64,000 nucleotides of DNA, from contig NZ_QEES01000003.1 in the NCBI RefSeq assembly GCF_003115775.1, positions 1 through 64,000 on the forward strand. The letters are read 5' to 3'. A program made the position numbers and the translations under genes. Shown here in pieces: positions 1-64,000 of the stretch. Below the pieces are notes generated by a model that ran no database searches, was not told where the DNA came from, and saw only the letters and a program-made list of their open reading frames with translations. The number at the start of each line of letters is the position of its first letter. Position 1 is the stretch's first letter. The DNA is from Cellulomonas sp. WB94 (GTDB lineage Bacteria; Actinomycetota; Actinomycetes; Actinomycetales; Cellulomonadaceae).

Positions 1-540
1 ATGCGGTCGACGGGCGAGGTCATGGGCCTCGACGTCGACTTCCCGACGGCCTTCGCCAAGTCGCAGGCCGCCGCGTTCGGCGGGTTGCCGACGTCGGGCA
101 CCGCGTTCATCTCGGTCGCCGACCGCGACAAGCGCTCGATCGTGTTCCCCGTCAAGCGCCTCGTCGAGCTCGGGTTCGAGATCCTCGCCACCGAGGGCAC
201 CGCGGTCGTGCTGCGCCGCAGCGGCATCGCGTCCCGGACGGTGCGCAAGTACTCGCGCGGCGTCGGGGAGGACGGCGAGCCGACGATCGTCGACCTCATC
301 ACCGACGGCAAGGTCGACATCGTCGTCAACACCCCGTCCGGGCAGGGCGGGCGGCGTGACGGGTACGCCATCCGTGCGGCGACGACCGCGGCCGACAAGG
401 CGATCGTCACGACCGTGCAGCAGCTGGGCGCGGCCGTGCAGGGCATCGAGGCGACGCTGTCGGGCCCGTTCTCGGTCACGAGCCTCCAGGAGCACAACGC
501 CGCCGCCGCCGCGCGTCGCACTGCCCGGGCGGGCGCGTGA
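1..540 (+). CDS. carB: Carbamoyl-phosphate synthase large chain, C-terminal part (cut by window edge)
   Basis: The large subunit makes carbamoyl phosphate from ammonia (delivered by CarA), bicarbonate and two ATP, feeding arginine and pyrimidine synthesis in the cytosol. Only the last 179 codons are present. The reading frame is open at base 1, and the opening STGEVMG motif is internal in CarB, so its Met is not the start. The segment is the end of the second synthetase half plus the MGS-like allosteric domain (FISVADRDK, LVELGFEILATEGT, DIVVNTP). The stop overlaps the GTG of pyrF as GTGA, which fits the usual actinobacterial pyrimidine operon. Confidence 0.96.
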   Translation: MRSTGEVMGLDVDFPTAFAKSQAAAFGGLPTSGTAFISVADRDKRSIVFPVKRLVELGFEILATEGTAVVLRRSGIASRTVRKYSRGVGEDGEPTIVDLITDGKVDIVVNTPSGQGGRRDGYAIRAATTAADKAIVTTVQQLGAAVQGIEATLSGPFSVTSLQEHNAAAAARRTARAGA

Positions 541-1429
541 GCAGCGACGGCTCGAGCGGCGGCGGGGGATCCGTGACCACCTTCGGTGCGCGGCTCGGGG
601 CCGCCATGGAGGCCCACGGTCCGCTCTGCGTGGGCATCGACCCGCATCCGGCGCTGCTGGCGGCCTGGGGTCTGCCCGACGACGTGCGCGGCCTGCGCGA
701 GTTCTCCCGCACGGTGCTCGACGCGGTCGGCGGCCACGTCGCGGCGGTCAAGCCGCAGTCGGCGCTCTTCGAGCGCCATGGCTCGGCCGGGATCGCGGTC
801 CTCGAGGAGCTGATCGCGGCCGCGCGGGCCACGACGACCCTCGTGATCCTCGACGCCAAGCGCGGCGACATCGGGTCGACGATGGCGGCCTACGCCGACG
901 CCTACCTGCGCGACGGCTCGCCGCTCGCCGTGGACGCACTGACGGTGTCGCCGTACCTGGGTTTCGGGTCGCTCGCGCCGGCCGTGGACGCGGCCGCCGC
1001 GTCAGGCCGCGGACTCTTCGTCCTCGCGCTCACGTCGAACCCCGAGGGTGCGGCCGTCCAGCACGCCCGGGACGCCGAGGGCGTCGCCGTCGCGGCGCGC
1101 ATCGCGGCGCACGCCGCCGAGCTCAACGCGCGCGAGCTCGCGGTGTCCGGCGCGGCCATGGGCTCCGTGGGACTCGTTGTCGGCGCCACGATCGGCACCG
1201 CAGCCCAACGCCTCGGCATCGACCTGGCGGTCGTACGCGGCCCGTTGCTGGCACCTGGGGTCGGTGCCCAGGGGCGGGTCCGACGGAGCTCAGAGCGGTC
1301 TTCGGGGGCGCACGAGGCACGGTCCTGGCGTCGTCCTCCCGCGGGGTTCTCGCCGCGGGGCCGGATCGGGCATCGTTGCTGGCAGCGGCGCGAACGGCAG
1401 CAGCGGAGGCGCGCGCCGCACTGAGTTGA
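537..1429 (+). CDS. pyrF: Orotidine 5'-phosphate decarboxylase, interrupted by a one-base frameshift
   Basis: PyrF decarboxylates OMP to UMP, the last step of pyrimidine synthesis. Residues up to about 245 match the longer actinobacterial PyrF type: CVGIDPHP near the N-terminus, the catalytic DAKRGDIGSTM, VSPYLGFGSL and LTSNPEG. At the G run 1271-1274 the frame breaks. The expected ending (PTELRAVFGGARG, LASSSRGVLAAGPD) continues in the -1 frame to the stop at 1427-1429, whereas the original frame ends at 1424 in unrelated residues. One extra G repairs it. GTG 537 overlaps the carB stop; GTG 573, with a GGGGGA ribosome site and an N-terminus closer to relatives, may be the true start. A sequencing deletion is likelier than a dead gene. 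Confidence 0.9.
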
Positions 1430-1437
1430 CGTTCGCG

Positions 1438-1467
1438 TTGCCGAGGTCACCACATGGTCGCTAGGTT
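1438..1467 (+). promoter_or_regulatory. Probable housekeeping promoter for mihF-gmk-rpoZ
   Basis: TTGCCG (1438-1443) and TAGGTT (1462-1467) are separated by 18 bp. Transcription would start near 1474 and leave a leader of about 35 nt holding the AGAAGG ribosome site of mihF. The match is moderate, and no transcript data can be seen here. Confidence 0.5.
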
Positions 1468-1508
1468 CGGACTCACGATCACGTCCCGCTGACGAGAAGG
1501 TGACTCGC

Positions 1509-1820
1509 GTGGCACTCCCCCCGCTGACTCCTGAACAACGCACAGCCGCGCTCGCAAAGGCGGCCGCCGCCCGGCAGGCCAGGGCCGAGGTGAAGAACCG
1601 CCTCAAGTACTCCCAGGGAACGCTCTCCGAGGTGATCGCACAGGGTCAGAAGGACGAGGTCATCGGCAAGCTCAAGGTGCTCGCCCTGCTCGAGTCCCTG
1701 CCCGGTGTCGGCAAGGTCAAGGCGCACGCGATCATCGCCGACATCGGCATCTCCGAGACCCGGCGGGTCCGGGGGCTGGGACCGCACCAGGTCAAGGCAC
1801 TCATCGAGCGCTTCGGCTGA
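1509..1820 (+). CDS. mihF: Actinobacterial integration host factor mIHF
   Basis: This small basic nucleoid protein (103 aa) bends DNA and is the actinobacterial functional counterpart of IHF. It is unrelated in fold to HU. Conserved segments are ALPPLTPEQR at the N-terminus, AEVKNRLK, the helix-two-turn-helix ALLESLPGVGKVKA and GISETRRVRGLG near the C-terminus. The start is taken at GTG 1509, giving the family N-terminus MALPPLTPEQ, with AGAAGG (1495-1500) eight bases upstream. An in-frame GTG at 1500 would add three residues and sit on the ribosome site. The order pyrF-mihF-gmk-rpoZ is the one found in mycobacteria. Confidence 0.95.
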   Translation: MALPPLTPEQRTAALAKAAAARQARAEVKNRLKYSQGTLSEVIAQGQKDEVIGKLKVLALLESLPGVGKVKAHAIIADIGISETRRVRGLGPHQVKALIERFG

Positions 1821-1911
1821 CGGGGCCGGGGGGACGTATCCTCAGCCCCCAGGCACCAGCCGGACCCGTCGGCACAGCGAGGCGGGCTGACCCAGGAGAT
1901 GCGCACCACCT

Positions 1912-2481
1912 ATGACGACGACGCCTGCCCGGCTCACCGTTCTCGCCGGACCGACCGCCGTCGGCAAGGGGACGGTGTCCGCTGACCTGCGGGCCCGGTA
2001 CCCCCGCGTCTGGCTCTCGGTGTCCGCCACGACCCGCCCGCCACGACCGGGGGAGGTCGACGGCGTGCACTACCACTTCGTCAGCCCGGAGAAGTTCGAC
2101 GCGATGATCGAGGACGGCGAGCTCCTCGAGTGGGCCGTCGTGCACGGGCGCAACCGGTACGGAACGCCCCGCGGGCCGGTCGAGGAGCGGCTCGCGGCGG
2201 GGGAGCCCGCGCTGCTCGAGATCGACCTGCAGGGTGCGCGTCAGGTGCGGGCGACGATGCCCGAGGCTCGCTTCGTGTTCCTCGCGCCGCCGTCGTGGGA
2301 GGAGCTCGAGCGCCGGCTCGTGGGACGCGGTACGGAGGACGCCGCCGAGCGACAGCGCAGGCTCGCGACGGCGCGCGTCGAGCTCGCCGCCGAGTCCGAG
2401 TTCGACCATGTGATCGTCAACGACGACGTGCACCGGGCCACCGACGAGCTGATCCAGGTCATGGGCCTGCCGACCAGGTAA
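1912..2481 (+). CDS. gmk: Guanylate kinase
   Basis: Gmk phosphorylates GMP and dGMP to the diphosphates using ATP in the cytosol. The 189-residue product has the P-loop [10 protein letters not shown] at about residue 12, the GMP-binding stretch [20 protein letters not shown], and [13 protein letters not shown]. Length fits the family. ATG 1912 has an AGGAG site about ten bases upstream. It sits 91 bp after mihF and 38 bp before rpoZ, and is probably transcribed with both. Confidence 0.97.
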
Positions 2482-2519
2482 GATCAACGAAGCCCACCCT
2501 CGACCTGCGGGAGTCATAC

Positions 2520-2792
2520 GTGTCTGGAACCATCGCCAATCCGATCGGCATCACCAAGCCCCCGATCGACCAGCTCCTCGAGCGCGCCGACTCGAAGTAC
2601 CAGCTCGTCGTGTTCGCGGCCAAGCGCGCGCGCCAGATCAACGCGTACTACTCGCAGCTCAACGAGGGTCTGCTCGAGAACGTCGGGCCGCTCGTCGACA
2701 CCCGCCCGCAGGAGAAGCCGCTGTCCATCGCCATGCGCGAGATCGACGCGGGCCTGCTGACGATCGAGACCGTCGAGGCTCCCGAGGCCTGA
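2520..2792 (+). CDS. rpoZ: RNA polymerase omega subunit
   Basis: Omega helps fold and hold the beta-prime subunit in RNA polymerase. The 90-residue product shows the actinobacterial omega pattern: [31 protein letters not shown] followed by [13 protein letters not shown] and PLSIAMREI. The GTG at 2520-2522 gives the short N-terminus [10 protein letters not shown] and has GGGAG (2509-2513) seven bases upstream. A longer reading in the same frame runs back through gmk and is only a shadow. coaBC follows 45 bp later. Confidence 0.95.
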
Positions 2793-2837
2793 GCGGGCGC
2801 CGCCTCGCGCGGCACCGCTCCGAGCGTCCGGTCCGGC

Positions 2838-4039
2838 ATGCGCATCATCCTCGGCGTCGCAGGCGGCATCGCGGCCTACAAGGCCGCATCTGTGCTGCGC
2901 CTGCTCACCGAGGCGGGCCACGACGTGCGCGTCATCCCCACCCGCGCGTCGCTCGAGTTCGTCGGACGGGCCACCTGGGAGGCCCTGTCCGGTGAGCCCG
3001 CGCCGTCGGACGTCTTCGAGGACGTCCCGCACGTCCCTCACGTCGAGCTCGGCAAGGGCGCCGACCTCGTCGTGGTGGCACCGGCGACAGCCGACCTGCT
3101 CTCACGGGCAGCGACGGGTCGCGCCGACGACCTGCTGACGGCCACGCTCCTGACCGCCCGATGCCCGGTGCTGCTCGCCCCGGCGATGCACACCGAGATG
3201 TGGGAGCACCCCGCGACGCGCGCGAACGTCGCCACGCTGCGGTCGCGCGGCGTCCAGGTGCTCGAGCCCGCGTCCGGCCGGCTCACCGGTGCGGACACGG
3301 GCCGCGGGCGTCTCCCCGAGCCCGAGGACATCGTCGCCGCCGCGCTCGCGCTCGTCGGGGGTACCGACGCGCCGCACGACCTCGCCGGTCAGCACGTCGT
3401 CATCTCGGCCGGCGGCACCCGCGAACCGCTCGACCCGGTGCGCTTCCTGGGGAACCGCTCGTCGGGCAGGCAGGGTTTCGCCCTGGCCGAGACCGCCCTG
3501 GCGCGAGGGCCCGCGTGACGCTCGTGGCAGCCAACGTGACGCTTCCCGCGCCCGCGCGTGCCGACGTGGTCGCCGTCGAGACGACCGCCGAGCTGCGCGA
3601 CGCCGTGCGTGCCGCGGCCAAGGACGCCGACGTGGTCGTCATGGCTGCGGCAGTCGCCGACTTCCGTCCGGCCACGACGGCCGAGACGAAGATCAAGAAG
3701 CGCCCCGACGGTTCGGCCCCCGTCCTCGAGCTCGTCGAGACCCCCGACATCCTCGCGGAGCTCGCAGCCGAGCGGCTGCGGCCCGGTCAGCTCGTCGTCG
3801 GGTTCGCCGCCGAGACCGGCGACTCCGACGCGAGCGTTCTCGAGCACGGTCGCGCCAAGGCGCGACGGAAGGGCGCCGACCTGCTCGTGGTCAACGCGGT
3901 CGGAGACGGTCGCGGGTTCGGCACGGCCGACAACTCCGTGACGATCCTCGATGCGCACGGCGACGTCGTGGTGAGCGCCGCGGGAAGCAAGGCCGCGGTC
4001 GCCCACGCGGTGTGGGACGCGGTCGCCACTCTGCGGTAG
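2838..4039 (+). CDS. coaBC: Bifunctional phosphopantothenoylcysteine decarboxylase / synthetase, with a one-base frameshift
   Basis: CoaBC ligates cysteine to phosphopantothenate (CoaB) and decarboxylates the product with FMN (CoaC), making 4'-phosphopantetheine for CoA. The N-terminal flavoprotein half shows [23 protein letters not shown] and [12 protein letters not shown]. The CoaB half begins [22 protein letters not shown] and continues AAVADFRP and IKKRPDG. At 3507-3509 (GGG) the first frame runs into TGA at 3516; the rest of CoaB ([10 protein letters not shown] onward) lies in the -1 frame and ends at 4039. One missing G explains this. CoaBC is normally essential, so a read or assembly error is most likely. 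Confidence 0.92.
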
Positions 4040-4067
4040 CCCGACCCGGCGTGGCTGCCCGTGGCAC

Positions 4068-4073
4068 TAATCT
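4068..4073 (+). promoter_or_regulatory. -10 element for a leaderless metK transcript
   Basis: TAATCT lies 7 nt before the metK ATG and no ribosome site is present in the gap, so transcription is expected to begin at the start codon. Confidence 0.55.
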
Positions 4074-4080
4074 GTGCCCC

Positions 4081-5283
4081 ATGACTGCACGCGACCTTCG
4101 CCTCTTCACGTCCGAGTCCGTGACCGAAGGGCACCCCGACAAGGTCTGCGACCAGATCTCCGACGCGATCCTCGACGCCATGCTCGAGCAGGACCCGTCC
4201 GCGCGCGTCGCCGTCGAGACGATGGTGACCACCGGCCTGGTGCACGTCGCGGGCGAGGTCACGACGAGCGCGTACGTCGAGATCCCGCAGATCGTGCGTC
4301 AGGTGGTCCGGGCCATCGGCTACACCTCGTCGAGGATCGGGTTCGACGGCGACTCGTGCGGCATCTCCGTGTCGATCGGCCAGCAGTCGCCCGACATCGC
4401 CCAGGGCGTCGACAAGGCGCTCGAGGTGCGGGTCGACAGCTCCGACCACGACCCCCTCGACCTGCAGGGCGCCGGCGACCAGGGGCTGATGTTCGGCTAC
4501 GCGAGCGACGACACCCCGAGCCTCATGCCGCTGCCCGTGTGGCTGGCGCACCGGCTCGCCGAGCGGCTCGCGCTCGTCCGCAAGGAGGGCGTCATCCACG
4601 GCCTGCGCCCGGACGGCAAGACGCAGGTGACCATCGGGTACGACGGCGACCGCGCGGTCCGTCTCGACACCGTCGTCATCTCGACGCAGCACGACCCGGA
4701 CATCCAGCTCGAGACGTACCTTGCCGGCGCTGTCGCCGAGCACGTCGTCGCTCCCGTCCTGGCGACGGTCGACCTGGACGTGCGCGGGCACCAGCTCCTG
4801 GTCAACCCGACCGGCACGTTCGTCGTCGGTGGCCCGCAGGGCGACGCCGGGCTCACCGGACGCAAGATCATCGTGGACACCTACGGAGGCATGGCGCGGC
4901 ACGGCGGCGGTGCGTTCTCCGGCAAGGACCCCTCGAAGGTGGACCGCTCCGCGGCCTATGCGATGCGGTGGGTCGCCAAGAACGTCGTCGCTGCGGGCCT
5001 CGCGCGGCGCTGCGAGGTCCAGGTCGCGTACGCGATCGGCAAGGCGCACCCCGTCGGGCTGTACGTCGAGACGTTCGGGACCGAGACCGTCCCCGTCGAC
5101 CGGCTCACGGCCGCGATCCGCGACGTCTTCGACCTGCGTCCCGGCGCGATCGTCCGTGACCTCGACCTGCTCCGACCGATCTACCAGCGGACCGCGGCCT
5201 ACGGGCACTTCGGCCGCGAGCTGCCCGAGTTCACCTGGGAGCGCACCGACCGGGTCAGCGACCTGCAGTCGGCCGTCGGCTGA
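4081..5283 (+). CDS. metK: S-adenosylmethionine synthetase
   Basis: MetK condenses ATP and methionine to SAM, the main methyl donor. The 400-residue product has all signatures: [16 protein letters not shown] near the start, [12 protein letters not shown] in the middle, and [22 protein letters not shown] 4081 is the natural family start ([14 protein letters not shown]). There is no Shine-Dalgarno sequence; TAATCT 7 nt upstream suggests leaderless transcription. The 41-bp gap after coaBC is too short for a SAM or SAH riboswitch. metK next to coaBC and priA is the common actinobacterial order. Confidence 0.98.
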
Positions 5284-5371
5284 CACCACCGCACGTGTCC
5301 CCGGCTCGGGGCGACCGCCACGTTGGGGACGACCGGCTCGCCACGTCGCCGCCGGGTGATGAGATGGGCGC

Positions 5372-7588
5372 GTGGACGTGACAGGGGAGCCGGTGGCACA
5401 GGGCGCGGGCGCGTGGGGTGAGCAGCTGACCCTCGCGGGCCTGACCTCACCTGCACCTGTCACCGGCCGTCGGTCCGCCGCCCGCGCTGACGCGGTCCAG
5501 GCCGCCGCCGACCGCCCGGTGGCGCGGGTCTGCATCGACCTGCCGTTGCCGCACCTCGATCGACCGTTCGAGTACTTGGTCCCGGAGCCGATGTCGGACG
5601 GCGCCCAGCCAGGAACGCGGGTCCGGGTCCGGTTCGCCGGCCAGGACGTCATGGGATACGTCCTCGATCGTGTCGACCGTGCCGAGCACGAGGGGCGGCT
5701 CATCCCGCTGCGCCGCGTCGTCTCGGCCGAGCCGGTCCTCACACCCGCCGTCCGCGACCTGGCCCGGGCCGTGGCCGACCGGTACGCCGGGACCCTGGCC
5801 GACGTCCTGCGGCTCGCGATCCCTCCGCGCCATGCGCGCGTGGAGAACGAGGCGCAGCCGGAGGCAGAAGCGGCGGTCCGGGCACCGGGCACGCTGACCG
5901 CCAGTGCGTGGCTGCCGTACCGCGGGGGACCGGCGTTCCTCCAGCACCTGACGGCCGGCGGGGCGCCGCGGGCGGTCCTGACCGCCCTGCCGGGGCCGGA
6001 GGGTGAACGGTGGCCGGACGCCGTCGCCCAGGCGGTCGCGGCCTGCGTCGTCGGGGGGCGCGGCGCGCTCGTCGTCGTCCCCGACGCGCGCGACGTGGCG
6101 CGCGTGTGCGCCGCTCTCGACGTGGCCGGGGTGCCCGCGTGGGTGCCAGGAGCCGCGGGCGGGTACGTGCGCCTGACCGCGGACGACGGCCCCGCCCCCC
6201 GGTACAGGGCCTACCTCGCCGCGCTGCGCGGGCACGCGGATGTCGTCGTCGGGACGAGGGCGGCCGCGTTCGCGCCGGTCGCCCATCTCGGCCTCGTCGT
6301 GTGCTGGGACGACGGGGACGACCTCCACGCGGAGCCGCGCAGCCCGTACCCCCACGTCCGCGAGGTGCTCATGCTCCGCTCGGCCCACGAGCAGGCGGCC
6401 TTCCTCGTCGCCGCGCACGGGCGGACGGTCGAGGCACAAGGGCTCGTCGAGTCGGGCTGGGCCCGCGAGGTCGCCGCTGACCGGGCGACAGTCCGTGCCC
6501 GCACCCCTCGGGTCCGCGCGCTGACCAGCGTCGAGCTCGCCAGAGAGGGGCCCGCGGCTGCGGCGCGGCTGCCCGGAGAGGCGTGGCGGGTCGTCCGCGA
6601 CCAGCTCGCGGTGGGCCCGGTGCTCGTCCAGGTGCCACGGTCCGGGTACCTGCCCGTCGTCGCCTGCGGACGATGCCGCGCCATCGCACGGTGCGGCACC
6701 TGCCACGGCTCGCTCGCGCTCGAGTCCGCCGCGGGGGTGCCCCAGTGCGAGTGGTGCGGGCGCCTCGCGACGGACTGGCGCTGCGGGGAGTGCGGGTACG
6801 CGTCGCTGCGCTCGGTCCGCGTGGGGTCGAGCCGGACGGCCGAGGAGCTCGGCCGGGCGTTCCCGGGCGTCCCCGTGCGCTCGTCGGGCGCGCGCGCCGA
6901 GGGTGGTGTGCTCGCGACCGTGCCCGACACCCCGGCGCTCGTCGTCTCGACGCCCGGCGCGGAACCGGTCTGCGTGGCCGGCTACGCCGCGGCGGTGCTG
7001 CTCGACGCCGGTGTTGCGTCCGCCTCCACGTCGTTCCGCGCGGGGGAGGAGGCCGTCCGCCGATGGCTCGCCGCCGCAGCGCTCGTGCGGGGCAACTACG
7101 CGGGCGGCCAGGTGCTGCTCGTCGGCGACGGCGCCCCGGGGCCGACCCAGGCGCTCGTGCGCTGGGACCCGGCGGGGTTCGCCGCACGCGAGCTCGCCGA
7201 GCGTGCCGAGCTCGCGCTGCCGCCGGCCGTGCGGGTCGCGTCCGTGACGGGGACGCGCGAGGCCGTCCAGGCGGTCGTCGACCGTCTCGACCTGCCGCCC
7301 GGCGCCGACGTCCTCGGACCGGTGCCCGTGGCGACCGGGGCGGGGGAGCCGTTCGAGGACGCGCCGGGCACCGGATGGGCCCGGGGCGCCGGCGCTGGTC
7401 GACGGTCCTCGGCGGCTCGCGCTCCCGCCCAGGCCTCGCTCGACCCGCAGGTGCGCGTCCTGGTCCGCGCACCGCTCGCCGCCAGCGCCGAGCTCGCCCG
7501 GACCCTCGCAGCCTCGGTCGCGGTGCGCAGCGCGCGCCGCGAGGGCGGCAGCGTCCGGGTACGCGTCGACCCCGAGGAGCTCGTATGA
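5372..7588 (+). CDS. priA: Primosomal protein N' (PriA), actinobacterial form without helicase motifs
   Basis: PriA recognises stalled forks and restarts replication. The 738-residue protein keeps the N-terminal 3'-OH-binding domain (VARVCIDLPLPHLDRPFEYLVP, GTRVRVRF) and the zinc-binding block at about residues 430-475, where paired cysteines read CGRCRAIARCGTC and CEWCGRLATDWRCGECG. Where a Walker A would be expected (around residue 190) it reads LTALPGPEGE, and no DEAH box is visible, so ATP-driven unwinding is unlikely. Actinobacterial PriA proteins are often described this way. GTG 5372 is the chosen start; a weak TGAGAT lies six bases upstream. The stop is 49 bp before the HAD gene. Confidence 0.9.
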   Translation: MDVTGEPVAQGAGAWGEQLTLAGLTSPAPVTGRRSAARADAVQAAADRPVARVCIDLPLPHLDRPFEYLVPEPMSDGAQPGTRVRVRFAGQDVMGYVLDRVDRAEHEGRLIPLRRVVSAEPVLTPAVRDLARAVADRYAGTLADVLRLAIPPRHARVENEAQPEAEAAVRAPGTLTASAWLPYRGGPAFLQHLTAGGAPRAVLTALPGPEGERWPDAVAQAVAACVVGGRGALVVVPDARDVARVCAALDVAGVPAWVPGAAGGYVRLTADDGPAPRYRAYLAALRGHADVVVGTRAAAFAPVAHLGLVVCWDDGDDLHAEPRSPYPHVREVLMLRSAHEQAAFLVAAHGRTVEAQGLVESGWAREVAADRATVRARTPRVRALTSVELAREGPAAAARLPGEAWRVVRDQLAVGPVLVQVPRSGYLPVVACGRCRAIARCGTCHGSLALESAAGVPQCEWCGRLATDWRCGECGYASLRSVRVGSSRTAEELGRAFPGVPVRSSGARAEGGVLATVPDTPALVVSTPGAEPVCVAGYAAAVLLDAGVASASTSFRAGEEAVRRWLAAAALVRGNYAGGQVLLVGDGAPGPTQALVRWDPAGFAARELAERAELALPPAVRVASVTGTREAVQAVVDRLDLPPGADVLGPVPVATGAGEPFEDAPGTGWARGAGAGRRSSAARAPAQASLDPQVRVLVRAPLAASAELARTLAASVAVRSARREGGSVRVRVDPEELV

Positions 7589-7637
7589 ACGCATGCCGAC
7601 CCACGTCCCGTCGGGTCGATGGCGAGCTGGTGCTCCG

Positions 7638-8252
7638 ATGAGCGTGGACGCCGTGGTGTTCGACCTGGGCAACGTGCTCGTGCGGTGGGACCCCTACCTC
7701 CCGTTCGTCGGGCGCATGGACCGGGCCGAGGTCGAGGCCATGTTCGACGAGATCGACTTCCCGACGATCAACCACGGCCTGGACGCCGGACGGCCCTGGG
7801 CCGAGGCCCGTGCGGAGGTCCTGCGCCGCTACCCGCACCGGGCCGACGCGTTCGACTTCTACCGTGAGCACTTCGCCGACGCGATCCCCGGCCCGGTCGA
7901 CGGTTCAGCGCGGCTCGTCCGGGACCTCGTGGGCGCCGGCATCAGGGTCCTGGGCCTGACCAACTGGTCGGCCGAGACGTTCCACCATGCCGAACCTGCG
8001 GCCCCCGCCATCGGGCTCCTCGAGGCAGTGCTCGTGTCGGGGGACGTGGGGATCGCGAAGCCCGACCTGCGCATCTTCCGACTCCTCGCGAGCCGCTACG
8101 AGCTCGAGCCCGGACGCACCGTGTTCACCGACGACTCCGCGCCGAACGTCGCGGCGGCTGCCGCCGAGGGCTTCGACGCCGTGCTCTTCACCGACGCCGA
8201 CAGGCTGCGCGCCGACCTGGTCCGCAGAGGGCTGCCCATCCCCGCCGCCTAA
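7638..8252 (+). CDS. HAD-superfamily hydrolase
   Basis: This 204-residue enzyme is a haloacid dehalogenase-like phosphatase of unknown substrate. The four motifs are visible: [10 protein letters not shown] with nucleophile and acid Asp at residues 9-22, GLTNWS (motif II), AKPDLRIF (motif III Lys) and [10 protein letters not shown] (motif IV). The alpha cap between motifs I and II resembles YihX/epoxide-hydrolase N-terminal-type HADs. ATG 7638 gives an N-terminus starting just before motif I; a longer reading from 7593 adds 15 unconserved residues. Its TAA stop forms the first half of the -10 of fmt. Confidence 0.88.
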
Positions 8253-8255
8253 GAT
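8250..8255 (+). promoter_or_regulatory. -10 element for leaderless fmt, overlapping the upstream stop codon
   Basis: TAAGAT begins with the TAA stop of the HAD gene and lies 7 nt before the fmt ATG. The gap holds no ribosome site. Confidence 0.55.
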
Positions 8256-8262
8256 CGTCGCC

Positions 8263-9213
8263 ATGCGACTGCTCTTCGCCGGAACCCCTGCCGTGGCGGT
8301 GGCGTCGCTCGACGCGCTCCTCGGTTCGCGCCACGAGGTCGTCGCGGTGCTGACGCGCCCCGATGCTCGTGCCGGCCGCGGCCGGCAGCTGCACCCGAGC
8401 CCGGTCAAGGAACGCGCTCTCGACGCCGGCCTCGAGGTCCTCACGCCGGCGTCCCCGCGCGACGAGGCCTTCCGGGCGCGCCTCGCGGAGCTCGACCTCG
8501 ATGCCGCCCCGGTGGTCGCCTACGGGGCCCTCCTGCCGCCGTCCGTGCTCGACGTCCCCCGGCTCGGGTGGATCAACCTGCACTTCTCCGTGCTGCCTGC
8601 CTGGCGCGGTGCGGCGCCGGTGCAGCACGCGATCATCGGGGGCGACGAGGTCACCGGCGCGAGCACGTTCCGCATCGAGCAGGGGCTCGACACCGGTCCC
8701 GTGCTGGGCATGCTGACCGAGACGATCCGCCCGCGGGACACCGCGGGCGACCTGCTGTCACGGCTGGCCGGCGCCGGCGCAGACCTCCTGGTGCGCACGC
8801 TCGACGCGCTCGAGGACGGCATCCTGCGGGCCGTGCCTCAATCGCCCGACGGTGTCAGCCACGCGCCGCGCCTCGAGGTCGACGACGCGCTCGTCGAGTG
8901 GCGCCGCCCCGCGCACATCGTCGACCGGCTGGTCCGCGGCTGCACCCCCGCCCCGGGCGCGTGGACGCGACTGCCCGACGGTGAGCGGCTCGGCCTGGGG
9001 CCCGTGGTCCCCGATCCCGAGGTGACGGACCTTGCACCCGGCGAGCTGCGCATCAGCAAGCAGGCCGTCCACGTCGGGACCGGCTCGCACGCCGTGCGGC
9101 TCGGCGAGGTGACGCCGGCCGGGAAGCGGACGATGCCGGCGGGGGACTGGGCGCGCGGTGCTCGACTGGACGCGGCCACGGTTCTCGGCGCGCACGGGGC
9201 CGGTGCGGCGTGA
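8263..9213 (+). CDS. fmt: Methionyl-tRNA formyltransferase
   Basis: Fmt formylates initiator Met-tRNA with 10-formyl-tetrahydrofolate. The 316-residue protein begins [19 protein letters not shown]. It shows the catalytic region [23 protein letters not shown] (Asn and His) and [13 protein letters not shown] with the catalytic Asp, then a C-terminal OB-fold domain. It overlaps rsmB by GTGA, the usual fmt-rsmB pairing. ATG 8263 lacks a ribosome site but has a leaderless-type -10 just upstream. Confidence 0.97.
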
Positions 9214-10772
9214 GCGGCGACCAGGGTCGACGTCGGGCACCGGGTGTGGGCTCGGAGAGCTCCCGGGGCGACGGTCGGCGGGACCGCGGCGGCCGTGAGC
9301 GCGGTCCGGCTCGCGCGGCGGGTCAGCAGCAGCGGACCGCGGCGGCGCCCTCCGCCCGGCGCAAGGGTGCTGACGTGCCACGCGGGGTCGCCTTCGACGT
9401 GCTGAGGGCCGTCGCGGCATCCGACTCGTACGCGAACCTCGTGCTGCCGCCGATGCTGCGCGACCGGGGGCTGCAGGGACGCGACGCGGGCTTCACGACC
9501 GAGCTCGCCTACGGGACGCTGCGCCTGCACGGCCGCTACGACGCGATCATCGAGCTGTGCGCGGCGCGCTCGGCCGACTCCATCGACGGACCGGTGCTGG
9601 ACCTGCTGCGCCTCGGCGTGCACCAGCTCCTCGGCATGCGGGTCCCGGCGCACGCGGCCGTCTCGGAGACGGTCGGGCTGACGCGTGAACGTGTCGGCAC
9701 GGGTGCGTCCCAGTTCGTCAACGCGGTCCTGCGGGCGGTCAGCAAGGCGCCCCTGGAGACGTGGCTCGAGCGGATCGGCGACGCGGCAGACCCGGACGGT
9801 GCCGACCCGCTGGCTCGGCTCGCGGTCACCCAGAGCCACCCGGCATGGATCGTGCGCGCGATGCGCGAGGCGCTGGTCGGTGCGGGCCGCACCGCCGACG
9901 AGCTCCCGGCGCTGCTCGAGGCCGACAACGCACCGCCGCACGTCACGCTCGTCGCCCGGCCCGGCCTCGTCACGACCGCGGAGCTGGCAGCGACCCCGGC
10001 GGCGGCCGCGAGCCGTCCTGGCCGCTGGGCCTCGACCGCCCTCGTGCTCGACGGCGGCGACCCGGCAGCTCTCGACGCGGTGCGGGACGGACGCGCGGGC
10101 GTCCAGGACGAGGGGAGCCAGCTCGTCACGCTGGCCCTCGCGGACGCACCGCTGGACGGGCCCGACGAGCGGTGGCTCGACCTGTGCGCGGGACCTGGCG
10201 GCAAGGCGGCGCTCCTTGGCGCCCTGGCTGCCCAGCGCGGCGCACGGCTGGTCGCCAACGAGGTGCTGCCGCACCGGGCGCGACTCGTCGAGCACGCCCT
10301 GGCGGCTCTGCCTGCCGATGCCGTCGAGGCCGTGCGGACCGGCGACGGCCGCACGCTCGGCGAGGACGAGCCGGGGGCGTACGACCGGGTGCTCGTGGAC
10401 GCACCGTGCACGGGTCTCGGCGCGCTGCGCCGCCGCCCGGAGTCCCGGTGGCGCCGCACCCCGGCGGACCTCGCGGTGCTCGGCGACCTGCAGCGGGCGC
10501 TGCTGGCCTCCGGGCTGCAGGCCGTCCGACCCGGAGGCGTGGTCGCGTACGTCACGTGCTCCCCGCACCTCGCGGAGACCCAGCTCGTGGTCAAGGACGT
10601 GCTGCGCGCGGCGGCGCGGCGCGGCGACGTGATCGAGCTCATCGACGCGCGCGAGACGTTGCGCTCCCTGGCACCCGGGCTCGAGCTGGCCGACAGGCCG
10701 GACGTGCAGCTCTGGCCGCACGTGCACGGGACCGACGCGATGCACCTGACGCTCCTGCGCCGGAACGCGTAG
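9210..10772 (+). CDS. rsmB: 16S rRNA (cytosine-967 C5)-methyltransferase RsmB
   Basis: RsmB methylates C967 of 16S rRNA using SAM. After a basic, low-complexity N-terminal tail of about 55 residues, the NusB-like RNA-binding domain starts at [23 protein letters not shown]. The methyltransferase half has the SAM loop [15 protein letters not shown]. It also has [23 protein letters not shown], with the product-release Cys, and [15 protein letters not shown] with the catalytic Cys. Length is 520 aa. The GTG start overlaps the fmt stop, so translation is probably coupled. Confidence 0.95.
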
Positions 10773-10778
10773 CGCGGA

Positions 10779-10784
10779 TACGCT
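10779..10784 (+). promoter_or_regulatory. -10 element for leaderless rpe
   Basis: TACGCT lies 6 nt before the rpe ATG, inside the 18-bp gap after rsmB. Confidence 0.5.
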
Positions 10785-10790
10785 GGCACG

Positions 10791-11471
10791 ATGCCCGCTC
10801 TGATCAGCCCCAGCATCCTGTCGGCAGACTTCGCGAACCTCGAGCGCGACCTCGCCGTCATCGGCGGTGCGGACTACGCGCACGTCGACGTCATGGACAA
10901 CCACTTCGTGCCGAACCTGACCCTCGGGCTCCCCGTCGTGCGCCGGCTCGTCGAGGTGTCGCCCGTACCGATCGACGTGCACCTCATGATCGACGACGCC
11001 GACCGGTGGGCCCCCGCGTTCGCCGAGGCCGGGGCCGCGTCGGTGACGTTCCACGCCGAGGCGACCCAGGCGCCCGTCCGGCTCGCCCGCGAGCTGCGCA
11101 GGCTCGGTGTCCGCGCGGGTGTGGCGGTGCGACCGGCGAGCCCCGTGGAGCCGTTCCTCGACCTGGTGGACGAGTTCGACATGATCCTGGTGATGACCGT
11201 CGAGCCGGGGTTCGGGGGCCAGTCCTTCATCGAGGGGACGCTCGCGAAGATCCGTCGTGCGCGCGCGGCGATCACCGCGGCCGGTGCCGCGACGTGGATC
11301 CAGGTCGACGGGGGAGTGTCGCGGGACACGATCGGGCGCATCGCCGAGGCGGGTGCCAACGTGTTCGTGGCCGGATCCGCGGTCTACGGCGCGCCCGACG
11401 TCGCCGCCGAGATCATCGCGCTGCGCACGCTCGCCGAGGCCGCGACCGCCGGGGCCGTCCCGCACCAGTAG
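10791..11471 (+). CDS. rpe: Ribulose-phosphate 3-epimerase
   Basis: Rpe interconverts ribulose 5-phosphate and xylulose 5-phosphate in the pentose phosphate pathway; ribulose 5-phosphate is also a substrate for the riboflavin genes downstream. The 226-residue TIM barrel has [13 protein letters not shown], the metal/catalytic HVDVMDN and [19 protein letters not shown] and QVDGGVS. ATG 10791 is the family start. The gene precedes the FMN riboswitch and rib operon, as in many actinobacteria. Confidence 0.97.
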
Positions 11472-11474
11472 GGG

Positions 11475-11495
11475 CCGCGACGCCCTCGGGCGCGG
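11475..11495 (+). terminator. GC hairpin just after rpe, possible terminator
   Basis: CCGC and GCCC pair with GGGC and GCGG around a two-base TC turn, with a small bulge on the 5' side. No T tract follows, so termination is only a possibility. Confidence 0.3.
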
Positions 11496-11549
11496 AGGGA
11501 ATGCTGACTGTGGCAAGATCGTTGCGCAGTACGCATACAGCACAACGCA

Positions 11550-11683
11550 CACGTGCTCCGGGGTCGGTGCAATTCCGAGCCGGCGGTGACAGTCCGCGAC
11601 CCGTGCGTTCCCGCGAGGGGACAAGCGGTTGACCTGGTGAAACTCCGGGACCGACGGTGAAAGTCCGGATGGGAGGAGACGTG
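11550..11683 (+). promoter_or_regulatory. FMN riboswitch (RFN element)
   Basis: The conserved FMN aptamer segments occur in order: GGTGCAATTCCGAGCCGGCGG, AGTCCGCGACCC, ACCTGGTGAAACTCCGGGACCGACGG and GAAAGTCCGGATGGGAGGAGAC, arranged as the six-helix junction. The closing stem P1 can form as CACGT (11550-11554) with ACGTG (11679-11683) and CTCC (11556-11559) with GGAG (11675-11678). Both a Shine-Dalgarno sequence and a GTG start codon at 11681 lie inside the 3' strand of P1. Binding of FMN should therefore hide a translation start. The element sits 102 nt before ribD, its expected target. No clear intrinsic terminator with a T tract follows the aptamer, which points to translational control. 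Confidence 0.95.
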
Positions 11684-11782
11684 GCGGCGCGCTCGGCCCG
11701 CAAGGTCGTGCTCGCCGTCGGCGCGGGTGACCCTCGGGTCGCCTCCGACCGCACCCCGGGGCCCTCGAGGCACGGGAGGTAG
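11681..11782 (+). CDS. Possible short leader ORF between FMN aptamer and ribD
   Basis: GTG 11681 opens a 33-codon frame (first residues VAARSARKVV) that ends in TAG at 11780-11782, two bases before the ribD GTG. Its ribosome site GGAGGAG (11672-11678 region) belongs to the 3' strand of the riboswitch closing stem. The peptide resembles nothing I recognise. If it is translated, ribosomes stopping at 11782 could restart at ribD, so the aptamer would control ribD through coupling. The ribD gene also has its own GGGAGG site inside the end of this frame. This is a prediction from sequence only. Confidence 0.4.
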   Translation: MAARSARKVVLAVGAGDPRVASDRTPGPSRHGR

Positions 11783-11784
11783 CG

Positions 11785-12954
11785 GTGAGCAACGAGCTCC
11801 TGACTGACGCAACGCCGATGGCGTCGCCGCGTGCTGCCTCCCTCACGGAGCTCGAGGCCATGCGCCGGGCGGTCGACCTCGCGCGACGCGGCCCCGCTCA
11901 CGGCCCGAATCCTCGCGTCGGGTGCGTCATCCTCGCGCCCGGCGGGTCTGACGGGCGCGACGGTCCGAGCGCGGCACAGCGGGCCGTCCTGGGGGAGGGA
12001 TGGCACCGCGGCGCAGGGACCGCGCACGCGGAGGTCGCCGCCCTGGCCGACGCGCAGAGGCGTGGGGCCGACGTGCGCGGCGCGACTGCCGTCGTGACCC
12101 TCGAACCGTGCGACCACACCGGTCGGACCGGCCCGTGCAGCATCGCGCTCCTCGAGGCAGGCATCGGCCGGGTCGTCATCTCCGTCGCGGATCCCAACCT
12201 GGCCGCGGCGGGCGGCGCCGACCGGTTGCGCGGCGCCGGCGTGGACGTCGTCGAGGGGATCCTCGAGGAGCAGGGGATCGAGGTCCTCGGGGCGTGGTTG
12301 CCGGCCGTCGAGCGCGGTCGCCCGTTCGTCACCCTGAAGCTCGCCGCGTCGCTCGACGGCCGGGTCGCTGCTGCCGACGGCACGAGTCGCTGGATCACGT
12401 CGGACGTGGCCCGGGCGCACGCGCACCGGCTGCGCGCGGAGGTCGACGCGATCGCGGTCGGTACCGGCACGGCGCTCGCCGACGACCCGTCGCTCACCGC
12501 CCGGACCGCGAGCGGGGAGCTGACCGAGCACCAGCCGCTGCGCGTCGTCGTCGGTCTGCGCGACGTGCCCGTGGGCGCCCGCCTGCGCGGCCCGGGCGGC
12601 GAGCTGCTCCACGTCCGGACGCACGATCCGGCCGAGGTCCTCGCGGTGCTCGCAGCCCGCGAGGTGCGCCACGTTCTTGTCGACGGCGGTCCGCGGCTCG
12701 CGGCGGCGTTCCTCGGCGCGGGGCTCGTCGACGAGGTGCATGCGTACGTCGCACCCGTCCTGCTCGGCTCGGGGCTGTCCGCGGTCGCCGACCTGGGGAT
12801 CGGGACGATCGCCGACGCCGTCCGCCTCGACCTGCGTGAGGTCGTGCACCTCGGCCCCGACGTCCTCATCGTCGCCACACCGACCACGGCAGCACCACGC
12901 ACGTCCCAACCGGGCACTGCCGTGCCGGGTACCGCCAGCACCAAGGAGATCTGA
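11785..12954 (+). CDS. ribD: Bifunctional riboflavin biosynthesis deaminase/reductase RibD
   Basis: RibD deaminates the pyrimidine made from GTP and then reduces its ribosyl side chain with NADPH. The N-terminal deaminase domain (about residues 15-150) carries the zinc motifs HAEVAAL and EPCDHTGRTGPC. The reductase domain (about 165-375) carries FVTLKLAASLDGRVAAADGTSRWITS and VLVDGGPRLAAAFL. The 389-residue length is normal. GTG 11785 has GGGAGG (11774-11779) at good spacing. A CCTCC stretch at 11742-11746 could pair with that site. The gene overlaps ribE by one base. Confidence 0.96.
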   Translation: MSNELLTDATPMASPRAASLTELEAMRRAVDLARRGPAHGPNPRVGCVILAPGGSDGRDGPSAAQRAVLGEGWHRGAGTAHAEVAALADAQRRGADVRGATAVVTLEPCDHTGRTGPCSIALLEAGIGRVVISVADPNLAAAGGADRLRGAGVDVVEGILEEQGIEVLGAWLPAVERGRPFVTLKLAASLDGRVAAADGTSRWITSDVARAHAHRLRAEVDAIAVGTGTALADDPSLTARTASGELTEHQPLRVVVGLRDVPVGARLRGPGGELLHVRTHDPAEVLAVLAAREVRHVLVDGGPRLAAAFLGAGLVDEVHAYVAPVLLGSGLSAVADLGIGTIADAVRLDLREVVHLGPDVLIVATPTTAAPRTSQPGTAVPGTASTKEI

Positions 12955-13586
12955 TGTTCACGGGGATCGTCGAGGAGATCGGCACCGTCGAGGCGCTCTC
13001 GCGCGGGGGCGGCACACCCGCCGCGCCCGCCGACGGCAGCGACGCACGGTTGACGGTGCGTGGCCCGCTCGTCGCGTCGGACGCACGGCTGGGCGACTCG
13101 ATCGCCGTCAGCGGCGTGTGCCTGACGGTCACCGACCTCCCGGGCGACGGCACGTTCACGGTCGATGTCATGCCCGAGTCGCTGCGGCGCACCGCGCTGG
13201 GCTACCTGAAGGTGGGCAGCCCGGTCAACCTCGAGCGGGCGGTGCGAGCCAACGACCGGCTGGGCGGCCACATCGTCCAGGGTCACGTCGACGGCGTCGG
13301 CACGATCGTGCGCCGGACACCAGGTCCTCGCTGGGACGACGTCGAGATCGACCTCGCACCCGAGCTGGCCCGGTACGTCGCCGAGAAGGGTTCGGTCACC
13401 GTCTCGGGCGTCTCGCTCACCGTCACGCACGTGCGCGACGACGGCTTCGGCATCTCCCTGATCCCGACGACGCTCGAGGCCACGACGCTCGGCCGGCTGG
13501 CAGCCGGCGCCCAGGTCAACATCGAGGTCGACGTCCTCGCGAAGTACGTCGAACGACTGCTCGCGACAGATGGGGTGACACGATGA
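12954..13586 (+). CDS. ribE: Riboflavin synthase alpha chain
   Basis: This enzyme dismutates two 6,7-dimethyl-8-ribityllumazines into riboflavin and the pyrimidine precursor. The 210-residue protein shows the two tandem lumazine-binding halves: MFTGIVEEIGTVEAL with SVSGVCLTV-like DSIAVSGVCLTV in the first, and NDRLGGHIVQGHVDGVG with KGSVTVSGVSLTV in the second. ATG 12954 shares a base with the ribD stop, and the stop overlaps ribBA as ATGA, so the operon is translationally coupled. Confidence 0.96.
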   Translation: MFTGIVEEIGTVEALSRGGGTPAAPADGSDARLTVRGPLVASDARLGDSIAVSGVCLTVTDLPGDGTFTVDVMPESLRRTALGYLKVGSPVNLERAVRANDRLGGHIVQGHVDGVGTIVRRTPGPRWDDVEIDLAPELARYVAEKGSVTVSGVSLTVTHVRDDGFGISLIPTTLEATTLGRLAAGAQVNIEVDVLAKYVERLLATDGVTR

Positions 13587-14998
13587 CGCTCGACACCGAC
13601 CGGTTCGTCGATGCGACGTTCGGGACCATCGAGGAGGCCCTCGACGCGCTGCGCGCAGGGCGTCCCGTCATCGTCGCCGACTCGCCCGACCGCGAGAACG
13701 AGGTCGACGTGATCCTCGCGGCCGAGCTGGCGACCCCGGAGTGGGTGGCCTGGACCATCCGGCACTCGTCGGGCTACCTGTGCGCGCCCATGCCCGCCTC
13801 GCGGGCCGATGCGCTCGGGCTGCCGCTCATGGTCCCGCAGAGCCAGGACCCGCGGCGGACCGCGTACACGGTCTCCGTCGACGCGGCCCGGGGCGTCACG
13901 ACCGGCATCTCGGCGAGCGACCGCTCGCACACGCTCCTGACACTCGCCGACCCGTCGTCCGGCCCGGAGAGCCTCATCCGCCCCGGCCACGTCCTGCCGC
14001 TGCGGGCCGTGCCCGGCGGGGTGCTGCACCGCGCGGGCCACACCGAGGCGGCCGTCGACCTGTGCCGCCTCGCGGGCCTCGCACCCGTCGGGGCGATCGC
14101 CGAGCTGGTGAACGACGACGGCACGATGGTGCGGCTCGAGGCCGCCGCACGCATCGCGGTCGACAACGGGCTGGTCCTGGTCACGATCGCCGACCTCATC
14201 GCCTGGCGGACGTCGCACGGAGACACCGTCGAGGCCAAGGACGCCGTCGCTGACGAGCTCGGCACCCAGCCGCGTGTCCACGAGACCCACACGGCCTACC
14301 TCCCGACCAAGCACGGGGACTTCCGGATCCACGGGTACCGCGACCTGCGTACCGGCGCGGAGCACGTGGCGCTCGTCGCCACCCGCGGCCTCGCGGACCA
14401 GCCCGTCGTGCGCGTGCACTCCGAGTGCCTCACGGGCGACGCGTTCGGCTCGGCGCGCTGCGACTGCGGACCGCAGCTCGACGCCTCGCTCGCGATGGCC
14501 GCCGAGCAGGGCGGCGCGGTCGTCTACCTGCGCGGCCACGAGGGTCGGGGCATCGGGCTGCTCGCCAAGGTGGCGGCCTACGCGCTGCAGGACCAGGGGC
14601 GCGACACGGTCGAGGCGAACCTCGACCTGGGGTGGGAGGCCGACCGCCGCGAGTACGGCGCTGCGGCCGCGATCCTCGCAGGGCTGGGCGCGCACCGGAT
14701 CACGCTCCTGACCAACAACCCCGCCAAGGTCGCCGGCCTGCGTGCCCACGGCATCGACGTCGCCGAGATCCGCGGGCTCGAGGTCGGCCGGACCCCGCAC
14801 AACGCCGCCTACCTGCACACCAAGGCGGTCTCCATGGGCCACGTGCTGCACCTCGAGCCCGGGATCCACCAGGGCACCCCGATCCACCTCGACCCCGTCC
14901 AGGCGGCGCCCGCCGCCCCGGACGTCGACACCGCCGACCACATCCTCGACGGCCAGGTGCTGGCCGTCGACCCCACGAACCAGGAGACCACCGCATGA
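13583..14998 (+). CDS. ribBA: Bifunctional DHBP synthase / GTP cyclohydrolase II
   Basis: The N-terminal half makes 3,4-dihydroxy-2-butanone 4-phosphate from ribulose 5-phosphate; the C-terminal half opens GTP to the first pyrimidine of riboflavin synthesis. The DHBP domain (about 1-210) has [34 protein letters not shown] and [14 protein letters not shown]. The cyclohydrolase domain has the zinc and catalytic segment [21 protein letters not shown] and [13 protein letters not shown]. Length is 471 aa. Usual family members read ENEGDL where this one has ENEVDV, a small change near the metal site. Confidence 0.96.
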
Positions 14999-15474
14999 GC
15001 GGCGCAGGCGCACCCACCTTGACGGTCGACGGCACCGGGCTGCGGGTGACCGTCGTCGCCGCGAGCTGGCACACCGTCGTCATGGACGGTCTCCTGGCCG
15101 GCGCAGTCCGTGCGCTCGCCGAGGCGCACGTCGACGACGTCACGATCGTCCGGCTGCCGGGCACGTTCGAGCTGCCCGTGGCCGCCAAGCACGCCGCCGA
15201 TCACGGCGCCGACGCCGTCGTCGCGCTCGGTGTCGTCATCCGCGGCGGGACCCCGCACTTCGAGTACGTCTGCGAGGCTGCGACGCTCGGGCTCACGCAG
15301 GTCGCCGTCCAGACCGGCATCCCGGTGGGCTTCGGCGTGCTGACCTGCGACGACGAGGCCCAGGCCCTCGACCGCGCGGGGCTGCCCGACTCCCACGAGG
15401 ACAAGGGCGCGGAGGCGGCCCAGGCGGCCGTCGCGACGGTCGTGGCCCTGCGGGCGTCTAGGCTCGGGGCGTGA
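14995..15474 (+). CDS. ribH: 6,7-dimethyl-8-ribityllumazine synthase
   Basis: RibH joins the ribitylamino-pyrimidine with dihydroxybutanone phosphate to form lumazine and usually assembles into hollow shells. The 159-residue product has [49 protein letters not shown] with the active-site His, and [20 protein letters not shown] 14995 overlaps the ribBA stop as ATGA, and its own stop overlaps hisE as GTGA. The end of the gene also contains the -10 of hisE. Confidence 0.96.
15459..15464 (+). promoter_or_regulatory. -10 element for leaderless hisE inside the ribH end
   Basis: TAGGCT lies 6 nt before the hisE GTG. It could give hisE-hisG an independent leaderless transcript while read-through from rib genes remains possible. 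Confidence 0.5.
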
Positions 15475-15734
15475 AGACGTTCGACTCGCTGTTCGCGGAG
15501 CTCGCCGAGAAGGCCATCACCCGTCCCGCCGGCTCCGGCACGGTCGCCGAGCTGGATGCGGGCGTCCATGCGATCGGCAAGAAGATCGTCGAGGAGGCGG
15601 CCGAGGTCTGGATGGCTGCTGAGTACGAGGGCGGCGTCCGCACGGCCGAGGAGATCTCGCAGCTGCTCTACCACCTGCAGGTGCTCATGGTCGCGAGCGG
15701 ACTGAGCCTCGAGGACGTCTACACCCATCTCTGA
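15471..15734 (+). CDS. hisE: Phosphoribosyl-ATP pyrophosphatase
   Basis: HisE removes pyrophosphate from phosphoribosyl-ATP in the second step of histidine synthesis. The 87-residue all-helical protein starts [15 protein letters not shown] and carries the metal-binding helix [18 protein letters not shown], then [14 protein letters not shown]. The GTG at 15471 overlaps the ribH stop. hisG follows 73 bp downstream; that gap holds a short direct repeat of CCGCTTCGACCC. Confidence 0.96.
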
Positions 15735-15807
15735 GCGGCCCAGGGCCTCGTTCACCACCCCTGCCGCTTCGACCCCACCGCCGCTTCGACCCACCCGTGA
15801 GGATCAC

Positions 15808-16653
15808 GTGCTGAGGATCGCCGTCCCCAACAAGGGCTCCCTGTCCGAGCCCGCCGCCGACATGCTGCGCGAGGCGGGCTACCGCCAGCGCCGGGACTCG
15901 CGCGAGCTGGTCCTGCCCGACCCGGACAACGACGTGGAGTTCTTCTTCCTGCGTCCGCGCGACATCGCGGTCTACGTCGGCGCGGGCACCGTCGACGTCG
16001 GCATCACGGGCCGCGACCTGCTGCTCGACTCCGCGTCGTCGGCGACCGAGCACCTCGAGCTGGGGTTCGCGCGGTCGACGTTCCGGTTCGCCGCACCCGC
16101 CGGCTCGATGACCGACGTCTCCCAGGTCGCCGGTCGCCGGGTCGCGACGTCGTACCCGGTGCTCGTGCAGGCCTACCTCGGTGAGCGGGGCGTGCGTGCG
16201 TCCGAGGTCGTGCGGCTCGACGGCGCGGTCGAGACGGCGATCCGGCTGGGCGTCGCCGACGTCATCGCCGACGTCGTCGAGACGGGCACGACCCTGCGCG
16301 CCGCGGGCCTGGAGATCTTCGGTGAGCCGCTGCTGCGCTCCGAGGCGGTCCTCGTGCGACGGACGGGTGCCGAGCCGGCCGGCCTCGACGTGCTGACACG
16401 GCGGATCCAGGGTGTCCTGACGGCCCGCGAGTACGTGCTCATGGACTACGACGTGCCGCTCGCGCTGGTCGATCAGGCGGTCGCCATCACCCCCGGCCTC
16501 GAGTCGCCGACGGTGTCCCCGCTGCACAACCGTGACTGGGCGGCCGTGCGGGCGATGGTGCGGCGGGTCGACACGAACCGCGTCATGGACTCGCTGTACG
16601 ACGTCGGGGCCCGCGCGATCCTCGTGACGTCGATCCACGCCTGCCGGCTCTGA
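15808..16653 (+). CDS. hisG: ATP phosphoribosyltransferase, long form
   Basis: HisG joins ATP and PRPP, the committed and feedback-controlled step of histidine synthesis. At 281 residues it is the long form with a C-terminal histidine-binding ACT-like domain, so it does not need HisZ. Motifs include [20 protein letters not shown] and the PRPP loop [23 protein letters not shown] 15808 is preceded by a GAGG site. hisE-hisG as a separate pair is the common actinobacterial arrangement. Confidence 0.96.
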
Positions 16654-16668
16654 CCCGAGGGCTCCGCG

Positions 16669-17157
16669 GTGAGTGACGAGTCCGGCACCGGCAGGACGCC
16701 GGACGACGCGCGCGCGGGGCTGCACGCACCGTTCCGGCCGCAGGCTGCGCGCGTCGTGACGCTCGGCCTCGCCGTGCTCGTCGCGCTGCTGACCGCGGCC
16801 CTGGTCGCGGCGCTGCCCAGCATCGCACCCGAGTACGGTCCCGGAGACCAGGCCGGCATCGCCCTGCTCGGGCTGGCGATCACCTGGTTCTGCTGGCGGC
16901 AGGCGTCGGTCTCAGCGCGCCCCGACGAGACCGGGCTCACCATCCGCAACCTCGTGGTCTCGCGCCGGCTCGCGTGGGCCGAGATCGTCTCGGTGCGGTT
17001 CGGTGGCGGCCGTCCGTGGGTCCAGCTGGACCTCGCCGACGGGGACACGCTCGCCGTGATGGGGATCCAGCGCGCCGACGGTGCCCGCGCCGATGCCGAG
17101 GCCCGCCGGCTGGCGACGCTCGTCGAGCTGCACTCGCGGACGGCTCGGGACGACTGA
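16669..17157 (+). CDS. PH-domain (bPH2-like) membrane protein
   Basis: The 162-residue protein has two hydrophobic segments (about residues 25-48 and 62-78), then a PH-like domain with LTIRNLVVSRRLAWAEIVSVRFGGG. Such bacterial PH proteins are common next to hisG and ribH in actinobacteria and have no assigned role. GTG 16669 lies 15 bp after hisG, so it is probably in the same transcript. It ends facing DUF3866, with a 19-bp tandem repeat in between. Confidence 0.85.
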   Translation: MSDESGTGRTPDDARAGLHAPFRPQAARVVTLGLAVLVALLTAALVAALPSIAPEYGPGDQAGIALLGLAITWFCWRQASVSARPDETGLTIRNLVVSRRLAWAEIVSVRFGGGRPWVQLDLADGDTLAVMGIQRADGARADAEARRLATLVELHSRTARDD

Positions 17158-17162
17158 GACTC

Positions 17163-17200
17163 CGCCAGGCAGTGCTCAGAGCGCCAGGCAGTGCTCAGAG
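17163..17200. repeat. Perfect 19-bp tandem duplication at the 3' end of the DUF3866 gene
   Basis: The unit CGCCAGGCAGTGCTCAGAG occurs twice without mismatch (17163-17181, 17182-17200). On the minus strand each copy includes a TGA; the copy nearer the gene supplies the DUF3866 stop codon. Confidence 0.95.
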
Positions 17201-18397
17201 CGACGTGAGCGCCTCGGCGTGCACGCCGGCCACGGCGGCCGCGAGGAAGGCGGCGGGGTCGGTCTCGAGCCCGCGTCCCATCGTCGACAGCCTCACCGGT
17301 GCGCCGGCGAGCGCTGCGAGGAGCTCGTCGCCGGCGTCGACCTCGACGAGCCGGTGACGCCCGTGCGGTGCGACGAGCGTGAGCACCTGCTGACGGACGC
17401 GTCGGCCCAGCGCCTCCAGCGACCCGTCGACCCCGGTCGGGGGGCCGTCGCGATCGGGCCGGCCGACGACCGACCCCGCTGCGAAGACCGGCACGACGAC
17501 GTCGGCGGGGGCGAGCGCGACCCGTCCGTACGCGGTCAGCGAGTGGTGCGAGACCCCGAGGTGACGCTCGCGCGCGTCGGCACCGGACACCCTCAGCGAC
17601 GCCACCGGGCGACCGCCCAGGACCGCTGCCGCATTGATCGCCTCGCCGGCGGCGACCCCCGAGAACCCCCACCGTGTGCCGGTGCCGAGGTTCCCTGGCC
17701 CCTGCGCGACGACGACGAGGTCCGTGCCCACGACGAGCCTCGCGGCGAGCAGCCCGGTGTGCACGGTCACGGCCTCGAGGTCGCCGCCGAACGCCTGGCC
17801 GGTCGTGATGCAGGCGTCGATCCAGCCCGCGTCCGCGAGCCCGGAGACCGTCCGGGAGAACCCGGCAGGAAGCGCTCCGCCGTCGGTCATCACGTAGGCG
17901 ATCCGAGGGACGGGCCGGCCGTGGAGGGCGGCGCCGAGCCGGGCGCCCGCGATGATCGCCGGCAGGGCCGAGTGGAGGTCGGCCACGACGACGGGCAGCC
18001 CTCCGAGGTCGTCGGCGTCGCGGAGCGTCTCGTGGTGCGGGGACTCCTGGTCGTCGACCCCGAGCACCATCGCCTGCAGCGGGGTGTAGCGCGCCTTGAC
18101 GAGGTGGCCCGGGGACGGCGGGGGATCGGCCGGAAGGGGGTCGGTCGGGGCCACGACGAGCGCGTAACCGCCCGTGCCCAGGCCCCGCGCCAGGGCCGTG
18201 ACGTTGAGCAGGACCCGCGTCCCGACGTCGGGCACACCCACGAGCGACGGGTACGCGAGCGCCCGCACGAGGGCACCCGACGCGAGCCCGGCGGCACCGT
18301 CGATGTCGAGCGCCGTGTCGAGCTCGACCCCCAGCTCCGCCGCCCCGCGCCACCGTGGACCGTGCGACACCACGACACCTGCACGCCACGTGATCAC
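17195..18397 (-). CDS. DUF3866 family protein
   Basis: This is a 400-residue conserved actinobacterial protein of unknown function, typically found near pafBC. It has no signal peptide or clear membrane segment. Glycine-rich stretches such as VVAQGPGNLGTGTRWGFSG and VSHHSLTAYGRV suggest an enzyme fold, but I see no assignable active site. The GTG start at 18397 has no ribosome site; TAGCGT six bases upstream points to a leaderless transcript. It is divergent from pafB across only 33 bp. Its stop lies in a tandem repeat. Confidence 0.85.
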   Translation of the reverse strand: MITWRAGVVVSHGPRWRGAAELGVELDTALDIDGAAGLASGALVRALAYPSLVGVPDVGTRVLLNVTALARGLGTGGYALVVAPTDPLPADPPPSPGHLVKARYTPLQAMVLGVDDQESPHHETLRDADDLGGLPVVVADLHSALPAIIAGARLGAALHGRPVPRIAYVMTDGGALPAGFSRTVSGLADAGWIDACITTGQAFGGDLEAVTVHTGLLAARLVVGTDLVVVAQGPGNLGTGTRWGFSGVAAGEAINAAAVLGGRPVASLRVSGADARERHLGVSHHSLTAYGRVALAPADVVVPVFAAGSVVGRPDRDGPPTGVDGSLEALGRRVRQQVLTLVAPHGRHRLVEVDAGDELLAALAGAPVRLSTMGRGLETDPAAFLAAAVAGVHAEALTSL

Positions 18398-18403
18398 GCG
18401 CCC

Positions 18404-18409
18404 ACGCTA
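18404..18409 (-). promoter_or_regulatory. -10 element for leaderless DUF3866 gene
   Basis: On the minus strand TAGCGT lies 6 nt before the GTG at 18397. It shares a 33-bp gap with the opposing pafB -10. Confidence 0.5.
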
Positions 18410-18417
18410 CCGGCCAC

Positions 18418-18423
18418 TACCGT
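18418..18423 (+). promoter_or_regulatory. -10 element for leaderless pafB
   Basis: TACCGT lies 7 nt before the pafB ATG. Its centre is only 14 bp from the opposing -10 of the DUF3866 gene. Confidence 0.55.
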
Positions 18424-18430
18424 TGACCCG

Positions 18431-19450
18431 ATGCCCGACCAGATCCATCCCGCAGAACGGCTGCTCAACCTGGTCATCGCGCTCGTCAACACGTCGGCGC
18501 GCATGACGAAGGAGCAGATCCGTCGCAGCGTCGCCGGTTACGCCGACGCTGCCTCCGACGACGCCTTCGAGCGGATGTTCGAGCGCGACAAGGACACCTT
18601 GCGTGAGCTCGGCATCCCGATCCTCACGGTCACCGGCTCGGGCCACGGCGACGACATCGGCTACCGGATCGACCAGGAGGCGTACGCGCTGCCGCCCATC
18701 GACCTCACGGCGGCCGAGCTCGGGGTCCTGTCCCTCGCGGCGCAGTTCTGGCAGGACTCGTCGGCCCGCGCGGACACGTCGCGCGCCATCACCAAGCTAC
18801 GCGCCGTGGGGGCGGCACCCGAGGCGACCGACCTCGTCGCCGGCCTCGCTCCGCGCGTGAGCGCCGGCGGGGACGCGTTCGCGCCGCTGCTCGACGCGGT
18901 GCAGGCCCGTCAGGCAGTGACGTTCCGGTACCGCGCGGCGAGCAGCGGAGAGGTCCTGACGCGCGTCGTCGAACCCTGGAAGCTGCTCGCCCGACGCGGC
19001 GGGTGGTTCGTCGTCGGACGCGACCGCGACCGGCAGGCGCCGCGGTCGTTCCGGCTCAGCCGTATCGAGGGCAGGGTCCGCACGGTCGGCCCCGCCGACG
19101 CCTTCGGCGAGCCGGACGCCGCAGCGCTGGCCGACGTCCTGGCGTCGTGGAGCGCGGGGGAGTCGCGCGTCGCCACGCTCGCCGTGCGACCGGAGCGGGC
19201 CGAGGCCCTGCGAGCCCGGGCGGTGGACGCCGCCGACGAGCTCGACCTCACTGAACCGGGGCTCGCCCGGGTGTTCGCCGACCGCGACGTCGTGCACGTG
19301 CCGTTCACGTCCGCGTGGGAGCTCGCCGAGGAGGTCGTCGGCTACGGCGACGCCGTCGTCGTGCTGGCACCGCGCGCCGTGCGTGAGACGGTGCTCCGGC
19401 TGCTGCGCGTCGCCGCGACCCTCGACGAACACGGGGGGACGCATGGCTGA
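18431..19450 (+). CDS. pafB: WYL-domain transcriptional regulator PafB
   Basis: PafB pairs with PafC to activate the LexA/RecA-independent DNA-damage response in actinobacteria; the WYL domain is thought to sense a nucleic-acid signal. The 339-residue protein has an N-terminal winged HTH (ERLLNLVIALVNTSARMTKEQIR) and a WYL domain around residues 145-220 (VTFRYRAASSGEV, VVEPWKLLARRGGWFVVGRDRD), then a C-terminal extension. It overlaps pafC by eight bases. The proteasome accessory gene pafA and the proteasome genes are not in this window. Confidence 0.94.
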   Translation: MPDQIHPAERLLNLVIALVNTSARMTKEQIRRSVAGYADAASDDAFERMFERDKDTLRELGIPILTVTGSGHGDDIGYRIDQEAYALPPIDLTAAELGVLSLAAQFWQDSSARADTSRAITKLRAVGAAPEATDLVAGLAPRVSAGGDAFAPLLDAVQARQAVTFRYRAASSGEVLTRVVEPWKLLARRGGWFVVGRDRDRQAPRSFRLSRIEGRVRTVGPADAFGEPDAAALADVLASWSAGESRVATLAVRPERAEALRARAVDAADELDLTEPGLARVFADRDVVHVPFTSAWELAEEVVGYGDAVVVLAPRAVRETVLRLLRVAATLDEHGGTHG

Positions 19451-20423
19451 GCGGGCGAGCGACCGGCTGCTGCGCATGCTGGGGATGATCACCTACCTCG
19501 ACCGGCACGCCGGCGTCCCGGTCGAGCAGATCGCCGAGCACTTCGCCGTCACGCCCGGACAGGTGCTGAGCGACGTCGACACCCTGTGGATGACGGGGAC
19601 CCCCGGCTACTTCCCCCACGACCTCATCGACTTCGACGCCGCGTCGTACGAGCAGGGCGTCGTCCGGCTGACCGAGTCCCGCGGCATGACCCGACCGCTG
19701 CGCCTGGGCACGCGAGAGGCCGTGGTCCTCGTCGCAGCGCTGCGGGCCATGGCCGCCGCGCTCGGTCCGAGCCTCGACCCCGAACGCGCCCGGGTCCTCG
19801 GTTCGGCCCTCGAGAAGCTCACGGCCGCGACCGGTGAGGCCGCGGCGGCGGTCGACGTCCGGCTCGCGGTGGACGGTTCGCCGGCCGTCGTGGCAGCGAT
19901 CGGGACGGCCCTGCAGGCCGGCCACCGGCTGCGCCTGCGGTATGTCAACGCCGCGGACGTGACGAGCGAGCGCGACGTCGACCCGATCCGGCTCATCACG
20001 GACGACGAGCGCTCCTACCTGCTCGGCTGGTGCTACCGGGCCGGCGCCGAGCGGCTGTTCCGGCTCGACCGGGTCCTCGGTGCCGAGGTGCTCGACGACC
20101 TGGTCGACGCCGGTCACACCTCAGGTGCGCGCTCCGTCGAGTTCCACCCCGACCCGACCGGGGGCCTCGTCACGCTGCACCTGACGAGCCGCGGCCGCTG
20201 GGTTGCCGAGAGCGTCCCCGTGGAGGACGTGCGGAACCTGGCTGACGGCACCTTCGAGGTCGACCTCCGGGTCGTCGACCAGGCCTGGCTCCGCCACCTC
20301 CTGCTCCAGGCAGCCGGGGAGGTCCTCGAGGTCCGGCCCGCGTCCGTCGCGCACGACGTCGCCTCGGTCGCCCGCTCGGCCCTCGCCGCGTACGGCCCGT
20401 TCGCCGAGCCGGACCGCGGCTAG
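19443..20423 (+). CDS. pafC: WYL-domain transcriptional regulator PafC
   Basis: PafC is the partner of PafB. The 326-residue protein has the HTH DRLLRMLGMITYLDRHAGVPVEQIAEHFAV and a WYL domain (LRLRYVNAADVTSERDVDPIRLIT, SYLLGWCYRAGAERLFRLDRV). ATG 19443 is chosen because it lies within the pafB end and begins MAERASDRLLRM; an earlier in-frame start would extend into pafB. The TAG stop is also the start of the -10 of the next gene. Confidence 0.94.
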   Translation: MAERASDRLLRMLGMITYLDRHAGVPVEQIAEHFAVTPGQVLSDVDTLWMTGTPGYFPHDLIDFDAASYEQGVVRLTESRGMTRPLRLGTREAVVLVAALRAMAAALGPSLDPERARVLGSALEKLTAATGEAAAAVDVRLAVDGSPAVVAAIGTALQAGHRLRLRYVNAADVTSERDVDPIRLITDDERSYLLGWCYRAGAERLFRLDRVLGAEVLDDLVDAGHTSGARSVEFHPDPTGGLVTLHLTSRGRWVAESVPVEDVRNLADGTFEVDLRVVDQAWLRHLLLQAAGEVLEVRPASVAHDVASVARSALAAYGPFAEPDRG

Positions 20424-20426
20424 GCT
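20421..20426 (+). promoter_or_regulatory. -10 element built on the pafC stop codon
   Basis: TAGGCT starts with the pafC TAG and lies 6 nt before the ATG of the small membrane protein gene, the same layout as at fmt. Confidence 0.5.
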
Positions 20427-20432
20427 GCCCTG

Positions 20433-20756
20433 ATGCTCTGGTTCGCGGTGTGGACCGTCCTCGTGGTGGGGACGCTCCTCGGCGCGTTCTTCCTCGGGCG
20501 TGACCTGTGGCGCAAGGCAGGGGCGCTCCTGAGCGAGCTGGGCCGTGCGGCGGACGCGTTCGGTCGGCTCGCCGACGCGACGGAGCAGGCAGCGACCCCG
20601 GACGGCGTCCCGCCGATCCACGCCCAGCTGTTCGACGACCGCGCTGCGCTGCGGCTGCGGGTCGACGAGCTCCGTGCGGCCCGCCGCGAGCGTGCTGCGC
20701 TCCGGGCGGAGCGTCATGTCGCCACCTTCGCGCGGTGGCGCGCCTACAGTCGCTGA
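20433..20756 (+). CDS. Small single-pass membrane protein, unknown function
   Basis: The 107-residue product has one N-terminal membrane helix (WFAVWTVLVVGTLLGAFFLG) and a cytosolic tail rich in Arg, Ala and Leu that could form a coiled coil (LRVDELRAARRERAALRAE). I do not recognise the family. It sits between pafC and tatA, a conserved spot for a short hypothetical in Micrococcales. It may have its own leaderless promoter. Confidence 0.75.
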   Translation: MLWFAVWTVLVVGTLLGAFFLGRDLWRKAGALLSELGRAADAFGRLADATEQAATPDGVPPIHAQLFDDRAALRLRVDELRAARRERAALRAERHVATFARWRAYSR

Positions 20757-20799
20757 CCGCCTGACCCCGGAGCATTCGGGACCGTGCGCTGGACCCGGT

Positions 20800-20805
20800 T
20801 ACTAT
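20800..20805 (+). promoter_or_regulatory. Likely -10 element of the tatA-tatC transcript
   Basis: TACTAT sits 37 nt before the tatA ATG, leaving a leader of about 31 nt that contains the GGAGAG ribosome site. No good -35 is visible. Confidence 0.4.
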
Positions 20806-20842
20806 CTCCGCAGCACCAATCGATCCCGATGGAGAGACCGTC

Positions 20843-21133
20843 ATGAACGCACTGAAGCCGTGGCATGTCATCGTCCTGCTCGTCGTCGTCCTGCTCCTGT
20901 TCGGGGCGAAGCGGCTTCCGGACCTCGCCAAGAGCGTCGGTGAGTCCCTGAAGATCTTCAAGAGCGAGCTCAAGGACCTGACCGAGGACGACAAGCCGTC
21001 GACCCCGGCAACGCCGCCCGTCGCCACGCCGCCCGTTGTCACTCCTCCTGCTGCGGCTCCCGACACGGCACCGCCGGCTACGTTGCCGCCGCCGTACGAG
21101 GGCTTCGACGGCAGCACCCCGCCACGCACCTGA
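20843..21133 (+). CDS. tatA: Twin-arginine translocase subunit TatA
   Basis: TatA forms the protein-conducting part of the Tat export system for folded proteins. The 96-residue protein has a short N-terminal membrane helix (HVIVLLVVVLLLFGAKRLP) with the FGxxxLP hinge, the amphipathic helix PDLAKSVGESLKIFKSEL, and a proline/threonine-rich tail. ATG 20843 has GGAGAG six bases upstream. tatC begins six bases after the stop. Confidence 0.96.
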   Translation: MNALKPWHVIVLLVVVLLLFGAKRLPDLAKSVGESLKIFKSELKDLTEDDKPSTPATPPVATPPVVTPPAAAPDTAPPATLPPPYEGFDGSTPPRT

Positions 21134-21139
21134 TCTCCG

Positions 21140-21952
21140 GTGCCACCCCAGAGCCGTCGAGGAGATCTCGACGGTCGGATGCCGTTGCGGGAGCACCTGC
21201 GCGAGCTGCGCAAGCGGCTGTTCCTCGCTGCGTGCGGCCTGGCCGTCGGCGCGGTCCTTGGGTGGATCCTGTACGACCCGGTCTTCAAGGCGCTGCAGCA
21301 GCCTCTCCTTGACACTGCCGCCCATCGCGACGGCTTCATCTCGGTGAACTTCTCGGGTCTCGCGACGGCCTTCGACATGAAGATCAAGGTCTCGCTCTTC
21401 CTCGGGATGATCGTGACGAGCCCGTGGTGGCTCTACCAGCTGTGGGCGTTCATCACCCCGGGCCTGACGCGGCGTGAGCGGACCTACGCGATCGGGTTCC
21501 TCGGCGCCGCGGTGCCGCTCTTCCTCGCCGGCTCGTGGCTCGCCTGGTGGACGTTGCCGACGGCCGTCCGGGTGCTCACGGACTTCACCCCCGAAGGCGC
21601 CGCCAACCTGATCGACGCCCAGGTGTACCTGAGCTTCGTGATGCGGTTCGTCATCGCGTTCGGCCTGGCGTTCGTGCTGCCCGTCGTGATGGTCGCGGTG
21701 AACTTCGCCGGCCTGGTCCGAGCCAGCTCGTGGGCCAAGGGATGGCGCTGGGCAGTCCTGCTCTCGTTCGTGTTCGCGGCGGTGATGACGCCGACCCCCG
21801 ACGCAATCACGATGATCGCCATGGCACTGCCCATCGTCGTGCTGTACTTCGCGGCGCTGGGTGTCTGCTTCATCCACGACCGGCGGACCGACAAGAAGCG
21901 CGTCGCCGACGGACTGCCCCGGCTCGACGGCACACGACCGGACGGCGGATGA
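21140..21952 (+). CDS. tatC: Sec-independent protein translocase subunit TatC
   Basis: TatC recognises twin-arginine signal peptides. The 270-residue protein has six predicted membrane segments. It carries the cytosolic N-terminal motif PLREHLRELRKRLF, FSGLATAFDMKIKVSLFLG and the conserved stretch VMTPTPDAITMIAMALP in the late helices. GTG 21140 is the start; MPLREHL at residue 14 is the alternative family-like start. Its stop overlaps the next gene as ATGA. Confidence 0.96.
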   Translation: MPPQSRRGDLDGRMPLREHLRELRKRLFLAACGLAVGAVLGWILYDPVFKALQQPLLDTAAHRDGFISVNFSGLATAFDMKIKVSLFLGMIVTSPWWLYQLWAFITPGLTRRERTYAIGFLGAAVPLFLAGSWLAWWTLPTAVRVLTDFTPEGAANLIDAQVYLSFVMRFVIAFGLAFVLPVVMVAVNFAGLVRASSWAKGWRWAVLLSFVFAAVMTPTPDAITMIAMALPIVVLYFAALGVCFIHDRRTDKKRVADGLPRLDGTRPDGG

Positions 21953-22866
21953 CGACGACTCTGGGGGTCGTCGTCAACCCGACGGCGGACCGCGGTCACG
22001 GCCGCCGAGCGGGCGCGCACGCGATCGAGACGCTCCGGCGCCGCGGTCACACGGTCGAGGACCTCTCGGCGCCTGACCTCGAGGCGGCCACCGCGCGGGC
22101 CCGGCACGCGGCGGTCGACGGCCTGGACGCGCTGGTGGTCGTCGGCGGCGACGGCATGGTCCACCTCGGGGCGAACGTCGTCGCGGACACGGGCCTGCCG
22201 CTCGGGATCGTCGCGGCGGGGACGGGCAACGACCTGCCTCGCGCCCTGGGGCTCCCGCTCGGCGACATCGACGCCGCGGTGACCGCGATCGAGCACGGCC
22301 TGACGCACGGGCCGCGCGCCATCGACGCCGTGAGCGTCCGCCCCCCGCTCCACTCGGCGCACGAGTGGTACCTGGGCGTTCTCTCCTGCGGGATCGACGC
22401 GGCGATCAATGCCCGGGCGAACGCCCTGACCTGGCCGCGCGGCGGTGCCCGCTACGTGCGGGCGCTCGGCACCGAGCTCGGCCGGTTCCGCCCGTACGGC
22501 TACCGACTGACCCTCGACGACCTGGTGTGGGAGTCCGCCGGGACGCTCGTCGCCGTCGCGAACACGCCGTGGTTCGGTGGCGGCATGAAGATCGCCCCGG
22601 ACGCGCTCCCGGACGACGGCCTGCTCGACGTCGTCGTGGCCGGACCGTTCACGAAGCGTGGTGTCGTCCAGATCTTCCCGAGCATCTACTCCGGACGCCA
22701 CGTCCACCACCCGGCCGTCCAGGTGTTCCGGTCCCGGACGGTCCTGATCGAGCCGGTCGGAGCGCTCGGGGGCACACCTCCGGATGCGTTCGCCGACGGG
22801 GAGCGGCTCGGCCCGGTCCCGCTGCTCGCCCAGGTGCACCCGGGCGCCGTCCACGTGCTCGCCTGA
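21949..22866 (+). CDS. Diacylglycerol kinase-family lipid kinase
   Basis: The 305-residue enzyme belongs to the DagK/sphingosine kinase-like family that phosphorylates diacylglycerol or a related lipid, recycling it into phospholipid synthesis. Conserved motifs are VVVNPTADRGHG, LVVVGGDGMVHLGAN and GIVAAGTGNDLPRALGLP in the N-terminal catalytic domain. The C-terminal beta sandwich contains NTPWFGGGMKIAPDALPDDGLLDV. It overlaps tatC by ATGA. The exact lipid is unknown; a NAD kinase is excluded by the C-terminal domain. Confidence 0.9.
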   Translation: MTTTLGVVVNPTADRGHGRRAGAHAIETLRRRGHTVEDLSAPDLEAATARARHAAVDGLDALVVVGGDGMVHLGANVVADTGLPLGIVAAGTGNDLPRALGLPLGDIDAAVTAIEHGLTHGPRAIDAVSVRPPLHSAHEWYLGVLSCGIDAAINARANALTWPRGGARYVRALGTELGRFRPYGYRLTLDDLVWESAGTLVAVANTPWFGGGMKIAPDALPDDGLLDVVVAGPFTKRGVVQIFPSIYSGRHVHHPAVQVFRSRTVLIEPVGALGGTPPDAFADGERLGPVPLLAQVHPGAVHVLA

Positions 22867-22890
22867 CGGCCCTGCGTGCGCCCGGTCACC

Positions 22891-22896
22891 TAGGGT
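22891..22896 (+). promoter_or_regulatory. -10 element for leaderless helY
   Basis: TAGGGT lies 7 nt before GTG 22904, which supports this GTG over the one at 22895. Confidence 0.5.
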
Positions 22897-22903
22897 GAAG
22901 GAC

Positions 22904-25770
22904 GTGGCACCCACGACGAGCAGGCAAGCACCGGACCCCGCCCAAGGGTCACCTGCGGAGCGGTACGCCAGCTCTCGGCGACGCGAGTCGGCCGCCCGCA
23001 CCGAGCTGGCGACGTTCCGCGCGAGCCTGGAGTTCGAGCTCGACGAGTTCCAAGTCGAGGCGTGCGAGGCGGTCGAGCGCGGCAGCGGGGTGCTGGTCGC
23101 AGCGCCGACCGGAGCCGGCAAGACCGTCGTCGGCGAGTTCGCCGTCCACCTGGCGCTCGCGACGGGGCGCAAGGCGTTCTACACCACGCCGATCAAGGCG
23201 CTCTCGAACCAGAAGTACGGCGACCTCGTCCGTCGCCACGGTGCACCGAACGTCGGGCTGCTCACGGGGGACACGACCGTCAACGGCGAGGCCCCGTCGT
23301 CGTCATGACGACCGAGGTGCTGCGCAACATGCTCTACGCGGGCTCGCCGACGCTCGACGGTCTCGGGTTCGTCGTCATGGACGAGGTGCACTACCTCGCT
23401 GACCGGTACCGCGGCCCCGTCTGGGAGGAGGTCATCCTTCACCTGGCCGACGACGTCCAGCTCGTGTCGTTGTCCGCGACGGTGTCCAACGCCGAGGAGT
23501 TCGGCGACTGGCTGACGATGGTGCGCGGCGACACCGCCGTCGTCGTCAGCGAGCACCGCCCGGTGCCCCTGAGCCAGCACGTGCTCGTCCGCGGCGGGCT
23601 CCACGACCTGTACGCCGGTCCGGTCGACCCGACCGACCCGGGCGTGCACCCGCCGATCAACCCTGAGGTCGCGCACCTGCTGCACCGGGTCGAGCGCGAG
23701 GAGGGGCCGCTGCACCGTGGCCGGCGCGGTGGTGGGGAACACGGGGCGCGCGGTCACGGCCGCGGGCCTGGGCCCGGCCTCGGCCGACCCACCCCGCGGT
23801 TCGCCGTCGTCGACCTGCTCGAGGACGCCGAGCTGCTGCCCGCGATCTTCTTCATCTTCTCGCGCGTCGGCTGCGAGGCCGCCGTCTCGCAGTGCCTCGC
23901 GGCGGGGGTGCGCCTCACGACACCGGCCCAGGAGGCCGAGATCCGGCACACCGTCGAGGAGCGGTGCGCGACGATCCCGCACGAGGACCTCGACGTCCTC
24001 GGGTACTGGGCCTTCGTCGAGGCGCTCGCGCGCGGCGTCGCGGCCCATCACGCCGGGATGCTCCCGCTCTTCAAGGAGACCGTCGAGGACCTCTTCGCCC
24101 GCGGGCTCGTGCGGGCCGTCTTCGCGACCGAGACGCTCGCGCTGGGGATCAACATGCCCGCGCGGTCCGTGGTCCTCGAAAAGCTCGTCAAGTGGGACGG
24201 GTCGGCGCACGTCGACATCACCCCGGGGGAGTACACGCAGCTGACCGGGCGCGCGGGACGGCGCGGGATCGACATCGAGGGCCACGCGGTCGTGGTCGCC
24301 CACCCCGGGCTGGACCCGGTCGCGCTCGCCGGGCTCGCCTCCAAGCGCTTGTACCCGCTCCGGTCGAGCTTCCGCCCGACCTACAACATGGCCGTGAACC
24401 TCGTCGCCCAGGTCGGCCGGGACCGGGCACGCGAGGTCCTCGAGACGTCGTTCGCGCAGTTCCAGGCCGACCGCGGCGTCGTCGGGCTGGCGCGCCAGGC
24501 GCAGGGCCATGCCGAGGCGCTCGACGGGTACGCCAAGGCGATGCAGTGCCACCTCGGCGACTTCGCCGAGTACGCCGGCCTGCGCCGCGCGATCACCGAC
24601 CGTGAGCGCGAGCTGACCCGGCAGGCATCGGCGGCGCGGGCCGCCGAGGTCGCGCGGTCGCTGGAGGGTCTCCGGGTCGGTGACGTGCTCGAGCTGCCCG
24701 CCGGGCGCCGGCCCGCGCACGCCGTCGTCCTCGACCCCGGCACGCCCGGCGGCTTCGAGGGGCCTCGGCCGACGGTCCTGACGACCGACCGGCAGATCCG
24801 GCGCCTGGCGGTCGCCGATGTGGGGACCGGTGCTCGCACCGTCGGCTACCTGCGGGTCCCTCGGGGCTTCAACTCCCGCGTCGCAGCAGCGCGCCGCGAC
24901 CTCGCCGCGGCGCTGCGTGCCTCCGTGCCCGACGGCGGCCACCACGGTGCCGCACCCGTCCGAGGCTCCGGACGGCGTGCGAACCGCCGCGCGAGCTCGG
25001 CCGATGACGCGGTGCTGACCGACCTGCGCCGCCGCCTGCGTGCCCACCCGTGCCACGGCTGCCCCGATCGCGAGGAGCACGCCCGGTGGGCCGAGCGGTG
25101 GGCCCGGTTGCGCACCGAGCACGACGCGCTCGTGCACCGCATCGAGGGCCGGACGGGCTCGATCGCGAAGGTGTTCGACCGGATCTGCGACGTGCTGCAG
25201 CAGCTCGGCTACCTCGTCGTCCCCGAGGGGCCGGGCGAGGCGCGCGACCGGATGGTCGTGACCGCAGAGGGTCAGTGGCTACGCCGCCTGTATGCCGAGA
25301 ACGACCTTCTGCTCGCGGAGTGCCTGCGGCGCGGCGCCTGGGACGATCTGGACGCGCCGGCCCTCGCCGCGGCCGTCTCGACCCTCGTGTACTCCTCGCG
25401 GCGCGACGACCGGGAGTCGGAACCGGCGGTGCCCGGTGGACCGCAGGGCAAGCTCGGTCGGGCCCTCGAGCAGACGGTGCGCATCTGGTCGGAGCTCGAG
25501 GACTTCGAGGCCGCGCACCGGCTCGAGGCGACCGTCCCGCTCGACCTGGGGCTCGTCCAGTCCGTGCACCGCTGGGCCGCGGGCCGCAGCCTCGACGCCG
25601 TGCTGCGGGGCAGCGACCTCGCGGCCGGGGACTTCGTGCGGTGGTGCAAGCAGGTCATCGACCTGCTCGACCAGCTGTCGCAGGCGGCACCCGACCCGAC
25701 CCTCGCGCACACGGCCCACCAGGCCGTCTCGGCGCTCCGCCGGGGGGTCGTCGCGTACTCGTCCTTGTGA
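22904..25770 (+). CDS. helY: Ski2/Mtr4-like DEVH-box helicase HelY, with a one-base frameshift
   Basis: HelY is a large superfamily 2 helicase thought to act on RNA. Motifs run in order: APTGAGKTVVGEFAVHLA (Walker A), TTPIKALSNQKY, MDEVHYLADRYRG (DEVH), SLSATVSNAEEFG, FIFSRVGCEAA, HHAGMLPLFKE, ATETLALGINMPAR and QLTGRAGRRGID. The DSHCT-type C-terminal region follows. At 23292-23296 (CCCCG, residue about 130) the first frame runs into a stop at 23308. The next motif MTTEVLRNMLYAG continues in the -1 frame to 25770, so one base is missing. GTG 22904 is chosen; 22895 is possible. Gene order pafBC-tatAC-kinase-helY matches mycobacteria. Confidence 0.92.
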
Positions 25771-25810
25771 CCGTACGGCGGCTCGACGGGTGGGCGCGTT
25801 CCGTCGTCAT

Positions 25811-25816
25811 TAGGGT
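25811..25816 (+). promoter_or_regulatory. -10 element for a leaderless amidohydrolase transcript
   Basis: TAGGGT lies 8 nt before GTG 25825. It overlaps a TTG at 25816 that would otherwise be read as the start. Confidence 0.45.
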
Positions 25817-25824
25817 TGTCCGAT

Positions 25825-27477
25825 GTGACCTCAACCCTGTACCGCCGCGGCGTCATCCACTCGGCTGCCGACCCGTTCGCGGAGGCGATCCTCGTCGACG
25901 GTGCCACGATCGCCTGGATCGGCGCCGACGACACGGCTGACGGCCTGGCGGCCCGGGCGGACGAGGTGGTCGACCTCGACGGCGCTCTCGTAGCCCCCGG
26001 CTTCGTCGATGCGCACGCGCACGTCCTCGCAACCGGTCTCGCGATCGAGGGACTCGACCTCTCGCCCGGTGCGGCCGGCGGGTCGCTCACCGACGTCCTG
26101 GCATCCGTCCACCGTGCGGCCGAGGACGCCCGTCACGGATCGCCCGACGCGTTGGCGCAGCCGCTGCTCGGGTTCGGCTGGGACGACCACGGGTGGGCGG
26201 AGGGCCGGGCGCCCTCGGTCGACGACCTGGACCGAGCCGGCGGCGGGGCGCCGGTGTACCTGGCTCGCGCGGACGCCCACTCGGGCGTCGTGTCGTCATC
26301 GTTCGCGGAGGTCGCCGGACTGCGTGGCCTGGCCGGCTGGCACGACGACGGACGGGTCGACGGCGCGGCCCATGCGCGGGCGCGCGAGGTTGCGCGTGAC
26401 GTCCCCACGGGTCGTCGCGACGAGCTCTACCGCCTCGCGCTGCGGTCGGCTGCCGCGGCGGGCGTCGTCTCGCTGCACGAGCACAGCACGCCGTCGACCG
26501 ACACCCGCGACGGTCTCGCTGCGCTGCTGGCGATGACGGCCGATGCCGAGAGCGGTCTGACGCACGTCGTCGGGTACCGCGGCGAGGCGTGCGTCACGAG
26601 CGACGACGCGCACGAGATCATGGCAGCGATCCCCGGCCTCGCCGGCATCGGGGGCGACCTCCTCGTCGACGGCTCGTTGGGCTCGCACTCGGCCGCGCTC
26701 CGCGCACCGTACGTCGATGTGCCCGGCGGAGACCGCGGGACGCTGTTCCTGAGCGCCGAGCAGATCTGCAACCACGTGGCGGCTGTCACGCGCGCCGGGG
26801 TCCAGGCCGGGTTCCACGTGATCGGCGACCGCGCGATGGACGAGTTCATGCTCGGGCTCCGGGCCGCCGTGGACGTCGAGGGCATCGACGCGATCCGCGG
26901 TGCGGGTCACCGGCTCGAGCACGCCGAGATGATCGATGCCATGACCTTGGCCGGTCTCGTCCTGCTGGGGGTGCACCTGAGCATGCAGCCGGCGTTCGAC
27001 GCGGCCTGGGGTGGCCCGGACGGGATGTACGCGGCCCGCCTGGGCGCCGGTCGCGCGGCCTCGCTCAACCCGTTCGCGGACGTCGCCGCAGCCGGCATCC
27101 CCGTCGCGTTCGGCTCGGACTCGCCCGTCACCCGCATCGACCCCTGGGCCGCGGTCCGGGCCGCGGTCGGTCACCACCAGCGCGACCAGCGGATCTCCGC
27201 GCGCGCAGCCTTCCGGGCGCACACCCGCGGGGGCTGGCGCGCCGCCCATCTCGACCACACGGGCGCCGGCGAGCTCCGGGTCGGCGCCCCGGCGCACCTC
27301 GCCGTGTGGCGGGCCGAGAACCTCGCCGTGCAGGGCGCCGGTCGCGCCACCTCGGGGTGGAGCACCGATGCGCGGGCTGGGACCCCCCTCCTTCCGGACC
27401 TGGATCCGCAGGCCGCCACCCCCGTCTGCGTGCGCACGGTGCGGGCCGGTGTCGTCCTGCACGACGAGCTCGGCTGA
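25825..27477 (+). CDS. YtcJ-like amidohydrolase
   Basis: This 550-residue metal-dependent hydrolase belongs to the amidohydrolase_3 family; the substrate is unknown. The metal site begins VAPGFVDAHAHVLATG. Further conserved parts are LLGFGWDDHGWAEG, VSLHEHST, FHVIGDRAMDEFM, HRLEHAEMI and VAFGSDSPVTRIDPW, the last carrying the catalytic Asp. GTG 25825 fits a leaderless start and gives VTSTLYRRGVIHSA. It ends before a 391-bp non-coding stretch. Confidence 0.88.
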   Translation: MTSTLYRRGVIHSAADPFAEAILVDGATIAWIGADDTADGLAARADEVVDLDGALVAPGFVDAHAHVLATGLAIEGLDLSPGAAGGSLTDVLASVHRAAEDARHGSPDALAQPLLGFGWDDHGWAEGRAPSVDDLDRAGGGAPVYLARADAHSGVVSSSFAEVAGLRGLAGWHDDGRVDGAAHARAREVARDVPTGRRDELYRLALRSAAAAGVVSLHEHSTPSTDTRDGLAALLAMTADAESGLTHVVGYRGEACVTSDDAHEIMAAIPGLAGIGGDLLVDGSLGSHSAALRAPYVDVPGGDRGTLFLSAEQICNHVAAVTRAGVQAGFHVIGDRAMDEFMLGLRAAVDVEGIDAIRGAGHRLEHAEMIDAMTLAGLVLLGVHLSMQPAFDAAWGGPDGMYAARLGAGRAASLNPFADVAAAGIPVAFGSDSPVTRIDPWAAVRAAVGHHQRDQRISARAAFRAHTRGGWRAAHLDHTGAGELRVGAPAHLAVWRAENLAVQGAGRATSGWSTDARAGTPLLPDLDPQAATPVCVRTVRAGVVLHDELG

Positions 27478-27626
27478 CGCCCGTCGCACGAAGTTCACTC
27501 GAACGGGTGGGTCACTCGGCGCGGCGCCGACACGCCGCACGACACGCCGCGGCGATTCGTGCGAACCGGGAGCAACCACCGGAGTGGTGACCTGCACGTA
27601 CTCGTGTGACCTGCGTCGATGGCCGC

Positions 27627-27654
27627 TTGACACTCTCTGCCGACCCGGTAGGTT
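27627..27654 (+). promoter_or_regulatory. Strong vegetative promoter in the gap before lnt
   Basis: A consensus TTGACA (27627-27632) and TAGGTT (27649-27654) are spaced 16 bp. Transcription should start near 27661, more than 200 bp before lnt, so it serves an untranslated RNA or a long leader. Confidence 0.7.
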
Positions 27655-27660
27655 CACTGA

Positions 27661-27835
27661 GTGTTCCGCCCCCGCGGATGACCGGTCACCTGAGGTTCAT
27701 CCTCGGGGTGCGGCCTGCAGGGGAGGACCCCGGCTAGGCCCGCGTGTTCAGTAGAAAACGGACGGGACGCCTCACGGCGACGTCCGGCACGAAGGACACG
27801 CGGGCCGGTCGACGGGGCGCGCAGCGCCCCTGACA
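27661..27835 (+). ncRNA. Candidate structured RNA between amidohydrolase and lnt
   Basis: The 391-bp gap 27478-27868 has no convincing gene. Downstream of the strong promoter it holds a run of perfect stems: TCCGC/GCGGA around a CCCC loop (27665-27678), CGGGGT/ACCCCG (27704-27732), an 11-bp stem GGCCCGCGTGT (27737-27747) with ACACGCGGGCC (27796-27806) that encloses CGGACG/CGTCCG plus CGCC/GGCG (27759-27786), and GGGGCGC/GCGCCCC at 27814-27830. It is not tmRNA, RNase P RNA or SRP RNA by any motif I can see. It could be a stable small RNA or a regulatory leader of lnt. The first 150 bases of the gap (27478-27626) show nothing clear. Confidence 0.5.
27814..27830 (+). terminator. 7-bp GC hairpin, possible end of the structured RNA
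   Basis: GGGGCGC and GCGCCCC pair perfectly around a GCA loop. There is no T tract after it, so it may be a terminator or just the last stem of the leader. Confidence 0.4.
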
Positions 27836-27856
27836 TCGTGGTCCGGCACGCTGACG

Positions 27857-27862
27857 TAGTCT
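27857..27862 (+). promoter_or_regulatory. -10 element for leaderless lnt
   Basis: TAGTCT lies 6 nt before the lnt GTG, so lnt may be transcribed separately from the upstream structured RNA. Confidence 0.5.
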
Positions 27863-27868
27863 TCAGCG

Positions 27869-29446
27869 GTGCCATTCCGCGAGCCCACCCGCGAGCCCGC
27901 CCGTTGGTCGTCCTTGGCCCTCGCGGTCGCCGGGGGAGCGCTCACGTGGGCATCGTTCCCCGACCTCGGCTGGTGGGGAGCCGCAGCTCCTGGGGTCGGG
28001 CTGCTCGTCCTCGCCCTGCGTCGCGACAGCGCGCGCTGGAACGCCCTGATCGGGCTCGTCTGGGGCCTCACCTTCTTCCTGCCTCACATCACCTGGGCGG
28101 ACTACGCCGTCGGGCGGGTCCCGTGGTTCGCCCTTGCCGCCTTCGAGGCCGGGTATGTCGCCCTCTTCGGTGCCGCGTGGACCTGGGCCCGGCGCGGCAA
28201 CGCCGTCTGGCGCAACAGGTGGCTCCAGGTGATCGTGTTCGTCGTCCTCTGGGTCGCCATGGAGGAGCTCCGCTCCGCGTGGCCGTTCGGGGGCTTCCCC
28301 TGGGGACGGCTGGCGTTCTCCCAGGCCGACTCGCCCGTCTCGGCGCTGGCCTGGCTGGGCGGCGCGCCCCTCGTCTCGGCGGCGGTGGCCCTTGCCGGCA
28401 TCCTCCTCGCCCAGGCGTGGACGGCTGCGCGGCGCCTCGTCGTCCCCCGGGTCTTCGTCCGGCTCGCACTGGCCGGCGCCGTGCTCGTCGCGGGCCTGTT
28501 CGTGCCGCTCGACACGCGCGCCGAGGCCGGCACGCTCGCGGTGGGCGCCGTGCAGGGCAACGTGCCGAACGCCGGTCTGGACGCCTTCGCGCAGGCCCGC
28601 GTCGTGCTCGGCAACCACGTGGCCGGGACGCTCGCCCTTCTCGACCAGGTCGAGCCGGGGCAGCTCGACCTGGTCCTGTGGCCCGAGAACGGCACGGACG
28701 TCGACCCGCAGGCGGACGGAGCAGCAGCCGACGAGATCGACGCCGCGGCACGGGCCGTGCAGGCACCGATGCTTGTCGGCACCGTCCAGTACCCGCCGAG
28801 CGGCGGTCGCTACAACACCGCAGTCTTGTGGCTTCCCGGACAAGGTGTCGTGGCGCAGTACTCCAAGCAGCATCCGGCGCCGTTTGCCGAGTACATCCCG
28901 CTCCGCTCCCTGGTGCGTCCGTTCTCCTCGGCCGTCGACCTCGTCACCCAGGACATGATCGCCGGGACCAAGGTCGGGCTCGTGCCGCTCGAGTCCGCTC
29001 GACTCGGGCGCACCGTCGGGATCGGGGACGTCATCTGCTTCGAGGTGGCCTACGACGCTCTGCCTCGCGCGGCGGTCCTGGCCGGGGCCGAGCTGCTGGT
29101 CGTCCAGACGAACAACGCCTCGTTCGGGTTCACCGCGGAGTCCACGCAGCAGCTGGCGATGAGCCGGCTGCGCGCGATCGAGCTCGGTCGAGCGACCGTC
29201 CAGATCTCCACTGTCGGCGTCAGCGCGATCATCGAGCCCAACGGCGCCGTCTCGCACCAGACAGCGCTTTTCACTTCCGGCCAGCTGGTGGCTACGCTGC
29301 CGCTGCGCCATTCCCTCACGCCTGCCGCCCGGCTCGGAGACTGGCCTGCGTGGATTGCCGACGCACTCGCCCTGTGCGTCGTCGTGACCGGGATGGCTGG
29401 TGCGCTGCGCATCCGCCGCGAGAACCGCACCGAAGGAGTCTCATGA
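27869..29446 (+). CDS. lnt: Apolipoprotein N-acyltransferase
   Basis: Lnt transfers a fatty acyl chain to the N-terminal Cys of lipoproteins in the membrane. The 525-residue protein has an N-terminal block of about six membrane segments and a nitrilase-like domain (about residues 225-475), then a final membrane helix. The catalytic triad is visible: Glu in [12 protein letters not shown], Lys in [14 protein letters not shown], and Cys in [11 protein letters not shown]. The stop overlaps ppm1 as ATGA. In Mycobacterium tuberculosis these two activities are one fused protein; here they are two coupled genes. Confidence 0.95.
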
Positions 29447-30231
29447 CCGCCGACAACGCCGACACCCAGCCCCGGGTGCTCGTCGTCATCCCGACGTACG
29501 ACGAGCGGGAGAACCTCCCGACGGCGCTCGAACGGCTCCGCGCGAGCGTGCCCGACGCCGACCTCCTGGTCGTGGACGACGGCTCGCCCGACGGCACCGG
29601 CGAGCTCGCCGAGAAGATCGCCGCACAGGACGAAGAGGCGTCAGGCCGCACCACCATCTATGTGCTGCACCGCACCGGCAAGCTCGGCCTCGGCACCGCC
29701 TACATCACCGGCTTCCGGTGGGCGCTCGAGCGTGGCTACGACGTGATCGTCGAGATGGACGCCGACGGCTCGCACCGCGCCGAGGACCTGCCGCGCCTGC
29801 TGGACGCGGTCGCCGGTGCCGACCTCGTGATCGGATCGCGCTGGGTGCCCGGCGGGAGCGTCGTCAACTGGCCGGTCAGCCGTCAGCTCCTCTCCCGCGG
29901 CGGCAACACCTACACCCGGCTCGCGTTGGGGCTGCCGCTGCGGGACGCGACGGCAGGCTTCCGAGCGTTCCGCGCCGAGACCCTCGCGACGATGGCGCTC
30001 GACGAGGTCGCCTCCGCCGGGTACTGCTTCCAGGTCGACATGGCCTGGCGCGTGCAGCGGGCCGGCGGCCGCATCGTGGAGGTGCCCATCACGTTCGTCG
30101 AGCGCGAGCTCGGCCGGTCGAAGATGAGCCGCGCGATCGTCGTCGAGGCCCTCGCCAACGTCACGGTGTGGGGTGTCGAGCAGCGCGCACGTCAGCTGGG
30201 CGCTGCCGTGCGCCGACTGCGCCGCCGCTGA
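29443..30231 (+). CDS. ppm1: Polyprenol monophosphomannose synthase
   Basis: This GT2-family enzyme transfers mannose from GDP-mannose to polyprenyl phosphate, giving the lipid donor for membrane glycolipid and glycoprotein mannosylation. The 262-residue protein shows [47 protein letters not shown] (the DXD-like metal site), and [17 protein letters not shown] 29443 has GAAGGAG eight bases upstream and overlaps the lnt stop. No membrane domain is attached, so it probably acts with Lnt at the membrane. The stop lies in a tandem repeat. Confidence 0.93.
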
Positions 30232-30265
30232 CCTGCGCCGTAGCTGACCTGCGCCGCAGCTGACC
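30227..30265. repeat. 16-bp tandem repeat spanning the ppm1 stop codon
   Basis: The unit GCTGACCTGCGCCGTA (30227-30242) is followed by GCTGACCTGCGCCGCA (30243-30258) and a partial third copy GCTGACC. Each copy contains TGA; the first is the ppm1 stop. Confidence 0.9.
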
Positions 30266-30305
30266 GCCCCGGAACGGCTTCTGTTCCTCCCACCCGCCAG
30301 AGACG

Positions 30306-30351
30306 CAGCAGAACGGCCGCCGTCCCGTGAGGGCTGGCGGCCGTTCTGCTG
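30306..30351. terminator. Bidirectional hairpin terminator between ppm1 and rbpA
   Basis: A perfect 16-bp inverted repeat starts CAGCAGAACGGCCGCC and closes after a 14-base loop. It lies between convergent ppm1 and rbpA and can terminate both. There is no long T tract on either side. Confidence 0.75.
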
Positions 30352-30394
30352 GGCCGTGCTCGCGGCGCAAGAGCTGCGAGCCGGTCGGTGGATC

Positions 30395-30739
30395 TCAGGC
30401 GCTCCGGCGCAGCTTGCCGGCGCGGAGAAGGTCGAGCCGCTCGTCGAGGAGCTCCTCGAGCTCCTTGACGGTCCGACGCTCCAGGAGCATGTCCCAGTGC
30501 GTGCGCGGGGCCTTGCCCGCCTTGGGCTCCGGCTTGGACGCGTCCCGCAGGAGCGCCTCCTCGCCGCAGCGGCACTCCCAGGTGACCGGAACGTCCGCCT
30601 CGACAGAGAACGGCAGGATGATCGTGTGTCCGTTGGGGCAGTCGTAGTGAGCCTGAAGACGAGGGGCGAACTCGACGCCCTCTTCCGTCTCCATGCTGTG
30701 GGAACCGATGCGCATTCCGCGCAGTGACCGGTTCGACAT
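30395..30739 (-). CDS. rbpA: RNA polymerase-binding protein RbpA
   Basis: RbpA binds the primary sigma factor and RNA polymerase and stabilises open promoter complexes in actinobacteria. The 114-residue protein begins MSNRSLRGMRIGSHSMETEEG and has the core domain with YDCPNGHTIILPF and the CRCGEEALL metal-binding pair. The basic linker and the sigma-interaction helix RTHWDMLLERRTVKELEELLDERLDLLR follow. ATG 30739 is chosen because GGAGG lies just upstream; a longer reading to 30787 lacks support. The gene sits after lnt-ppm1 as in mycobacteria. A SigR-type promoter lies about 125 bp upstream. Confidence 0.94.
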   Translation of the reverse strand: MSNRSLRGMRIGSHSMETEEGVEFAPRLQAHYDCPNGHTIILPFSVEADVPVTWECRCGEEALLRDASKPEPKAGKAPRTHWDMLLERRTVKELEELLDERLDLLRAGKLRRSA

Positions 30740-30862
30740 GTAGGACCTCCGTGCGTTGCCGTGCCGTGGGGCGTCGTTCGCCGCCATCTGACGTCTCGGT
30801 GTGAACCGCCCGCATCGAACCGCCTGCCGTGCGGTTCCCGAGCAGTGACTTCCAGGAGGCTC

Positions 30863-30888
30863 AACGACCAGGCCGCCCTCAATGTTCC
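30863..30888 (-). promoter_or_regulatory. SigR/SigH-type promoter upstream of rbpA
   Basis: On the minus strand GGAAC (30888-30884) and GTT (30865-30863) are 18 bp apart, the oxidative-stress ECF sigma pattern GGAAY-N18-GTT. It points at rbpA, which in Streptomyces coelicolor is a SigR target. The predicted leader is about 115 nt. Confidence 0.5.
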
Positions 30889-30982
30889 AGTGTGGCGTGA
30901 AGGTCTCGTGAACGCGCGTCGGGCGAGGGACGAGCTGAGGCCGCGCATGGTCGCAGCGGGGGAGCGCGCGGGGCGAGCACGC

Positions 30983-31528
30983 TCACCACGAGGTGCTCAG
31001 GATCCGTGCGCGGTCCCGCCCGATGGCCGCCTCGGCCCGGATCCGGACGGCCTCCCGATGCGCACCGACGTGCAGCGCCGACGACCATCCGGCCTCGAAT
31101 GCGCCGAGGTCGCCACCACCGCGCCGCACGTAGCCCACGACGACAGATCCGCCCGGCGCGTCATGCTCGAGGACGGAGGCCAGGACGTGCACGAGATTGG
31201 CCGCGACGACAGCGTCCGGCACGGTGGGCACCTCGGCGATCGGAAGGACGAGCGGCAGGACCTGGTCGGCGGCATCGAGCACCAGGAACCACAACGCGGG
31301 GGGTCCGTCGCGTTCGGGACCGACGACACGCATCAGCACGTCGAGGGCGTCCCGCGCGTCGTCGAGGGTACGGCCGGTCACGGGCAGGGAGTCGTCGTCG
31401 GTCCCGGTGTCGCCGTCGAGCCAGGGGACGTCCGCCAGGTCGTCGTCGGGATCGGCGGCCCAGTGCCCGTCAGTGCCCGGAAACAGCTCGTGGTTCGCCA
31501 CCGGGTGGCGCGTCGCATCGTCGGTCAT
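30983..31528 (-). CDS. Conserved hypothetical protein (actinobacterial)
   Basis: The 181-residue acidic protein has no signal peptide or membrane helix. The first 60 residues are rich in Asp (DPDDDLADVPWLDGDTGTDDDS); the rest looks like an alpha/beta fold (LWFLVLDAADQVLPLVLPI, SVVVGYVRRGGGDLG). I do not recognise a family. ATG 31528 is the chosen start; GTG 31546 would add six residues. It stands alone between rbpA and the ABC transporter gene, with 75 bp or more on both sides. Confidence 0.75.
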   Translation of the reverse strand: MTDDATRHPVANHELFPGTDGHWAADPDDDLADVPWLDGDTGTDDDSLPVTGRTLDDARDALDVLMRVVGPERDGPPALWFLVLDAADQVLPLVLPIAEVPTVPDAVVAANLVHVLASVLEHDAPGGSVVVGYVRRGGGDLGAFEAGWSSALHVGAHREAVRIRAEAAIGRDRARILSTSW

Positions 31529-31621
31529 GACCTGACCCTGGCTCACCCGCCGTGTCGCCGACGGCGCGCACGCGCTGAGCGCTGGCGCAGCTCAGGCGTC
31601 GAGAGGCTGTGGGTGGCCCGG

Positions 31622-33649
31622 TTACCCGGCAGCGGTGCTCGGCTGGGACAGCACGACGCCGTCCGTGAACATGATCCCGTCGCTGAATCGCGCCTCGACG
31701 CGTCCGCCACCGAACTGCTCGGCGTACAGGCGCGCATAGAGCCCGTCGGCCACCTGGACCAGCTCGTCGTGCGTGCCGCGCTCGACGACCTGCCCCTCGT
31801 CGACGACGAAGATCACGTCGGCGTGGCGGATCGTCGAGAGCCGATGGGCGATCGCGAGGGTCGTGCGCTGGTCGACCGCGCGCGCGAGCGCCGACTGGAC
31901 GAGCCGTTCGGACGACGAGTCCAGCGCCGACGTCGCCTCGTCGAGGATGAGGATCCGGGGGTTCTTGAGCAGGACCCGAGCGATCGCGATGCGCTGCTTC
32001 TCACCGCCGGAGAGCCGATAGCCACGTTCGCCGACCAGCGTGCGGTAGCCGTTCTCGAACGCCTCGATCCGGTCGTGGATGTTCGCCGCTCGGCAGGCCT
32101 CGACGAGCTCGTCGTCGGTCGCGTCGGGGCGTGCGTACCGCAGGTTGTCGGCGATCGACGCATGGAACAGGTAGGGGTCCTGCGTCACCATCCCGATCGC
32201 GTTGGCGAGGCTCGACAGCGTGAGGTCACGCACGTCGTGGCCGTCGACGAGCACGGCGCCCTCATCGATCTCGTACAGGCGGGGCACGAGGTAGCTCAGC
32301 GTGGTCTTGCCGGCGCCGGACGGGCCCACGAACGCGGCGAGCTGGCCGGGCTCGACGGTGAGCGAGACGCCACGGACCGCCCACGAGCGCGCCCGAGCGG
32401 GCCGCTCGGGTTCGGGCATCGGCTCGATGCGGCGCGTCGGCGTCGCGACACCGAGCGGCGCGCCGTGCCTGCCGCTCCACCGGCCCGGCAGCGGGGGCGG
32501 CTGGACGAGCCGTGGGGGAGCGGGGTAGCGGAACCAGACGTCCCGGAGCTCGACCCGCCCGGCCTCGCCGGCGTGGGTCAGCGCCACAGCCTCCGACCGG
32601 TCGGTGATCGCGGGCGTGAGGTCGAGATACTCGAAGATGCGCCGGAACAGCGCGAGCGACGTCTGCACATCGAGGGCGATCCGCATGAGCGAGATCACCG
32701 GCATCAGCAGGCGGGCCTGGAGGGTCGAGAACGCGACGAGCGTCCCCGCCGTGAGCACCCCGCCCCCGAACGAGCCTGTCATCATCGACCCGGCGACGAG
32801 GTAGACGAGCGCCGGCGTGACGGCCATGAACGCGGTGACGACGCCGAAGAAGCCCTGACCGGCCATCGCCTGCCGCACCTGCAGGTCGACCTGGCGGTCG
32901 TTCTCCGCCCGGTAACGGGCGATCTCGGCATCGGAACGGTTGAACACCTTGGTCAGCAGGACCCCGGAGACGCTGAGGGCCTCCTCGGTGATCGCCGTCA
33001 TGTCCGACAAGGACTCCTGCGTGGCCCGCGCGATCGCCTGCCGTCGTGCGCCGACCCGCCGCTGCAGGACGATGAAGAGCGGCATCAGGGCCACGGCGAC
33101 GAGCGTCAGCTGCCAGCTGAGCAGCAGCATCGCGATGGTGGAGGCGAGCACGGTCACGGTGTTCGAGAGGATCGACGACGCTGTCGTCGTCAGGACCGAG
33201 CGGACGCCGCCGACGTCGTTCGCCAGCCTCGACTGGATCGAGCCGGTCTTCGTCGCCGTGAAGAACGCGAGCTCCATGCGTTCGAGGTGCTCGAACAGCC
33301 GTCCCCGCAGGTCGGCCATCGCGAGGTTGCCGACCTTCGTCGTCAGGAACGTCTGCCCGACGCCGATCGCGGCGCTGAGCAGCGGGATGACGACCATCGC
33401 CGCGACCAGGATCACCAGCAGACGCAGGTGCACCCCCGAGCCGTCCGCCGGGAACAGCGCATCGTCGAAGACGCGCTGGGTGAGGAACGGCGTGACGATG
33501 CCGAGCAGCGACGCGACGACGATCGAGACCGCGACGAGGAGGAGCTCCCCGCGGTAGGGCGAGAGGAGCGCCCAGATCCTGCGCAGGATCGGGTCTGCCA
33601 GGGCCGTGCCCCGCGCGGGCACGTCCGAGGCGGTCGGGGTCGGCGTCAT
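31622..33649 (-). CDS. ABC exporter, fused membrane and ATPase domains
   Basis: The 675-residue protein is a type IV half-transporter that should dimerise to export a drug, lipid or peptide. Six membrane segments occupy about residues 25-330. The ATPase domain has VGPSGAGKTTLSYL (Walker A), RLSGGEKQRIAIARVLL (signature), ILILDEATSALDSS (Walker B) and AHRLSTIRHAD (switch His). An unusual proline/arginine-rich insert of about 45 residues sits between the first strand (VELRDVWFRYP) and VRGVSLTVEPGQ. The ATG at 33649 is clear. No partner half-transporter is adjacent, so substrate is unknown. Confidence 0.93.
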   Translation of the reverse strand: MTPTPTASDVPARGTALADPILRRIWALLSPYRGELLLVAVSIVVASLLGIVTPFLTQRVFDDALFPADGSGVHLRLLVILVAAMVVIPLLSAAIGVGQTFLTTKVGNLAMADLRGRLFEHLERMELAFFTATKTGSIQSRLANDVGGVRSVLTTTASSILSNTVTVLASTIAMLLLSWQLTLVAVALMPLFIVLQRRVGARRQAIARATQESLSDMTAITEEALSVSGVLLTKVFNRSDAEIARYRAENDRQVDLQVRQAMAGQGFFGVVTAFMAVTPALVYLVAGSMMTGSFGGGVLTAGTLVAFSTLQARLLMPVISLMRIALDVQTSLALFRRIFEYLDLTPAITDRSEAVALTHAGEAGRVELRDVWFRYPAPPRLVQPPPLPGRWSGRHGAPLGVATPTRRIEPMPEPERPARARSWAVRGVSLTVEPGQLAAFVGPSGAGKTTLSYLVPRLYEIDEGAVLVDGHDVRDLTLSSLANAIGMVTQDPYLFHASIADNLRYARPDATDDELVEACRAANIHDRIEAFENGYRTLVGERGYRLSGGEKQRIAIARVLLKNPRILILDEATSALDSSSERLVQSALARAVDQRTTLAIAHRLSTIRHADVIFVVDEGQVVERGTHDELVQVADGLYARLYAEQFGGGRVEARFSDGIMFTDGVVLSQPSTAAG

Positions 33650-33698
33650 GCGGACAGTCTCACCCGTCCCCGCACGCGGCCGCGAACCCAGGGCCGGG

Positions 33699-34769
33699 TC
33701 AGGCGAGCTGCGTCACAACGCCACCGGCGATGGCTCGTCGCGTCGAGACGAGCGCGACGCCGGTCCCGATGACCGCGCCGATGAGTGTCTCGAGGGCGCG
33801 GTCCCGGAGCAGCACGTCGGCGGGCACGCTGCCGACAAGCAGGTTCATGAGCAGGGCGAGCGGGGTGATGAAGATCATCGCGAACCCGTAGTTGCGCACG
33901 ACGAACAGCTCGGCCACGGTCTGGAGCGCCACGACGACGAGCACGAGCACCCAGCCGGCCGGATGAAGTGCGAAGAGACCGGCGGCGACGACCAGCCCGA
34001 CGGCGGTGCCGGCGAGACGGTGGCTCGCGCGCAGGAGCTGGCCTGGCGTGTCCGACACGGCGAGCGGCACGACGGCGGCGACCATGGCCCATCCCGGGTG
34101 GCCGATCCCGGCGATGGTCGCGACACCGCCCGCGGCCAGCGCGGCGATCCCGTACCGCAGCGCGTGGCGGCGCAGCGTGCTCTCCTCGACGAGCCGTCGC
34201 ACCCCGAACGGCGGCGACGAGGCCCGCTCGCGGGCACGCCGCGCCGGGCTCAGAGCGCCCCCGAGCCCGACGAGGAGCGCGAGGCCGGCCGAGGCGCTCG
34301 CGACGGCCACAGCGGCGAGGACATCGGCCGGCACCGCGGGCACGCCGGCGCACGTCGCGACGGCGAACACCGAGAACAGCGGACCGGCGGGGCGCCAACC
34401 GGTGGCGTCTCCGACGAGCGAGCCGAGGATCGCCGTCAGCACCGAGGCCGCGACGATCGCCCACCGGGCAAGCTGTCCGTCCGGAACGACGGCCGAGACC
34501 GCGGTCCCGAGCCCCACCGCGAAGACGAGCGTCACGGCGGCGGCGAGCTGGGTGTGCAGGCGCCGGCGGTAGCCTTCGCCCCGGCCGTACAGCGAGGTGA
34601 ACGCGCCGAACGCGGCGTACGCGAGCCAGCCCCGGTGGCCCGTCGCCGTGAGCAGGACGAGGGGGAGACCCACCGACACGCCCGCCCGCAGCGCGACCCA
34701 GTGGCTCTCGTTGTGCGGTCCGAACCGGACGAGGTCACGGGGGCGGGGAGCATGGGCGACAAGGGGCAC
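33699..34769 (-). CDS. FUSC-family inner-membrane protein (putative aromatic acid/drug efflux)
   Basis: The 356-residue protein has two sets of membrane segments separated by a cytosolic stretch, the layout of FUSC/aromatic-acid exporter family proteins. Hydrophobic runs such as LRAGVSVGLPLVLL, VTLVFAVGLGTAVSAVV, LVVAAGLFALHPAGWVLVLVVVALQTVAEL and FAMIFITPLALLMNLLVGS are clear. GTG 34769 is chosen because a GGAGG site lies about ten bases upstream; longer readings run through the marR promoter. It is divergent from marR with a palindrome in the gap, so MarR probably represses it. Confidence 0.85.
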   Translation of the reverse strand: MPLVAHAPRPRDLVRFGPHNESHWVALRAGVSVGLPLVLLTATGHRGWLAYAAFGAFTSLYGRGEGYRRRLHTQLAAAVTLVFAVGLGTAVSAVVPDGQLARWAIVAASVLTAILGSLVGDATGWRPAGPLFSVFAVATCAGVPAVPADVLAAVAVASASAGLALLVGLGGALSPARRARERASSPPFGVRRLVEESTLRRHALRYGIAALAAGGVATIAGIGHPGWAMVAAVVPLAVSDTPGQLLRASHRLAGTAVGLVVAAGLFALHPAGWVLVLVVVALQTVAELFVVRNYGFAMIFITPLALLMNLLVGSVPADVLLRDRALETLIGAVIGTGVALVSTRRAIAGGVVTQLA

Positions 34770-34811
34770 AGCGGGGCTACCTCCACGGGGGGACAGGTTG
34801 GGGGAACTCTG

Positions 34812-34831
34812 ATAGTTTACCAGTAAACTAT
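34812..34831. promoter_or_regulatory. 20-bp palindromic operator between FUSC gene and marR
   Basis: ATAGTTTAC, CA, GTAAACTAT is a perfect inverted repeat and strikingly AT-rich for this genome. It lies in the 84-bp divergent gap and is the obvious MarR binding site. TAAACT inside it could serve as the marR -10. Confidence 0.75.
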
Positions 34832-34853
34832 TGCGATCGGAGCGACAGGGCTG

Positions 34854-35390
34854 ATGACGAGCGTCACACCGCGGGGAACCGGCGACGTCGGCGGTCTCGG
34901 CGACGGGCCGCGCGACTGGATCGACCACACGCAGGCCCGCTGGGCCGAGCTTCGACCAGAGCTCGACCTCGCACCCTTGGGCGTCGTGGGACGACTGCTG
35001 CGGGCTGCACAGCTCGTCATGGCGCGTTGCGAGGCGTACCTCGAGCCGTTCGACCTCAGCCGCGCCGAGTTCGACATCGTCTCGGCGCTGTGCCGCAGCG
35101 ACGGACCGATCAGTCCCGGCGACCTCACGCGCCAGCTGATGTTCACCGGACCGGCCACCACGAAGCGCCTGAGGCGTCTGGAGCACGCCGACTGGATCGC
35201 CCGCAGCGTCAACCCTGACGACGCCCGCGGGTTCCTGATCGTCGCGAGCGACGACGGTGCACGCCGGTTCGCCGAGCTGCTGCCTGGCTATCTCGGGCTC
35301 GAGGCGTCACTCGTCGGCGTGCTGGACGACGACGAACGCACCGTGCTGGCCGCGACGCTGCGCCGGCTGCTCGTCGACTGGGACGCCTGA
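34854..35390 (+). CDS. MarR-family transcriptional regulator
   Basis: The 178-residue protein has the MarR winged helix: LSRAEFDIVSALCRSDGPISPGDLTRQLMFTGPATTKRLRRLEHADWIARSVNPDDARG, and flanking dimerisation helices. It should bind a small ligand and lose affinity for DNA. ATG 34854 has GGAG twelve bases upstream. It faces the FUSC transporter gene across a 20-bp palindrome, which suggests autoregulation and control of the transporter. Confidence 0.92.
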   Translation: MTSVTPRGTGDVGGLGDGPRDWIDHTQARWAELRPELDLAPLGVVGRLLRAAQLVMARCEAYLEPFDLSRAEFDIVSALCRSDGPISPGDLTRQLMFTGPATTKRLRRLEHADWIARSVNPDDARGFLIVASDDGARRFAELLPGYLGLEASLVGVLDDDERTVLAATLRRLLVDWDA

Positions 35391-35758
35391 CCCAGAGCAC
35401 CTGACACGAAGCCCGCCAGTCGGCAATCGGGCCCACTCGGGCCAGGCCGGAGCCCTCTTCCTTAACGCCGATAATGGACATTATGACAATCCTGCCCAAG
35501 AAACCCTGCGTCGGCGCTCACGCCGCGCCCGGAGCCCGTCCCCGCAGCTTCGCCTCACGATGACCCTCATGGTCGCAGGCACGTGACCGACGTCGCGACG
35601 GTCAGCGCAGGTCGACGTACTCGCGGTGGACGTGCCTGGCCCGGACACCTGCCTTGCGGAACTGCGTCTCGAACCCCCGGCTGTAGGGCCCAGTATCCGG
35701 CTCCTGCCTCGACGCAATCGCCCCGCAGGTGCGTGGGCTGCCTGCCGGGCCGAGGCCG
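35391..35758. other. 368-bp gene-poor stretch between marR and the GNAT gene
   Basis: No complete gene is convincing here. A minus-strand fragment ends at 35602 with a tail reading TGPYSRGFETQFRKAG and HVHREYVDLR, which looks like the C-terminus of a real protein, but upstream it merges into the opposite-frame shadow of the GNAT gene. It may be a remnant. An AT-rich palindrome lies at 35471-35484. A GGGCCCACTCGGGCC stem follows marR at 35430-35444 and could help termination. Confidence 0.5.
35471..35484. promoter_or_regulatory. AT-rich palindrome ATAATG-GA-CATTAT
   Basis: The two six-base arms are perfect inverses. Such AT content is rare here and suggests an operator. An ATG at 35483 opens only 26 codons, so the controlled gene is not evident. 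A Zur-like site is possible but the spacing differs from the usual box. Confidence 0.4.
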
Positions 35759-36256
35759 TCAGCCGAGCTGCATCTCGTGACGAGACTCGGAGCGCCCCGG
35801 CGAGCTGGGCAACGGCTGCCGCTCTCCCGTCGGCACGAAACCGAGACGACCGTAGAGCCCCGTCGCGGCGTCGTTGTCGTCCGCCACCCACAGGGAGACC
35901 GTGCACGCCTCCTCCGCCCGTGCAGCGGCCACGACGGCTGCCAGGAGGGCAGTTCCCACGCCCTCACGGCGTGCGTCGGGCTCGACCCACAGGCCGACGA
36001 CGTGGCGATCGTCGGACGTCGATCCTGGTTCGGAGATCATCGAGACGAGCCCGACGACGCTGCCGTCGGATGGCCGCACCCGCCGGGCGACCCACCACGG
36101 GCTCGAACGCAGCCGCATCCGCCAGTGCTGCTCGCGAAAGCCCTCTTCACGCGCCAGCGTCGATCCGAAGGCGAGCGGGCTGTCGCGCAGGGCGCGCAGC
36201 CGGACGTCGCGCACGACCTGCCAGTCGTCCTCGCCGATCAGCTCGATGTCGATCAC
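35759..36256 (-). CDS. GNAT-family N-acetyltransferase
   Basis: The 165-residue protein transfers an acetyl group from acetyl-CoA to an unknown amine. The acetyl-CoA loop is HVVGLWVEPDARREGVGTALLAAVV, followed by SLWVADDNDAATGLYGRLGFVPTGE, both typical of GNAT enzymes. GTG 36256 gives MIDIELIGEDDWQVVRDVRLRAL, a good family N-terminus. The hypothetical gene upstream on the same strand is about 60 bp away. Confidence 0.9.
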   Translation of the reverse strand: MIDIELIGEDDWQVVRDVRLRALRDSPLAFGSTLAREEGFREQHWRMRLRSSPWWVARRVRPSDGSVVGLVSMISEPGSTSDDRHVVGLWVEPDARREGVGTALLAAVVAAARAEEACTVSLWVADDNDAATGLYGRLGFVPTGERQPLPSSPGRSESRHEMQLG

Positions 36257-36319
36257 GGGTCACAGCATGCCCGGGGCCGGCATCTGGCCGTCGATCGACG
36301 CGCGGGCGGGCGACCGCCG

Positions 36320-36538
36320 TCAGGGCGCGGCGGATCCCGTCGTGCCGGACTCGGCCGCGTCGCCGCGCTCCGTGTCATCGGGTGACCCACCGTGACCCGC
36401 GCGGTCGGGGACAGAGCGGGCCGCGTCAGCCACCTCCTCCTCCGGTCGAGGCGGCACGGTCTCGTCGAACTCGAGCAGCCCGATCTCGTCGAACCGGTCC
36501 GGCGCGGCGTCGGGGTCCTGGGGCGTAGGGATCGACAT
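36320..36538 (-). CDS. Small acidic hypothetical protein
   Basis: The 72-residue product starts MSIPTPQDPDAAPDRFDEIGLLEFDE and is rich in Asp, Glu and Pro with no predicted fold. AAAGGTG lies about five bases before ATG 36538 and supports this start. I do not recognise the family. It is probably cotranscribed with the GNAT gene. Confidence 0.6.
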   Translation of the reverse strand: MSIPTPQDPDAAPDRFDEIGLLEFDETVPPRPEEEVADAARSVPDRAGHGGSPDDTERGDAAESGTTGSAAP

Positions 36539-36700
36539 GCGGGCACCTTTCGATCGTGGTCGTGGTCCCACCGTAGATCCGGACGGCTCTCGCGGCACCG
36601 CGGCATCGTCGCCACACCTCCGCGCCCCCGCCCGCGCGCTCCTACGCGTGCACTCCCCCGTCGAACGTGACCGTCCGACCGCGTTCGCGCCGCCGACCAG

Positions 36701-37354
36701 TCAGCCGAGCGTCAGCTCGTCACCGGGTCCGAGCCGCCGATACTCGCCAGACCCGCCGAGCGAGGCCACCAGCCGGTCGGACGTCGCCGTGCCGATGGCG
36801 CTGAGCGAGGCGTCGTGGATCGGCACCACGATGTGCGGGCGCACGGCCCGGACGTAGTCGATGACCTCAGCGAGCCGGAGCCACGGCCCACCCACCGGGG
36901 CGAGCAGGACGTCGACGCCCGTCGTCGCCGGCGGGAGCGTGAACGAGTCGCCCGGGTGCAGCACGGCGCCGTCGACGAGGTACGCCACGTTCGCGACCCT
37001 GGGCACGTCCGCATGGACCACCTCGTGCCACTCCCCCACCACCACGACGGCGAACCCTGCGGCCGTGAAGGCGTCGCCGGACCGGACCGCGTGCACCCGC
37101 CCGGGAGCGATGCCCAGGGCGTCGAGCCGCTCCACGACCGCTGTCGGAGCCCAGACCTCAAGATGAGAACGAGTCGCAAGTGCGTCCCTCAGCTGCTCCA
37201 CAGCCACATGGTCGGGATGCTCGTGCGTCACCAGCACGGCGTCGGCCGTGTCCAGCACCGAGAGGTCGCTGTACGTGCCGGGGTCGATCACGAGGCGAGC
37301 CCCGGCCCGCTCGAGCCGGACGCAGGCATGGCCCCAGCACGTCACAGTCGTCAT
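36701..37354 (-). CDS. Metallo-beta-lactamase-fold hydrolase
   Basis: The 217-residue UlaG-like protein carries the metal motif THEHPDHVAVEQL and further ligands in HPGDSF and VVPIHD. It starts MTTVTCWGHACVRLERAG, the pattern of MBL-fold hydrolases with a substrate other than beta-lactams. The substrate is unknown. It lies 47 bp after pyruvate carboxylase on the same strand and may be read with it. Confidence 0.88.
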   Translation of the reverse strand: MTTVTCWGHACVRLERAGARLVIDPGTYSDLSVLDTADAVLVTHEHPDHVAVEQLRDALATRSHLEVWAPTAVVERLDALGIAPGRVHAVRSGDAFTAAGFAVVVVGEWHEVVHADVPRVANVAYLVDGAVLHPGDSFTLPPATTGVDVLLAPVGGPWLRLAEVIDYVRAVRPHIVVPIHDASLSAIGTATSDRLVASLGGSGEYRRLGPGDELTLG

Positions 37355-37401
37355 CCGAGCAGCATGCCTCGCGCCGCCCGACGGCGCGAGGCCGAGCCGC
37401 G

Positions 37402-40400
37402 TCAGGCGATGACCATCACCAGGTCGCCACCCTCGAGCTGCTGCACCGCCCCGATCGCGAGCCGCTGCACCTTGCCAGCGACCGGCGTCGTGATCGCCGC
37501 CTCCATCTTCATGGCCTCGACCGTCGCGACCGTCTGACCGGCCTCGACGCGCTGCCCCTCCTGGACGACCGGGGTCACCGCGCCGGCGAACGGCGCGGCG
37601 ATCTGACCGGGTGCGCCCGGGTCCGCCTTCTCCGCCGTCGCGAGGTCGACCTCGACCGTGCGGTCGCGGACCTGCAGCGGGCGGATCTGCCCGTTGAGGG
37701 TGAACATGACGGTCCGCATACCCCGCTCGTCGGGCTCACCGACGGCCTCGAGACCGACGAGGAGGCGCACACCCTTGCCGATGAGGATCTCGGCCTCGTC
37801 GCCCTTGGTCATCCCGTACAGGTAGCGGGTCGTGTCGAGCACGCTGACGTCGCCATAGGTGCTCCGGAAGGTCTCGAGCTCCTTCGTCGGCCCGGGGAAG
37901 AGCAGGTGGTTGAGCCGGTCGCGGCGGGTCGCCGAGTCGCCGGCAAGGTCGGCCCGGTCCTGCTCGCCGAGCGCCTCGGTCGCGGTTCGGACGACCCGCC
38001 CGGCGAGCGCCTTGGTGCGGAACGGCTCCGGCCAGCCCCCCGGCGGATCTCCGAGCTCACCCGACAGGAAGCCGATGACGGAGTCGGGGATGTCGTAGCT
38101 CTGCGGGTTCGCGGCGAAGTCCGCGGGGTCGGCCCCACGCGCCACGAGCTGCAGCGCGAGGTCGCCCACGACCTTCGACGAGGGTGTCACCTTGACGAGC
38201 CGACCGAGGATCCGGTCCGCGGCGGCGTAGGTCTCCTCGATCTGCTCGAACTGGCTGCCGAGCCCGAGGGCGATCGCCTGCTGGCGGAGGTTGGACAGCT
38301 GGCCGCCGGGGATCTCGTGGTCGTAGACGCGTCCCGTCGGGCCGGGCAGTCCGGACTCGAACGGCCGGTACAGCCGGCGCACCGCCTCCCAGTACGGCTC
38401 GAGGTCGCAGACCGCTCGCAGGCTCAGCCCGGTGTCGCGCGGAGTGTGCTCGAGGCCCGCCACGAGGGCGGACATGGGCGGCTGGCTCGTCGTGCCGGCC
38501 ATCGCCGCGCTCGCCACGTCGACCGCGTCCACGCCGGCGTCGGCCGCCGCGAGCAGCGTCGCCATCTGCCCGCCGGTCGTGTCGTGCGTGTGCAGGTGGA
38601 CCGGGAGGTCGAACCGCGACCGCAGGGCAGTCACGAGCCGCGCAGCAGCCGCGGGCCGCAGCAGGCCCGCCATGTCCTTGATCGCGAGGACGTGCGCGCC
38701 CGCCGCGACGATCTGGTCGGCGAGGCGCAGGTAGTAGTCGAGCGTGTAGAGGTCCTCCGCCGGGTTGAGCAGGTTGCCCGTGTAGCAGAGCGCGACCTCG
38801 GCGATCGGTGTGCCCGCCTCGCGCACCGCGTCGATCGCGGGCCTCATCTGCGAGACGTCGTTCAGGGCGTCGAAGATCCGGAAGATGTCGATGCCGGTGT
38901 CGGTGGCCTCGCGCACGAACGCCGTCGTGACCTCGGTGGGGTACGGCGTGTACCCGACGGTGTTGCGGCCGCGCAGGAGCATCTGGAGCGCGATGTTCGG
39001 CATCGCGGCGCGCAACCCGGCCAGCCTGTCCCACGGGTCCTCCCCGAGGAACCGCAGCGCCACGTCGTAGGTCGCGCCACCCCATGCCTCCACCGAGAGC
39101 AGCCCAGGGAGAGCGCGCGCCTCCGACGCACTGACGGCCAGCAGGTCGTGCGTGCGCACCCGGGTCGCGAGCAGCGACTGGTGCGCGTCGCGGAACGTCG
39201 TGTCCGTCACGGCCACCGCGGACTGCTCGCGCAGGGCCCGAGCGAAGCCCTCGGGGCCAAGGGCGAGCAGCCGCTGACGGCTCCCGTCGGGCGCCGGGGC
39301 AGCCAGGTCGAGCGGCGGCAGCTTGAGCCGGGGGTCGATGACGTCACGGGGGCGGACGCCGTGCGGCTTGTTGACGGTCACGTCGGCCAGGTAGGCGAGC
39401 AGCCGGGTGCCGCGGTCGGCGCTCTCGCGCGCCGCGAGGAGCTCGGGGCGCTCGTCGATGAACGACGTCGAGACCTGACCCGCAGCGAACTCCGGGTCGG
39501 CGAGCACGGCCTGCAGGAACGGGATGTTCGTCCGGATGCCACGGATGCGGAACTCGGCGAGCGCGCGACGCGCACGGCGGACCGCCGTCGGGAAGTCCTG
39601 GCCGCGGCACGTGAGCTTGACGAGCATCGAGTCGAAGTGCCCGGAGATCTCCGAGCCTGCCGTCGCCGTCGCACCGTCGAGCCGGACCCCGGCGCCACCG
39701 GGCGACCGGTACGCGATGATGCGTCCCGTGTCCGGTCGGAACCCGTTCGCGGGGTCCTCCGTCGTGATGCGGGTCTGCAGCGCAGAGCCGTTGATCCTGA
39801 CCTTCTCCTGGCTGATCCCGAGGTCCGCGAGGGTCTCCCCCGACGCGATCCGCATCTGCGCCGAGACGAGGTCGATGTCCGTGACCTCCTCGGTCACGGT
39901 GTGCTCGACCTGGATGCGCGGGTTCATCTCGATGAAGACGAACTCGCCCGTGTGCTCGCCGACGGTCTCGAGCAGGAACTCGACGGTGCCCGCGTTCTGG
40001 TACCGGATGTGCCGGGCGAATGCGACGGCCGCGCGGCACATCGCGTCGCGGATCGTGGGATCGAGGTTGGGGGCCGGGGCGATCTCGATGACCTTCTGGT
40101 GCCGCCGCTGGAGCGAGCAGTCCCGCTCGAACAGGTGGACGACGTTGCCCGCACCGTCCGCGAGGATCTGCACCTCGATGTGCCGCGGACGCAGGACAGC
40201 ACGCTCGACGAACACAGTCGGGTCGCCGAACGCCCCGTCGGCCTCGCGCATCGCGGCCGCGAGGGCCTCGGGAAGGTCGTCGCGCGTGTCGACCCGGCGC
40301 ATGCCACGACCACCGCCACCGGCCACGGCCTTGACGAAGATCGGGAACCCGACCACGTCGGCGGCGGCAAGGAGCTCGTCGATGTCGGCGGACGGGGCGG

Positions 40401-40803
40401 AGGACGCCAGCACCGGCAGACCTGCCTCGCGTGCCGACTGCAGCGCTCGCACCTTGTTGCCGGCAAGCTCGAGCACCTCCGCGGGCGGGCCGACGAAGGT
40501 CAGACCGGCAGCCACGGCAGCCCGCGCGAGCGCAGGGTTCTCCGACAGGAACCCGTAGCCCGGGTAGATCGCGTCGGCACCGGACTCCTGAGCGACCCGG
40601 ATCATCTCGGCGATGTCGAGGTAGGCACGCACAGGGTGCCCCTGCTCGCCGATCGGGTACGCCTCGTCGGCCTTGAGGCGGTGCTCCGAGTTCCGGTCCT
40701 CGTACGGGAAGACGGCGACCGTCCGGGCACCCAGCTCGTACGCCGCGCGGAAGGCGCGAACAGCGATCTCGGCCCGGTTCGCGACGAGGACCTTAGAAAA
40801 CAC
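37402..40803 (-). CDS. pyc: Pyruvate carboxylase
   Basis: Pyc carboxylates pyruvate to oxaloacetate, refilling the TCA cycle. The 1133-residue single chain has the biotin carboxylase domain (about 1-450; YPGYGFLSENPALARA, FVKAVAGGGGRGMR, FIEMNPRIQVEHTVTEE). The carboxyltransferase barrel follows (about 530-800; TDTTFRDAHQSLLATRVR, HLHTHDTTGGQ), then a linker and the C-terminal biotin domain with VEAMKMEA. GTG 40803 gives MFSKVLVANRAEI, the usual N-terminus, with GATGGAG upstream; ATG 40815 adds four residues but has no ribosome site. Relatives usually read NRGEIA where this has NRAEIA. Confidence 0.96.
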   Translation of the reverse strand: MFSKVLVANRAEIAVRAFRAAYELGARTVAVFPYEDRNSEHRLKADEAYPIGEQGHPVRAYLDIAEMIRVAQESGADAIYPGYGFLSENPALARAAVAAGLTFVGPPAEVLELAGNKVRALQSAREAGLPVLASSAPSADIDELLAAADVVGFPIFVKAVAGGGGRGMRRVDTRDDLPEALAAAMREADGAFGDPTVFVERAVLRPRHIEVQILADGAGNVVHLFERDCSLQRRHQKVIEIAPAPNLDPTIRDAMCRAAVAFARHIRYQNAGTVEFLLETVGEHTGEFVFIEMNPRIQVEHTVTEEVTDIDLVSAQMRIASGETLADLGISQEKVRINGSALQTRITTEDPANGFRPDTGRIIAYRSPGGAGVRLDGATATAGSEISGHFDSMLVKLTCRGQDFPTAVRRARRALAEFRIRGIRTNIPFLQAVLADPEFAAGQVSTSFIDERPELLAARESADRGTRLLAYLADVTVNKPHGVRPRDVIDPRLKLPPLDLAAPAPDGSRQRLLALGPEGFARALREQSAVAVTDTTFRDAHQSLLATRVRTHDLLAVSASEARALPGLLSVEAWGGATYDVALRFLGEDPWDRLAGLRAAMPNIALQMLLRGRNTVGYTPYPTEVTTAFVREATDTGIDIFRIFDALNDVSQMRPAIDAVREAGTPIAEVALCYTGNLLNPAEDLYTLDYYLRLADQIVAAGAHVLAIKDMAGLLRPAAAARLVTALRSRFDLPVHLHTHDTTGGQMATLLAAADAGVDAVDVASAAMAGTTSQPPMSALVAGLEHTPRDTGLSLRAVCDLEPYWEAVRRLYRPFESGLPGPTGRVYDHEIPGGQLSNLRQQAIALGLGSQFEQIEETYAAADRILGRLVKVTPSSKVVGDLALQLVARGADPADFAANPQSYDIPDSVIGFLSGELGDPPGGWPEPFRTKALAGRVVRTATEALGEQDRADLAGDSATRRDRLNHLLFPGPTKELETFRSTYGDVSVLDTTRYLYGMTKGDEAEILIGKGVRLLVGLEAVGEPDERGMRTVMFTLNGQIRPLQVRDRTVEVDLATAEKADPGAPGQIAAPFAGAVTPVVQEGQRVEAGQTVATVEAMKMEAAITTPVAGKVQRLAIGAVQQLEGGDLVMVIA

Positions 40804-40831
40804 GTGTGACTCCATCCTGTGGTCCGGCAGC

Positions 40832-40837
40832 ACGGTA
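40832..40837 (-). promoter_or_regulatory. -10 element of pyc
   Basis: TACCGT on the minus strand predicts a start near 40825, giving a leader of about 22 nt before GTG 40803 that includes its ribosome site. Confidence 0.45.
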
Positions 40838-41015
40838 CTGGTGATGCCCGGCGGGGTCGGTGCGCGCCCGCATGCCGATCACGCAGATCGCGACGCTGTC
40901 CGCGATCCTCCCATGAACCGCTTCTCCCCGTGGTGCCCGACCTCGGTCGCGGCGCGCGCTCTGTCCGCAGGTCCGCCTGCTTGCTCGTGCGTTTCCGGGT
41001 CCGCGCGCGGGCGGC

Positions 41016-41021
41016 TACCGT
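41016..41021 (+). promoter_or_regulatory. -10 element for leaderless parA
   Basis: TACCGT lies 7 nt before the parA GTG with no ribosome site between. Confidence 0.55.
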
Positions 41022-41028
41022 TGGCGCC

Positions 41029-41805
41029 GTGCTGGTGCTGGGTGTGTGCAGTCTCAAAGGTGGCGTGGGCAAGACCTCGGTGACGCTCGGGCTGGCCTCG
41101 GCCGCCCTCGAACGGGGGTTGCGGACCCTCGTCGTGGACCTCGATCCGCAGGGCGACTCGACGCTCGCCCTCGCCGTCGCGCCCGGCACCCCCCTCGATG
41201 TTGCCGCCGTCCTCGACGACCCCCGGGCCGAGACCGTGCTCGGGGCGATCGCGGCGAGCGGCTGGGCCGACGGCGGCCTGGACGTCCTCGTCGGCTCCGC
41301 CGCCGGGATGCGTCACGACGCGATCGACGACGCGGGCCGCGACGTCGACCGCCTCCGGTTCGCGCTGTCGTGGGTCAACGGCTACGACCTCGTCCTCATC
41401 GACTGCCCGCCGTCGCTCGGTGGACTGACGCGCAAGGGGCTCACCGCGAGCGACCGCGCCGTGGTCGTCACGGAGCCGGGGCTCTTCTCGGTCATGGCGG
41501 TCGGGCGTGCGATGCGCACCATCGACGAGCTCCGCCGCGGCCCCGCCACGGCGCTGCAGCCGCTCGGGGTCGTCGTCAACCGGGTCCGCGCTCGTTCGGT
41601 CGAGCAGGCGTTCCGGCTCGAGGAGCTGCGCAGCCTCTACGGCCCGTTGGTGCTCGCGCCGCAGATCCCGGAGCGGGCGGCTCTGCAGCAGGCCCAGGGT
41701 GCCGCCCAGCCCGTCCACGCGTGGCCCGGACAGGCGGCCGCCGAGCTCGCCAGGGTGTTCGACGAGCTGTTGGATCGTGCGCTCAGGGCGCCGGCCACGC
41801 GCTGA
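41029..41805 (+). CDS. ParA-family ATPase without adjacent parB
   Basis: The 258-residue protein is a Walker-type partition ATPase: SLKGGVGKTSVTLGLASAAL (deviant Walker A with two Lys), VVDLDPQGDSTLAL (Walker A'), and LVLIDCPPSLGGL (Walker B). No ParB homologue lies next to it. In other actinobacteria such orphan ParA genes neighbour the MerR/BFN cluster, as here, but their cargo is unknown. GTG 41029 is chosen for the MLVLGVCSLKGGVGKT N-terminus and its leaderless promoter. The stop begins a set of 17-bp repeats. Confidence 0.92.
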   Translation: MLVLGVCSLKGGVGKTSVTLGLASAALERGLRTLVVDLDPQGDSTLALAVAPGTPLDVAAVLDDPRAETVLGAIAASGWADGGLDVLVGSAAGMRHDAIDDAGRDVDRLRFALSWVNGYDLVLIDCPPSLGGLTRKGLTASDRAVVVTEPGLFSVMAVGRAMRTIDELRRGPATALQPLGVVVNRVRARSVEQAFRLEELRSLYGPLVLAPQIPERAALQQAQGAAQPVHAWPGQAAAELARVFDELLDRALRAPATR

Positions 41806-41867
41806 CAAGCACCCTTCGCTGACGGGCACCCTTCGCTGACAGGCGCCACTCGCTGACGGGCACAACG
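41800..41867. repeat. Four 17-bp tandem repeats starting at the parA stop codon
   Basis: Units CGCTGACAAGCACCCTT, CGCTGACGGGCACCCTT, CGCTGACAGGCGCCACT and CGCTGACGGGCACAACG follow without gaps. All hold TGA; the first provides the parA stop. The merR gene converges from the other side. Confidence 0.9.
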
Positions 41868-41924
41868 AAGCGATAGAGCAGCTCCTTGACCGCGCGGGTC
41901 AGAACGTCCCCGACATCAGCGGGA

Positions 41925-42515
41925 TCAGCCCGCGGTACGCGCCTGACGCCTGGCCGCGAGCTCGTCGAGGTGCGTGCTGGACTGCCCGTGGGCATCGTCG
42001 TCGACACGCTCGGTCGGCAGCTGGGCCAGGGTGCCCTCGACCTCGCGCCACACGCGTCCGACGGCGATGCCGAACACGCCCTGCCCGCCCTGGACCAGGT
42101 CGATGACCTCGTCGGCCGACGTGCACTCGTACACGCTCGCACCGTCGGACATCAAGGTGATCTGGGCGAGGTCCTCGACACCACGCTCACGCAGGTGGGA
42201 CACCGCGGTGCGGATCTGCTGCAGGGACACGCCGGTGTCGAGGAGTCGCTTGACGACCTTCAGGACGAGGATGTCGCGGAACGAGTAGAGGCGCTGCGTG
42301 CCTGAACCGGTCGCGGGCCGGATGGTCGGCTCGACGAGGCCCGTCCGAGCCCAGTAGTCGAGCTGGCGGTAGGTGATCCCCGCAGCACCGCAGGCCGTCG
42401 GGCCGCGGTAGCCGGTGGTGATGTCCAGGTCGGGCAGCTCGTCGCCGAACAGCAGACCTTGCGCGCGCTGCGGAATGCCGCTGCCGGCTTCCACGCTGTC
42501 ACCGCTGCCGGTCAC
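41925..42515 (-). CDS. MerR-family regulator (Rv1830-like)
   Basis: The 196-residue protein has a MerR-type helix-turn-helix (GAAGITYRQLDYWARTGLVEPT, LYSFRDILVLKVVKRLLDTGVSLQQIRTAVSHL) and a divergent C-terminal region instead of a metal site. It corresponds to the last gene of the garA-ftsR-BFN-merR cluster of mycobacteria and corynebacteria. GTG 42515 is chosen for the GGAGG just upstream. An inverted repeat about 70 bp upstream may be its operator. Confidence 0.9.
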   Translation of the reverse strand: MTGSGDSVEAGSGIPQRAQGLLFGDELPDLDITTGYRGPTACGAAGITYRQLDYWARTGLVEPTIRPATGSGTQRLYSFRDILVLKVVKRLLDTGVSLQQIRTAVSHLRERGVEDLAQITLMSDGASVYECTSADEVIDLVQGGQGVFGIAVGRVWREVEGTLAQLPTERVDDDAHGQSSTHLDELAARRQARTAG

Positions 42516-42583
42516 GAGTCCTCCACTCACTGCCCACGCATCCGCCGTGCTCGGCGCCCGTCGTGGTCGGTACGACTACCTTG

Positions 42584-42600
42584 CAGGCAAGATCTGCCTG
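42584..42600. promoter_or_regulatory. Inverted repeat upstream of merR, possible operator
   Basis: CAGGCA and TGCCTG are separated by five bases. The site lies in the 236-bp gap upstream of merR where its promoter must be. Autoregulation is a guess. Confidence 0.35.
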
Positions 42601-42751
42601 AATGAAGTGTCCCACCATCATGACCTCGGGCTTCGGATGTCTACGTGTCACGCTAGGCGTCCGCCATGGGGTCGTCAACGACGCTGCCCGGCGCGCCGCA
42701 ACGGAGTGTTGCCCCGGCGTGTCTCACGTTCGACCTCAACCTGAGACCGTG

Positions 42752-43243
42752 TCATCCCGAGCCGGTGCCGGGCTCCTGACCGGACTCGAAGTCCTCGGGG
42801 GTCACCTGGTCGAGGAACTCCCGGAACCGCTCGAGCTCCTGCTCCGCGGGTCCCGGCGACGCCTCGACCCCGGCGATGGCAACGACCTCTGCCGAGCACA
42901 GCACCGGGCACCCGACCCGCACGGCGAGCGCCACGGCGTCCGACGCCCGGGAGTCGACGCGCGCACCGCTCCCCAGCACCAGCGCGGCGTGGAAGACCCC
43001 GTGCTCGAGGCTCGTGATCTCCACCTGGCTCAGCGACTCGCCGACGGCCGCGATGACGTCGCACAGCAGGTCATGAGTCATCGGACGCCGCGGCACGACA
43101 CCGGCCTGCGCCGTCGCGATCGCACTCGCCTCGGCAGGACCGATCAGGATCGGGATGAACAGCTCGGCCGCGGGGTCGAGCAGGAGCACGACGATCTCGT
43201 CATCGACCAGGTGCTGGCGCACGCCAACCACCTCGACCGTCAC
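42752..43243 (-). CDS. Bifunctional nuclease-family protein (DUF151)
   Basis: The 163-residue protein begins MTVEVVGVRQHLVDDEIVVLLLD and contains LFIPILIGPAEASAIATAQAGVVPRRPMTHDLL and SRASDAVALAVRVGCPV, the conserved core of the BFN family, reported to have RNase and DNase activity in plants. Its bacterial role is unsettled. GTG 43243 matches the family length; GTG 43264 or an earlier start remain possible. It lies between the two MerR-type genes, matching Rv1829. Confidence 0.9.
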   Translation of the reverse strand: MTVEVVGVRQHLVDDEIVVLLLDPAAELFIPILIGPAEASAIATAQAGVVPRRPMTHDLLCDVIAAVGESLSQVEITSLEHGVFHAALVLGSGARVDSRASDAVALAVRVGCPVLCSAEVVAIAGVEASPGPAEQELERFREFLDQVTPEDFESGQEPGTGSG

Positions 43244-43340
43244 CAGCTCCTCGCCATCCCCCACACGCTCACGGTACGACCACTCGCGCCGCGCGGCTCT
43301 TCGAAGCTCGACCGGTTCGTGACGGACCCGGATGTGTGGG

Positions 43341-44159
43341 TCAGGGTGCGAGCTCGGCGACCGCGGCACGCATCATCGCGGTGTGCAGCTGGGTGCACAG
43401 CTCACCGACCTCGGCCGCGAGCGTGCCGGCACGGGCGCGGGACGACGCCGCGTGATGACCTCGCCACGGAGCCACGACCTGGTCGACCAGGTCGGCCTGG
43501 CGGTCCGCAGCTGCGCGGAACATGCGCAGATGCCGCGCGTCGATGCCGTGCTCCCCCAGCGCCGCCGCCAGCACGACGACGTCGCGCGCCCAGGCGTCGA
43601 AGTGCCCCGCGGAGGTTGCGCGCAGCACGCCCGACCTCACGAGGTCCTCGACGACCGCCTCGTCGACGCCCGCCTCCCGCGCCAGTGCTGCCGCCGTGTA
43701 GCGGCCCACGAGCGCGGGCGCGGCGCGGACCCCGTCGCTCGTCGCCAGCTGCGCGCGGGCCGGGGGCTCGTCGTCCTCGCCCGCGTCGAGCGCCGCGAGC
43801 TGCGCACCGATCACCTTGAGCGGCATGTAGCGGTCCCGCTGCTGGCGCAGCACGTAGCGCAGCCGCTCGACATCGGCGGGACTGTACTGCCGGTAGCCCG
43901 AGGCGGTCCGCACGGGCTCCACGAGCCCCTGCTCCTCGAGGAACCGGAGCTTGGAGTTCGTCACCGCCGGGAACTCGATCTGCAGCGAGGCCAGCACGTC
44001 GGAGATCCGCATCGTGGCCTGCCGCGAGATGCCCCGGGGCCAGGGCTCGACCGCGTGCGGCGACGTGCTGCGACCGTCGTCCGCACCGTCCCGCCGCATG
44101 CCGTCGAGTGGCTCGCGCGCCGCGGTCGCGAGCCCTGAGGCTCGCTCGCGCGAGCTCAT
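43341..44159 (-). CDS. ftsR: FtsR-like MerR-family regulator
   Basis: The 272-residue protein has a MerR-type HTH at about residues 50-115 (RISDVLASLQIEF, TNSKLRFLEEQGLVEPVRTASGYRQYSPADVERLRYVLRQQRDRYMPLKVI). It is the gene directly after garA, the position of FtsR, which activates ftsZ in Corynebacterium glutamicum. The C-terminal helices are poorly conserved. ATG 44159 overlaps the garA stop as ATGA. The first 49 residues look disordered, and the internal ATG at MRISDVL is an alternative start. No ftsZ is in this window, so the target here is inferred. Confidence 0.85.
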   Translation of the reverse strand: MSSRERASGLATAAREPLDGMRRDGADDGRSTSPHAVEPWPRGISRQATMRISDVLASLQIEFPAVTNSKLRFLEEQGLVEPVRTASGYRQYSPADVERLRYVLRQQRDRYMPLKVIGAQLAALDAGEDDEPPARAQLATSDGVRAAPALVGRYTAAALAREAGVDEAVVEDLVRSGVLRATSAGHFDAWARDVVVLAAALGEHGIDARHLRMFRAAADRQADLVDQVVAPWRGHHAASSRARAGTLAAEVGELCTQLHTAMMRAAVAELAP

Positions 44160-44692
44160 GGGCGGAAGTCGCTCGGGCTGTCGGGGCGCTCGTGACGACC
44201 GGCGTCGCGGCCCGGGCTCGGGTGGAACGTCAGACGGTACTTGCCGATCTGCACCTCGTCGCCCGGGCGCAGGACCGCGGACTCGATCCGTGTGCGGTTC
44301 ACGTAGGTGCCGTTGAGCGAGCCGATGTCGCGGACCACGAATCCGTCGAGCTCACGGACGAACTCCGCGTGCTTGCGCGAGACGGTCACGTCGTCGAGGA
44401 AGATGTCGGCATCCGGGCTGCGGCCCGCGACGGTGCGCTCCGCGTCGAGCAGGAAGCGCGCACCCACGCTCGGCCCGCGCTGCATGATCAGGAGGGCGGA
44501 CGTCGGCGGGAGCGCCTGGACGGCGGCCAGCTCGTCGGACGTCAGTCCGGCCGGCGCCACGAGGTCCAGGTCGGCGGCGCCGAGGCTGCCAAAGCTGACG
44601 GTCGTGTCGGACGCGCCGCGCCCCTGCACCCGCAGGTCGTCGCGAAGGTCGTCCTCGCGCCGGTCCGTCGGTAGCTGCCGATCGTCGCTCAT
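44156..44692 (-). CDS. garA: FHA-domain metabolic regulator GarA/OdhI
   Basis: GarA (OdhI) inhibits 2-oxoglutarate dehydrogenase and steers glutamate metabolism; phosphorylation of an N-terminal Thr by PknB/PknG switches it off by self-binding. The 178-residue protein has an N-terminal tail with the candidate phospho-Thr pair in SDTTVSFGS, and a C-terminal FHA domain (FLLDAERTVAGRSPDADIFLDDVTVSRKHAEF, DIGSLNGTYVNRTRI). GGGAGG lies six bases before ATG 44692. Its own promoter is likely. Confidence 0.93.
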   Translation of the reverse strand: MSDDRQLPTDRREDDLRDDLRVQGRGASDTTVSFGSLGAADLDLVAPAGLTSDELAAVQALPPTSALLIMQRGPSVGARFLLDAERTVAGRSPDADIFLDDVTVSRKHAEFVRELDGFVVRDIGSLNGTYVNRTRIESAVLRPGDEVQIGKYRLTFHPSPGRDAGRHERPDSPSDFRP

Positions 44693-44749
44693 GCTGCCTC
44701 CCGTGCCCTGCTCCTGCAGACCCGCAGCACTGTCGCGGGGGTCCTGGAC

Positions 44750-44755
44750 AGCCTA
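44750..44755 (-). promoter_or_regulatory. Likely -10 element of garA
   Basis: TAGGCT on the minus strand is about 58 nt upstream of the garA ATG, giving a short leader with the GGGAGG ribosome site. Confidence 0.35.
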
Positions 44756-44794
44756 TGCGGACGAACGGCCCCCGTGCAGCACCCGGGAGCGTCG

Positions 44795-45874
44795 TCAGCC
44801 CTTCGGCGGAACCGGTGTCGCGTTGACCGGGGTCTGGACGCTCCGGGTCGCCGTCACCGAGACGAGCTCCTTGCGCAGCACGGACCCCCGACCGCCGTCG
44901 TTCCGGACGCTCGCGAGCGCTCCGCCCGGGATGTCGAGCGCCGTGGCCATGACGTCTGCGTCCCCGATGACGGTCCATCGGTACGGCGCGTGCAGCGTGT
45001 TCCCGTCGACGACGACGCCGTCACCATCGGTCGACGCGACGAAGTAGCTGCTCGCCGTCAGACGCTGGTCGTTGAGCTGCACCGCCTCCGCACCCGAGTT
45101 GCGCAGCTCTTCGAGGAAGTTGAGCAGCGTCAGAGCGCGGATCGAGCCGTCCGGCTCGGTGAGGGTCACGACGATCCCCGGACCCTCCGCGGGCAGCCGA
45201 CCGGTCAGGATCCCCTGGGTCGCAGCACTCCGGGTCGCAGCGTCGAGGGCGGCCTGCCGACTGTTGGAGCCCGACTCCAGCTCCTGCCGGGTCTGCTCGA
45301 GCGCTGCGGCCTCACGTTGGAGCTCGTCGGCCTGGCGGGTCGCCTGGTCGAGGATCTCGACCAGGTCCGACTGCCGCAGGGTCGACAGGCTCGTGTCGTG
45401 GGTCAGCCGGACCTGGGCGACGACCGCGAACCCGAGCAGCCCGCACAGCACCGCGGTGAGGACCTGGGCGCGCGTGCCCCGGGGCCGGAGGGCTCGCACC
45501 AGGGTGTGCCATGCGCCGGGCGGTGCCGGGTGTGGCACGGGCGCGTCCGAGGTCACCGGCTCCGTCGACTCGTGGCCGACGTCCGCACCGATCGGGGAAG
45601 GCACGCCGGTCGCCGCCGGTTCGTCGTCGCGCACCGGGTGCCCGGAGTCCTCTGGTTCGTCGGCGATCACCGCGTCGCCGGGCGATGCCTCGTCGCCGGT
45701 CGGCTCCGCGACGTCGGACGGATCCGCGTGGCCAGGGAGCACGTCGGACTCGGGAGCTGACGTGTCGTCGAGGACTGCCGTGTCGTCGGGCTGCGCCGTG
45801 CCGTCGGGCTGCGCCACCTCGTCGCGCGGGCCGGCAGGAACGGGGGGCTCGACCGGGTCGATCGACATGCTCAT
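44795..45874 (-). CDS. DUF881 family membrane protein
   Basis: The 359-residue protein has a long acidic, Pro/Asp/Ala-rich N-terminal tail (about 120 residues), one membrane helix (VLTAVLCGLLGFAVVAQV), a coiled coil (ILDQATRQADELQREAAALEQTRQEL) and the DUF881 domain with GPGIVVTLTEPDG and ELRNSGAEAVQLNDQRLT. DUF881 proteins resemble the extracytoplasmic half of division-associated factors; function is unknown. It overlaps sbp by ATGA. A second DUF881 gene lies on the other side of sbp. Confidence 0.88.
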   Translation of the reverse strand: MSMSIDPVEPPVPAGPRDEVAQPDGTAQPDDTAVLDDTSAPESDVLPGHADPSDVAEPTGDEASPGDAVIADEPEDSGHPVRDDEPAATGVPSPIGADVGHESTEPVTSDAPVPHPAPPGAWHTLVRALRPRGTRAQVLTAVLCGLLGFAVVAQVRLTHDTSLSTLRQSDLVEILDQATRQADELQREAAALEQTRQELESGSNSRQAALDAATRSAATQGILTGRLPAEGPGIVVTLTEPDGSIRALTLLNFLEELRNSGAEAVQLNDQRLTASSYFVASTDGDGVVVDGNTLHAPYRWTVIGDADVMATALDIPGGALASVRNDGGRGSVLRKELVSVTATRSVQTPVNATPVPPKG

Positions 45875-46203
45875 GCCTTGAACAGGTGCCGGCGGATGGC
45901 TGCGGCATTCGAGAAGATGCGGATCCCGAGGACGACGACGACGCCGGTCGACAGCTGCGACCCGACACCGAGCTGGTCACCGAGGAACACGATGAGCGCG
46001 GCGACGACGACGTTGGACAGGAACGAGACGAGGAACACGCGGTCGTCGAAGATCCCGTCGAGCAGCGCCCGCAGCCCACCGAACAGGGCGTCGAGCGCGG
46101 CGACGACGGCGATCGGCAGGTACGGCTGGAGGCTGACGGGCACGGTCGGCTCGAACACCAGACCGGCGACCACCCCGATGACCAGACCGAGAACTGCGAT
46201 CAC
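45871..46203 (-). CDS. sbp: Small basic protein Sbp (DUF1290)
   Basis: The 110-residue membrane protein has about three hydrophobic segments and starts MIAVLGLVIGVVAGLVFEPTVP, with AALDALFGGLRALLDGIFDD in the middle and GIRIFSNAAAIRRHLF at the C-terminus. This matches Sbp proteins found next to ftsZ or DUF881 genes. The role is unknown. GTG 46203 is the start. Confidence 0.88.
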   Translation of the reverse strand: MIAVLGLVIGVVAGLVFEPTVPVSLQPYLPIAVVAALDALFGGLRALLDGIFDDRVFLVSFLSNVVVAALIVFLGDQLGVGSQLSTGVVVVLGIRIFSNAAAIRRHLFKA

Positions 46204-46285
46204 GTGCGATCCCTCATCTCTTCCACGACGCTGCCGACACTGTCACACACGCACGCCTGGACTCCGACACGTCCATCGGGACCCA

Positions 46286-47206
46286 CTACCCCGCACCCGT
46301 CCCGGACGGCGAGCCCGAGCCCGTCGGGGTCCCGGTGCCGGTGGATCCCTGGATGAGGGGCACGCCCGCGGGCACGGCCGCGAACCGCAGCTCCGGCAGG
46401 CTCGCGGCGGGCAGCTCGAGCGAGCGGGTCGCACTCACGTCCACCCCGATCGAGTAGGTCGTGCGGAGAGTCGCGAGGTGCTGCCCGGCGCTCACACGCG
46501 CGAGCCGGGTCTGGAGGTCGGCCCCGTCGCCGATCGCCTCGACGACGTACGGGCCGACGAGGGGGTTGAGGTCGACGAGGATCGCGCTGCCGGCGCTGCG
46601 GATCGCGGTCGTCGTCGTGAGGCGGTGGTCGTTGACGGCGATGGCCTCGGCACCCGAGGCCCACAGGCCGTTGACCAGGATCTGCAGGTCGACGTCCTGG
46701 ACCCGCCGATCGGGGTCGACGACACCCCCCACGTCCGGCGCGTCGGACAACGTGATGCGCAGACCCGGGCCTGTCAGCGCGCTCGCACCGGAGATCACGG
46801 AGTCCGCGGCGAGCTGGTCGACGAGCGGCGAGTCCCGCGCGGCGAGCACCGTGGCCTGCAACGCCGCGATCTGCTGAGCGGACTCCGCGTTCTGCAGCCG
46901 CAAGCTGTCGACGGCCGCCGTCCGCTCGGCGATCTGCTTCTCGATGATCGCGCGAGCAGCGAGCACGGCGGGCTGGGGCGCGCGCAGCGCGAGCGCCGCC
47001 GAGGTGGTGGCCAGACCGAGCGTCACTGCCAGGAGTGCGCTCAGGGTCCGGTGCCTCATGGTCACCCGACGACGTCCCTCGCGAGCCCGCTGGTCCGCCA
47101 CGATCCGGTAGGCCGGCTCCAGGGGCATGCGGGCCACGTCGTTGAGCAGGCTCATGGACGCGTCCGGCACGCGCACCGTGGGTGAGTCTCCGTGCCGCGA
47201 CGTCAT
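46286..47206 (-). CDS. DUF881 family membrane protein, first of two
   Basis: The 306-residue protein has one membrane helix (HRTLSALLAVTLGLATTSAALAL) and a coiled coil (IIEKQIAERTAAVDSLRLQNAESAQQIAALQ). A DUF881 domain follows (GPGLRITLSDAPD, LWASGAEAIAVNDHRLTTTTAIRS). The C-terminus is a Gly/Ser/Thr tail. ATG 47206 overlaps the pgsA stop as ATGA; longer readings are not supported. DUF881-sbp-DUF881 matches Rv1823-Rv1825. Confidence 0.88.
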   Translation of the reverse strand: MTSRHGDSPTVRVPDASMSLLNDVARMPLEPAYRIVADQRAREGRRRVTMRHRTLSALLAVTLGLATTSAALALRAPQPAVLAARAIIEKQIAERTAAVDSLRLQNAESAQQIAALQATVLAARDSPLVDQLAADSVISGASALTGPGLRITLSDAPDVGGVVDPDRRVQDVDLQILVNGLWASGAEAIAVNDHRLTTTTAIRSAGSAILVDLNPLVGPYVVEAIGDGADLQTRLARVSAGQHLATLRTTYSIGVDVSATRSLELPAASLPELRFAAVPAGVPLIQGSTGTGTPTGSGSPSGTGAG

Positions 47207-47790
47207 GCCGCGCCCGCACCGTCCCGGGCGAGCAGCCGCCGCGCCTGCACGACGTAGAGCCCCCCGGCGAACCAGTAGAGCGCGATGCCCCACCAGGCGA
47301 ACGCCCAGCCGAGGACGTAGGCGACCGAGCCGATGGGCTCGTGCCACGCTGCGAGCAGGAGCAGCGGGAAGGCGTACAGCAGCGCGAAGGTGCCCGCCTT
47401 GCCCGCGAGGTGGACCGGCAGCGGTCCGTAGCTGTGGCGTGCCAGCACACCGAGCAGACCGAGCAGGAGCGCGTCGCGGAGCACGAGCACGCCGACGACC
47501 CACCACGGCACCGATCCACGCCACGCGAGACCGAGCAGCGTCACGAGGATGAACAGGCGGTCAGCGGCGGGGTCGAGCATCTGGCCGAGGCGCGAGACCT
47601 GTCCGAGCCGCCGAGCGAGCACGCCGTCGAGCCAGTCGCTCGCGCCCGAGACCGCGAGCACGATCAGCGCCCAGCCGTCGTGGCCGGAGACGATCAGCAC
47701 CGCGAAGACGGGGACCATGATCAGCCGCGCCAGGCTGATGACGTTGGGGATCGTGAGCACACGGTCCGAGACAGCGTCCTGCTCGCTCAC
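47203..47790 (-). CDS. pgsA: CDP-alcohol phosphatidyltransferase
   Basis: The 195-residue membrane enzyme joins CDP-diacylglycerol with an alcohol. The motif SDWLDGVLARRLGQVSRLGQMLDPAADR holds the required Asp residues. Its position before DUF881-sbp-DUF881 is that of Rv1822 (pgsA2), so phosphatidylglycerol phosphate or a cardiolipin-type product is likely, but the alcohol cannot be read from sequence. GTG 47790 gives MSEQDAVSDRVLTIPN. GTG 47814, close to the predicted transcript start, is the alternative. Confidence 0.85.
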   Translation of the reverse strand: MSEQDAVSDRVLTIPNVISLARLIMVPVFAVLIVSGHDGWALIVLAVSGASDWLDGVLARRLGQVSRLGQMLDPAADRLFILVTLLGLAWRGSVPWWVVGVLVLRDALLLGLLGVLARHSYGPLPVHLAGKAGTFALLYAFPLLLLAAWHEPIGSVAYVLGWAFAWWGIALYWFAGGLYVVQARRLLARDGAGAA

Positions 47791-47818
47791 TGCCTCCCCC
47801 GTCGCCGACCTCACCCCA

Positions 47819-47824
47819 AACGTA
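47819..47824 (-). promoter_or_regulatory. Likely -10 element of the pgsA operon
   Basis: TACGTT on the minus strand predicts a start near 47812, at the very beginning of the pgsA frame. Confidence 0.4.
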
Positions 47825-47900
47825 TCGATCCTAGGGGGTGCGTCGGCGGACGATCGCCGCACGAGGTGGGAGCGTCGCGGCCTTCTCGCAGGTGGCAGCC

Positions 47901-49328
47901 TCAGGTGGCGATCGCGAACCGGACGGTTCGAGTCGTCGGGTCGGCCACCTCGAGACGGACGCGCACCGCCTCACCCTCGGGCAGGTCAGCGCCGTCACAG
48001 TCCGCGACGACCGCCGGGTCCTGGAGCTGGACGGTGTCCCGGTCGAGCGCGACACCCTCGAACACCTCGCCGACGCGGTGCGCGAGGACCGTGGCCTCGA
48101 CGAGGTCGGTGCACGCCCGGTCGACCGCAGCGGCACGTCGCGCCGCCGACGCCATGTCGTCCCCCAGGGCCGGGAGCGCGGACCGCACCCAGTCCGGCAC
48201 GTCGCGGCCGGCGTGGAGCGCGACCGCGATCTCGAGACCGTACCGGTCGACGAGCCGACGCAGGGGCGCGGTGACGTGCGCGTACGGCGCACCGACTGCG
48301 CCGTGGCTCGGCTGCTCGGGCGGGGTACCGACGAACGGCGTCCACGCCGCGCCACGGAAGAGCGACGTCGCCGCCGCCAGGAACGCCGCGGCGCGTGGCT
48401 GCGAGCGGTCGAGGCGCGCCAGCACGTCGCCGTAGGTCGCGCCGGTCGGCCAGTCGACGCCGAGAGCGCGAGCCTGGTGACGCAGGCGGCGGAGGGCGTC
48501 GTCGGCGGCGGCGGGCATCGTGCGCAGGATCCCGATCCCCCCGTCGAGCATGATCCGAGCCGCGGCCATGCCCGTGAGCAGCGAGATCTGCGCGTTGTGG
48601 TCCTCGACCGGGAGCGGCGCGCGGAACGTCAGGCGCCAGCCGTCCCCGTCGGGCACGACCTCCTGCTCGGGCCGGCCGAGCGACAGACCGCCGCGGGCGC
48701 GCTCCTGCTCGGCTCGCAGGGTGCCGATCCGGGCGAGGAGCTGGGGCAGCTCGTCCGCATCGGACGACGGGGTGCCGGCGTCGAGCTCCCGCTGCACGCC
48801 CGGGTAGTCGAGCTGCGCGCGGCTGCGGATCAGCGACCGCTCGACCTCGACGCCGTCGACGCCACCGTCCGCGTCCAGGTCGATGGTCCACACGATCGCG
48901 GGACGGTCCTGGCCCGGCAGGAGCGACGCCGCGCCCTCGCTCAGCTCGACCGGGTGCAACGGCACGCGGGTGTCCGGGCAGTAGACGGTCGTTCCCCGGC
49001 TGTGGCTCGCCGCGTCGAGCGGCCCGCCGGGCGCGACGAACGACGCCACGTCGGCGATCGCGTACCGGACGCGGTAGCCGGTCCCCCGTCGCTCGAGCTC
49101 GACCGCCTGGTCGAGATCCGTCGAACCTGGGGGGTCGATCGTCACGAAGGCGATGTCGCGCAGGTCCCTGCGGTCGCGCACGGTCGCCGGGTGACGTGCC
49201 GCGGTGCGAGCCTCCGCGAGGGCCGCGAGATCGAAGGTCACCGGGACGTCGAGCGCGGTGCGGACGGCGGCGAAACCTGCCCGCAGCTCGGCGCCGTCGG
49301 ACGGCAGGATCAGCTTGCGGGTCGGCAC
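47901..49328 (-). CDS. RNB-domain ribonuclease
   Basis: The 475-residue protein has an RNB exoribonuclease domain: FVTIDPPGSTDLDQAVELE with the metal-binding Asp cluster, YAIADVASFVAPG, SRGTTVYCPDTRVPLHP, EDHNAQISLLTGMAAARIML and YAHVTAPLRRLVDRYG. It lacks obvious cold-shock and S1 domains, unlike RNase II or R. Such short RNB proteins are common in actinobacteria; the RNA target is unknown. GTG 49328 has TATCGT six bases upstream, so it is probably leaderless. Confidence 0.9.
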   Translation of the reverse strand: MPTRKLILPSDGAELRAGFAAVRTALDVPVTFDLAALAEARTAARHPATVRDRRDLRDIAFVTIDPPGSTDLDQAVELERRGTGYRVRYAIADVASFVAPGGPLDAASHSRGTTVYCPDTRVPLHPVELSEGAASLLPGQDRPAIVWTIDLDADGGVDGVEVERSLIRSRAQLDYPGVQRELDAGTPSSDADELPQLLARIGTLRAEQERARGGLSLGRPEQEVVPDGDGWRLTFRAPLPVEDHNAQISLLTGMAAARIMLDGGIGILRTMPAAADDALRRLRHQARALGVDWPTGATYGDVLARLDRSQPRAAAFLAAATSLFRGAAWTPFVGTPPEQPSHGAVGAPYAHVTAPLRRLVDRYGLEIAVALHAGRDVPDWVRSALPALGDDMASAARRAAAVDRACTDLVEATVLAHRVGEVFEGVALDRDTVQLQDPAVVADCDGADLPEGEAVRVRLEVADPTTRTVRFAIAT

Positions 49329-49334
49329 GCCCTC

Positions 49335-49340
49335 ACGATA
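49335..49340 (-). promoter_or_regulatory. -10 element for the leaderless RNB ribonuclease gene
   Basis: On the minus strand TATCGT lies 6 nt before GTG 49328, with only GAGGGC between. Confidence 0.5.
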
Positions 49341-49387
49341 AGCGGGCGGGCACCGTGCCGCTCGGGCAGCTGTGCTTGGCTTGCCCG

Positions 49388-49867
49388 GTGACCACAGCGA
49401 ACGACCGAACCGCGAGCGACCCAGCACCGAACGACCCAGCACCGAACGACCGGACACCGAACGACCCCGCCGTGATCCGACGGCTGCTCGCGACGCCCGG
49501 TCGGTGGGCCGTCGTCGGCCTCTCGACGAACACCGCTCGCGCCGCGTGGGGTGTGGCCGCCTACCTCAAGGACTCGCTCGGGCACGAGATCGTCCCCGTG
49601 CACCCGCACGGCGAGACGGTGCACGGCGCGGAGGGCGTGACCCGGCTCGCCGACATCGTCGGACCGGTCGACGTCGTCGACGTGTTCGTCAACGCGCGGC
49701 TGGCCGGTGCGGTGGTCGACGAGGCCATCGCGATCGGCGCACGCGCGGTGTGGCTCCAGCTCGGCGTCATCGACGACGCGGCCGCGAACCGTGCTCGGGC
49801 GGCGGGACTCGACGTGGTCATGGATGCCTGTCCGGCGATCGAAGGGCCCCGGCTCGGCCTGGGCTGA
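49388..49867 (+). CDS. CoA-binding domain protein (YccU-like)
   Basis: The 159-residue Rossmann-fold protein is a stand-alone CoA-binding domain like the N-terminal part of succinyl-CoA synthetase. It has WAVVGLSTNTARAAWGVAAYLKD, IVPVHPHGETVHG, VDVVDVFVNARLAGAVVDEAI and AVWLQLGVIDDAAANRARAAGLDVVMDACPAIE. Its role is unknown. The first 24 residues are a short repeat of Asn-Asp-x-x-Pro units. GTG 49388 is divergent from the RNB gene, 59 bp apart. Confidence 0.88.
   Translation: MTTANDRTASDPAPNDPAPNDRTPNDPAVIRRLLATPGRWAVVGLSTNTARAAWGVAAYLKDSLGHEIVPVHPHGETVHGAEGVTRLADIVGPVDVVDVFVNARLAGAVVDEAIAIGARAVWLQLGVIDDAAANRARAAGLDVVMDACPAIEGPRLGLG
49404..49463. repeat. 15-bp in-frame tandem repeats in the CoA-binding gene N-terminus
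   Basis: Units at 49419-49433 and 49434-49448 are identical (ACCCAGCACCGAACG); 49449-49463 is a variant, and 49404-49418 a weaker one. They encode a five-residue period and keep the frame, so the tail length could vary between strains. Confidence 0.85.
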
Positions 49868-49923
49868 GACCCGTGTGCGCGAGATCACCTGGGGCGGGCC
49901 CCGGGTCCCGACGGTCGTCCGGG

Positions 49924-49929
49924 TACACT
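49924..49929 (+). promoter_or_regulatory. -10 element and long leader of the DEAD-box helicase gene
   Basis: TACACT predicts a start near 49936 and a leader of about 135 nt before the ATG at 50072. The leader contains several short stems. No good -35 is seen. Confidence 0.4.
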
Positions 49930-50071
49930 GGCTGGTGAACCTGGAGTTCGTCGCGCGTCCCTCGTGTATGTGTACCGGTGTCACCGCTGGTGATGTGTTC
50001 GGGAATGCGACCTCCGGAACGGCCCCCCTGGCCGTGCCGCACGTGACTCCCGCAACCCGAACGGTGCCCCC

Positions 50072-51916
50072 ATGACGACCATGCCTTCTTCCAGTGCGCC
50101 CACGACCGAGACGTCGCGACAAGCGCTCACCTTCGCCGACCTGGGCCTGCCCGAGACGCTCGAGCGCATCGTCGCCGACCTCGGCTTCGAGATCCCGACC
50201 GCGATCCAGACCGAGGCCATCCCAGCCCTGCTCTCGGGTCGCGACATCACCGGCGTCGCCCAGACCGGGACCGGCAAGACGGCCGCCTTCGGCCTCCCGC
50301 TGCTCGCGTCGATCGACCCGCAGCTCCGCGCGGTCCAGGCTCTCGTGCTGACGCCGACCCGCGAGCTCGCGATGCAGGTCGCCGAGGCGATCGAGTCGTT
50401 CGCGGCGCACATCCCCGGCCTCGAGGTCATCGCGGTGTACGGCGGTTCGCCGTTCCTCCCCCAGCAGCGCGCCCTGACGCGCGGCGCCCAGGTCGTCGTC
50501 GGCACGCCTGGCCGCGTCATCGACCACCTCGAGCGCCACACGCTCCACCTGGACGCCGTCAAGTTCCTGGTGCTCGACGAGGCGGACGAGATGCTCCGCA
50601 TGGGCTTCGCCGAGGACGTCGACAAGATCTTCGGCGCAGCGCCCGCGAAGCGACAGGTCGCCCTCTTCTCCGCGACCATGCCCCCCGGGATCCGTCGCGT
50701 CGCCGCGCAGCACCTGACCGACCCGGTCGAGATCGCCGTCTCGCGGCAGTCGTCGACGGTCACGAGCGTGCGCCAGACGTACGCCGTGGTGCCGTTCCGG
50801 CACAAGGCCGGCGCGCTGGCGCGGGTGCTCGCCGTCTCGGACGCCGACGCCGCCATCGTCTTCGTGCGTACCCGCGGTGCGGCCGAGGAGGTCGGCAGCG
50901 CGCTCATCGAGCGCGGCATCTCCGCCGCGTTCATCTCGGGTGACGTCGCCCAGGGTGACCGGGAGAAGATCGTGGAGCGGCTGCGCAGCGGTGCGCTCGA
51001 CGTGCTCGTCGCCACCGAGGTCGCCGCTCGTGGCCTCGACGTCGACCGCATCGGTCTCGTCGTGAACTTCGACGTGCCGACCGAGCCCGAGGCCTACGTG
51101 CACCGCATCGGCCGCACCGGTCGCGCCGGACGGTCGGGCGAGGCGCTCACGTTCGTCACGCCGAGCGAGCAGCACCGCCTGCGCTCCATCGAGCGGCTCA
51201 CGCGCCAGAAGATCGAAGAGATCGCGATCCCGTCGCCTGCGGACGTCTCGGCCCACCGGGTCGAGCGCCTCCTGACGGATGTCGCCGCCCGCGCCGAGCT
51301 GGGTCGCCTCGACCTGTACCGCACGGCCATCGCCGAGCACCTCGCCGCCAACCCGGACCTCGACCCGCTCGAGCTGCTCGCCGTCGTCGCCGCCCTCGCC
51401 GTGGGCGACCGGGGACCCGCGCCGCGCACGACCCATGGCGACGACCTGGACGACGCGCTGAGCCGCGCGACGCTGGCTCCCGACCGCGGCGGTGACCACA
51501 ACGATCGTGGACCGCGCTCGGAGGGCCCGCGCCGCACGTCGCACCGCCCCGACGGTGGCATGCGCTACCGGGTCGCCGTCGGCCACAACGACGGCGCCCA
51601 GCCGGGTGCCATCGTCGGTGCGCTGACGAACGAGGGCGGGCTGACGGGCAAGGACCTCGGCAAGATCGACATCTTCCCGAGCTTCTCCATCGTCGAGATC
51701 CCCGGCGGGCTCACGCCCGACGCGTTCGACCGGATCGGGCGGGCGCGGGTCGCCGGGCGTCCGCTGCGGATCCGCGTCGACGAGGGACCCGCGCCCCGGA
51801 CCGGGCACGGTGCCTCGCGACCGACCGGTCCCGGCGCCACCCCGCGCAGCGATCGTCGCCCCGAGCCCCGCAGCGACTCACGCGACCGCTTCCCCCGGCA
51901 CAGCACGGCCCGCTGA
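50072..51916 (+). CDS. DEAD-box ATP-dependent RNA helicase (DeaD/CsdA-like)
   Basis: The 614-residue helicase unwinds RNA, probably in ribosome assembly or at low temperature. Motifs are AQTGTGKTAAFGLPLL, TPTRELAMQVAE, GTPGRVIDHLE, LDEADEMLRMGF, FSATMPPGI, VFVRTRGAAEEV, VATEVAARGLDVD and HRIGRTGRAGRSG. A DbpA-type RNA-binding domain follows (GAIVGALTNEGGLTGKDLGKIDIFPSFSIVEI), then a basic tail. ATG 50072 is the clear start. The long leader may carry control elements. Confidence 0.95.
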   Translation: MTTMPSSSAPTTETSRQALTFADLGLPETLERIVADLGFEIPTAIQTEAIPALLSGRDITGVAQTGTGKTAAFGLPLLASIDPQLRAVQALVLTPTRELAMQVAEAIESFAAHIPGLEVIAVYGGSPFLPQQRALTRGAQVVVGTPGRVIDHLERHTLHLDAVKFLVLDEADEMLRMGFAEDVDKIFGAAPAKRQVALFSATMPPGIRRVAAQHLTDPVEIAVSRQSSTVTSVRQTYAVVPFRHKAGALARVLAVSDADAAIVFVRTRGAAEEVGSALIERGISAAFISGDVAQGDREKIVERLRSGALDVLVATEVAARGLDVDRIGLVVNFDVPTEPEAYVHRIGRTGRAGRSGEALTFVTPSEQHRLRSIERLTRQKIEEIAIPSPADVSAHRVERLLTDVAARAELGRLDLYRTAIAEHLAANPDLDPLELLAVVAALAVGDRGPAPRTTHGDDLDDALSRATLAPDRGGDHNDRGPRSEGPRRTSHRPDGGMRYRVAVGHNDGAQPGAIVGALTNEGGLTGKDLGKIDIFPSFSIVEIPGGLTPDAFDRIGRARVAGRPLRIRVDEGPAPRTGHGASRPTGPGATPRSDRRPEPRSDSRDRFPRHSTAR

Positions 51917-51938
51917 GCGACGAGAGTCGCCGGCACTG

Positions 51939-51971
51939 ACGGCTCCGGTCCGCTTCGCGGGTCGGAGCCGT
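51939..51971 (+). terminator. Hairpin terminator after the DEAD-box gene
   Basis: ACGGCTCCG pairs with CGGAGCCGT, and CCGC/GCGG form an inner stem. Three TTGCCG repeats follow. It lies 23 bp after the helicase stop. Confidence 0.6.
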
Positions 51972-51995
51972 TGCCGTTGCCGTTGCCGTCAACGC

Positions 51996-52036
51996 TGCGC
52001 GGAGGCTCCCCGGTCAGCCGGCTGCGCCTCCGCGCA
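51996..52036. terminator. Second hairpin between the DEAD-box and threonine aldolase genes
   Basis: TGCGCGGAGGC and GCCTCCGCGCA form a perfect 11-bp stem with CCGG/CCGG inside. The genes converge here, so it probably stops transcription of the aldolase gene. Confidence 0.6.
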
Positions 52037-52083
52037 CGACCGGGTGCGGGCAGGCACCCGCGGTTCTCGGTCGACCGACGACC

Positions 52084-53130
52084 TCAGGCCGCCCTGGCCG
52101 CGGCAGCGAGCGCGGCGACGAACCCGTCGACATCGGCCGGAGTCGTGTCGAACGCGCACATCCACCGGACCTCACCCTCGATCCAGTCGTAGAACTGGTA
52201 GGACTCCCGCAGCAGGTCCGCCGCACCTGGTGCGAGCGCCGCGAACACCGCGTTCGACTGGGTCGGCTGGGTGATGCGCACACCGTCGATGCCCTCGACC
52301 CCCGCCCGGAGACGGACGGCCATCGCGTTGGCGTGCTGCGCCGACCGGAGCCACAGGTCGGTCTCGAACAGCGCGAGGAGCTGCGCCGAGACGAACCGCA
52401 GCTTCGACGCGAGCTGCATGTCGACCTTGCGCAGGTACTGCACGCCGGGCGCGACGTCAGGCCGCAGGACGACGACCGCCTCCCCGAACATGACACCGTT
52501 CTTCGTCGCGCCGAGCGAGAGCACGTCAACGCCCGCGTCCGTCGTCAGGGCGCGCAACGGGACGCCGAGGTAGGCGGCCGCGTTGGCGATCCGCGCCCCG
52601 TCGAGATGGACGGTCATGCCCAGACCGTGGGCATGGTCGGCCAGCGCGCGGATCTCCGCCACCGAGTAGGCGGTGCCCAGCTCGGTCGTCTGCGTGATCG
52701 ACACGACCCCGGGCTGGGCGCGGTGCTCGTCGCCCCACCCCCACGCCTGCCGGTCGACGAGCTCCGGGGTGAGCTTGCCGTCGGGGGTCGCGACGGTGAG
52801 GAGCTTCAGCCCGCCGACACGCTCGGGAGCACCGTTCTCGTCGGTGTTGATGTGCGCGGTCTCGGCACACACCACGCCGCCCCAGCGGGGCAGCAGCGCC
52901 TGCAGCGCCAGGACGTTCGCCCCGGTGCCGTTGAGCACGGGATAGGCGTGCGCCTGCTCCCCGAAGTGGCCGGCGAGCACCTCCTGGAGCCGCGCGGTGT
53001 ACGTGTCGTAGCCGTAGGCCTTCTCGTGGCCGCCGTTCGCCTCGGCGAGCGCGGCCAGCACCTCGGGGTGCACCCCCGCGTAGTTGTCGGAGGCGAAGTG
53101 GCGGCGGTCGGGGTCATGCAGTCGGTTCAC
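52084..53130 (-). CDS. ltaE: Low-specificity threonine aldolase
   Basis: This PLP enzyme cleaves threonine to glycine and acetaldehyde. The 348-residue protein has FASDNYAGVHPEVLAAL, the PLP region HLDGARIANAAAYLGV and SLGATKNGVMFGEAVVV with the Schiff-base Lys. GTG 53130 gives MNRLHDPDRRHFASDN; longer readings overlap the fur gene. Related beta-eliminating lyases are possible, and the exact substrate preference is not readable from sequence. Confidence 0.9.
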   Translation of the reverse strand: MNRLHDPDRRHFASDNYAGVHPEVLAALAEANGGHEKAYGYDTYTARLQEVLAGHFGEQAHAYPVLNGTGANVLALQALLPRWGGVVCAETAHINTDENGAPERVGGLKLLTVATPDGKLTPELVDRQAWGWGDEHRAQPGVVSITQTTELGTAYSVAEIRALADHAHGLGMTVHLDGARIANAAAYLGVPLRALTTDAGVDVLSLGATKNGVMFGEAVVVLRPDVAPGVQYLRKVDMQLASKLRFVSAQLLALFETDLWLRSAQHANAMAVRLRAGVEGIDGVRITQPTQSNAVFAALAPGAADLLRESYQFYDWIEGEVRWMCAFDTTPADVDGFVAALAAAARAA

Positions 53131-53185
53131 GGCGACCAGTCTCTCCCACCCGGGCGCTTCTCCCGGCAGGACCCGCGGCCCGAGG

Positions 53186-53596
53186 TCAGTCGCGGTCGGC
53201 GCGCGCCGCTCGGCACTCGGAGCAGGTCCCGACGAGCTCGATCGTGTGCTCGACATCGGTGAAGTCGTGCGCCGAGGCCATCTGGGCGGCCCACGACTCC
53301 GCGACGGGCCCGTCGATCTCGACGGTGCGCCCGCAGTACCGACAGACCAGGTGGTGGTGGTGGCTGCGCCGTTCGCACCTGCGGTAGACGGCCTCGCCGT
53401 CCTCTGTCCTCAGGACGTCGACCTCGCCGCTCTCGCTGAGCAGCTGGACGGCGCGGTACACCGTCGCCAGCCCGATCGTCGACCCACGCGAGCGCAGGAG
53501 CTCGTGCAGCTGCTGCGCGCTCCTGAACTCGTCGAGCCCGTCGAGCAGCGCGAGGACCTCAGAACGCTGGCGGGTCGGGCGTGGCGCCGTTGTCAT
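53186..53596 (-). CDS. Fur-family regulator, probably Zur
   Basis: The 136-residue protein has a winged HTH (RPTRQRSEVLALLDGLDEFRSAQQLHELLRSRGSTIGLATVYRAVQLLSESGEVD) and a metal-binding dimer domain (HHHHLVCRYCGRTVEI, CSEC). The CxxC pairs bind structural zinc; the His run supports a Zn- or Fe-sensing site. Zur is most likely but Fur is not excluded. ATG 53596 has GAGGAG upstream. The aldolase gene follows 55 bp downstream. Confidence 0.88.
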   Translation of the reverse strand: MTTAPRPTRQRSEVLALLDGLDEFRSAQQLHELLRSRGSTIGLATVYRAVQLLSESGEVDVLRTEDGEAVYRRCERRSHHHHLVCRYCGRTVEIDGPVAESWAAQMASAHDFTDVEHTIELVGTCSECRAARADRD

Positions 53597-53638
53597 GCCG
53601 GGCTCCTCTCCTCGGTGACCGAGGTGGGACAGGTACGT

Positions 53639-53686
53639 CACGACGTCGGGCCCGGCCGGAGTGCGGCCGAGCCCGAGGTCGTCGTG
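53639..53686 (-). terminator. Long hairpin downstream of hup
   Basis: CACGACG/CGTCGTG, TCGGGC/GCCCGA and CGGCCG/CGGCCG stack into a stem-loop on the 3' side of hup. It also lies upstream of the fur gene and could separate the two. Confidence 0.55.
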
Positions 53687-53719
53687 CGTCGTGGCGCCGG
53701 ACCTGCCGGCGCCGGCGTG

Positions 53720-54004
53720 CTACTTGGCGGCGACGGCGCGCTTGAGGGCGCTGCCCGCGGAGAGCTTGACGCGGAAGCCCGCGGGGATCTCCAGCTTCTC
53801 GCCGGTCTGCGGGTTGATGCCGGTGCGGGCGGACCGCTCGGCACGGGAGATCGCGAGCAGGCCGGGGATGGTGACGCTCTCGCCAGCGGAGAGCTGCTCG
53901 ACCAGAACCTCCTGGAAGGCCTTCAGAGCCGCGTCAGCGGCGGTGTTGGTCAGGCCCGCCTTGGCAGCGATGGCCTGGACGAGCTCGGTGCGGTTCACGC
54001 TCAC
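53720..54004 (-). CDS. hup: HU-family DNA-binding protein
   Basis: The 94-residue HU homologue bends and compacts DNA. It contains VNRTELVQAIAAKAGLTNTAADAALKAFQEVLVEQLS, TIPGLLAISRAERSARTGINPQTGE and a basic C-terminus (FRVKLSAGSALKRAV). GTG 54004 gives MSVNRTELVQ, with AGGAG eight bases upstream; GTG 53998 is the alternative. A TAGTGT at 54128-54133 (minus) may be its -10, giving a long leader. Confidence 0.95.
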   Translation of the reverse strand: MSVNRTELVQAIAAKAGLTNTAADAALKAFQEVLVEQLSAGESVTIPGLLAISRAERSARTGINPQTGEKLEIPAGFRVKLSAGSALKRAVAAK

Positions 54005-54127
54005 GGGATGTACTCCTAGTTGGTCGGTTCGAACGTGCCCGGACGACCGGCCCGGACGGGTGACAGACAGCACCCCTGGTCCGGGCGCCCAGTCGGCGCG
54101 CCCGTGGACCCAGGTCCGTCGCGGACG

Positions 54128-54133
54128 ACACTA
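54128..54133 (-). promoter_or_regulatory. Possible -10 element of hup
   Basis: TAGTGT on the minus strand gives a start near 54121 and a leader of about 115 nt. The -35 is unclear. The nearby 54152-54171 inverted repeat (TTGCGC/GCGCAA) could be a PHP-gene terminator. Confidence 0.35.
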
Positions 54134-54177
54134 ACCTCCGCAAGCCCGTGTTTGCGCATCGCCACGCGCAATTGCGG

Positions 54178-55257
54178 TCATGTCGAGCCGGTGCGCGTCC
54201 AGTCGAGCAGCTGCTCGACCGGCCAGGTGTCGACGACGCGGTCGGCCTGCAGGCCGTGCTCAGCCGCGCGCGCGCACCCGGCGACCTGCCAGTCGAGCTG
54301 CCCGGGCGCGTGCGCGTCGGAGTCGATGGAGAAGACGCAGCCGGCCGCGACCGCCAGCTCGAGGAGGGCGTGCGGAGGGTCCAGCCGGTCCGGCCGGGAG
54401 TTGATCTCGACCGCGGTGCCGTGCTCGGCGCACGCCTCGAAGACCGCGACGGCGTCGAACTCGCTGGGCGGGCGCAGCTTGCCGGTGATCTGGCGTCCCG
54501 TGCAGTGGCCGAGCACATCGACGCGCGGGTCGGACACGGCAGCGACCAGCCGCCGGGTCATCGCGGGGCGATCCATGCGCAGCTTCGAGTGCACCGAGGC
54601 GACGACCACGTCGAGCTCGTCCAGGAGCTCGACGTCCTGGTCGAGGGAGCCGTCGTCGAGGATGTCCACCTCGATGCCGCTGAGCACCCGGAACGGACCT
54701 CCGCCGGCGCGCAGCCCCGCGATCTGCGACAGCTGCGTCCGGAGCCGCGCGGGGCTCAGCCCGTTCGCGACGGTGAGCCGCGGCGAGTGGTCGGTGATCG
54801 CGAGGTACTCGTGCCCGAGCTCGGCGGCGGCCAGCACCATGTCGCGCAGCGGGGTGCGGCCGTCGCTCGCGTCCGTGTGCGAGTGCAGGTCGCCGCGCAG
54901 CTGGCGGCGCAGGGACGACCCCACCTCCGGCGCCGGCTCGGCCTCGCGCTCGAGCCGGTCGAGATACTCGACGCGCTCGTCCCGGACGGCCGCGGTGACG
55001 ACCTCGGCGGTACGCGCGCCGATCCCCGGCAGGTCGGTGAGGGTCTGCGCCGCCACGCGGGCCACGAGCTCATCCGTGGGCAGGTCGTCGACCACGCGCG
55101 CGGCTCCCCGGAAGGCCGCGCTGCGGTGCTCGTCCGCCTGCGCGCGCTCGAGCAGGAACGCCACCCTGTGCAGCACGCCGACCGCAGCCTCGGTGGGGGA
55201 CGGCGCGGCGCGGTCACCGTGCGGCCGCGCTCCGGCCCGGCTGTCCCGCTCTGGCAC
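54178..55257 (-). CDS. PHP-domain phosphoesterase with a helix-hairpin-helix N-terminus
   Basis: The 359-residue protein has a helix-hairpin-helix segment (TLTDLPGIGARTAEVVTAAV, about residues 90-115) then a PHP domain with metal motifs GDLHSHTDASDG, AITDHS, GIEVDIL, VASVHSKL, LGHCTGR, EINSRPDRLDPP and SIDSDAHAPG. This is the architecture of the C-terminal half of bacterial DNA polymerase X, without the polymerase part. A 3'-5' exonuclease or phosphatase role in repair is likely. GTG 55257 has GGAGG nine bases upstream. It is divergent from a LigD-type polymerase gene. Confidence 0.88.
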   Translation of the reverse strand: MPERDSRAGARPHGDRAAPSPTEAAVGVLHRVAFLLERAQADEHRSAAFRGAARVVDDLPTDELVARVAAQTLTDLPGIGARTAEVVTAAVRDERVEYLDRLEREAEPAPEVGSSLRRQLRGDLHSHTDASDGRTPLRDMVLAAAELGHEYLAITDHSPRLTVANGLSPARLRTQLSQIAGLRAGGGPFRVLSGIEVDILDDGSLDQDVELLDELDVVVASVHSKLRMDRPAMTRRLVAAVSDPRVDVLGHCTGRQITGKLRPPSEFDAVAVFEACAEHGTAVEINSRPDRLDPPHALLELAVAAGCVFSIDSDAHAPGQLDWQVAGCARAAEHGLQADRVVDTWPVEQLLDWTRTGST

Positions 55258-55396
55258 CGACGACCACCTCCTCGCTCGAACCCGCTCAGCGCGCGACGAA
55301 CCGGGACTCTCTGGGCAGGATGGACCGGTGACGGCGCCCTCGCCACCGGGAGGCGTCGCGAGCAGGTCTCGGGCCGATGCGCGACCAGGAGGACCC

Positions 55397-56278
55397 ATGA
55401 ACCCGAAGGACGACCCCCAGCTCGTGACGATCGGCGACCGTCAGGTCCGCCTCAGCCACCTCGACCGGGTGATGTACCCGGCGAACGGGATGACGAAGGC
55501 CGAGGTCATCGACTACGTCACCCGCGTCTCCCCCGCGCTCCTGCACCAGCTCCACAACCGTCCTGTGACGCGGATCCGGTTCCCCGAGGGTCTCGGCGGC
55601 GAACGGTTCTTCGAGAAGAACACGCCCGCCGGAGCACCCGACTGGGTGCGTCGGATGACGATGCCCGCGGCGCCCGGCGCTACCGACCAGGGCAAGGACG
55701 TGACCTTCCCGTTCCTCGACGACCTGCCGTCGCTCGTGTGGGCCGCAAACCAGGGCGCCCTCGAGCTGCACACGCCCCAGTGGCGCGTCGACCCGGACGG
55801 CACCGTGCACAACCCGGACCGGCTCGTGATCGACCTCGACCCCGGCGCCCCGGCGGGGCTGGCCGAGTGCGCGAGCGCGGCGCACCTCGTGGCGGACCGG
55901 CTGCGCGAGGACGGGCTGGAGACCGTCCCCGTGACGTCGGGCAGCAAAGGGCTGCAGCTGTACGCCCCGCTGCCCGGCACGAGCACGGCCATGGAGGTCC
56001 GCGCCTACGCGCGGGCGCTCGCCTACGAGCTCGCCGACCGCCACCCCGACGTCTTCGTCGCGCTGCAGCGCAAGGATCTGCGCGGCGGCAAGGTGCTGCT
56101 CGACTGGTCGCAGAACCACCCGGCGAAGACGACCATCACCCCGTACTCGCTGCGCGGCCGGGAGCAACCGGCCGTCGCGGCGCCCCGCTACTGGGACGAG
56201 CTCGGCCCTGGGCTCGTCCAGCTGTCACCCGCCGAGGTGCTGCACCGGCTCGACGACACCGGCGACCCGCTGCGCTGA
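55397..56278 (+). CDS. LigD-type polymerase (archaeo-eukaryotic primase domain), stand-alone
   Basis: The 293-residue protein is the primase-polymerase domain found in NHEJ ligase LigD. It extends DNA ends with ribonucleotides or deoxynucleotides. Visible motifs are VRLSHLDRVMYPANGMTKAEVIDYVTRVSPALL, RIRFPEGLGGERFFEKNTP, ELHTPQWR, LVIDLDPG (two catalytic Asp), VTSGSKGLQLYAPL and QRKDLRGGKVLLDWSQN. No ligase, nuclease or Ku domain is in this window. AGGAGG precedes ATG 55397. Confidence 0.93.
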   Translation: MNPKDDPQLVTIGDRQVRLSHLDRVMYPANGMTKAEVIDYVTRVSPALLHQLHNRPVTRIRFPEGLGGERFFEKNTPAGAPDWVRRMTMPAAPGATDQGKDVTFPFLDDLPSLVWAANQGALELHTPQWRVDPDGTVHNPDRLVIDLDPGAPAGLAECASAAHLVADRLREDGLETVPVTSGSKGLQLYAPLPGTSTAMEVRAYARALAYELADRHPDVFVALQRKDLRGGKVLLDWSQNHPAKTTITPYSLRGREQPAVAAPRYWDELGPGLVQLSPAEVLHRLDDTGDPLR

Positions 56279-56352
56279 GCTCCGCGGTCGGGCCTCGCCG
56301 CCCGCCGAGCGCTCGAGTGTCAGGGCCGGATGAGGGATGCCATGATCGCCGC

Positions 56353-57018
56353 ATGCTCGAGATCCTGACGGGGACCGGCCTCGCGACAGCCGCCGGGCTG
56401 AACGCCTACGTGCCCTTGCTCGTCCTCGGCGCGCTCGCAAGGTGGACCGACGTGATCACCCCGCCCACGGGATGGGAGTGGCTGACGAACGGTTGGGTGC
56501 TCGTGATCCTCGCCGTTCTCCTGGTGGTGGAGGTCGTGGCGGACAAGGTCCCCGTCGTGGACTCGGTCAACGACGTCGTGCAGACGGTCGTCCGGCCGGC
56601 GGCCGGCGGCATCGCGTTCGGTGCGGGGTCGGGGTCGCAGACGGCACTGGTCAGCGACCCCGGGGCCTTCGCGGCGTCCGGCCGGTGGTTGCCCGTGGTG
56701 CTCGGCATCGCGCTCGCGCTCGTCGTCCACGGGGCGAAGGCGACCTCGCGGCCGATCATCACCGCGACCACGCTCGGGGTCGGCGGACCCGTGGTCAGCA
56801 CCGTCGAGGATGCGACGAGCGTGGGTCTGTCGTTCGCGGCGATCCTCGCGCCCGTGCTGGTCGTCCTCGGCCTGGCGGCCCTCGTGGTGATCTGGTTCCG
56901 TCTGCGCCGACGTCTCGTGGCATACCGACGGTTCGGTCCGCTCCGGATGCGGGCCCGTCCGCCGTACGGCAGCGTGGGTCTGGACGACGCCGATCCGGTG
57001 CCGTCCGATCGACCGTAG
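56353..57018 (+). CDS. DUF4126 family membrane protein
   Basis: The 221-residue protein has about four to five membrane segments (LVILAVLLVVEVVADKVP, LPVVLGIALALVVHGAK, FAAILAPVLVVLGLAALVVIW) and starts MLEILTGTGLATAAGLNAYVPLLVLGALARW, the DUF4126 pattern. No role is known. dps begins 11 bp after its stop, so the two are probably one transcript. Confidence 0.88.
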   Translation: MLEILTGTGLATAAGLNAYVPLLVLGALARWTDVITPPTGWEWLTNGWVLVILAVLLVVEVVADKVPVVDSVNDVVQTVVRPAAGGIAFGAGSGSQTALVSDPGAFAASGRWLPVVLGIALALVVHGAKATSRPIITATTLGVGGPVVSTVEDATSVGLSFAAILAPVLVVLGLAALVVIWFRLRRRLVAYRRFGPLRMRARPPYGSVGLDDADPVPSDRP

Positions 57019-57029
57019 GAGGCACCGAC

Positions 57030-57614
57030 ATGGCCCGCCGCACCGAGCTGCCCAAGTACACCGTCCCCTCGCTGACCCTCGAGGACGGAGCGAAGGTCGC
57101 CGCCGTCCTGCAGACCCGGCTGAACTCTCTCAACGACCTCGCGCTCACCCTCAAGCACATCCACTGGAACGTCGTCGGGCCCCACTTCATCGCTGTCCAC
57201 ACGATGCTCGACCCGCAGGTCGACGCGGTGCGCGTGATGGTCGACGAGATCGCCGAGCGCATCGCCACGCTCGGTGTGGCACCGCGCGGGACGCCGGGTG
57301 CACTCGTCGCCGAGCGCACGTGGGACGACTACTCGATCGGCCGGGCGACCGCGATCGAGCACCTCGGAGCGCTCGACGAGGTCTACCAGAACGTCATCGC
57401 GGCGCACCGGACCGCAGCGGCCGACGTCGAGGAGCTCGACACCGTCACCAACGACCTGCTGATCGGCCATCTCCACCAGCTGGAGCTCTTCCACTGGTTC
57501 GTCCGCGCCCACCTCGAGTCGGCGGGCGGCGCCCTGAGCACCACAGGCGCGACGACCGAGAAGGAGGCCGCCCGGAAGGCCGGGTCGGCAGCCAAGGGTG
57601 CCGCCCAGCGCTGA
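57030..57614 (+). CDS. dps: Dps-family DNA-binding ferritin
   Basis: Dps stores iron as ferric mineral with peroxide as oxidant and protects DNA. The 194-residue protein has LTLKHIHWNVVGPHFIAVHTMLD with the ferroxidase ligands, VDEIAERIATLGVAPRGTPG and the HLHQLELFHWFVRAHLES helix. A Lys/Ala C-terminal tail (KEAARKAGSAAKGAAQR) may bind DNA. TAGGAGG lies just before ATG 57030. It overlaps the App1 gene start by 17 bases. Confidence 0.95.
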   Translation: MARRTELPKYTVPSLTLEDGAKVAAVLQTRLNSLNDLALTLKHIHWNVVGPHFIAVHTMLDPQVDAVRVMVDEIAERIATLGVAPRGTPGALVAERTWDDYSIGRATAIEHLGALDEVYQNVIAAHRTAAADVEELDTVTNDLLIGHLHQLELFHWFVRAHLESAGGALSTTGATTEKEAARKAGSAAKGAAQR

Positions 57615-58731
57615 GGGCGCCGGCTCGAGCCCCCGACCCGCGAGCTCGGACGCGACGTCGAGCCGGCCGCACCGTGCGGCTCGGCTCGAGTACGCGTTCG
57701 ACTCGAGGCTCGCGGCGTTCCTGCAGCGCCGGGGGTGGACGGCACGCGTCGAGCCGTACGTGGGCTACGGCGCGACCGGCTGGGTCCGGGTGCTGGGCCG
57801 GGTCGTCCTCGCAGGTCCGGGCGTGCGCGACGCCGACCTGCCGGGGGTCGGCGCGCACCCGACCGGCGGCGCGGCGCGGCCGGTCACGGCCCTGCGCGGG
57901 TGGCGCAGCTTCGCCGTCGTCCCGCTGCCGTTCGCCCGCGTCCGTGCGGTGGTCGACGGCGACCGAAGCGAGCTGGTCGCCGACCGGGGCGGGTTCGTCG
58001 ACAGCGTCGTCGACTGCTCGCTCACCCCGGGCTGGCACGACGTCGAGCTGGTGACCGTCGGCGGCCGGACCGCAACGGTTCCTGTGGTCGTCATCGGTCC
58101 CGACGTCCGGTTCGGCGTCGTGAGCGACATCGACGACACGGTGATGATCACGCGGCTCCCCCGGCCGTTCATCGCGGCCTGGAACACGTTCGTCCGGCAC
58201 GACAACGCTCGGGAGCCCGTGCCAGGGATGGCCGACTTCTACCGCCGCGCGTTCGGGTCGCACGGTGACGTCCCCGTGCTCTACCTCTCCACGGGCGCGT
58301 GGAACGCCGCACCGGCGATCGGCCGGTTCCTGCGGAGGCACGGCTACCCGACCGGTCCCCTGCTGCTCACGGACTGGGGACCCACGAACTCCGGCTGGTT
58401 CCGGAGCGGGGCCGAGCACAAGCGGGCCACGCTGCGCCGGCTCCTCACCGAGCTGCCCGGCCTCCGGTGGGTCCTTGTGGGGGACGACGGGCAGCGCGAC
58501 CCGCAGATCTACGCGGAGGTCGTGCAGGAGCACCCCGAGCGCGTGCTGGCTGTCGCGATCCGTCAGCTGTCAGGGACCGAGCAGGTGCTCGCCCACGGCG
58601 CTCCGGCACCAGCGGCAGGGACAGCGAGCGCCGAGGCCCGCACCCGCCGCGCGGACGTCCCGCTGCTGCAGGGCGCGGACGGAGCAGCCCTCCTGCGCGA
58701 GTGGACGTCCCACGGGATCGGTCTCGAGTAG
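57598..58731 (+). CDS. App1-family phosphatidate phosphatase
   Basis: The 377-residue protein belongs to DUF2183, the family of yeast App1, which dephosphorylates phosphatidate. The HAD-like catalytic motif DIDDTVMIT is at about residue 178, followed by FYRRAFGSHGDVPVLYLSTGAWN and LVGDDGQRDPQIY. GTG 57598 overlaps dps, so the two may be coupled. Function in bacteria is inferred from the family. The C-terminal 60 residues are poorly conserved. Confidence 0.85.
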   Translation: MPPSAEGAGSSPRPASSDATSSRPHRAARLEYAFDSRLAAFLQRRGWTARVEPYVGYGATGWVRVLGRVVLAGPGVRDADLPGVGAHPTGGAARPVTALRGWRSFAVVPLPFARVRAVVDGDRSELVADRGGFVDSVVDCSLTPGWHDVELVTVGGRTATVPVVVIGPDVRFGVVSDIDDTVMITRLPRPFIAAWNTFVRHDNAREPVPGMADFYRRAFGSHGDVPVLYLSTGAWNAAPAIGRFLRRHGYPTGPLLLTDWGPTNSGWFRSGAEHKRATLRRLLTELPGLRWVLVGDDGQRDPQIYAEVVQEHPERVLAVAIRQLSGTEQVLAHGAPAPAAGTASAEARTRRADVPLLQGADGAALLREWTSHGIGLE

Positions 58732-58735
58732 TCCG

Positions 58736-58966
58736 TCAGAGCCGCTCGGGGTCGTCCCACTCGTCGCTGCTCGAGATCGCCTCGTCGTCAGGCTCGAGCT
58801 CGACGCCGAGCAACGACCGCGGGGCGTGCGAGGGGTCGCCGCCGGCGCGGGCGTCCGCGGCGCGCACCTCGTCGTCCGACGGCGTGCGGTCCGCGAGGTG
58901 CTCGGCGGCGGGGTCGGAGGTCAGGTTCGCGTGCCCGCGACGCTTGCCACCGGTTCTGCGACTCAT
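58736..58966 (-). CDS. Small hypothetical protein with basic N-terminus and acidic tail
   Basis: The 76-residue product starts MSRRTGGKRRGHANLTSDPA and ends in an acidic tail (EPDDEAISSSDEWDDPER). I do not recognise the family. ATG 58966 is chosen over the longer reading to 59002. The stop is five bases from the App1 stop, so the genes converge tightly. Confidence 0.55.
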   Translation of the reverse strand: MSRRTGGKRRGHANLTSDPAAEHLADRTPSDDEVRAADARAGGDPSHAPRSLLGVELEPDDEAISSSDEWDDPERL

Positions 58967-59135
58967 GTCACCGGTTCTACTCCGTGGGGACGCGTGGCGC
59001 ACGCGCTGGAGGGGCTGTCGACCAGCGTGCGGCTCGACATCTCACCGTTCCCACGAGGGAGTGCAGCGGATGCGACTCCCGGAGGCGGTCGCAACCCGGG
59101 CTGCACTCGCGCGCACCCGGTGCGACAGTGTCCCG

Positions 59136-60131
59136 ATGAGCAACCTCGACGCGCGACCGGACGAGACGTTGTGCCACCCCGCCCTGGTGCGTGGACCGGT
59201 CAACCGCCTGCTGGATGCCCGGGAGGTCCCGCTCGGCGGCCTGCGGGCCATGCACGTGCGCCGGACGCTTCCGACCCGCGACCTCCCCCTCGTCGGCGCC
59301 TGGTGCTTCCTGGACACCTTCGGGCCCGAGCACGTCGACATGCGCGTGCTCCCCCACCCCCACATCGGGCTGCAGACGGTGACCTGGCCGCTCGCTGGCG
59401 AGATCCACCATCGCGACAGCGTCGGCAGCGACGTCGTGGTCCGACCGGGGCAGCTCCATCTCATGACCGCTGGGCACGGGGTCTCGCACTCCGAGATCTC
59501 GCTCGGGGCCGGTCGCCTGCTGCACGGTGTGCAGCTGTGGGTCGCTCTGCCCGCCGGCGAGGCCGACCGGTCACCCAGCTTCTCCCAGCACCTCGACCTG
59601 CCCGTCGTCACCGGCGACGGCCTCGCAGCGACGGTGCTCGTCGGCCAGCTCGGCGGGCGCGCGTCGCCCGCGGTGGTGCACACCCCGCTCGTCGGCGCCG
59701 ACATCGCGGTCGACGCCGGCACCACGACGACCCTGCCGCTGGACCCCCTGTTCGAGCACGCGGTGCTGACCCTCGAGGGCGCCGTCACGGTGGACGGCAC
59801 CGAGCTGGCTCCCGGGCCGCTGCTCTACCTGGGTGCCGGCCGCGACCACCTCGCGATGGCGAGCGCCGGTGGCGGCCGCGTGCTTCTGATCGGCGGTGAG
59901 CCGTTCACGGACGACCTCATCATGTGGTGGAACTTCGTCGGGCGCAGCCACGACGAGATCGTCCAGGCGCGCCGCGACTGGGAGGACGACGGGCCCGCGC
60001 GCTACGGGCGCGTCACGGGTCACGGCGACGAGCGCATCCCCGCGCCTGCGCTGCCCAACCTCCGTCTGACCCCGCGTCGCCGCCGAGACGAGTCGGGCGG
60101 AGCCGCTGGCCGATCCGGTCCGCCGACCTGA
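59136..60131 (+). CDS. Pirin-family protein
   Basis: The 331-residue bicupin shows the pirin metal site: LPHPHIGLQTVTW, GEIHHRDSVG and GHGVSHSE in the N-terminal cupin. RAMHVRRTLPTRDLPLVGAWCFLD and a second cupin follow. Some pirins act as quercetinases or co-regulators; the substrate here is unknown. ATG 59136 is the family-like start. No cotranscribed neighbour is obvious. Confidence 0.9.
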   Translation: MSNLDARPDETLCHPALVRGPVNRLLDAREVPLGGLRAMHVRRTLPTRDLPLVGAWCFLDTFGPEHVDMRVLPHPHIGLQTVTWPLAGEIHHRDSVGSDVVVRPGQLHLMTAGHGVSHSEISLGAGRLLHGVQLWVALPAGEADRSPSFSQHLDLPVVTGDGLAATVLVGQLGGRASPAVVHTPLVGADIAVDAGTTTTLPLDPLFEHAVLTLEGAVTVDGTELAPGPLLYLGAGRDHLAMASAGGGRVLLIGGEPFTDDLIMWWNFVGRSHDEIVQARRDWEDDGPARYGRVTGHGDERIPAPALPNLRLTPRRRRDESGGAAGRSGPPT

Positions 60132-60152
60132 TCGGTCCGGCCGCGGAGCCGG

Positions 60153-61055
60153 CTACGACGGCGCCGGCTCGCTCCGGGTGACCTCGACCGGCCCGTGCGC
60201 GCCGTGCACGACGGCGCGGCTCACCGAGCCGAGCAGCAGGCTCGCGAGGCCGCCACGCCCGCGAGCGCCGACGACGACGAGACCGGCGTCGACCGATGCC
60301 TTGACCAGCGCATCCACCGGCACGCCGACCGGCAGCTCCCACTCGACCGGCACGTCGGCGTGCTGCTTCTCCCACCAGGCGCGGGCCTCGGCCTGCGCGC
60401 GTTCCGCACGTTCGAGCGCGACCTCGCCGGGGCTCTCGTCGGGATAGGCCACGGCCCAGTACGTCATCGAGCGGGTCTCGCTCGCGGGCGACCACGCCGT
60501 CAGGACGCGGACGCCCCCACCCCGCACGCGCGCGGCCGCCGCGGCGGCGTCGAGCGCCTGGTACGCGCCGGCCGAACCGTCGAACCCGACCACGACCTCG
60601 TCGGAGCCCACGCCTGGCGTCGACCCGGCGTCCCCCGCCGCGACGACGACGACGGGGCAGTGCGCGAGGTGCAGGACGGCGTGGGCCACGGAACCGAGCA
60701 GCCCGCCGGCGACGCGCCCGCTCCCCCGTCGACCCACGACGACGAGCAGGGCGTCGCGCGAGAGGTCGACGAGCACCTCGGCCACCGGTCCGTGGCTCAC
60801 GACCGCGCTGACCTCGACGCCAGGCGCGGCGTCCCGCGCGATGTCCGCTCCCGCGTCGGCGACCCCCTGGACCGCTGCCAGCACCTGCTCGCCGAGCCGC
60901 GACGTGCCGGCGCCGCCGTGCGTCTCCCCCGCGAACCCCCACACGTGGACCACCTGGAGGGGGGCGCCGAACCGCGCGGCCTCAGCCGCCGCCCACCGCA
61001 CGGCCGCAGCGGACTCCGCCGAGTCGTCGTACCCCGCGACCACCGTCTTGCTCAT
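60153..61055 (-). CDS. Universal stress protein with two USP domains
   Basis: The 300-residue protein has two tandem USP domains. Each starts with a beta-strand plus ATP-loop type segment (VVAGYDDSAESAAAVRWAAAEA and VVVGFDGSAGAYQALDAAAAAA), and ends with LLVVVGRRGSGRVAGGLLGSVAHAVLHLAHCPV and LVVVGARGRGGLASLLLGSVSRAVVHGAHGPV. The G-2x-G-9x-G(S/T) ATP-binding pattern is kept in both. ATG 61055 has AGGGAGA upstream. Such proteins are often hypoxia- or stress-induced. Confidence 0.93.
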   Translation of the reverse strand: MSKTVVAGYDDSAESAAAVRWAAAEAARFGAPLQVVHVWGFAGETHGGAGTSRLGEQVLAAVQGVADAGADIARDAAPGVEVSAVVSHGPVAEVLVDLSRDALLVVVGRRGSGRVAGGLLGSVAHAVLHLAHCPVVVVAAGDAGSTPGVGSDEVVVGFDGSAGAYQALDAAAAAARVRGGGVRVLTAWSPASETRSMTYWAVAYPDESPGEVALERAERAQAEARAWWEKQHADVPVEWELPVGVPVDALVKASVDAGLVVVGARGRGGLASLLLGSVSRAVVHGAHGPVEVTRSEPAPS

Positions 61056-61193
61056 CGCCGTCTCCCTCGACACCACCGTCGTTCCCATGATCGTCCTGCG
61101 TGGCGGGCCGCGGCGCCTGTTCGCGTCGGATCACCCCCGGGCGTGGCGGGCATCGGTCTTGCGGACCGCGCAGGTGCGGCGCAGGGTGGCGCC

Positions 61194-62624
61194 ATGGCCG
61201 GGACGGACGATGGGCTGGTCTACGGGACGGCGCAGGGGCGCTGGGTCCTGCTCGCCACGGTTCTCGGGTCGGGGCTGGCGTTCATCGACGGCACGGTCGT
61301 GACGATCGCGCTGCCGGTCATCGGCCGTGAGATGCACGCGGGCACCGCAGCTCTGCAGTGGACGGTCAACGGGTACGGGCTGACCCTGGCGGCGTTCCTG
61401 CTGCTCGGCGGGTCGCTGGGTGACCGGCTGGGCAGGCGCCGCATGTTCCGGGTCGGCGTCGTCTGGTTCGCGCTCGCATCCTTGCTCTGCGGGTTCGCAC
61501 CGGACATCCGGGCCCTGATCGCGGCGCGTGCGCTCCAGGGTGTCGGCGGTGCGCTGCTCACGCCGGGTTCCCTCGCGATCATCCAAGCGTCGTTCCGTCC
61601 CGAGGAGCGAGGGCGGGCGATCGGCGCGTGGTCGGGGCTCGGGGGCATCGCCGGAGCGGTCGCGCCGTTCTTCGGTGGGTGGCTCGTGCAGGTCGCGAGC
61701 TGGCGGTGGGTGTTCTGGGTCAACCTCCCGCTGGCCGTCGTCGTCGTCGCCGCCCTGCGGCACGTCCCGGAGTCCGCCGACCCCGATGCGGCCCCGCACC
61801 TCGACATCGCGGGCACGATCCTCGGCGCAGCGGGGCTCGCCGGGCTGACCGCAGCGTTCACGGGATGGCCGACGCGCGGCGCGAGCGACCCGGCGGTCCT
61901 CGTCCCGCTCGTCGTGGGGGTGGCCGCGACCGCCGGGTTCCTCGCGGTGGAGGCCCGCACGCGGTACCCGATGCTCCCGCTCCGCCTGTTCCGGTGGCGG
62001 TCCTTCAGCGCGGTCAACGCCGCGACGTTCCTGATCTACGCGGCGTTGTCCGGCATCTTCTTCTTCCTCGTCGTCACGCTCCAAGTGGTGTGCGGGTACT
62101 CGCCGCTGGCCGCCGGCATCGCCCCGCTGCCGGTGACGCTGCTGCTCCTGGCCCTGTCCTCGCGCGCCGGCGGTCTGGGGACGCGGATCGGCCCGCGCCT
62201 GCCCATGACCGTCGGCCCGCTCGTGTGCGCCGGGAGCGTCGCGCTGCTCGCCCGGCTCGGCCCCCAGGCGCCGTACATGTCGGCGGTGCTGCCCGGGGTG
62301 GTCGGGTTCGGTCTGGGGCTGGCGCTCACGGTCGCACCACTGACCTCCGCGGCGCTGTCGGCCGCTCCCGACCACCTCGCCGGGACGGCGAGCGGCGTCA
62401 ACAACGCCGTGGCCCGGATCGCCGGTCTCCTCGCGGTCGCCGTCTTGCCGCTTCTCGCCGGGGTCGGCGCCGACCTGACCGACGCCACGGCGCTCGCCCC
62501 GGCGCACCGCACGGCGATGCTCATCTGCGCGAGCCTGCTGGCGGGCGGGGGGCTGCTGGCTCTCGTGTCGCTCCCGGGGTCGATGGCGGCGGTGCGTCCC
62601 CCGGCGGCGACGACGGCGCCCTGA
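61194..62624 (+). CDS. MFS drug exporter, DHA2 (EmrB/QacA) family
   Basis: The 476-residue protein has about 14 membrane segments. Motif A reads GGSLGDRLGRRRMFR, and the antiporter motif C is near GGIAGAVAPFFGGWL. Asp-containing helix 1 (FIDGTVVTIALPVIGREM) marks the DHA2 branch. Proton-driven efflux of a drug or similar compound is likely. ATG 61194 has AGGGTGG upstream. It is divergent from the USP gene. Confidence 0.93.
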   Translation: MAGTDDGLVYGTAQGRWVLLATVLGSGLAFIDGTVVTIALPVIGREMHAGTAALQWTVNGYGLTLAAFLLLGGSLGDRLGRRRMFRVGVVWFALASLLCGFAPDIRALIAARALQGVGGALLTPGSLAIIQASFRPEERGRAIGAWSGLGGIAGAVAPFFGGWLVQVASWRWVFWVNLPLAVVVVAALRHVPESADPDAAPHLDIAGTILGAAGLAGLTAAFTGWPTRGASDPAVLVPLVVGVAATAGFLAVEARTRYPMLPLRLFRWRSFSAVNAATFLIYAALSGIFFFLVVTLQVVCGYSPLAAGIAPLPVTLLLLALSSRAGGLGTRIGPRLPMTVGPLVCAGSVALLARLGPQAPYMSAVLPGVVGFGLGLALTVAPLTSAALSAAPDHLAGTASGVNNAVARIAGLLAVAVLPLLAGVGADLTDATALAPAHRTAMLICASLLAGGGLLALVSLPGSMAAVRPPAATTAP

Positions 62625-62747
62625 TCCGGCGCTGCGCGGGCCCGGTGAGACCGGCGACACAGCGCGGCCGCACCCGCCGCACCGTCCTCATCGACCTTCC
62701 TGGTCCATGCTGGGTCCGGGACACACCGACGCGACAGGAGCATCACG

Positions 62748-63860
62748 ATGGGGCAACGAGTGGTCGTGGTCGGCGCCGGCTACGGCGGGACGCTGGTCGC
62801 GAAGACGCTCGACGACCTCCTCGAGGTCGTGCTGATCGAACCCAAGGACGCCTTCGTGCACGCCGCGGGCGCCCTGCGTGCCGTCGTCGACCCCGCGTGG
62901 CTGGACCGGGTGTTCTTCCCGTACGACCAGCTGCTGCGGAACGGGCAGATCATCCGCGACCGGGTCAGGCTGGCGAGCGCCACTCGCGTGCACCTGTCCG
63001 CGACCGAGTCGATCGACACCGACTTCCTCGTGCTGGCGACCGGGACCAGCTACCCCTTCCCGGCGAAGTACCTCGAGGACCAGGTCACCGTGGCCGCCGC
63101 GCGGCTCGTGCGGACCCGCGCCGCGCTCGCCGCCAGTCGTCGGGTGCTCCTCGTCGGGGCCGGTCCCGTCGGCCTTGAGCTCGCCGGTGAGCTGACGTCG
63201 GCGTTCCCGCACCTCGCGGTGACCGTGGTCGAGCAGGGGTCCGACATCCTGCCCGAGGGCGACTACCTGCCCGAGCTGCGTGCGACGGTCCGCAGCCAGC
63301 TCGACGACCGCGGGGTGCAGGTCGTGCTCGACTCCCGGCTCGGCTACCTGCCGCCGGTCGACGTGGGCACCTTCGCGCCGTTCACCGTCCAGACCACGAA
63401 CGGCCTCGACATCGGCGCCGACATCTGGTTCCGCTGCTACGGGTCGCACCCGATGACCGACTACCTGGACGCCGACCTCGCCCGGGCGCGGCACGCGGAC
63501 GGGACCCTGAGTGTGACGTCGGCCATGTCCGTCGTCGGCCACGAGCGGGTCTTCGCGATCGGGGACATCACCGACGTCCGCGAGACCAAGCGGGCCAGCG
63601 CGGCGCGCGCGCACGCGGAGGTGGTCGCCACGAATATCCGCGACCTCGTCGAGGGACGTACGCCCTCCGCGGCCTACACCCCGGCGCCCGAGCGGATCGT
63701 GCTCCCCCTCGGCCCGGACGGCGGCGCGTCGCAGCTCTCCGACGAGACGGGTCTGCGCACGGTCCGTGGGCCGGCCGAGACCAGCGCGCTCAAGGGCGTC
63801 GACCTCATGAGCGACGCGATCTCCGCCGTCCTCGGCCGCCGGCGCGCCCGGCACGCGTGA
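62748..63860 (+). CDS. FAD-dependent NADH-type oxidoreductase
   Basis: The 370-residue protein has an FAD Rossmann motif (VVVVGAGYGGTLVAKTL) and an NAD(P)H motif (RVLLVGAGPVGLELAGELTSAFP), plus VFAIGDITD binding FAD near the C-terminus. It resembles type II NADH dehydrogenases and AIFM2/FSP1-like enzymes, but no membrane helix is evident. Electron acceptor is unknown. AGGAG lies before ATG 62748. Confidence 0.9.
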   Translation: MGQRVVVVGAGYGGTLVAKTLDDLLEVVLIEPKDAFVHAAGALRAVVDPAWLDRVFFPYDQLLRNGQIIRDRVRLASATRVHLSATESIDTDFLVLATGTSYPFPAKYLEDQVTVAAARLVRTRAALAASRRVLLVGAGPVGLELAGELTSAFPHLAVTVVEQGSDILPEGDYLPELRATVRSQLDDRGVQVVLDSRLGYLPPVDVGTFAPFTVQTTNGLDIGADIWFRCYGSHPMTDYLDADLARARHADGTLSVTSAMSVVGHERVFAIGDITDVRETKRASAARAHAEVVATNIRDLVEGRTPSAAYTPAPERIVLPLGPDGGASQLSDETGLRTVRGPAETSALKGVDLMSDAISAVLGRRRARHA

Positions 63861-63913
63861 CGTCACACCCTCGTTCGGTGTGCGCGACGGTGAAGTCCTG
63901 GCAGGCTGAGCGG

Positions 63914-64000
63914 ATGCGCATCTGGCCTGGACGTCCTTACCCCTTCGGCGCGACGTACGACGGAACCGGCACCAACTTCGCGGTGTACTCGGGTGTCGCC
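63914..64000 (+). CDS. glgX: Glycogen debranching enzyme GlgX, N-terminal part (cut by window edge)
   Basis: The last 87 bases encode MRIWPGRPYPFGATYDG then TGTNFAVYSGVA, the start of GlgX/TreX isoamylase. It hydrolyses alpha-1,6 branches in glycogen. Only the first 29 codons are present. CAGGCT lies six bases before the ATG, a near match to the leaderless pattern seen elsewhere. Confidence 0.9.
   Translation, partial: MRIWPGRPYPFGATYDGTGTNFAVYSGVA

Follow-up and report, generated by a model that had tools for sequence, protein, structure and literature searches.

The 64,000 nt of Cellulomonas sp. WB94 DNA that were analysed (the window) contain, between an amidohydrolase gene and lnt, a member of a structured RNA family which is well supported and new. 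We consider that this RNA is a stand-alone non-coding RNA with its own housekeeping-type promoter, which would form a ribonucleoprotein (RNP) through an internal loop and act in trans, and to this reading we give a probability of roughly 0.55. The features on which the description is based are collected in Table 1.

Table 1. Features of the RNA locus and of its neighbourhood in the window
Feature	Position	Strand	Basis or remark
Amidohydrolase family 3, upstream gene	25816..27477	+	Pfam PF07969, E 8.6e-59
Two CGACACGCCG copies, upstream of promoter	27528-27537 and 27540-27549	+	by eye
Two direct TGACCTGC repeats, 19-bp period, 5' of the -35; candidate regulator site	27588..27614	+	by eye
Promoter, sigma-70 type, TTGACA-16-TAGGTT	27627..27654	+	-35 27627-27632, 16-nt spacer, -10 27649-27654
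Predicted RNA, promoter to core end	27661..27820	+	both ends predicted
5' domain, sequence and length differ between families	27661..27724	+	comparison of relatives
Conserved core	27725..27820	+	covariance model: 90 bits (R1), 79.4 bits (R2)
Helix P0, 5' strand	27730..27735	+	partner 27807-27812; 5/6 pairs form here
Helix P1, 5' strand	27737..27749	+	partner 27794-27806
Internal loop, 5' side, AGUAGAAAA	27750..27758	+	
Helix P2, first five pairs, 5' strand	27759..27763	+	partner 27782-27786
Internal loop, 3' side, GCACGAA	27787..27793	+	
Helix P1, 3' strand	27794..27806	+	
7-bp GC hairpin GGGGCGC-GCA-GCGCCCC, without U tract	27814..27830	+	
lnt's own -10, TAGTCT	27857..27862	+	six bases ahead of GTG 27869
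lnt, apolipoprotein N-acyltransferase, GTG start	27869..29446	+	Pfam PF20154, PF00795
ppm1-like glycosyltransferase family 2, overlapping the lnt stop	29443..30231	+	Pfam PF00535, translation
rbpA, convergent, third gene after the RNA	30395..30787	-	Pfam PF13397, E 2.1e-42

The original prediction, made from the letters of the window alone, had placed a vegetative promoter ahead of a structured RNA. This promoter is the sole exact TTGACA-16..18-TANNNT of the window on either strand, and 50 block shuffles gave a mean of 0.02 and a maximum of 1. With a minimum of four letters out of six shared with TATAAT, a scan of positions 18000-37900 detected no promoter; TAGGTT shares only three. In the relatives a strict promoter (TTGACN-16..18-TANNNT) lies within 300 nt upstream of 63 of 174 cores, every spacer being of 16 nt, with 0/174 on the reverse strand and 0/174 downstream of the cores; 174 of the 186 cores collected entered this count, 12 being left out for short flanks. 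The remaining 111 of 174 have no strict match, some of them because their -35 is weaker. The RNA transcribed from this promoter would be approximately 150-170 nt long here, and a longer form of approximately 235-262 nt is predicted in other families; where a strict promoter was recognised (63 RNAs), the distance between predicted start and core end lies in the ranges 100-208 nt and 235-262 nt.

Two repeated words were found upstream of the promoter. The word CGACACGCCG recurs at this place in many relatives (by eye), and its position there is what speaks for it, since its two copies in the window compare with 2.26 by chance. The word TGACCTGC occurs nine times in the window against 2.43 expected, and its repeats upstream of the promoter, direct here and in several families and inverted in others (by eye), suggest a candidate regulator. 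A second TGACCTGC pair, at 30229-30252 on the + strand, begins where the ppm1-like gene has its stop codon. Exact pairs of this word 6-30 nt apart number six in the genome, two of them in the window; a TGACCTGC regulon was considered and dropped, the other four pairs having no common context by eye.

The 180 nt that start at 27661 have a folding energy of -102 kcal/mol, compared with -83.5 (sd 4.7) for 200 dinucleotide shuffles, none of which folds as well (z -3.94, 0/200). The stretch behind the promoter is predicted to be highly structured, as had been proposed, and the perfect 11-bp stem enclosing an inner hairpin is present as a part of the 13-pair helix P1, which has one G-U pair. Other parts of that description need correction. 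The wording of "five perfect stems" was loose, for the 11-bp and 7-bp stems exist but the fold predicted for the 5' part varies with the choice of 3' end, and the final 7-bp GC hairpin, although in the sequence, is by eye absent even from the nearest relative (L002). No U tract follows the core in the window, and read-through into lnt may thus occur.

The relatives keep one plan, with a promoter, a variable 5' part and a conserved core. The original prediction had been made to depend on covariation, and this was found to be strong, with changes on both sides in 24 of 26 pairs in each of two alignments, A5 (78 rows, found through DNA similarity or through R1) and A6 (80 rows from the class, 73 of them distinct), both fitted to the covariance models R1 (built from 29 cores) and R2 (from 78 cores). 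In A5 95.0% of the cells are paired against 78.8% in shuffles, and in A6 92.1% against 73.8%. A5 has 314 cells with changes on both sides, where shuffles have 80 and slid partners no more than 54; A6 has 315, where the corresponding values are 77 and no more than 73. Under the same sliding the covariation score drops from 0.456 to 0.075 or less (A5) and from 0.549 to 0.115 or less (A6). Moreover, P0, P1 and P2 were recovered by RNAalifold from 37 short-form RNAs that MAFFT had aligned without fitting to the model. The covarying helices by which a structured RNA is recognised are thus present in the core. In the 37 short forms RNAalifold found no shared structure for the 5' domain, and for 25 long forms it gave a second, 5' rod, most of whose pairs hardly vary. 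The short forms were drawn from the 186 cores, which had been chosen by their loop letters and by at least six of eight paired P1 positions, and the pairing and loop letters of that set are biased accordingly.

The rod formed by the core is interrupted by an asymmetric internal loop of nearly invariant sequence, in which AGUAGAMAA faces GNNCGAA. The loop statistics were drawn from A5 because 61 of the 80 rows of A6 came from a DNA pattern with fixed loop letters. In A5 nine of the 16 loop columns are invariant (78/78 rows), three are conserved in 73-76 of 78 rows and four vary freely, namely positions 2 and 7 on the 5' side and positions 2 and 3 on the 3' side. Fixed loop strands next to compensating helix changes resemble a protein-binding (or ligand-binding) RNA site. 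A sarcin-ricin-like bulged-G module, AGUA/GAA, was considered but is not claimed here, since 24 of 78 rows have C or A, and one row has U, in place of the G that would be bulged. Of the 100 sources for A6, the 20 without a match at E 1e-4 comprise 19 pattern loci; 18 of those inspected are of Micromonospora, Salinispora, Plantactinospora and Actinoplanes type, with fewer P1 pairs, and many have lnt.

A DNA search found the segment in 7/7 genomes of the genus. With R2 the family gave matches in 88/150 genomes (16/25 genera), a count preferred to the 66/150 genomes of a DNA search at E <=0.001, in which many matches were short. R1 found the RNA in 78/396 genomes (33/110 genera) of the order, and R2 in 151/394 genomes (63/138 genera) of the class and in 133/150 genomes (34/39 genera) of the order of genome G715. 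The RNA is thus widespread but patchy, the majority of the sampled order and class genomes having no listed match; the searches with both models were run with stricter filters, so that genomes without a match may carry diverged copies. There is mostly one copy per genome; the exceptions, with two matches each, are one listed genome of the class set (G632) and 12 of the 133 genomes from the order of G715. In the genome of Cellulomonas sp. WB94 the search for a second copy gave one match with E 0.77, and in Streptomyces-like genomes weak second copies had E 0.4 or worse; none of these was counted. In addition, a DNA pattern scan of named genomes found at least 119 stretches, and among the matches listed are Nonomuraea, Nocardiopsis, Micromonospora, Actinoplanes, Salinispora, Kineosporia, Nocardioides, Actinotalea and Frankiaceae. 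A metagenome-assembled genome labelled Melainabacteria, with ppm1 behind the RNA, is also among the pattern matches listed; it is probably mislabelled.

The original prediction could not place the RNA in a known family, and the search of Rfam 15 agrees with this. At gathering score the whole window matched the FMN riboswitch only (11549-11684 on the + strand, 89.8 bits), and 19 related loci gave 0 matches. At E <=5 the region 27480-27900 gave two matches, of 18.1 bits where 50 are needed and of 15.9 where 32 are needed, and at E <=1 there was no match in eight loci. No tRNA or tmRNA was found in the window. No description of the RNA was found in the main texts searched; supplementary sRNA tables may list it unnamed. 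For S. avermitilis, 139 sRNA units are reported, only two of them as matching Rfam (PMC8780764). Structured bacterial non-coding RNAs are a known kind, and what is new is a family without a relative in Rfam 15 or in the searched main texts.

The original prediction had left the choice between a small RNA and a leader that controls lipoprotein acylation genes. As a long leader of the lnt-ppm1 operon made from the strong promoter, riboswitch-like or autoregulated by a protein, the RNA would act in cis, its loop sensing a ligand or protein and setting read-through into lnt. The strong synteny with lnt and ppm1 is the reason why such a role keeps a share of the probability. In 160 of the 186 cores lnt is on the same strand, downstream and within 2.8 kb, an arrangement that a leader would yield likewise, and seven of the other 26 (L074, L080, L093, L148-L150, L272) have ppm1 downstream; several of the 26 end with the fetched stretch. 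By tblastn, Lnt is downstream in 37/40 loci of the order (the exceptions are L074, L080 and L093), and outside the order it was matched in 16/20 loci, on the same strand in 15/20 and on the opposite strand in one (L158). Moreover, in some Streptosporangiaceae-like loci the lowest core helix appears by eye A-rich/U-rich and terminator-like. The Lnt motif RF01711, named for the same gene and a probable cis-regulator, is listed from Chlorobi (PMC2864571), but its covariance model has no match in the present region.

Against a leader stands the promoter of lnt itself. The leaderless -10 that had been claimed for lnt is in place in the window, and of 154 loci 84 have such a -10, with TANNNT placed 5-7 nt ahead of an in-frame start, compared with 1 of 153 for the control; six of the 160 lnt loci were dropped because they lack an in-frame start, and 70 of the 154 have no -10 by this test. 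In the Streptomyces-like loci L148-L150 ppm1 follows the RNA and there is no lnt, as is also the case in L074, L080, L093 and L272. In three loci of one genus label, g166 (L158, L173 and L174), the RNA core is inverted with respect to both neighbours, amidohydrolase and lnt; no promoter was seen on the RNA strand of these loci. Compact cores of 80-103 nt occur in seven further loci (L167, L177, L180, L182, L184, L186, L188), with scores of just 35-46 bits and differing orientations to their neighbours, and no lnt was found near them. The loop strands of these compact copies are mostly GAGUAGACAACG and CGGCCCCAAAGG, and the adjoining genes resemble, judging by eye from translations, those for a PaaI-type thioesterase or for the transport of branched-chain amino acids.

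Furthermore, lnt also occurs without a nearby RNA match. Among 20 genomes chosen for the absence of a listed R2 match 18 carry lnt, and their 20 lnt loci (with approximately 1.5 kb of flanks) contain no full RNA match; a truncated match (E 0.21) that L324 has at its edge was left out of the count, and the genome of L324 may hold the RNA. A second, less similar lnt-like match is present in two genomes, G008 and G036 (L330 and L331). Taken together, the -10s of lnt, the loci with ppm1 only, the inverted RNAs, the compact copies and the occurrence of lnt without a nearby RNA match favour a stand-alone RNA with moderate confidence. Of the two options a small RNA therefore fits better, and a plain leader is disfavoured by the -10s of lnt and by the inverted and displaced copies; in our judgement the leader is unlikely, while being the most serious of the alternatives.

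It is also conceivable, at considerably longer odds than a leader, that the RNA binds RNA polymerase (RNAP) in the manner of 6S, Ms1 or CoRP, perhaps with its neighbour RbpA. The rod with an internal loop, the own promoter, the usually single copy, the class-wide occurrence and rbpA as the third gene after the RNA are in keeping with this. 6S RNA (Rfam RF00013), a ligand of the primary sigma holoenzyme, is likewise stand-alone with an internal loop in a rod, but a 6S covariance match was found neither in this region of the window nor in the 19 related loci. Ms1 RNA (MTS2823, scr3559) is also actinobacterial, structured and very widespread, with an own promoter and an internal loop in a rod, and is described as one long hairpin of approximately 300 nt with a central bubble (PMC4191392). 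Ms1 binds the RNAP core. It differs from the present RNA in its locus, which adjoins a gene for a HAD hydrolase (in S. coelicolor, sco3558-sco3559), and it has itself been reported in Cellulomonadaceae too (PMC9130861). Identity with Ms1 was rejected on the locus, the flanks here being amidohydrolase and lnt-ppm1-rbpA without HAD hydrolase synteny. The CoRP RNA of Corynebacterium is a further structured actinobacterial RNA, reported as 516 nt long, located between tRNA genes and with close homologs only in Corynebacterium (PMC11077062). According to the main text of the same source, RIP-seq in S. coelicolor identified scr3559 and scr0792 as the RNAs associated with RNAP, which speaks against an RNAP-binding role of the present RNA, as do the lack of an Rfam match and the difference in locus from Ms1. 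RNAP-bound scr0792, with approximately 85 nt, is near the compact copies in size (PMC11077062).

The 3' loop strand is often GGUCCGAAGG. A ligand of the Ro/TROVE protein similar to Y RNAs was considered for this reason. The ten-letter word is shared with Y RNAs, where we take it to be the Ro site, but TROVE (PF05731) occurs in 15/118 class genomes and is absent from the genome of the window, whereas the RNA is found in 151/394; with no general co-occurrence, Ro/TROVE is too rare and is largely refuted as a general partner, which makes this reading very improbable. We give equally little credence to a DNA element or a simple transcription terminator or insulator, for which GC-rich hairpins in the intergenic gap and the U-rich 3' strands of some families (by eye) could be cited, but which does not agree with strand-specific, near-invariant loop letters beside covarying helices, nor with the promoter ahead of part of the relatives.

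According to the reading that we prefer, the housekeeping-type promoter would drive a stand-alone RNA ending near the core, of which the working part would be the 3' rod, made of P0, P1, the internal loop and the freely covarying apical hairpin P2. The loop would dock a protein (or a ligand), and the resulting RNP would act in trans, the lnt-ppm1-rbpA neighbourhood being mostly inherited. More broadly, and with a little less assurance, the RNA may represent an unrecognised class-wide actinobacterial family, usually in single copy, whose loop docks a conserved protein to form a housekeeping RNP with the breadth of Ms1 but distinct from it in kind, and with a second, compact form elsewhere.

Stand-alone bacterial RNAs that extend over a whole class are few and tend to be central, as in the case of RNase P, tmRNA, 6S and Ms1. 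The present RNA has a mostly fixed place, an own promoter and a near-invariant loop across many families, and it occurs also in Streptomyces-like genomes. Tractable hosts are available, and the near-invariant loop can serve as a direct bait in the search for the partner.
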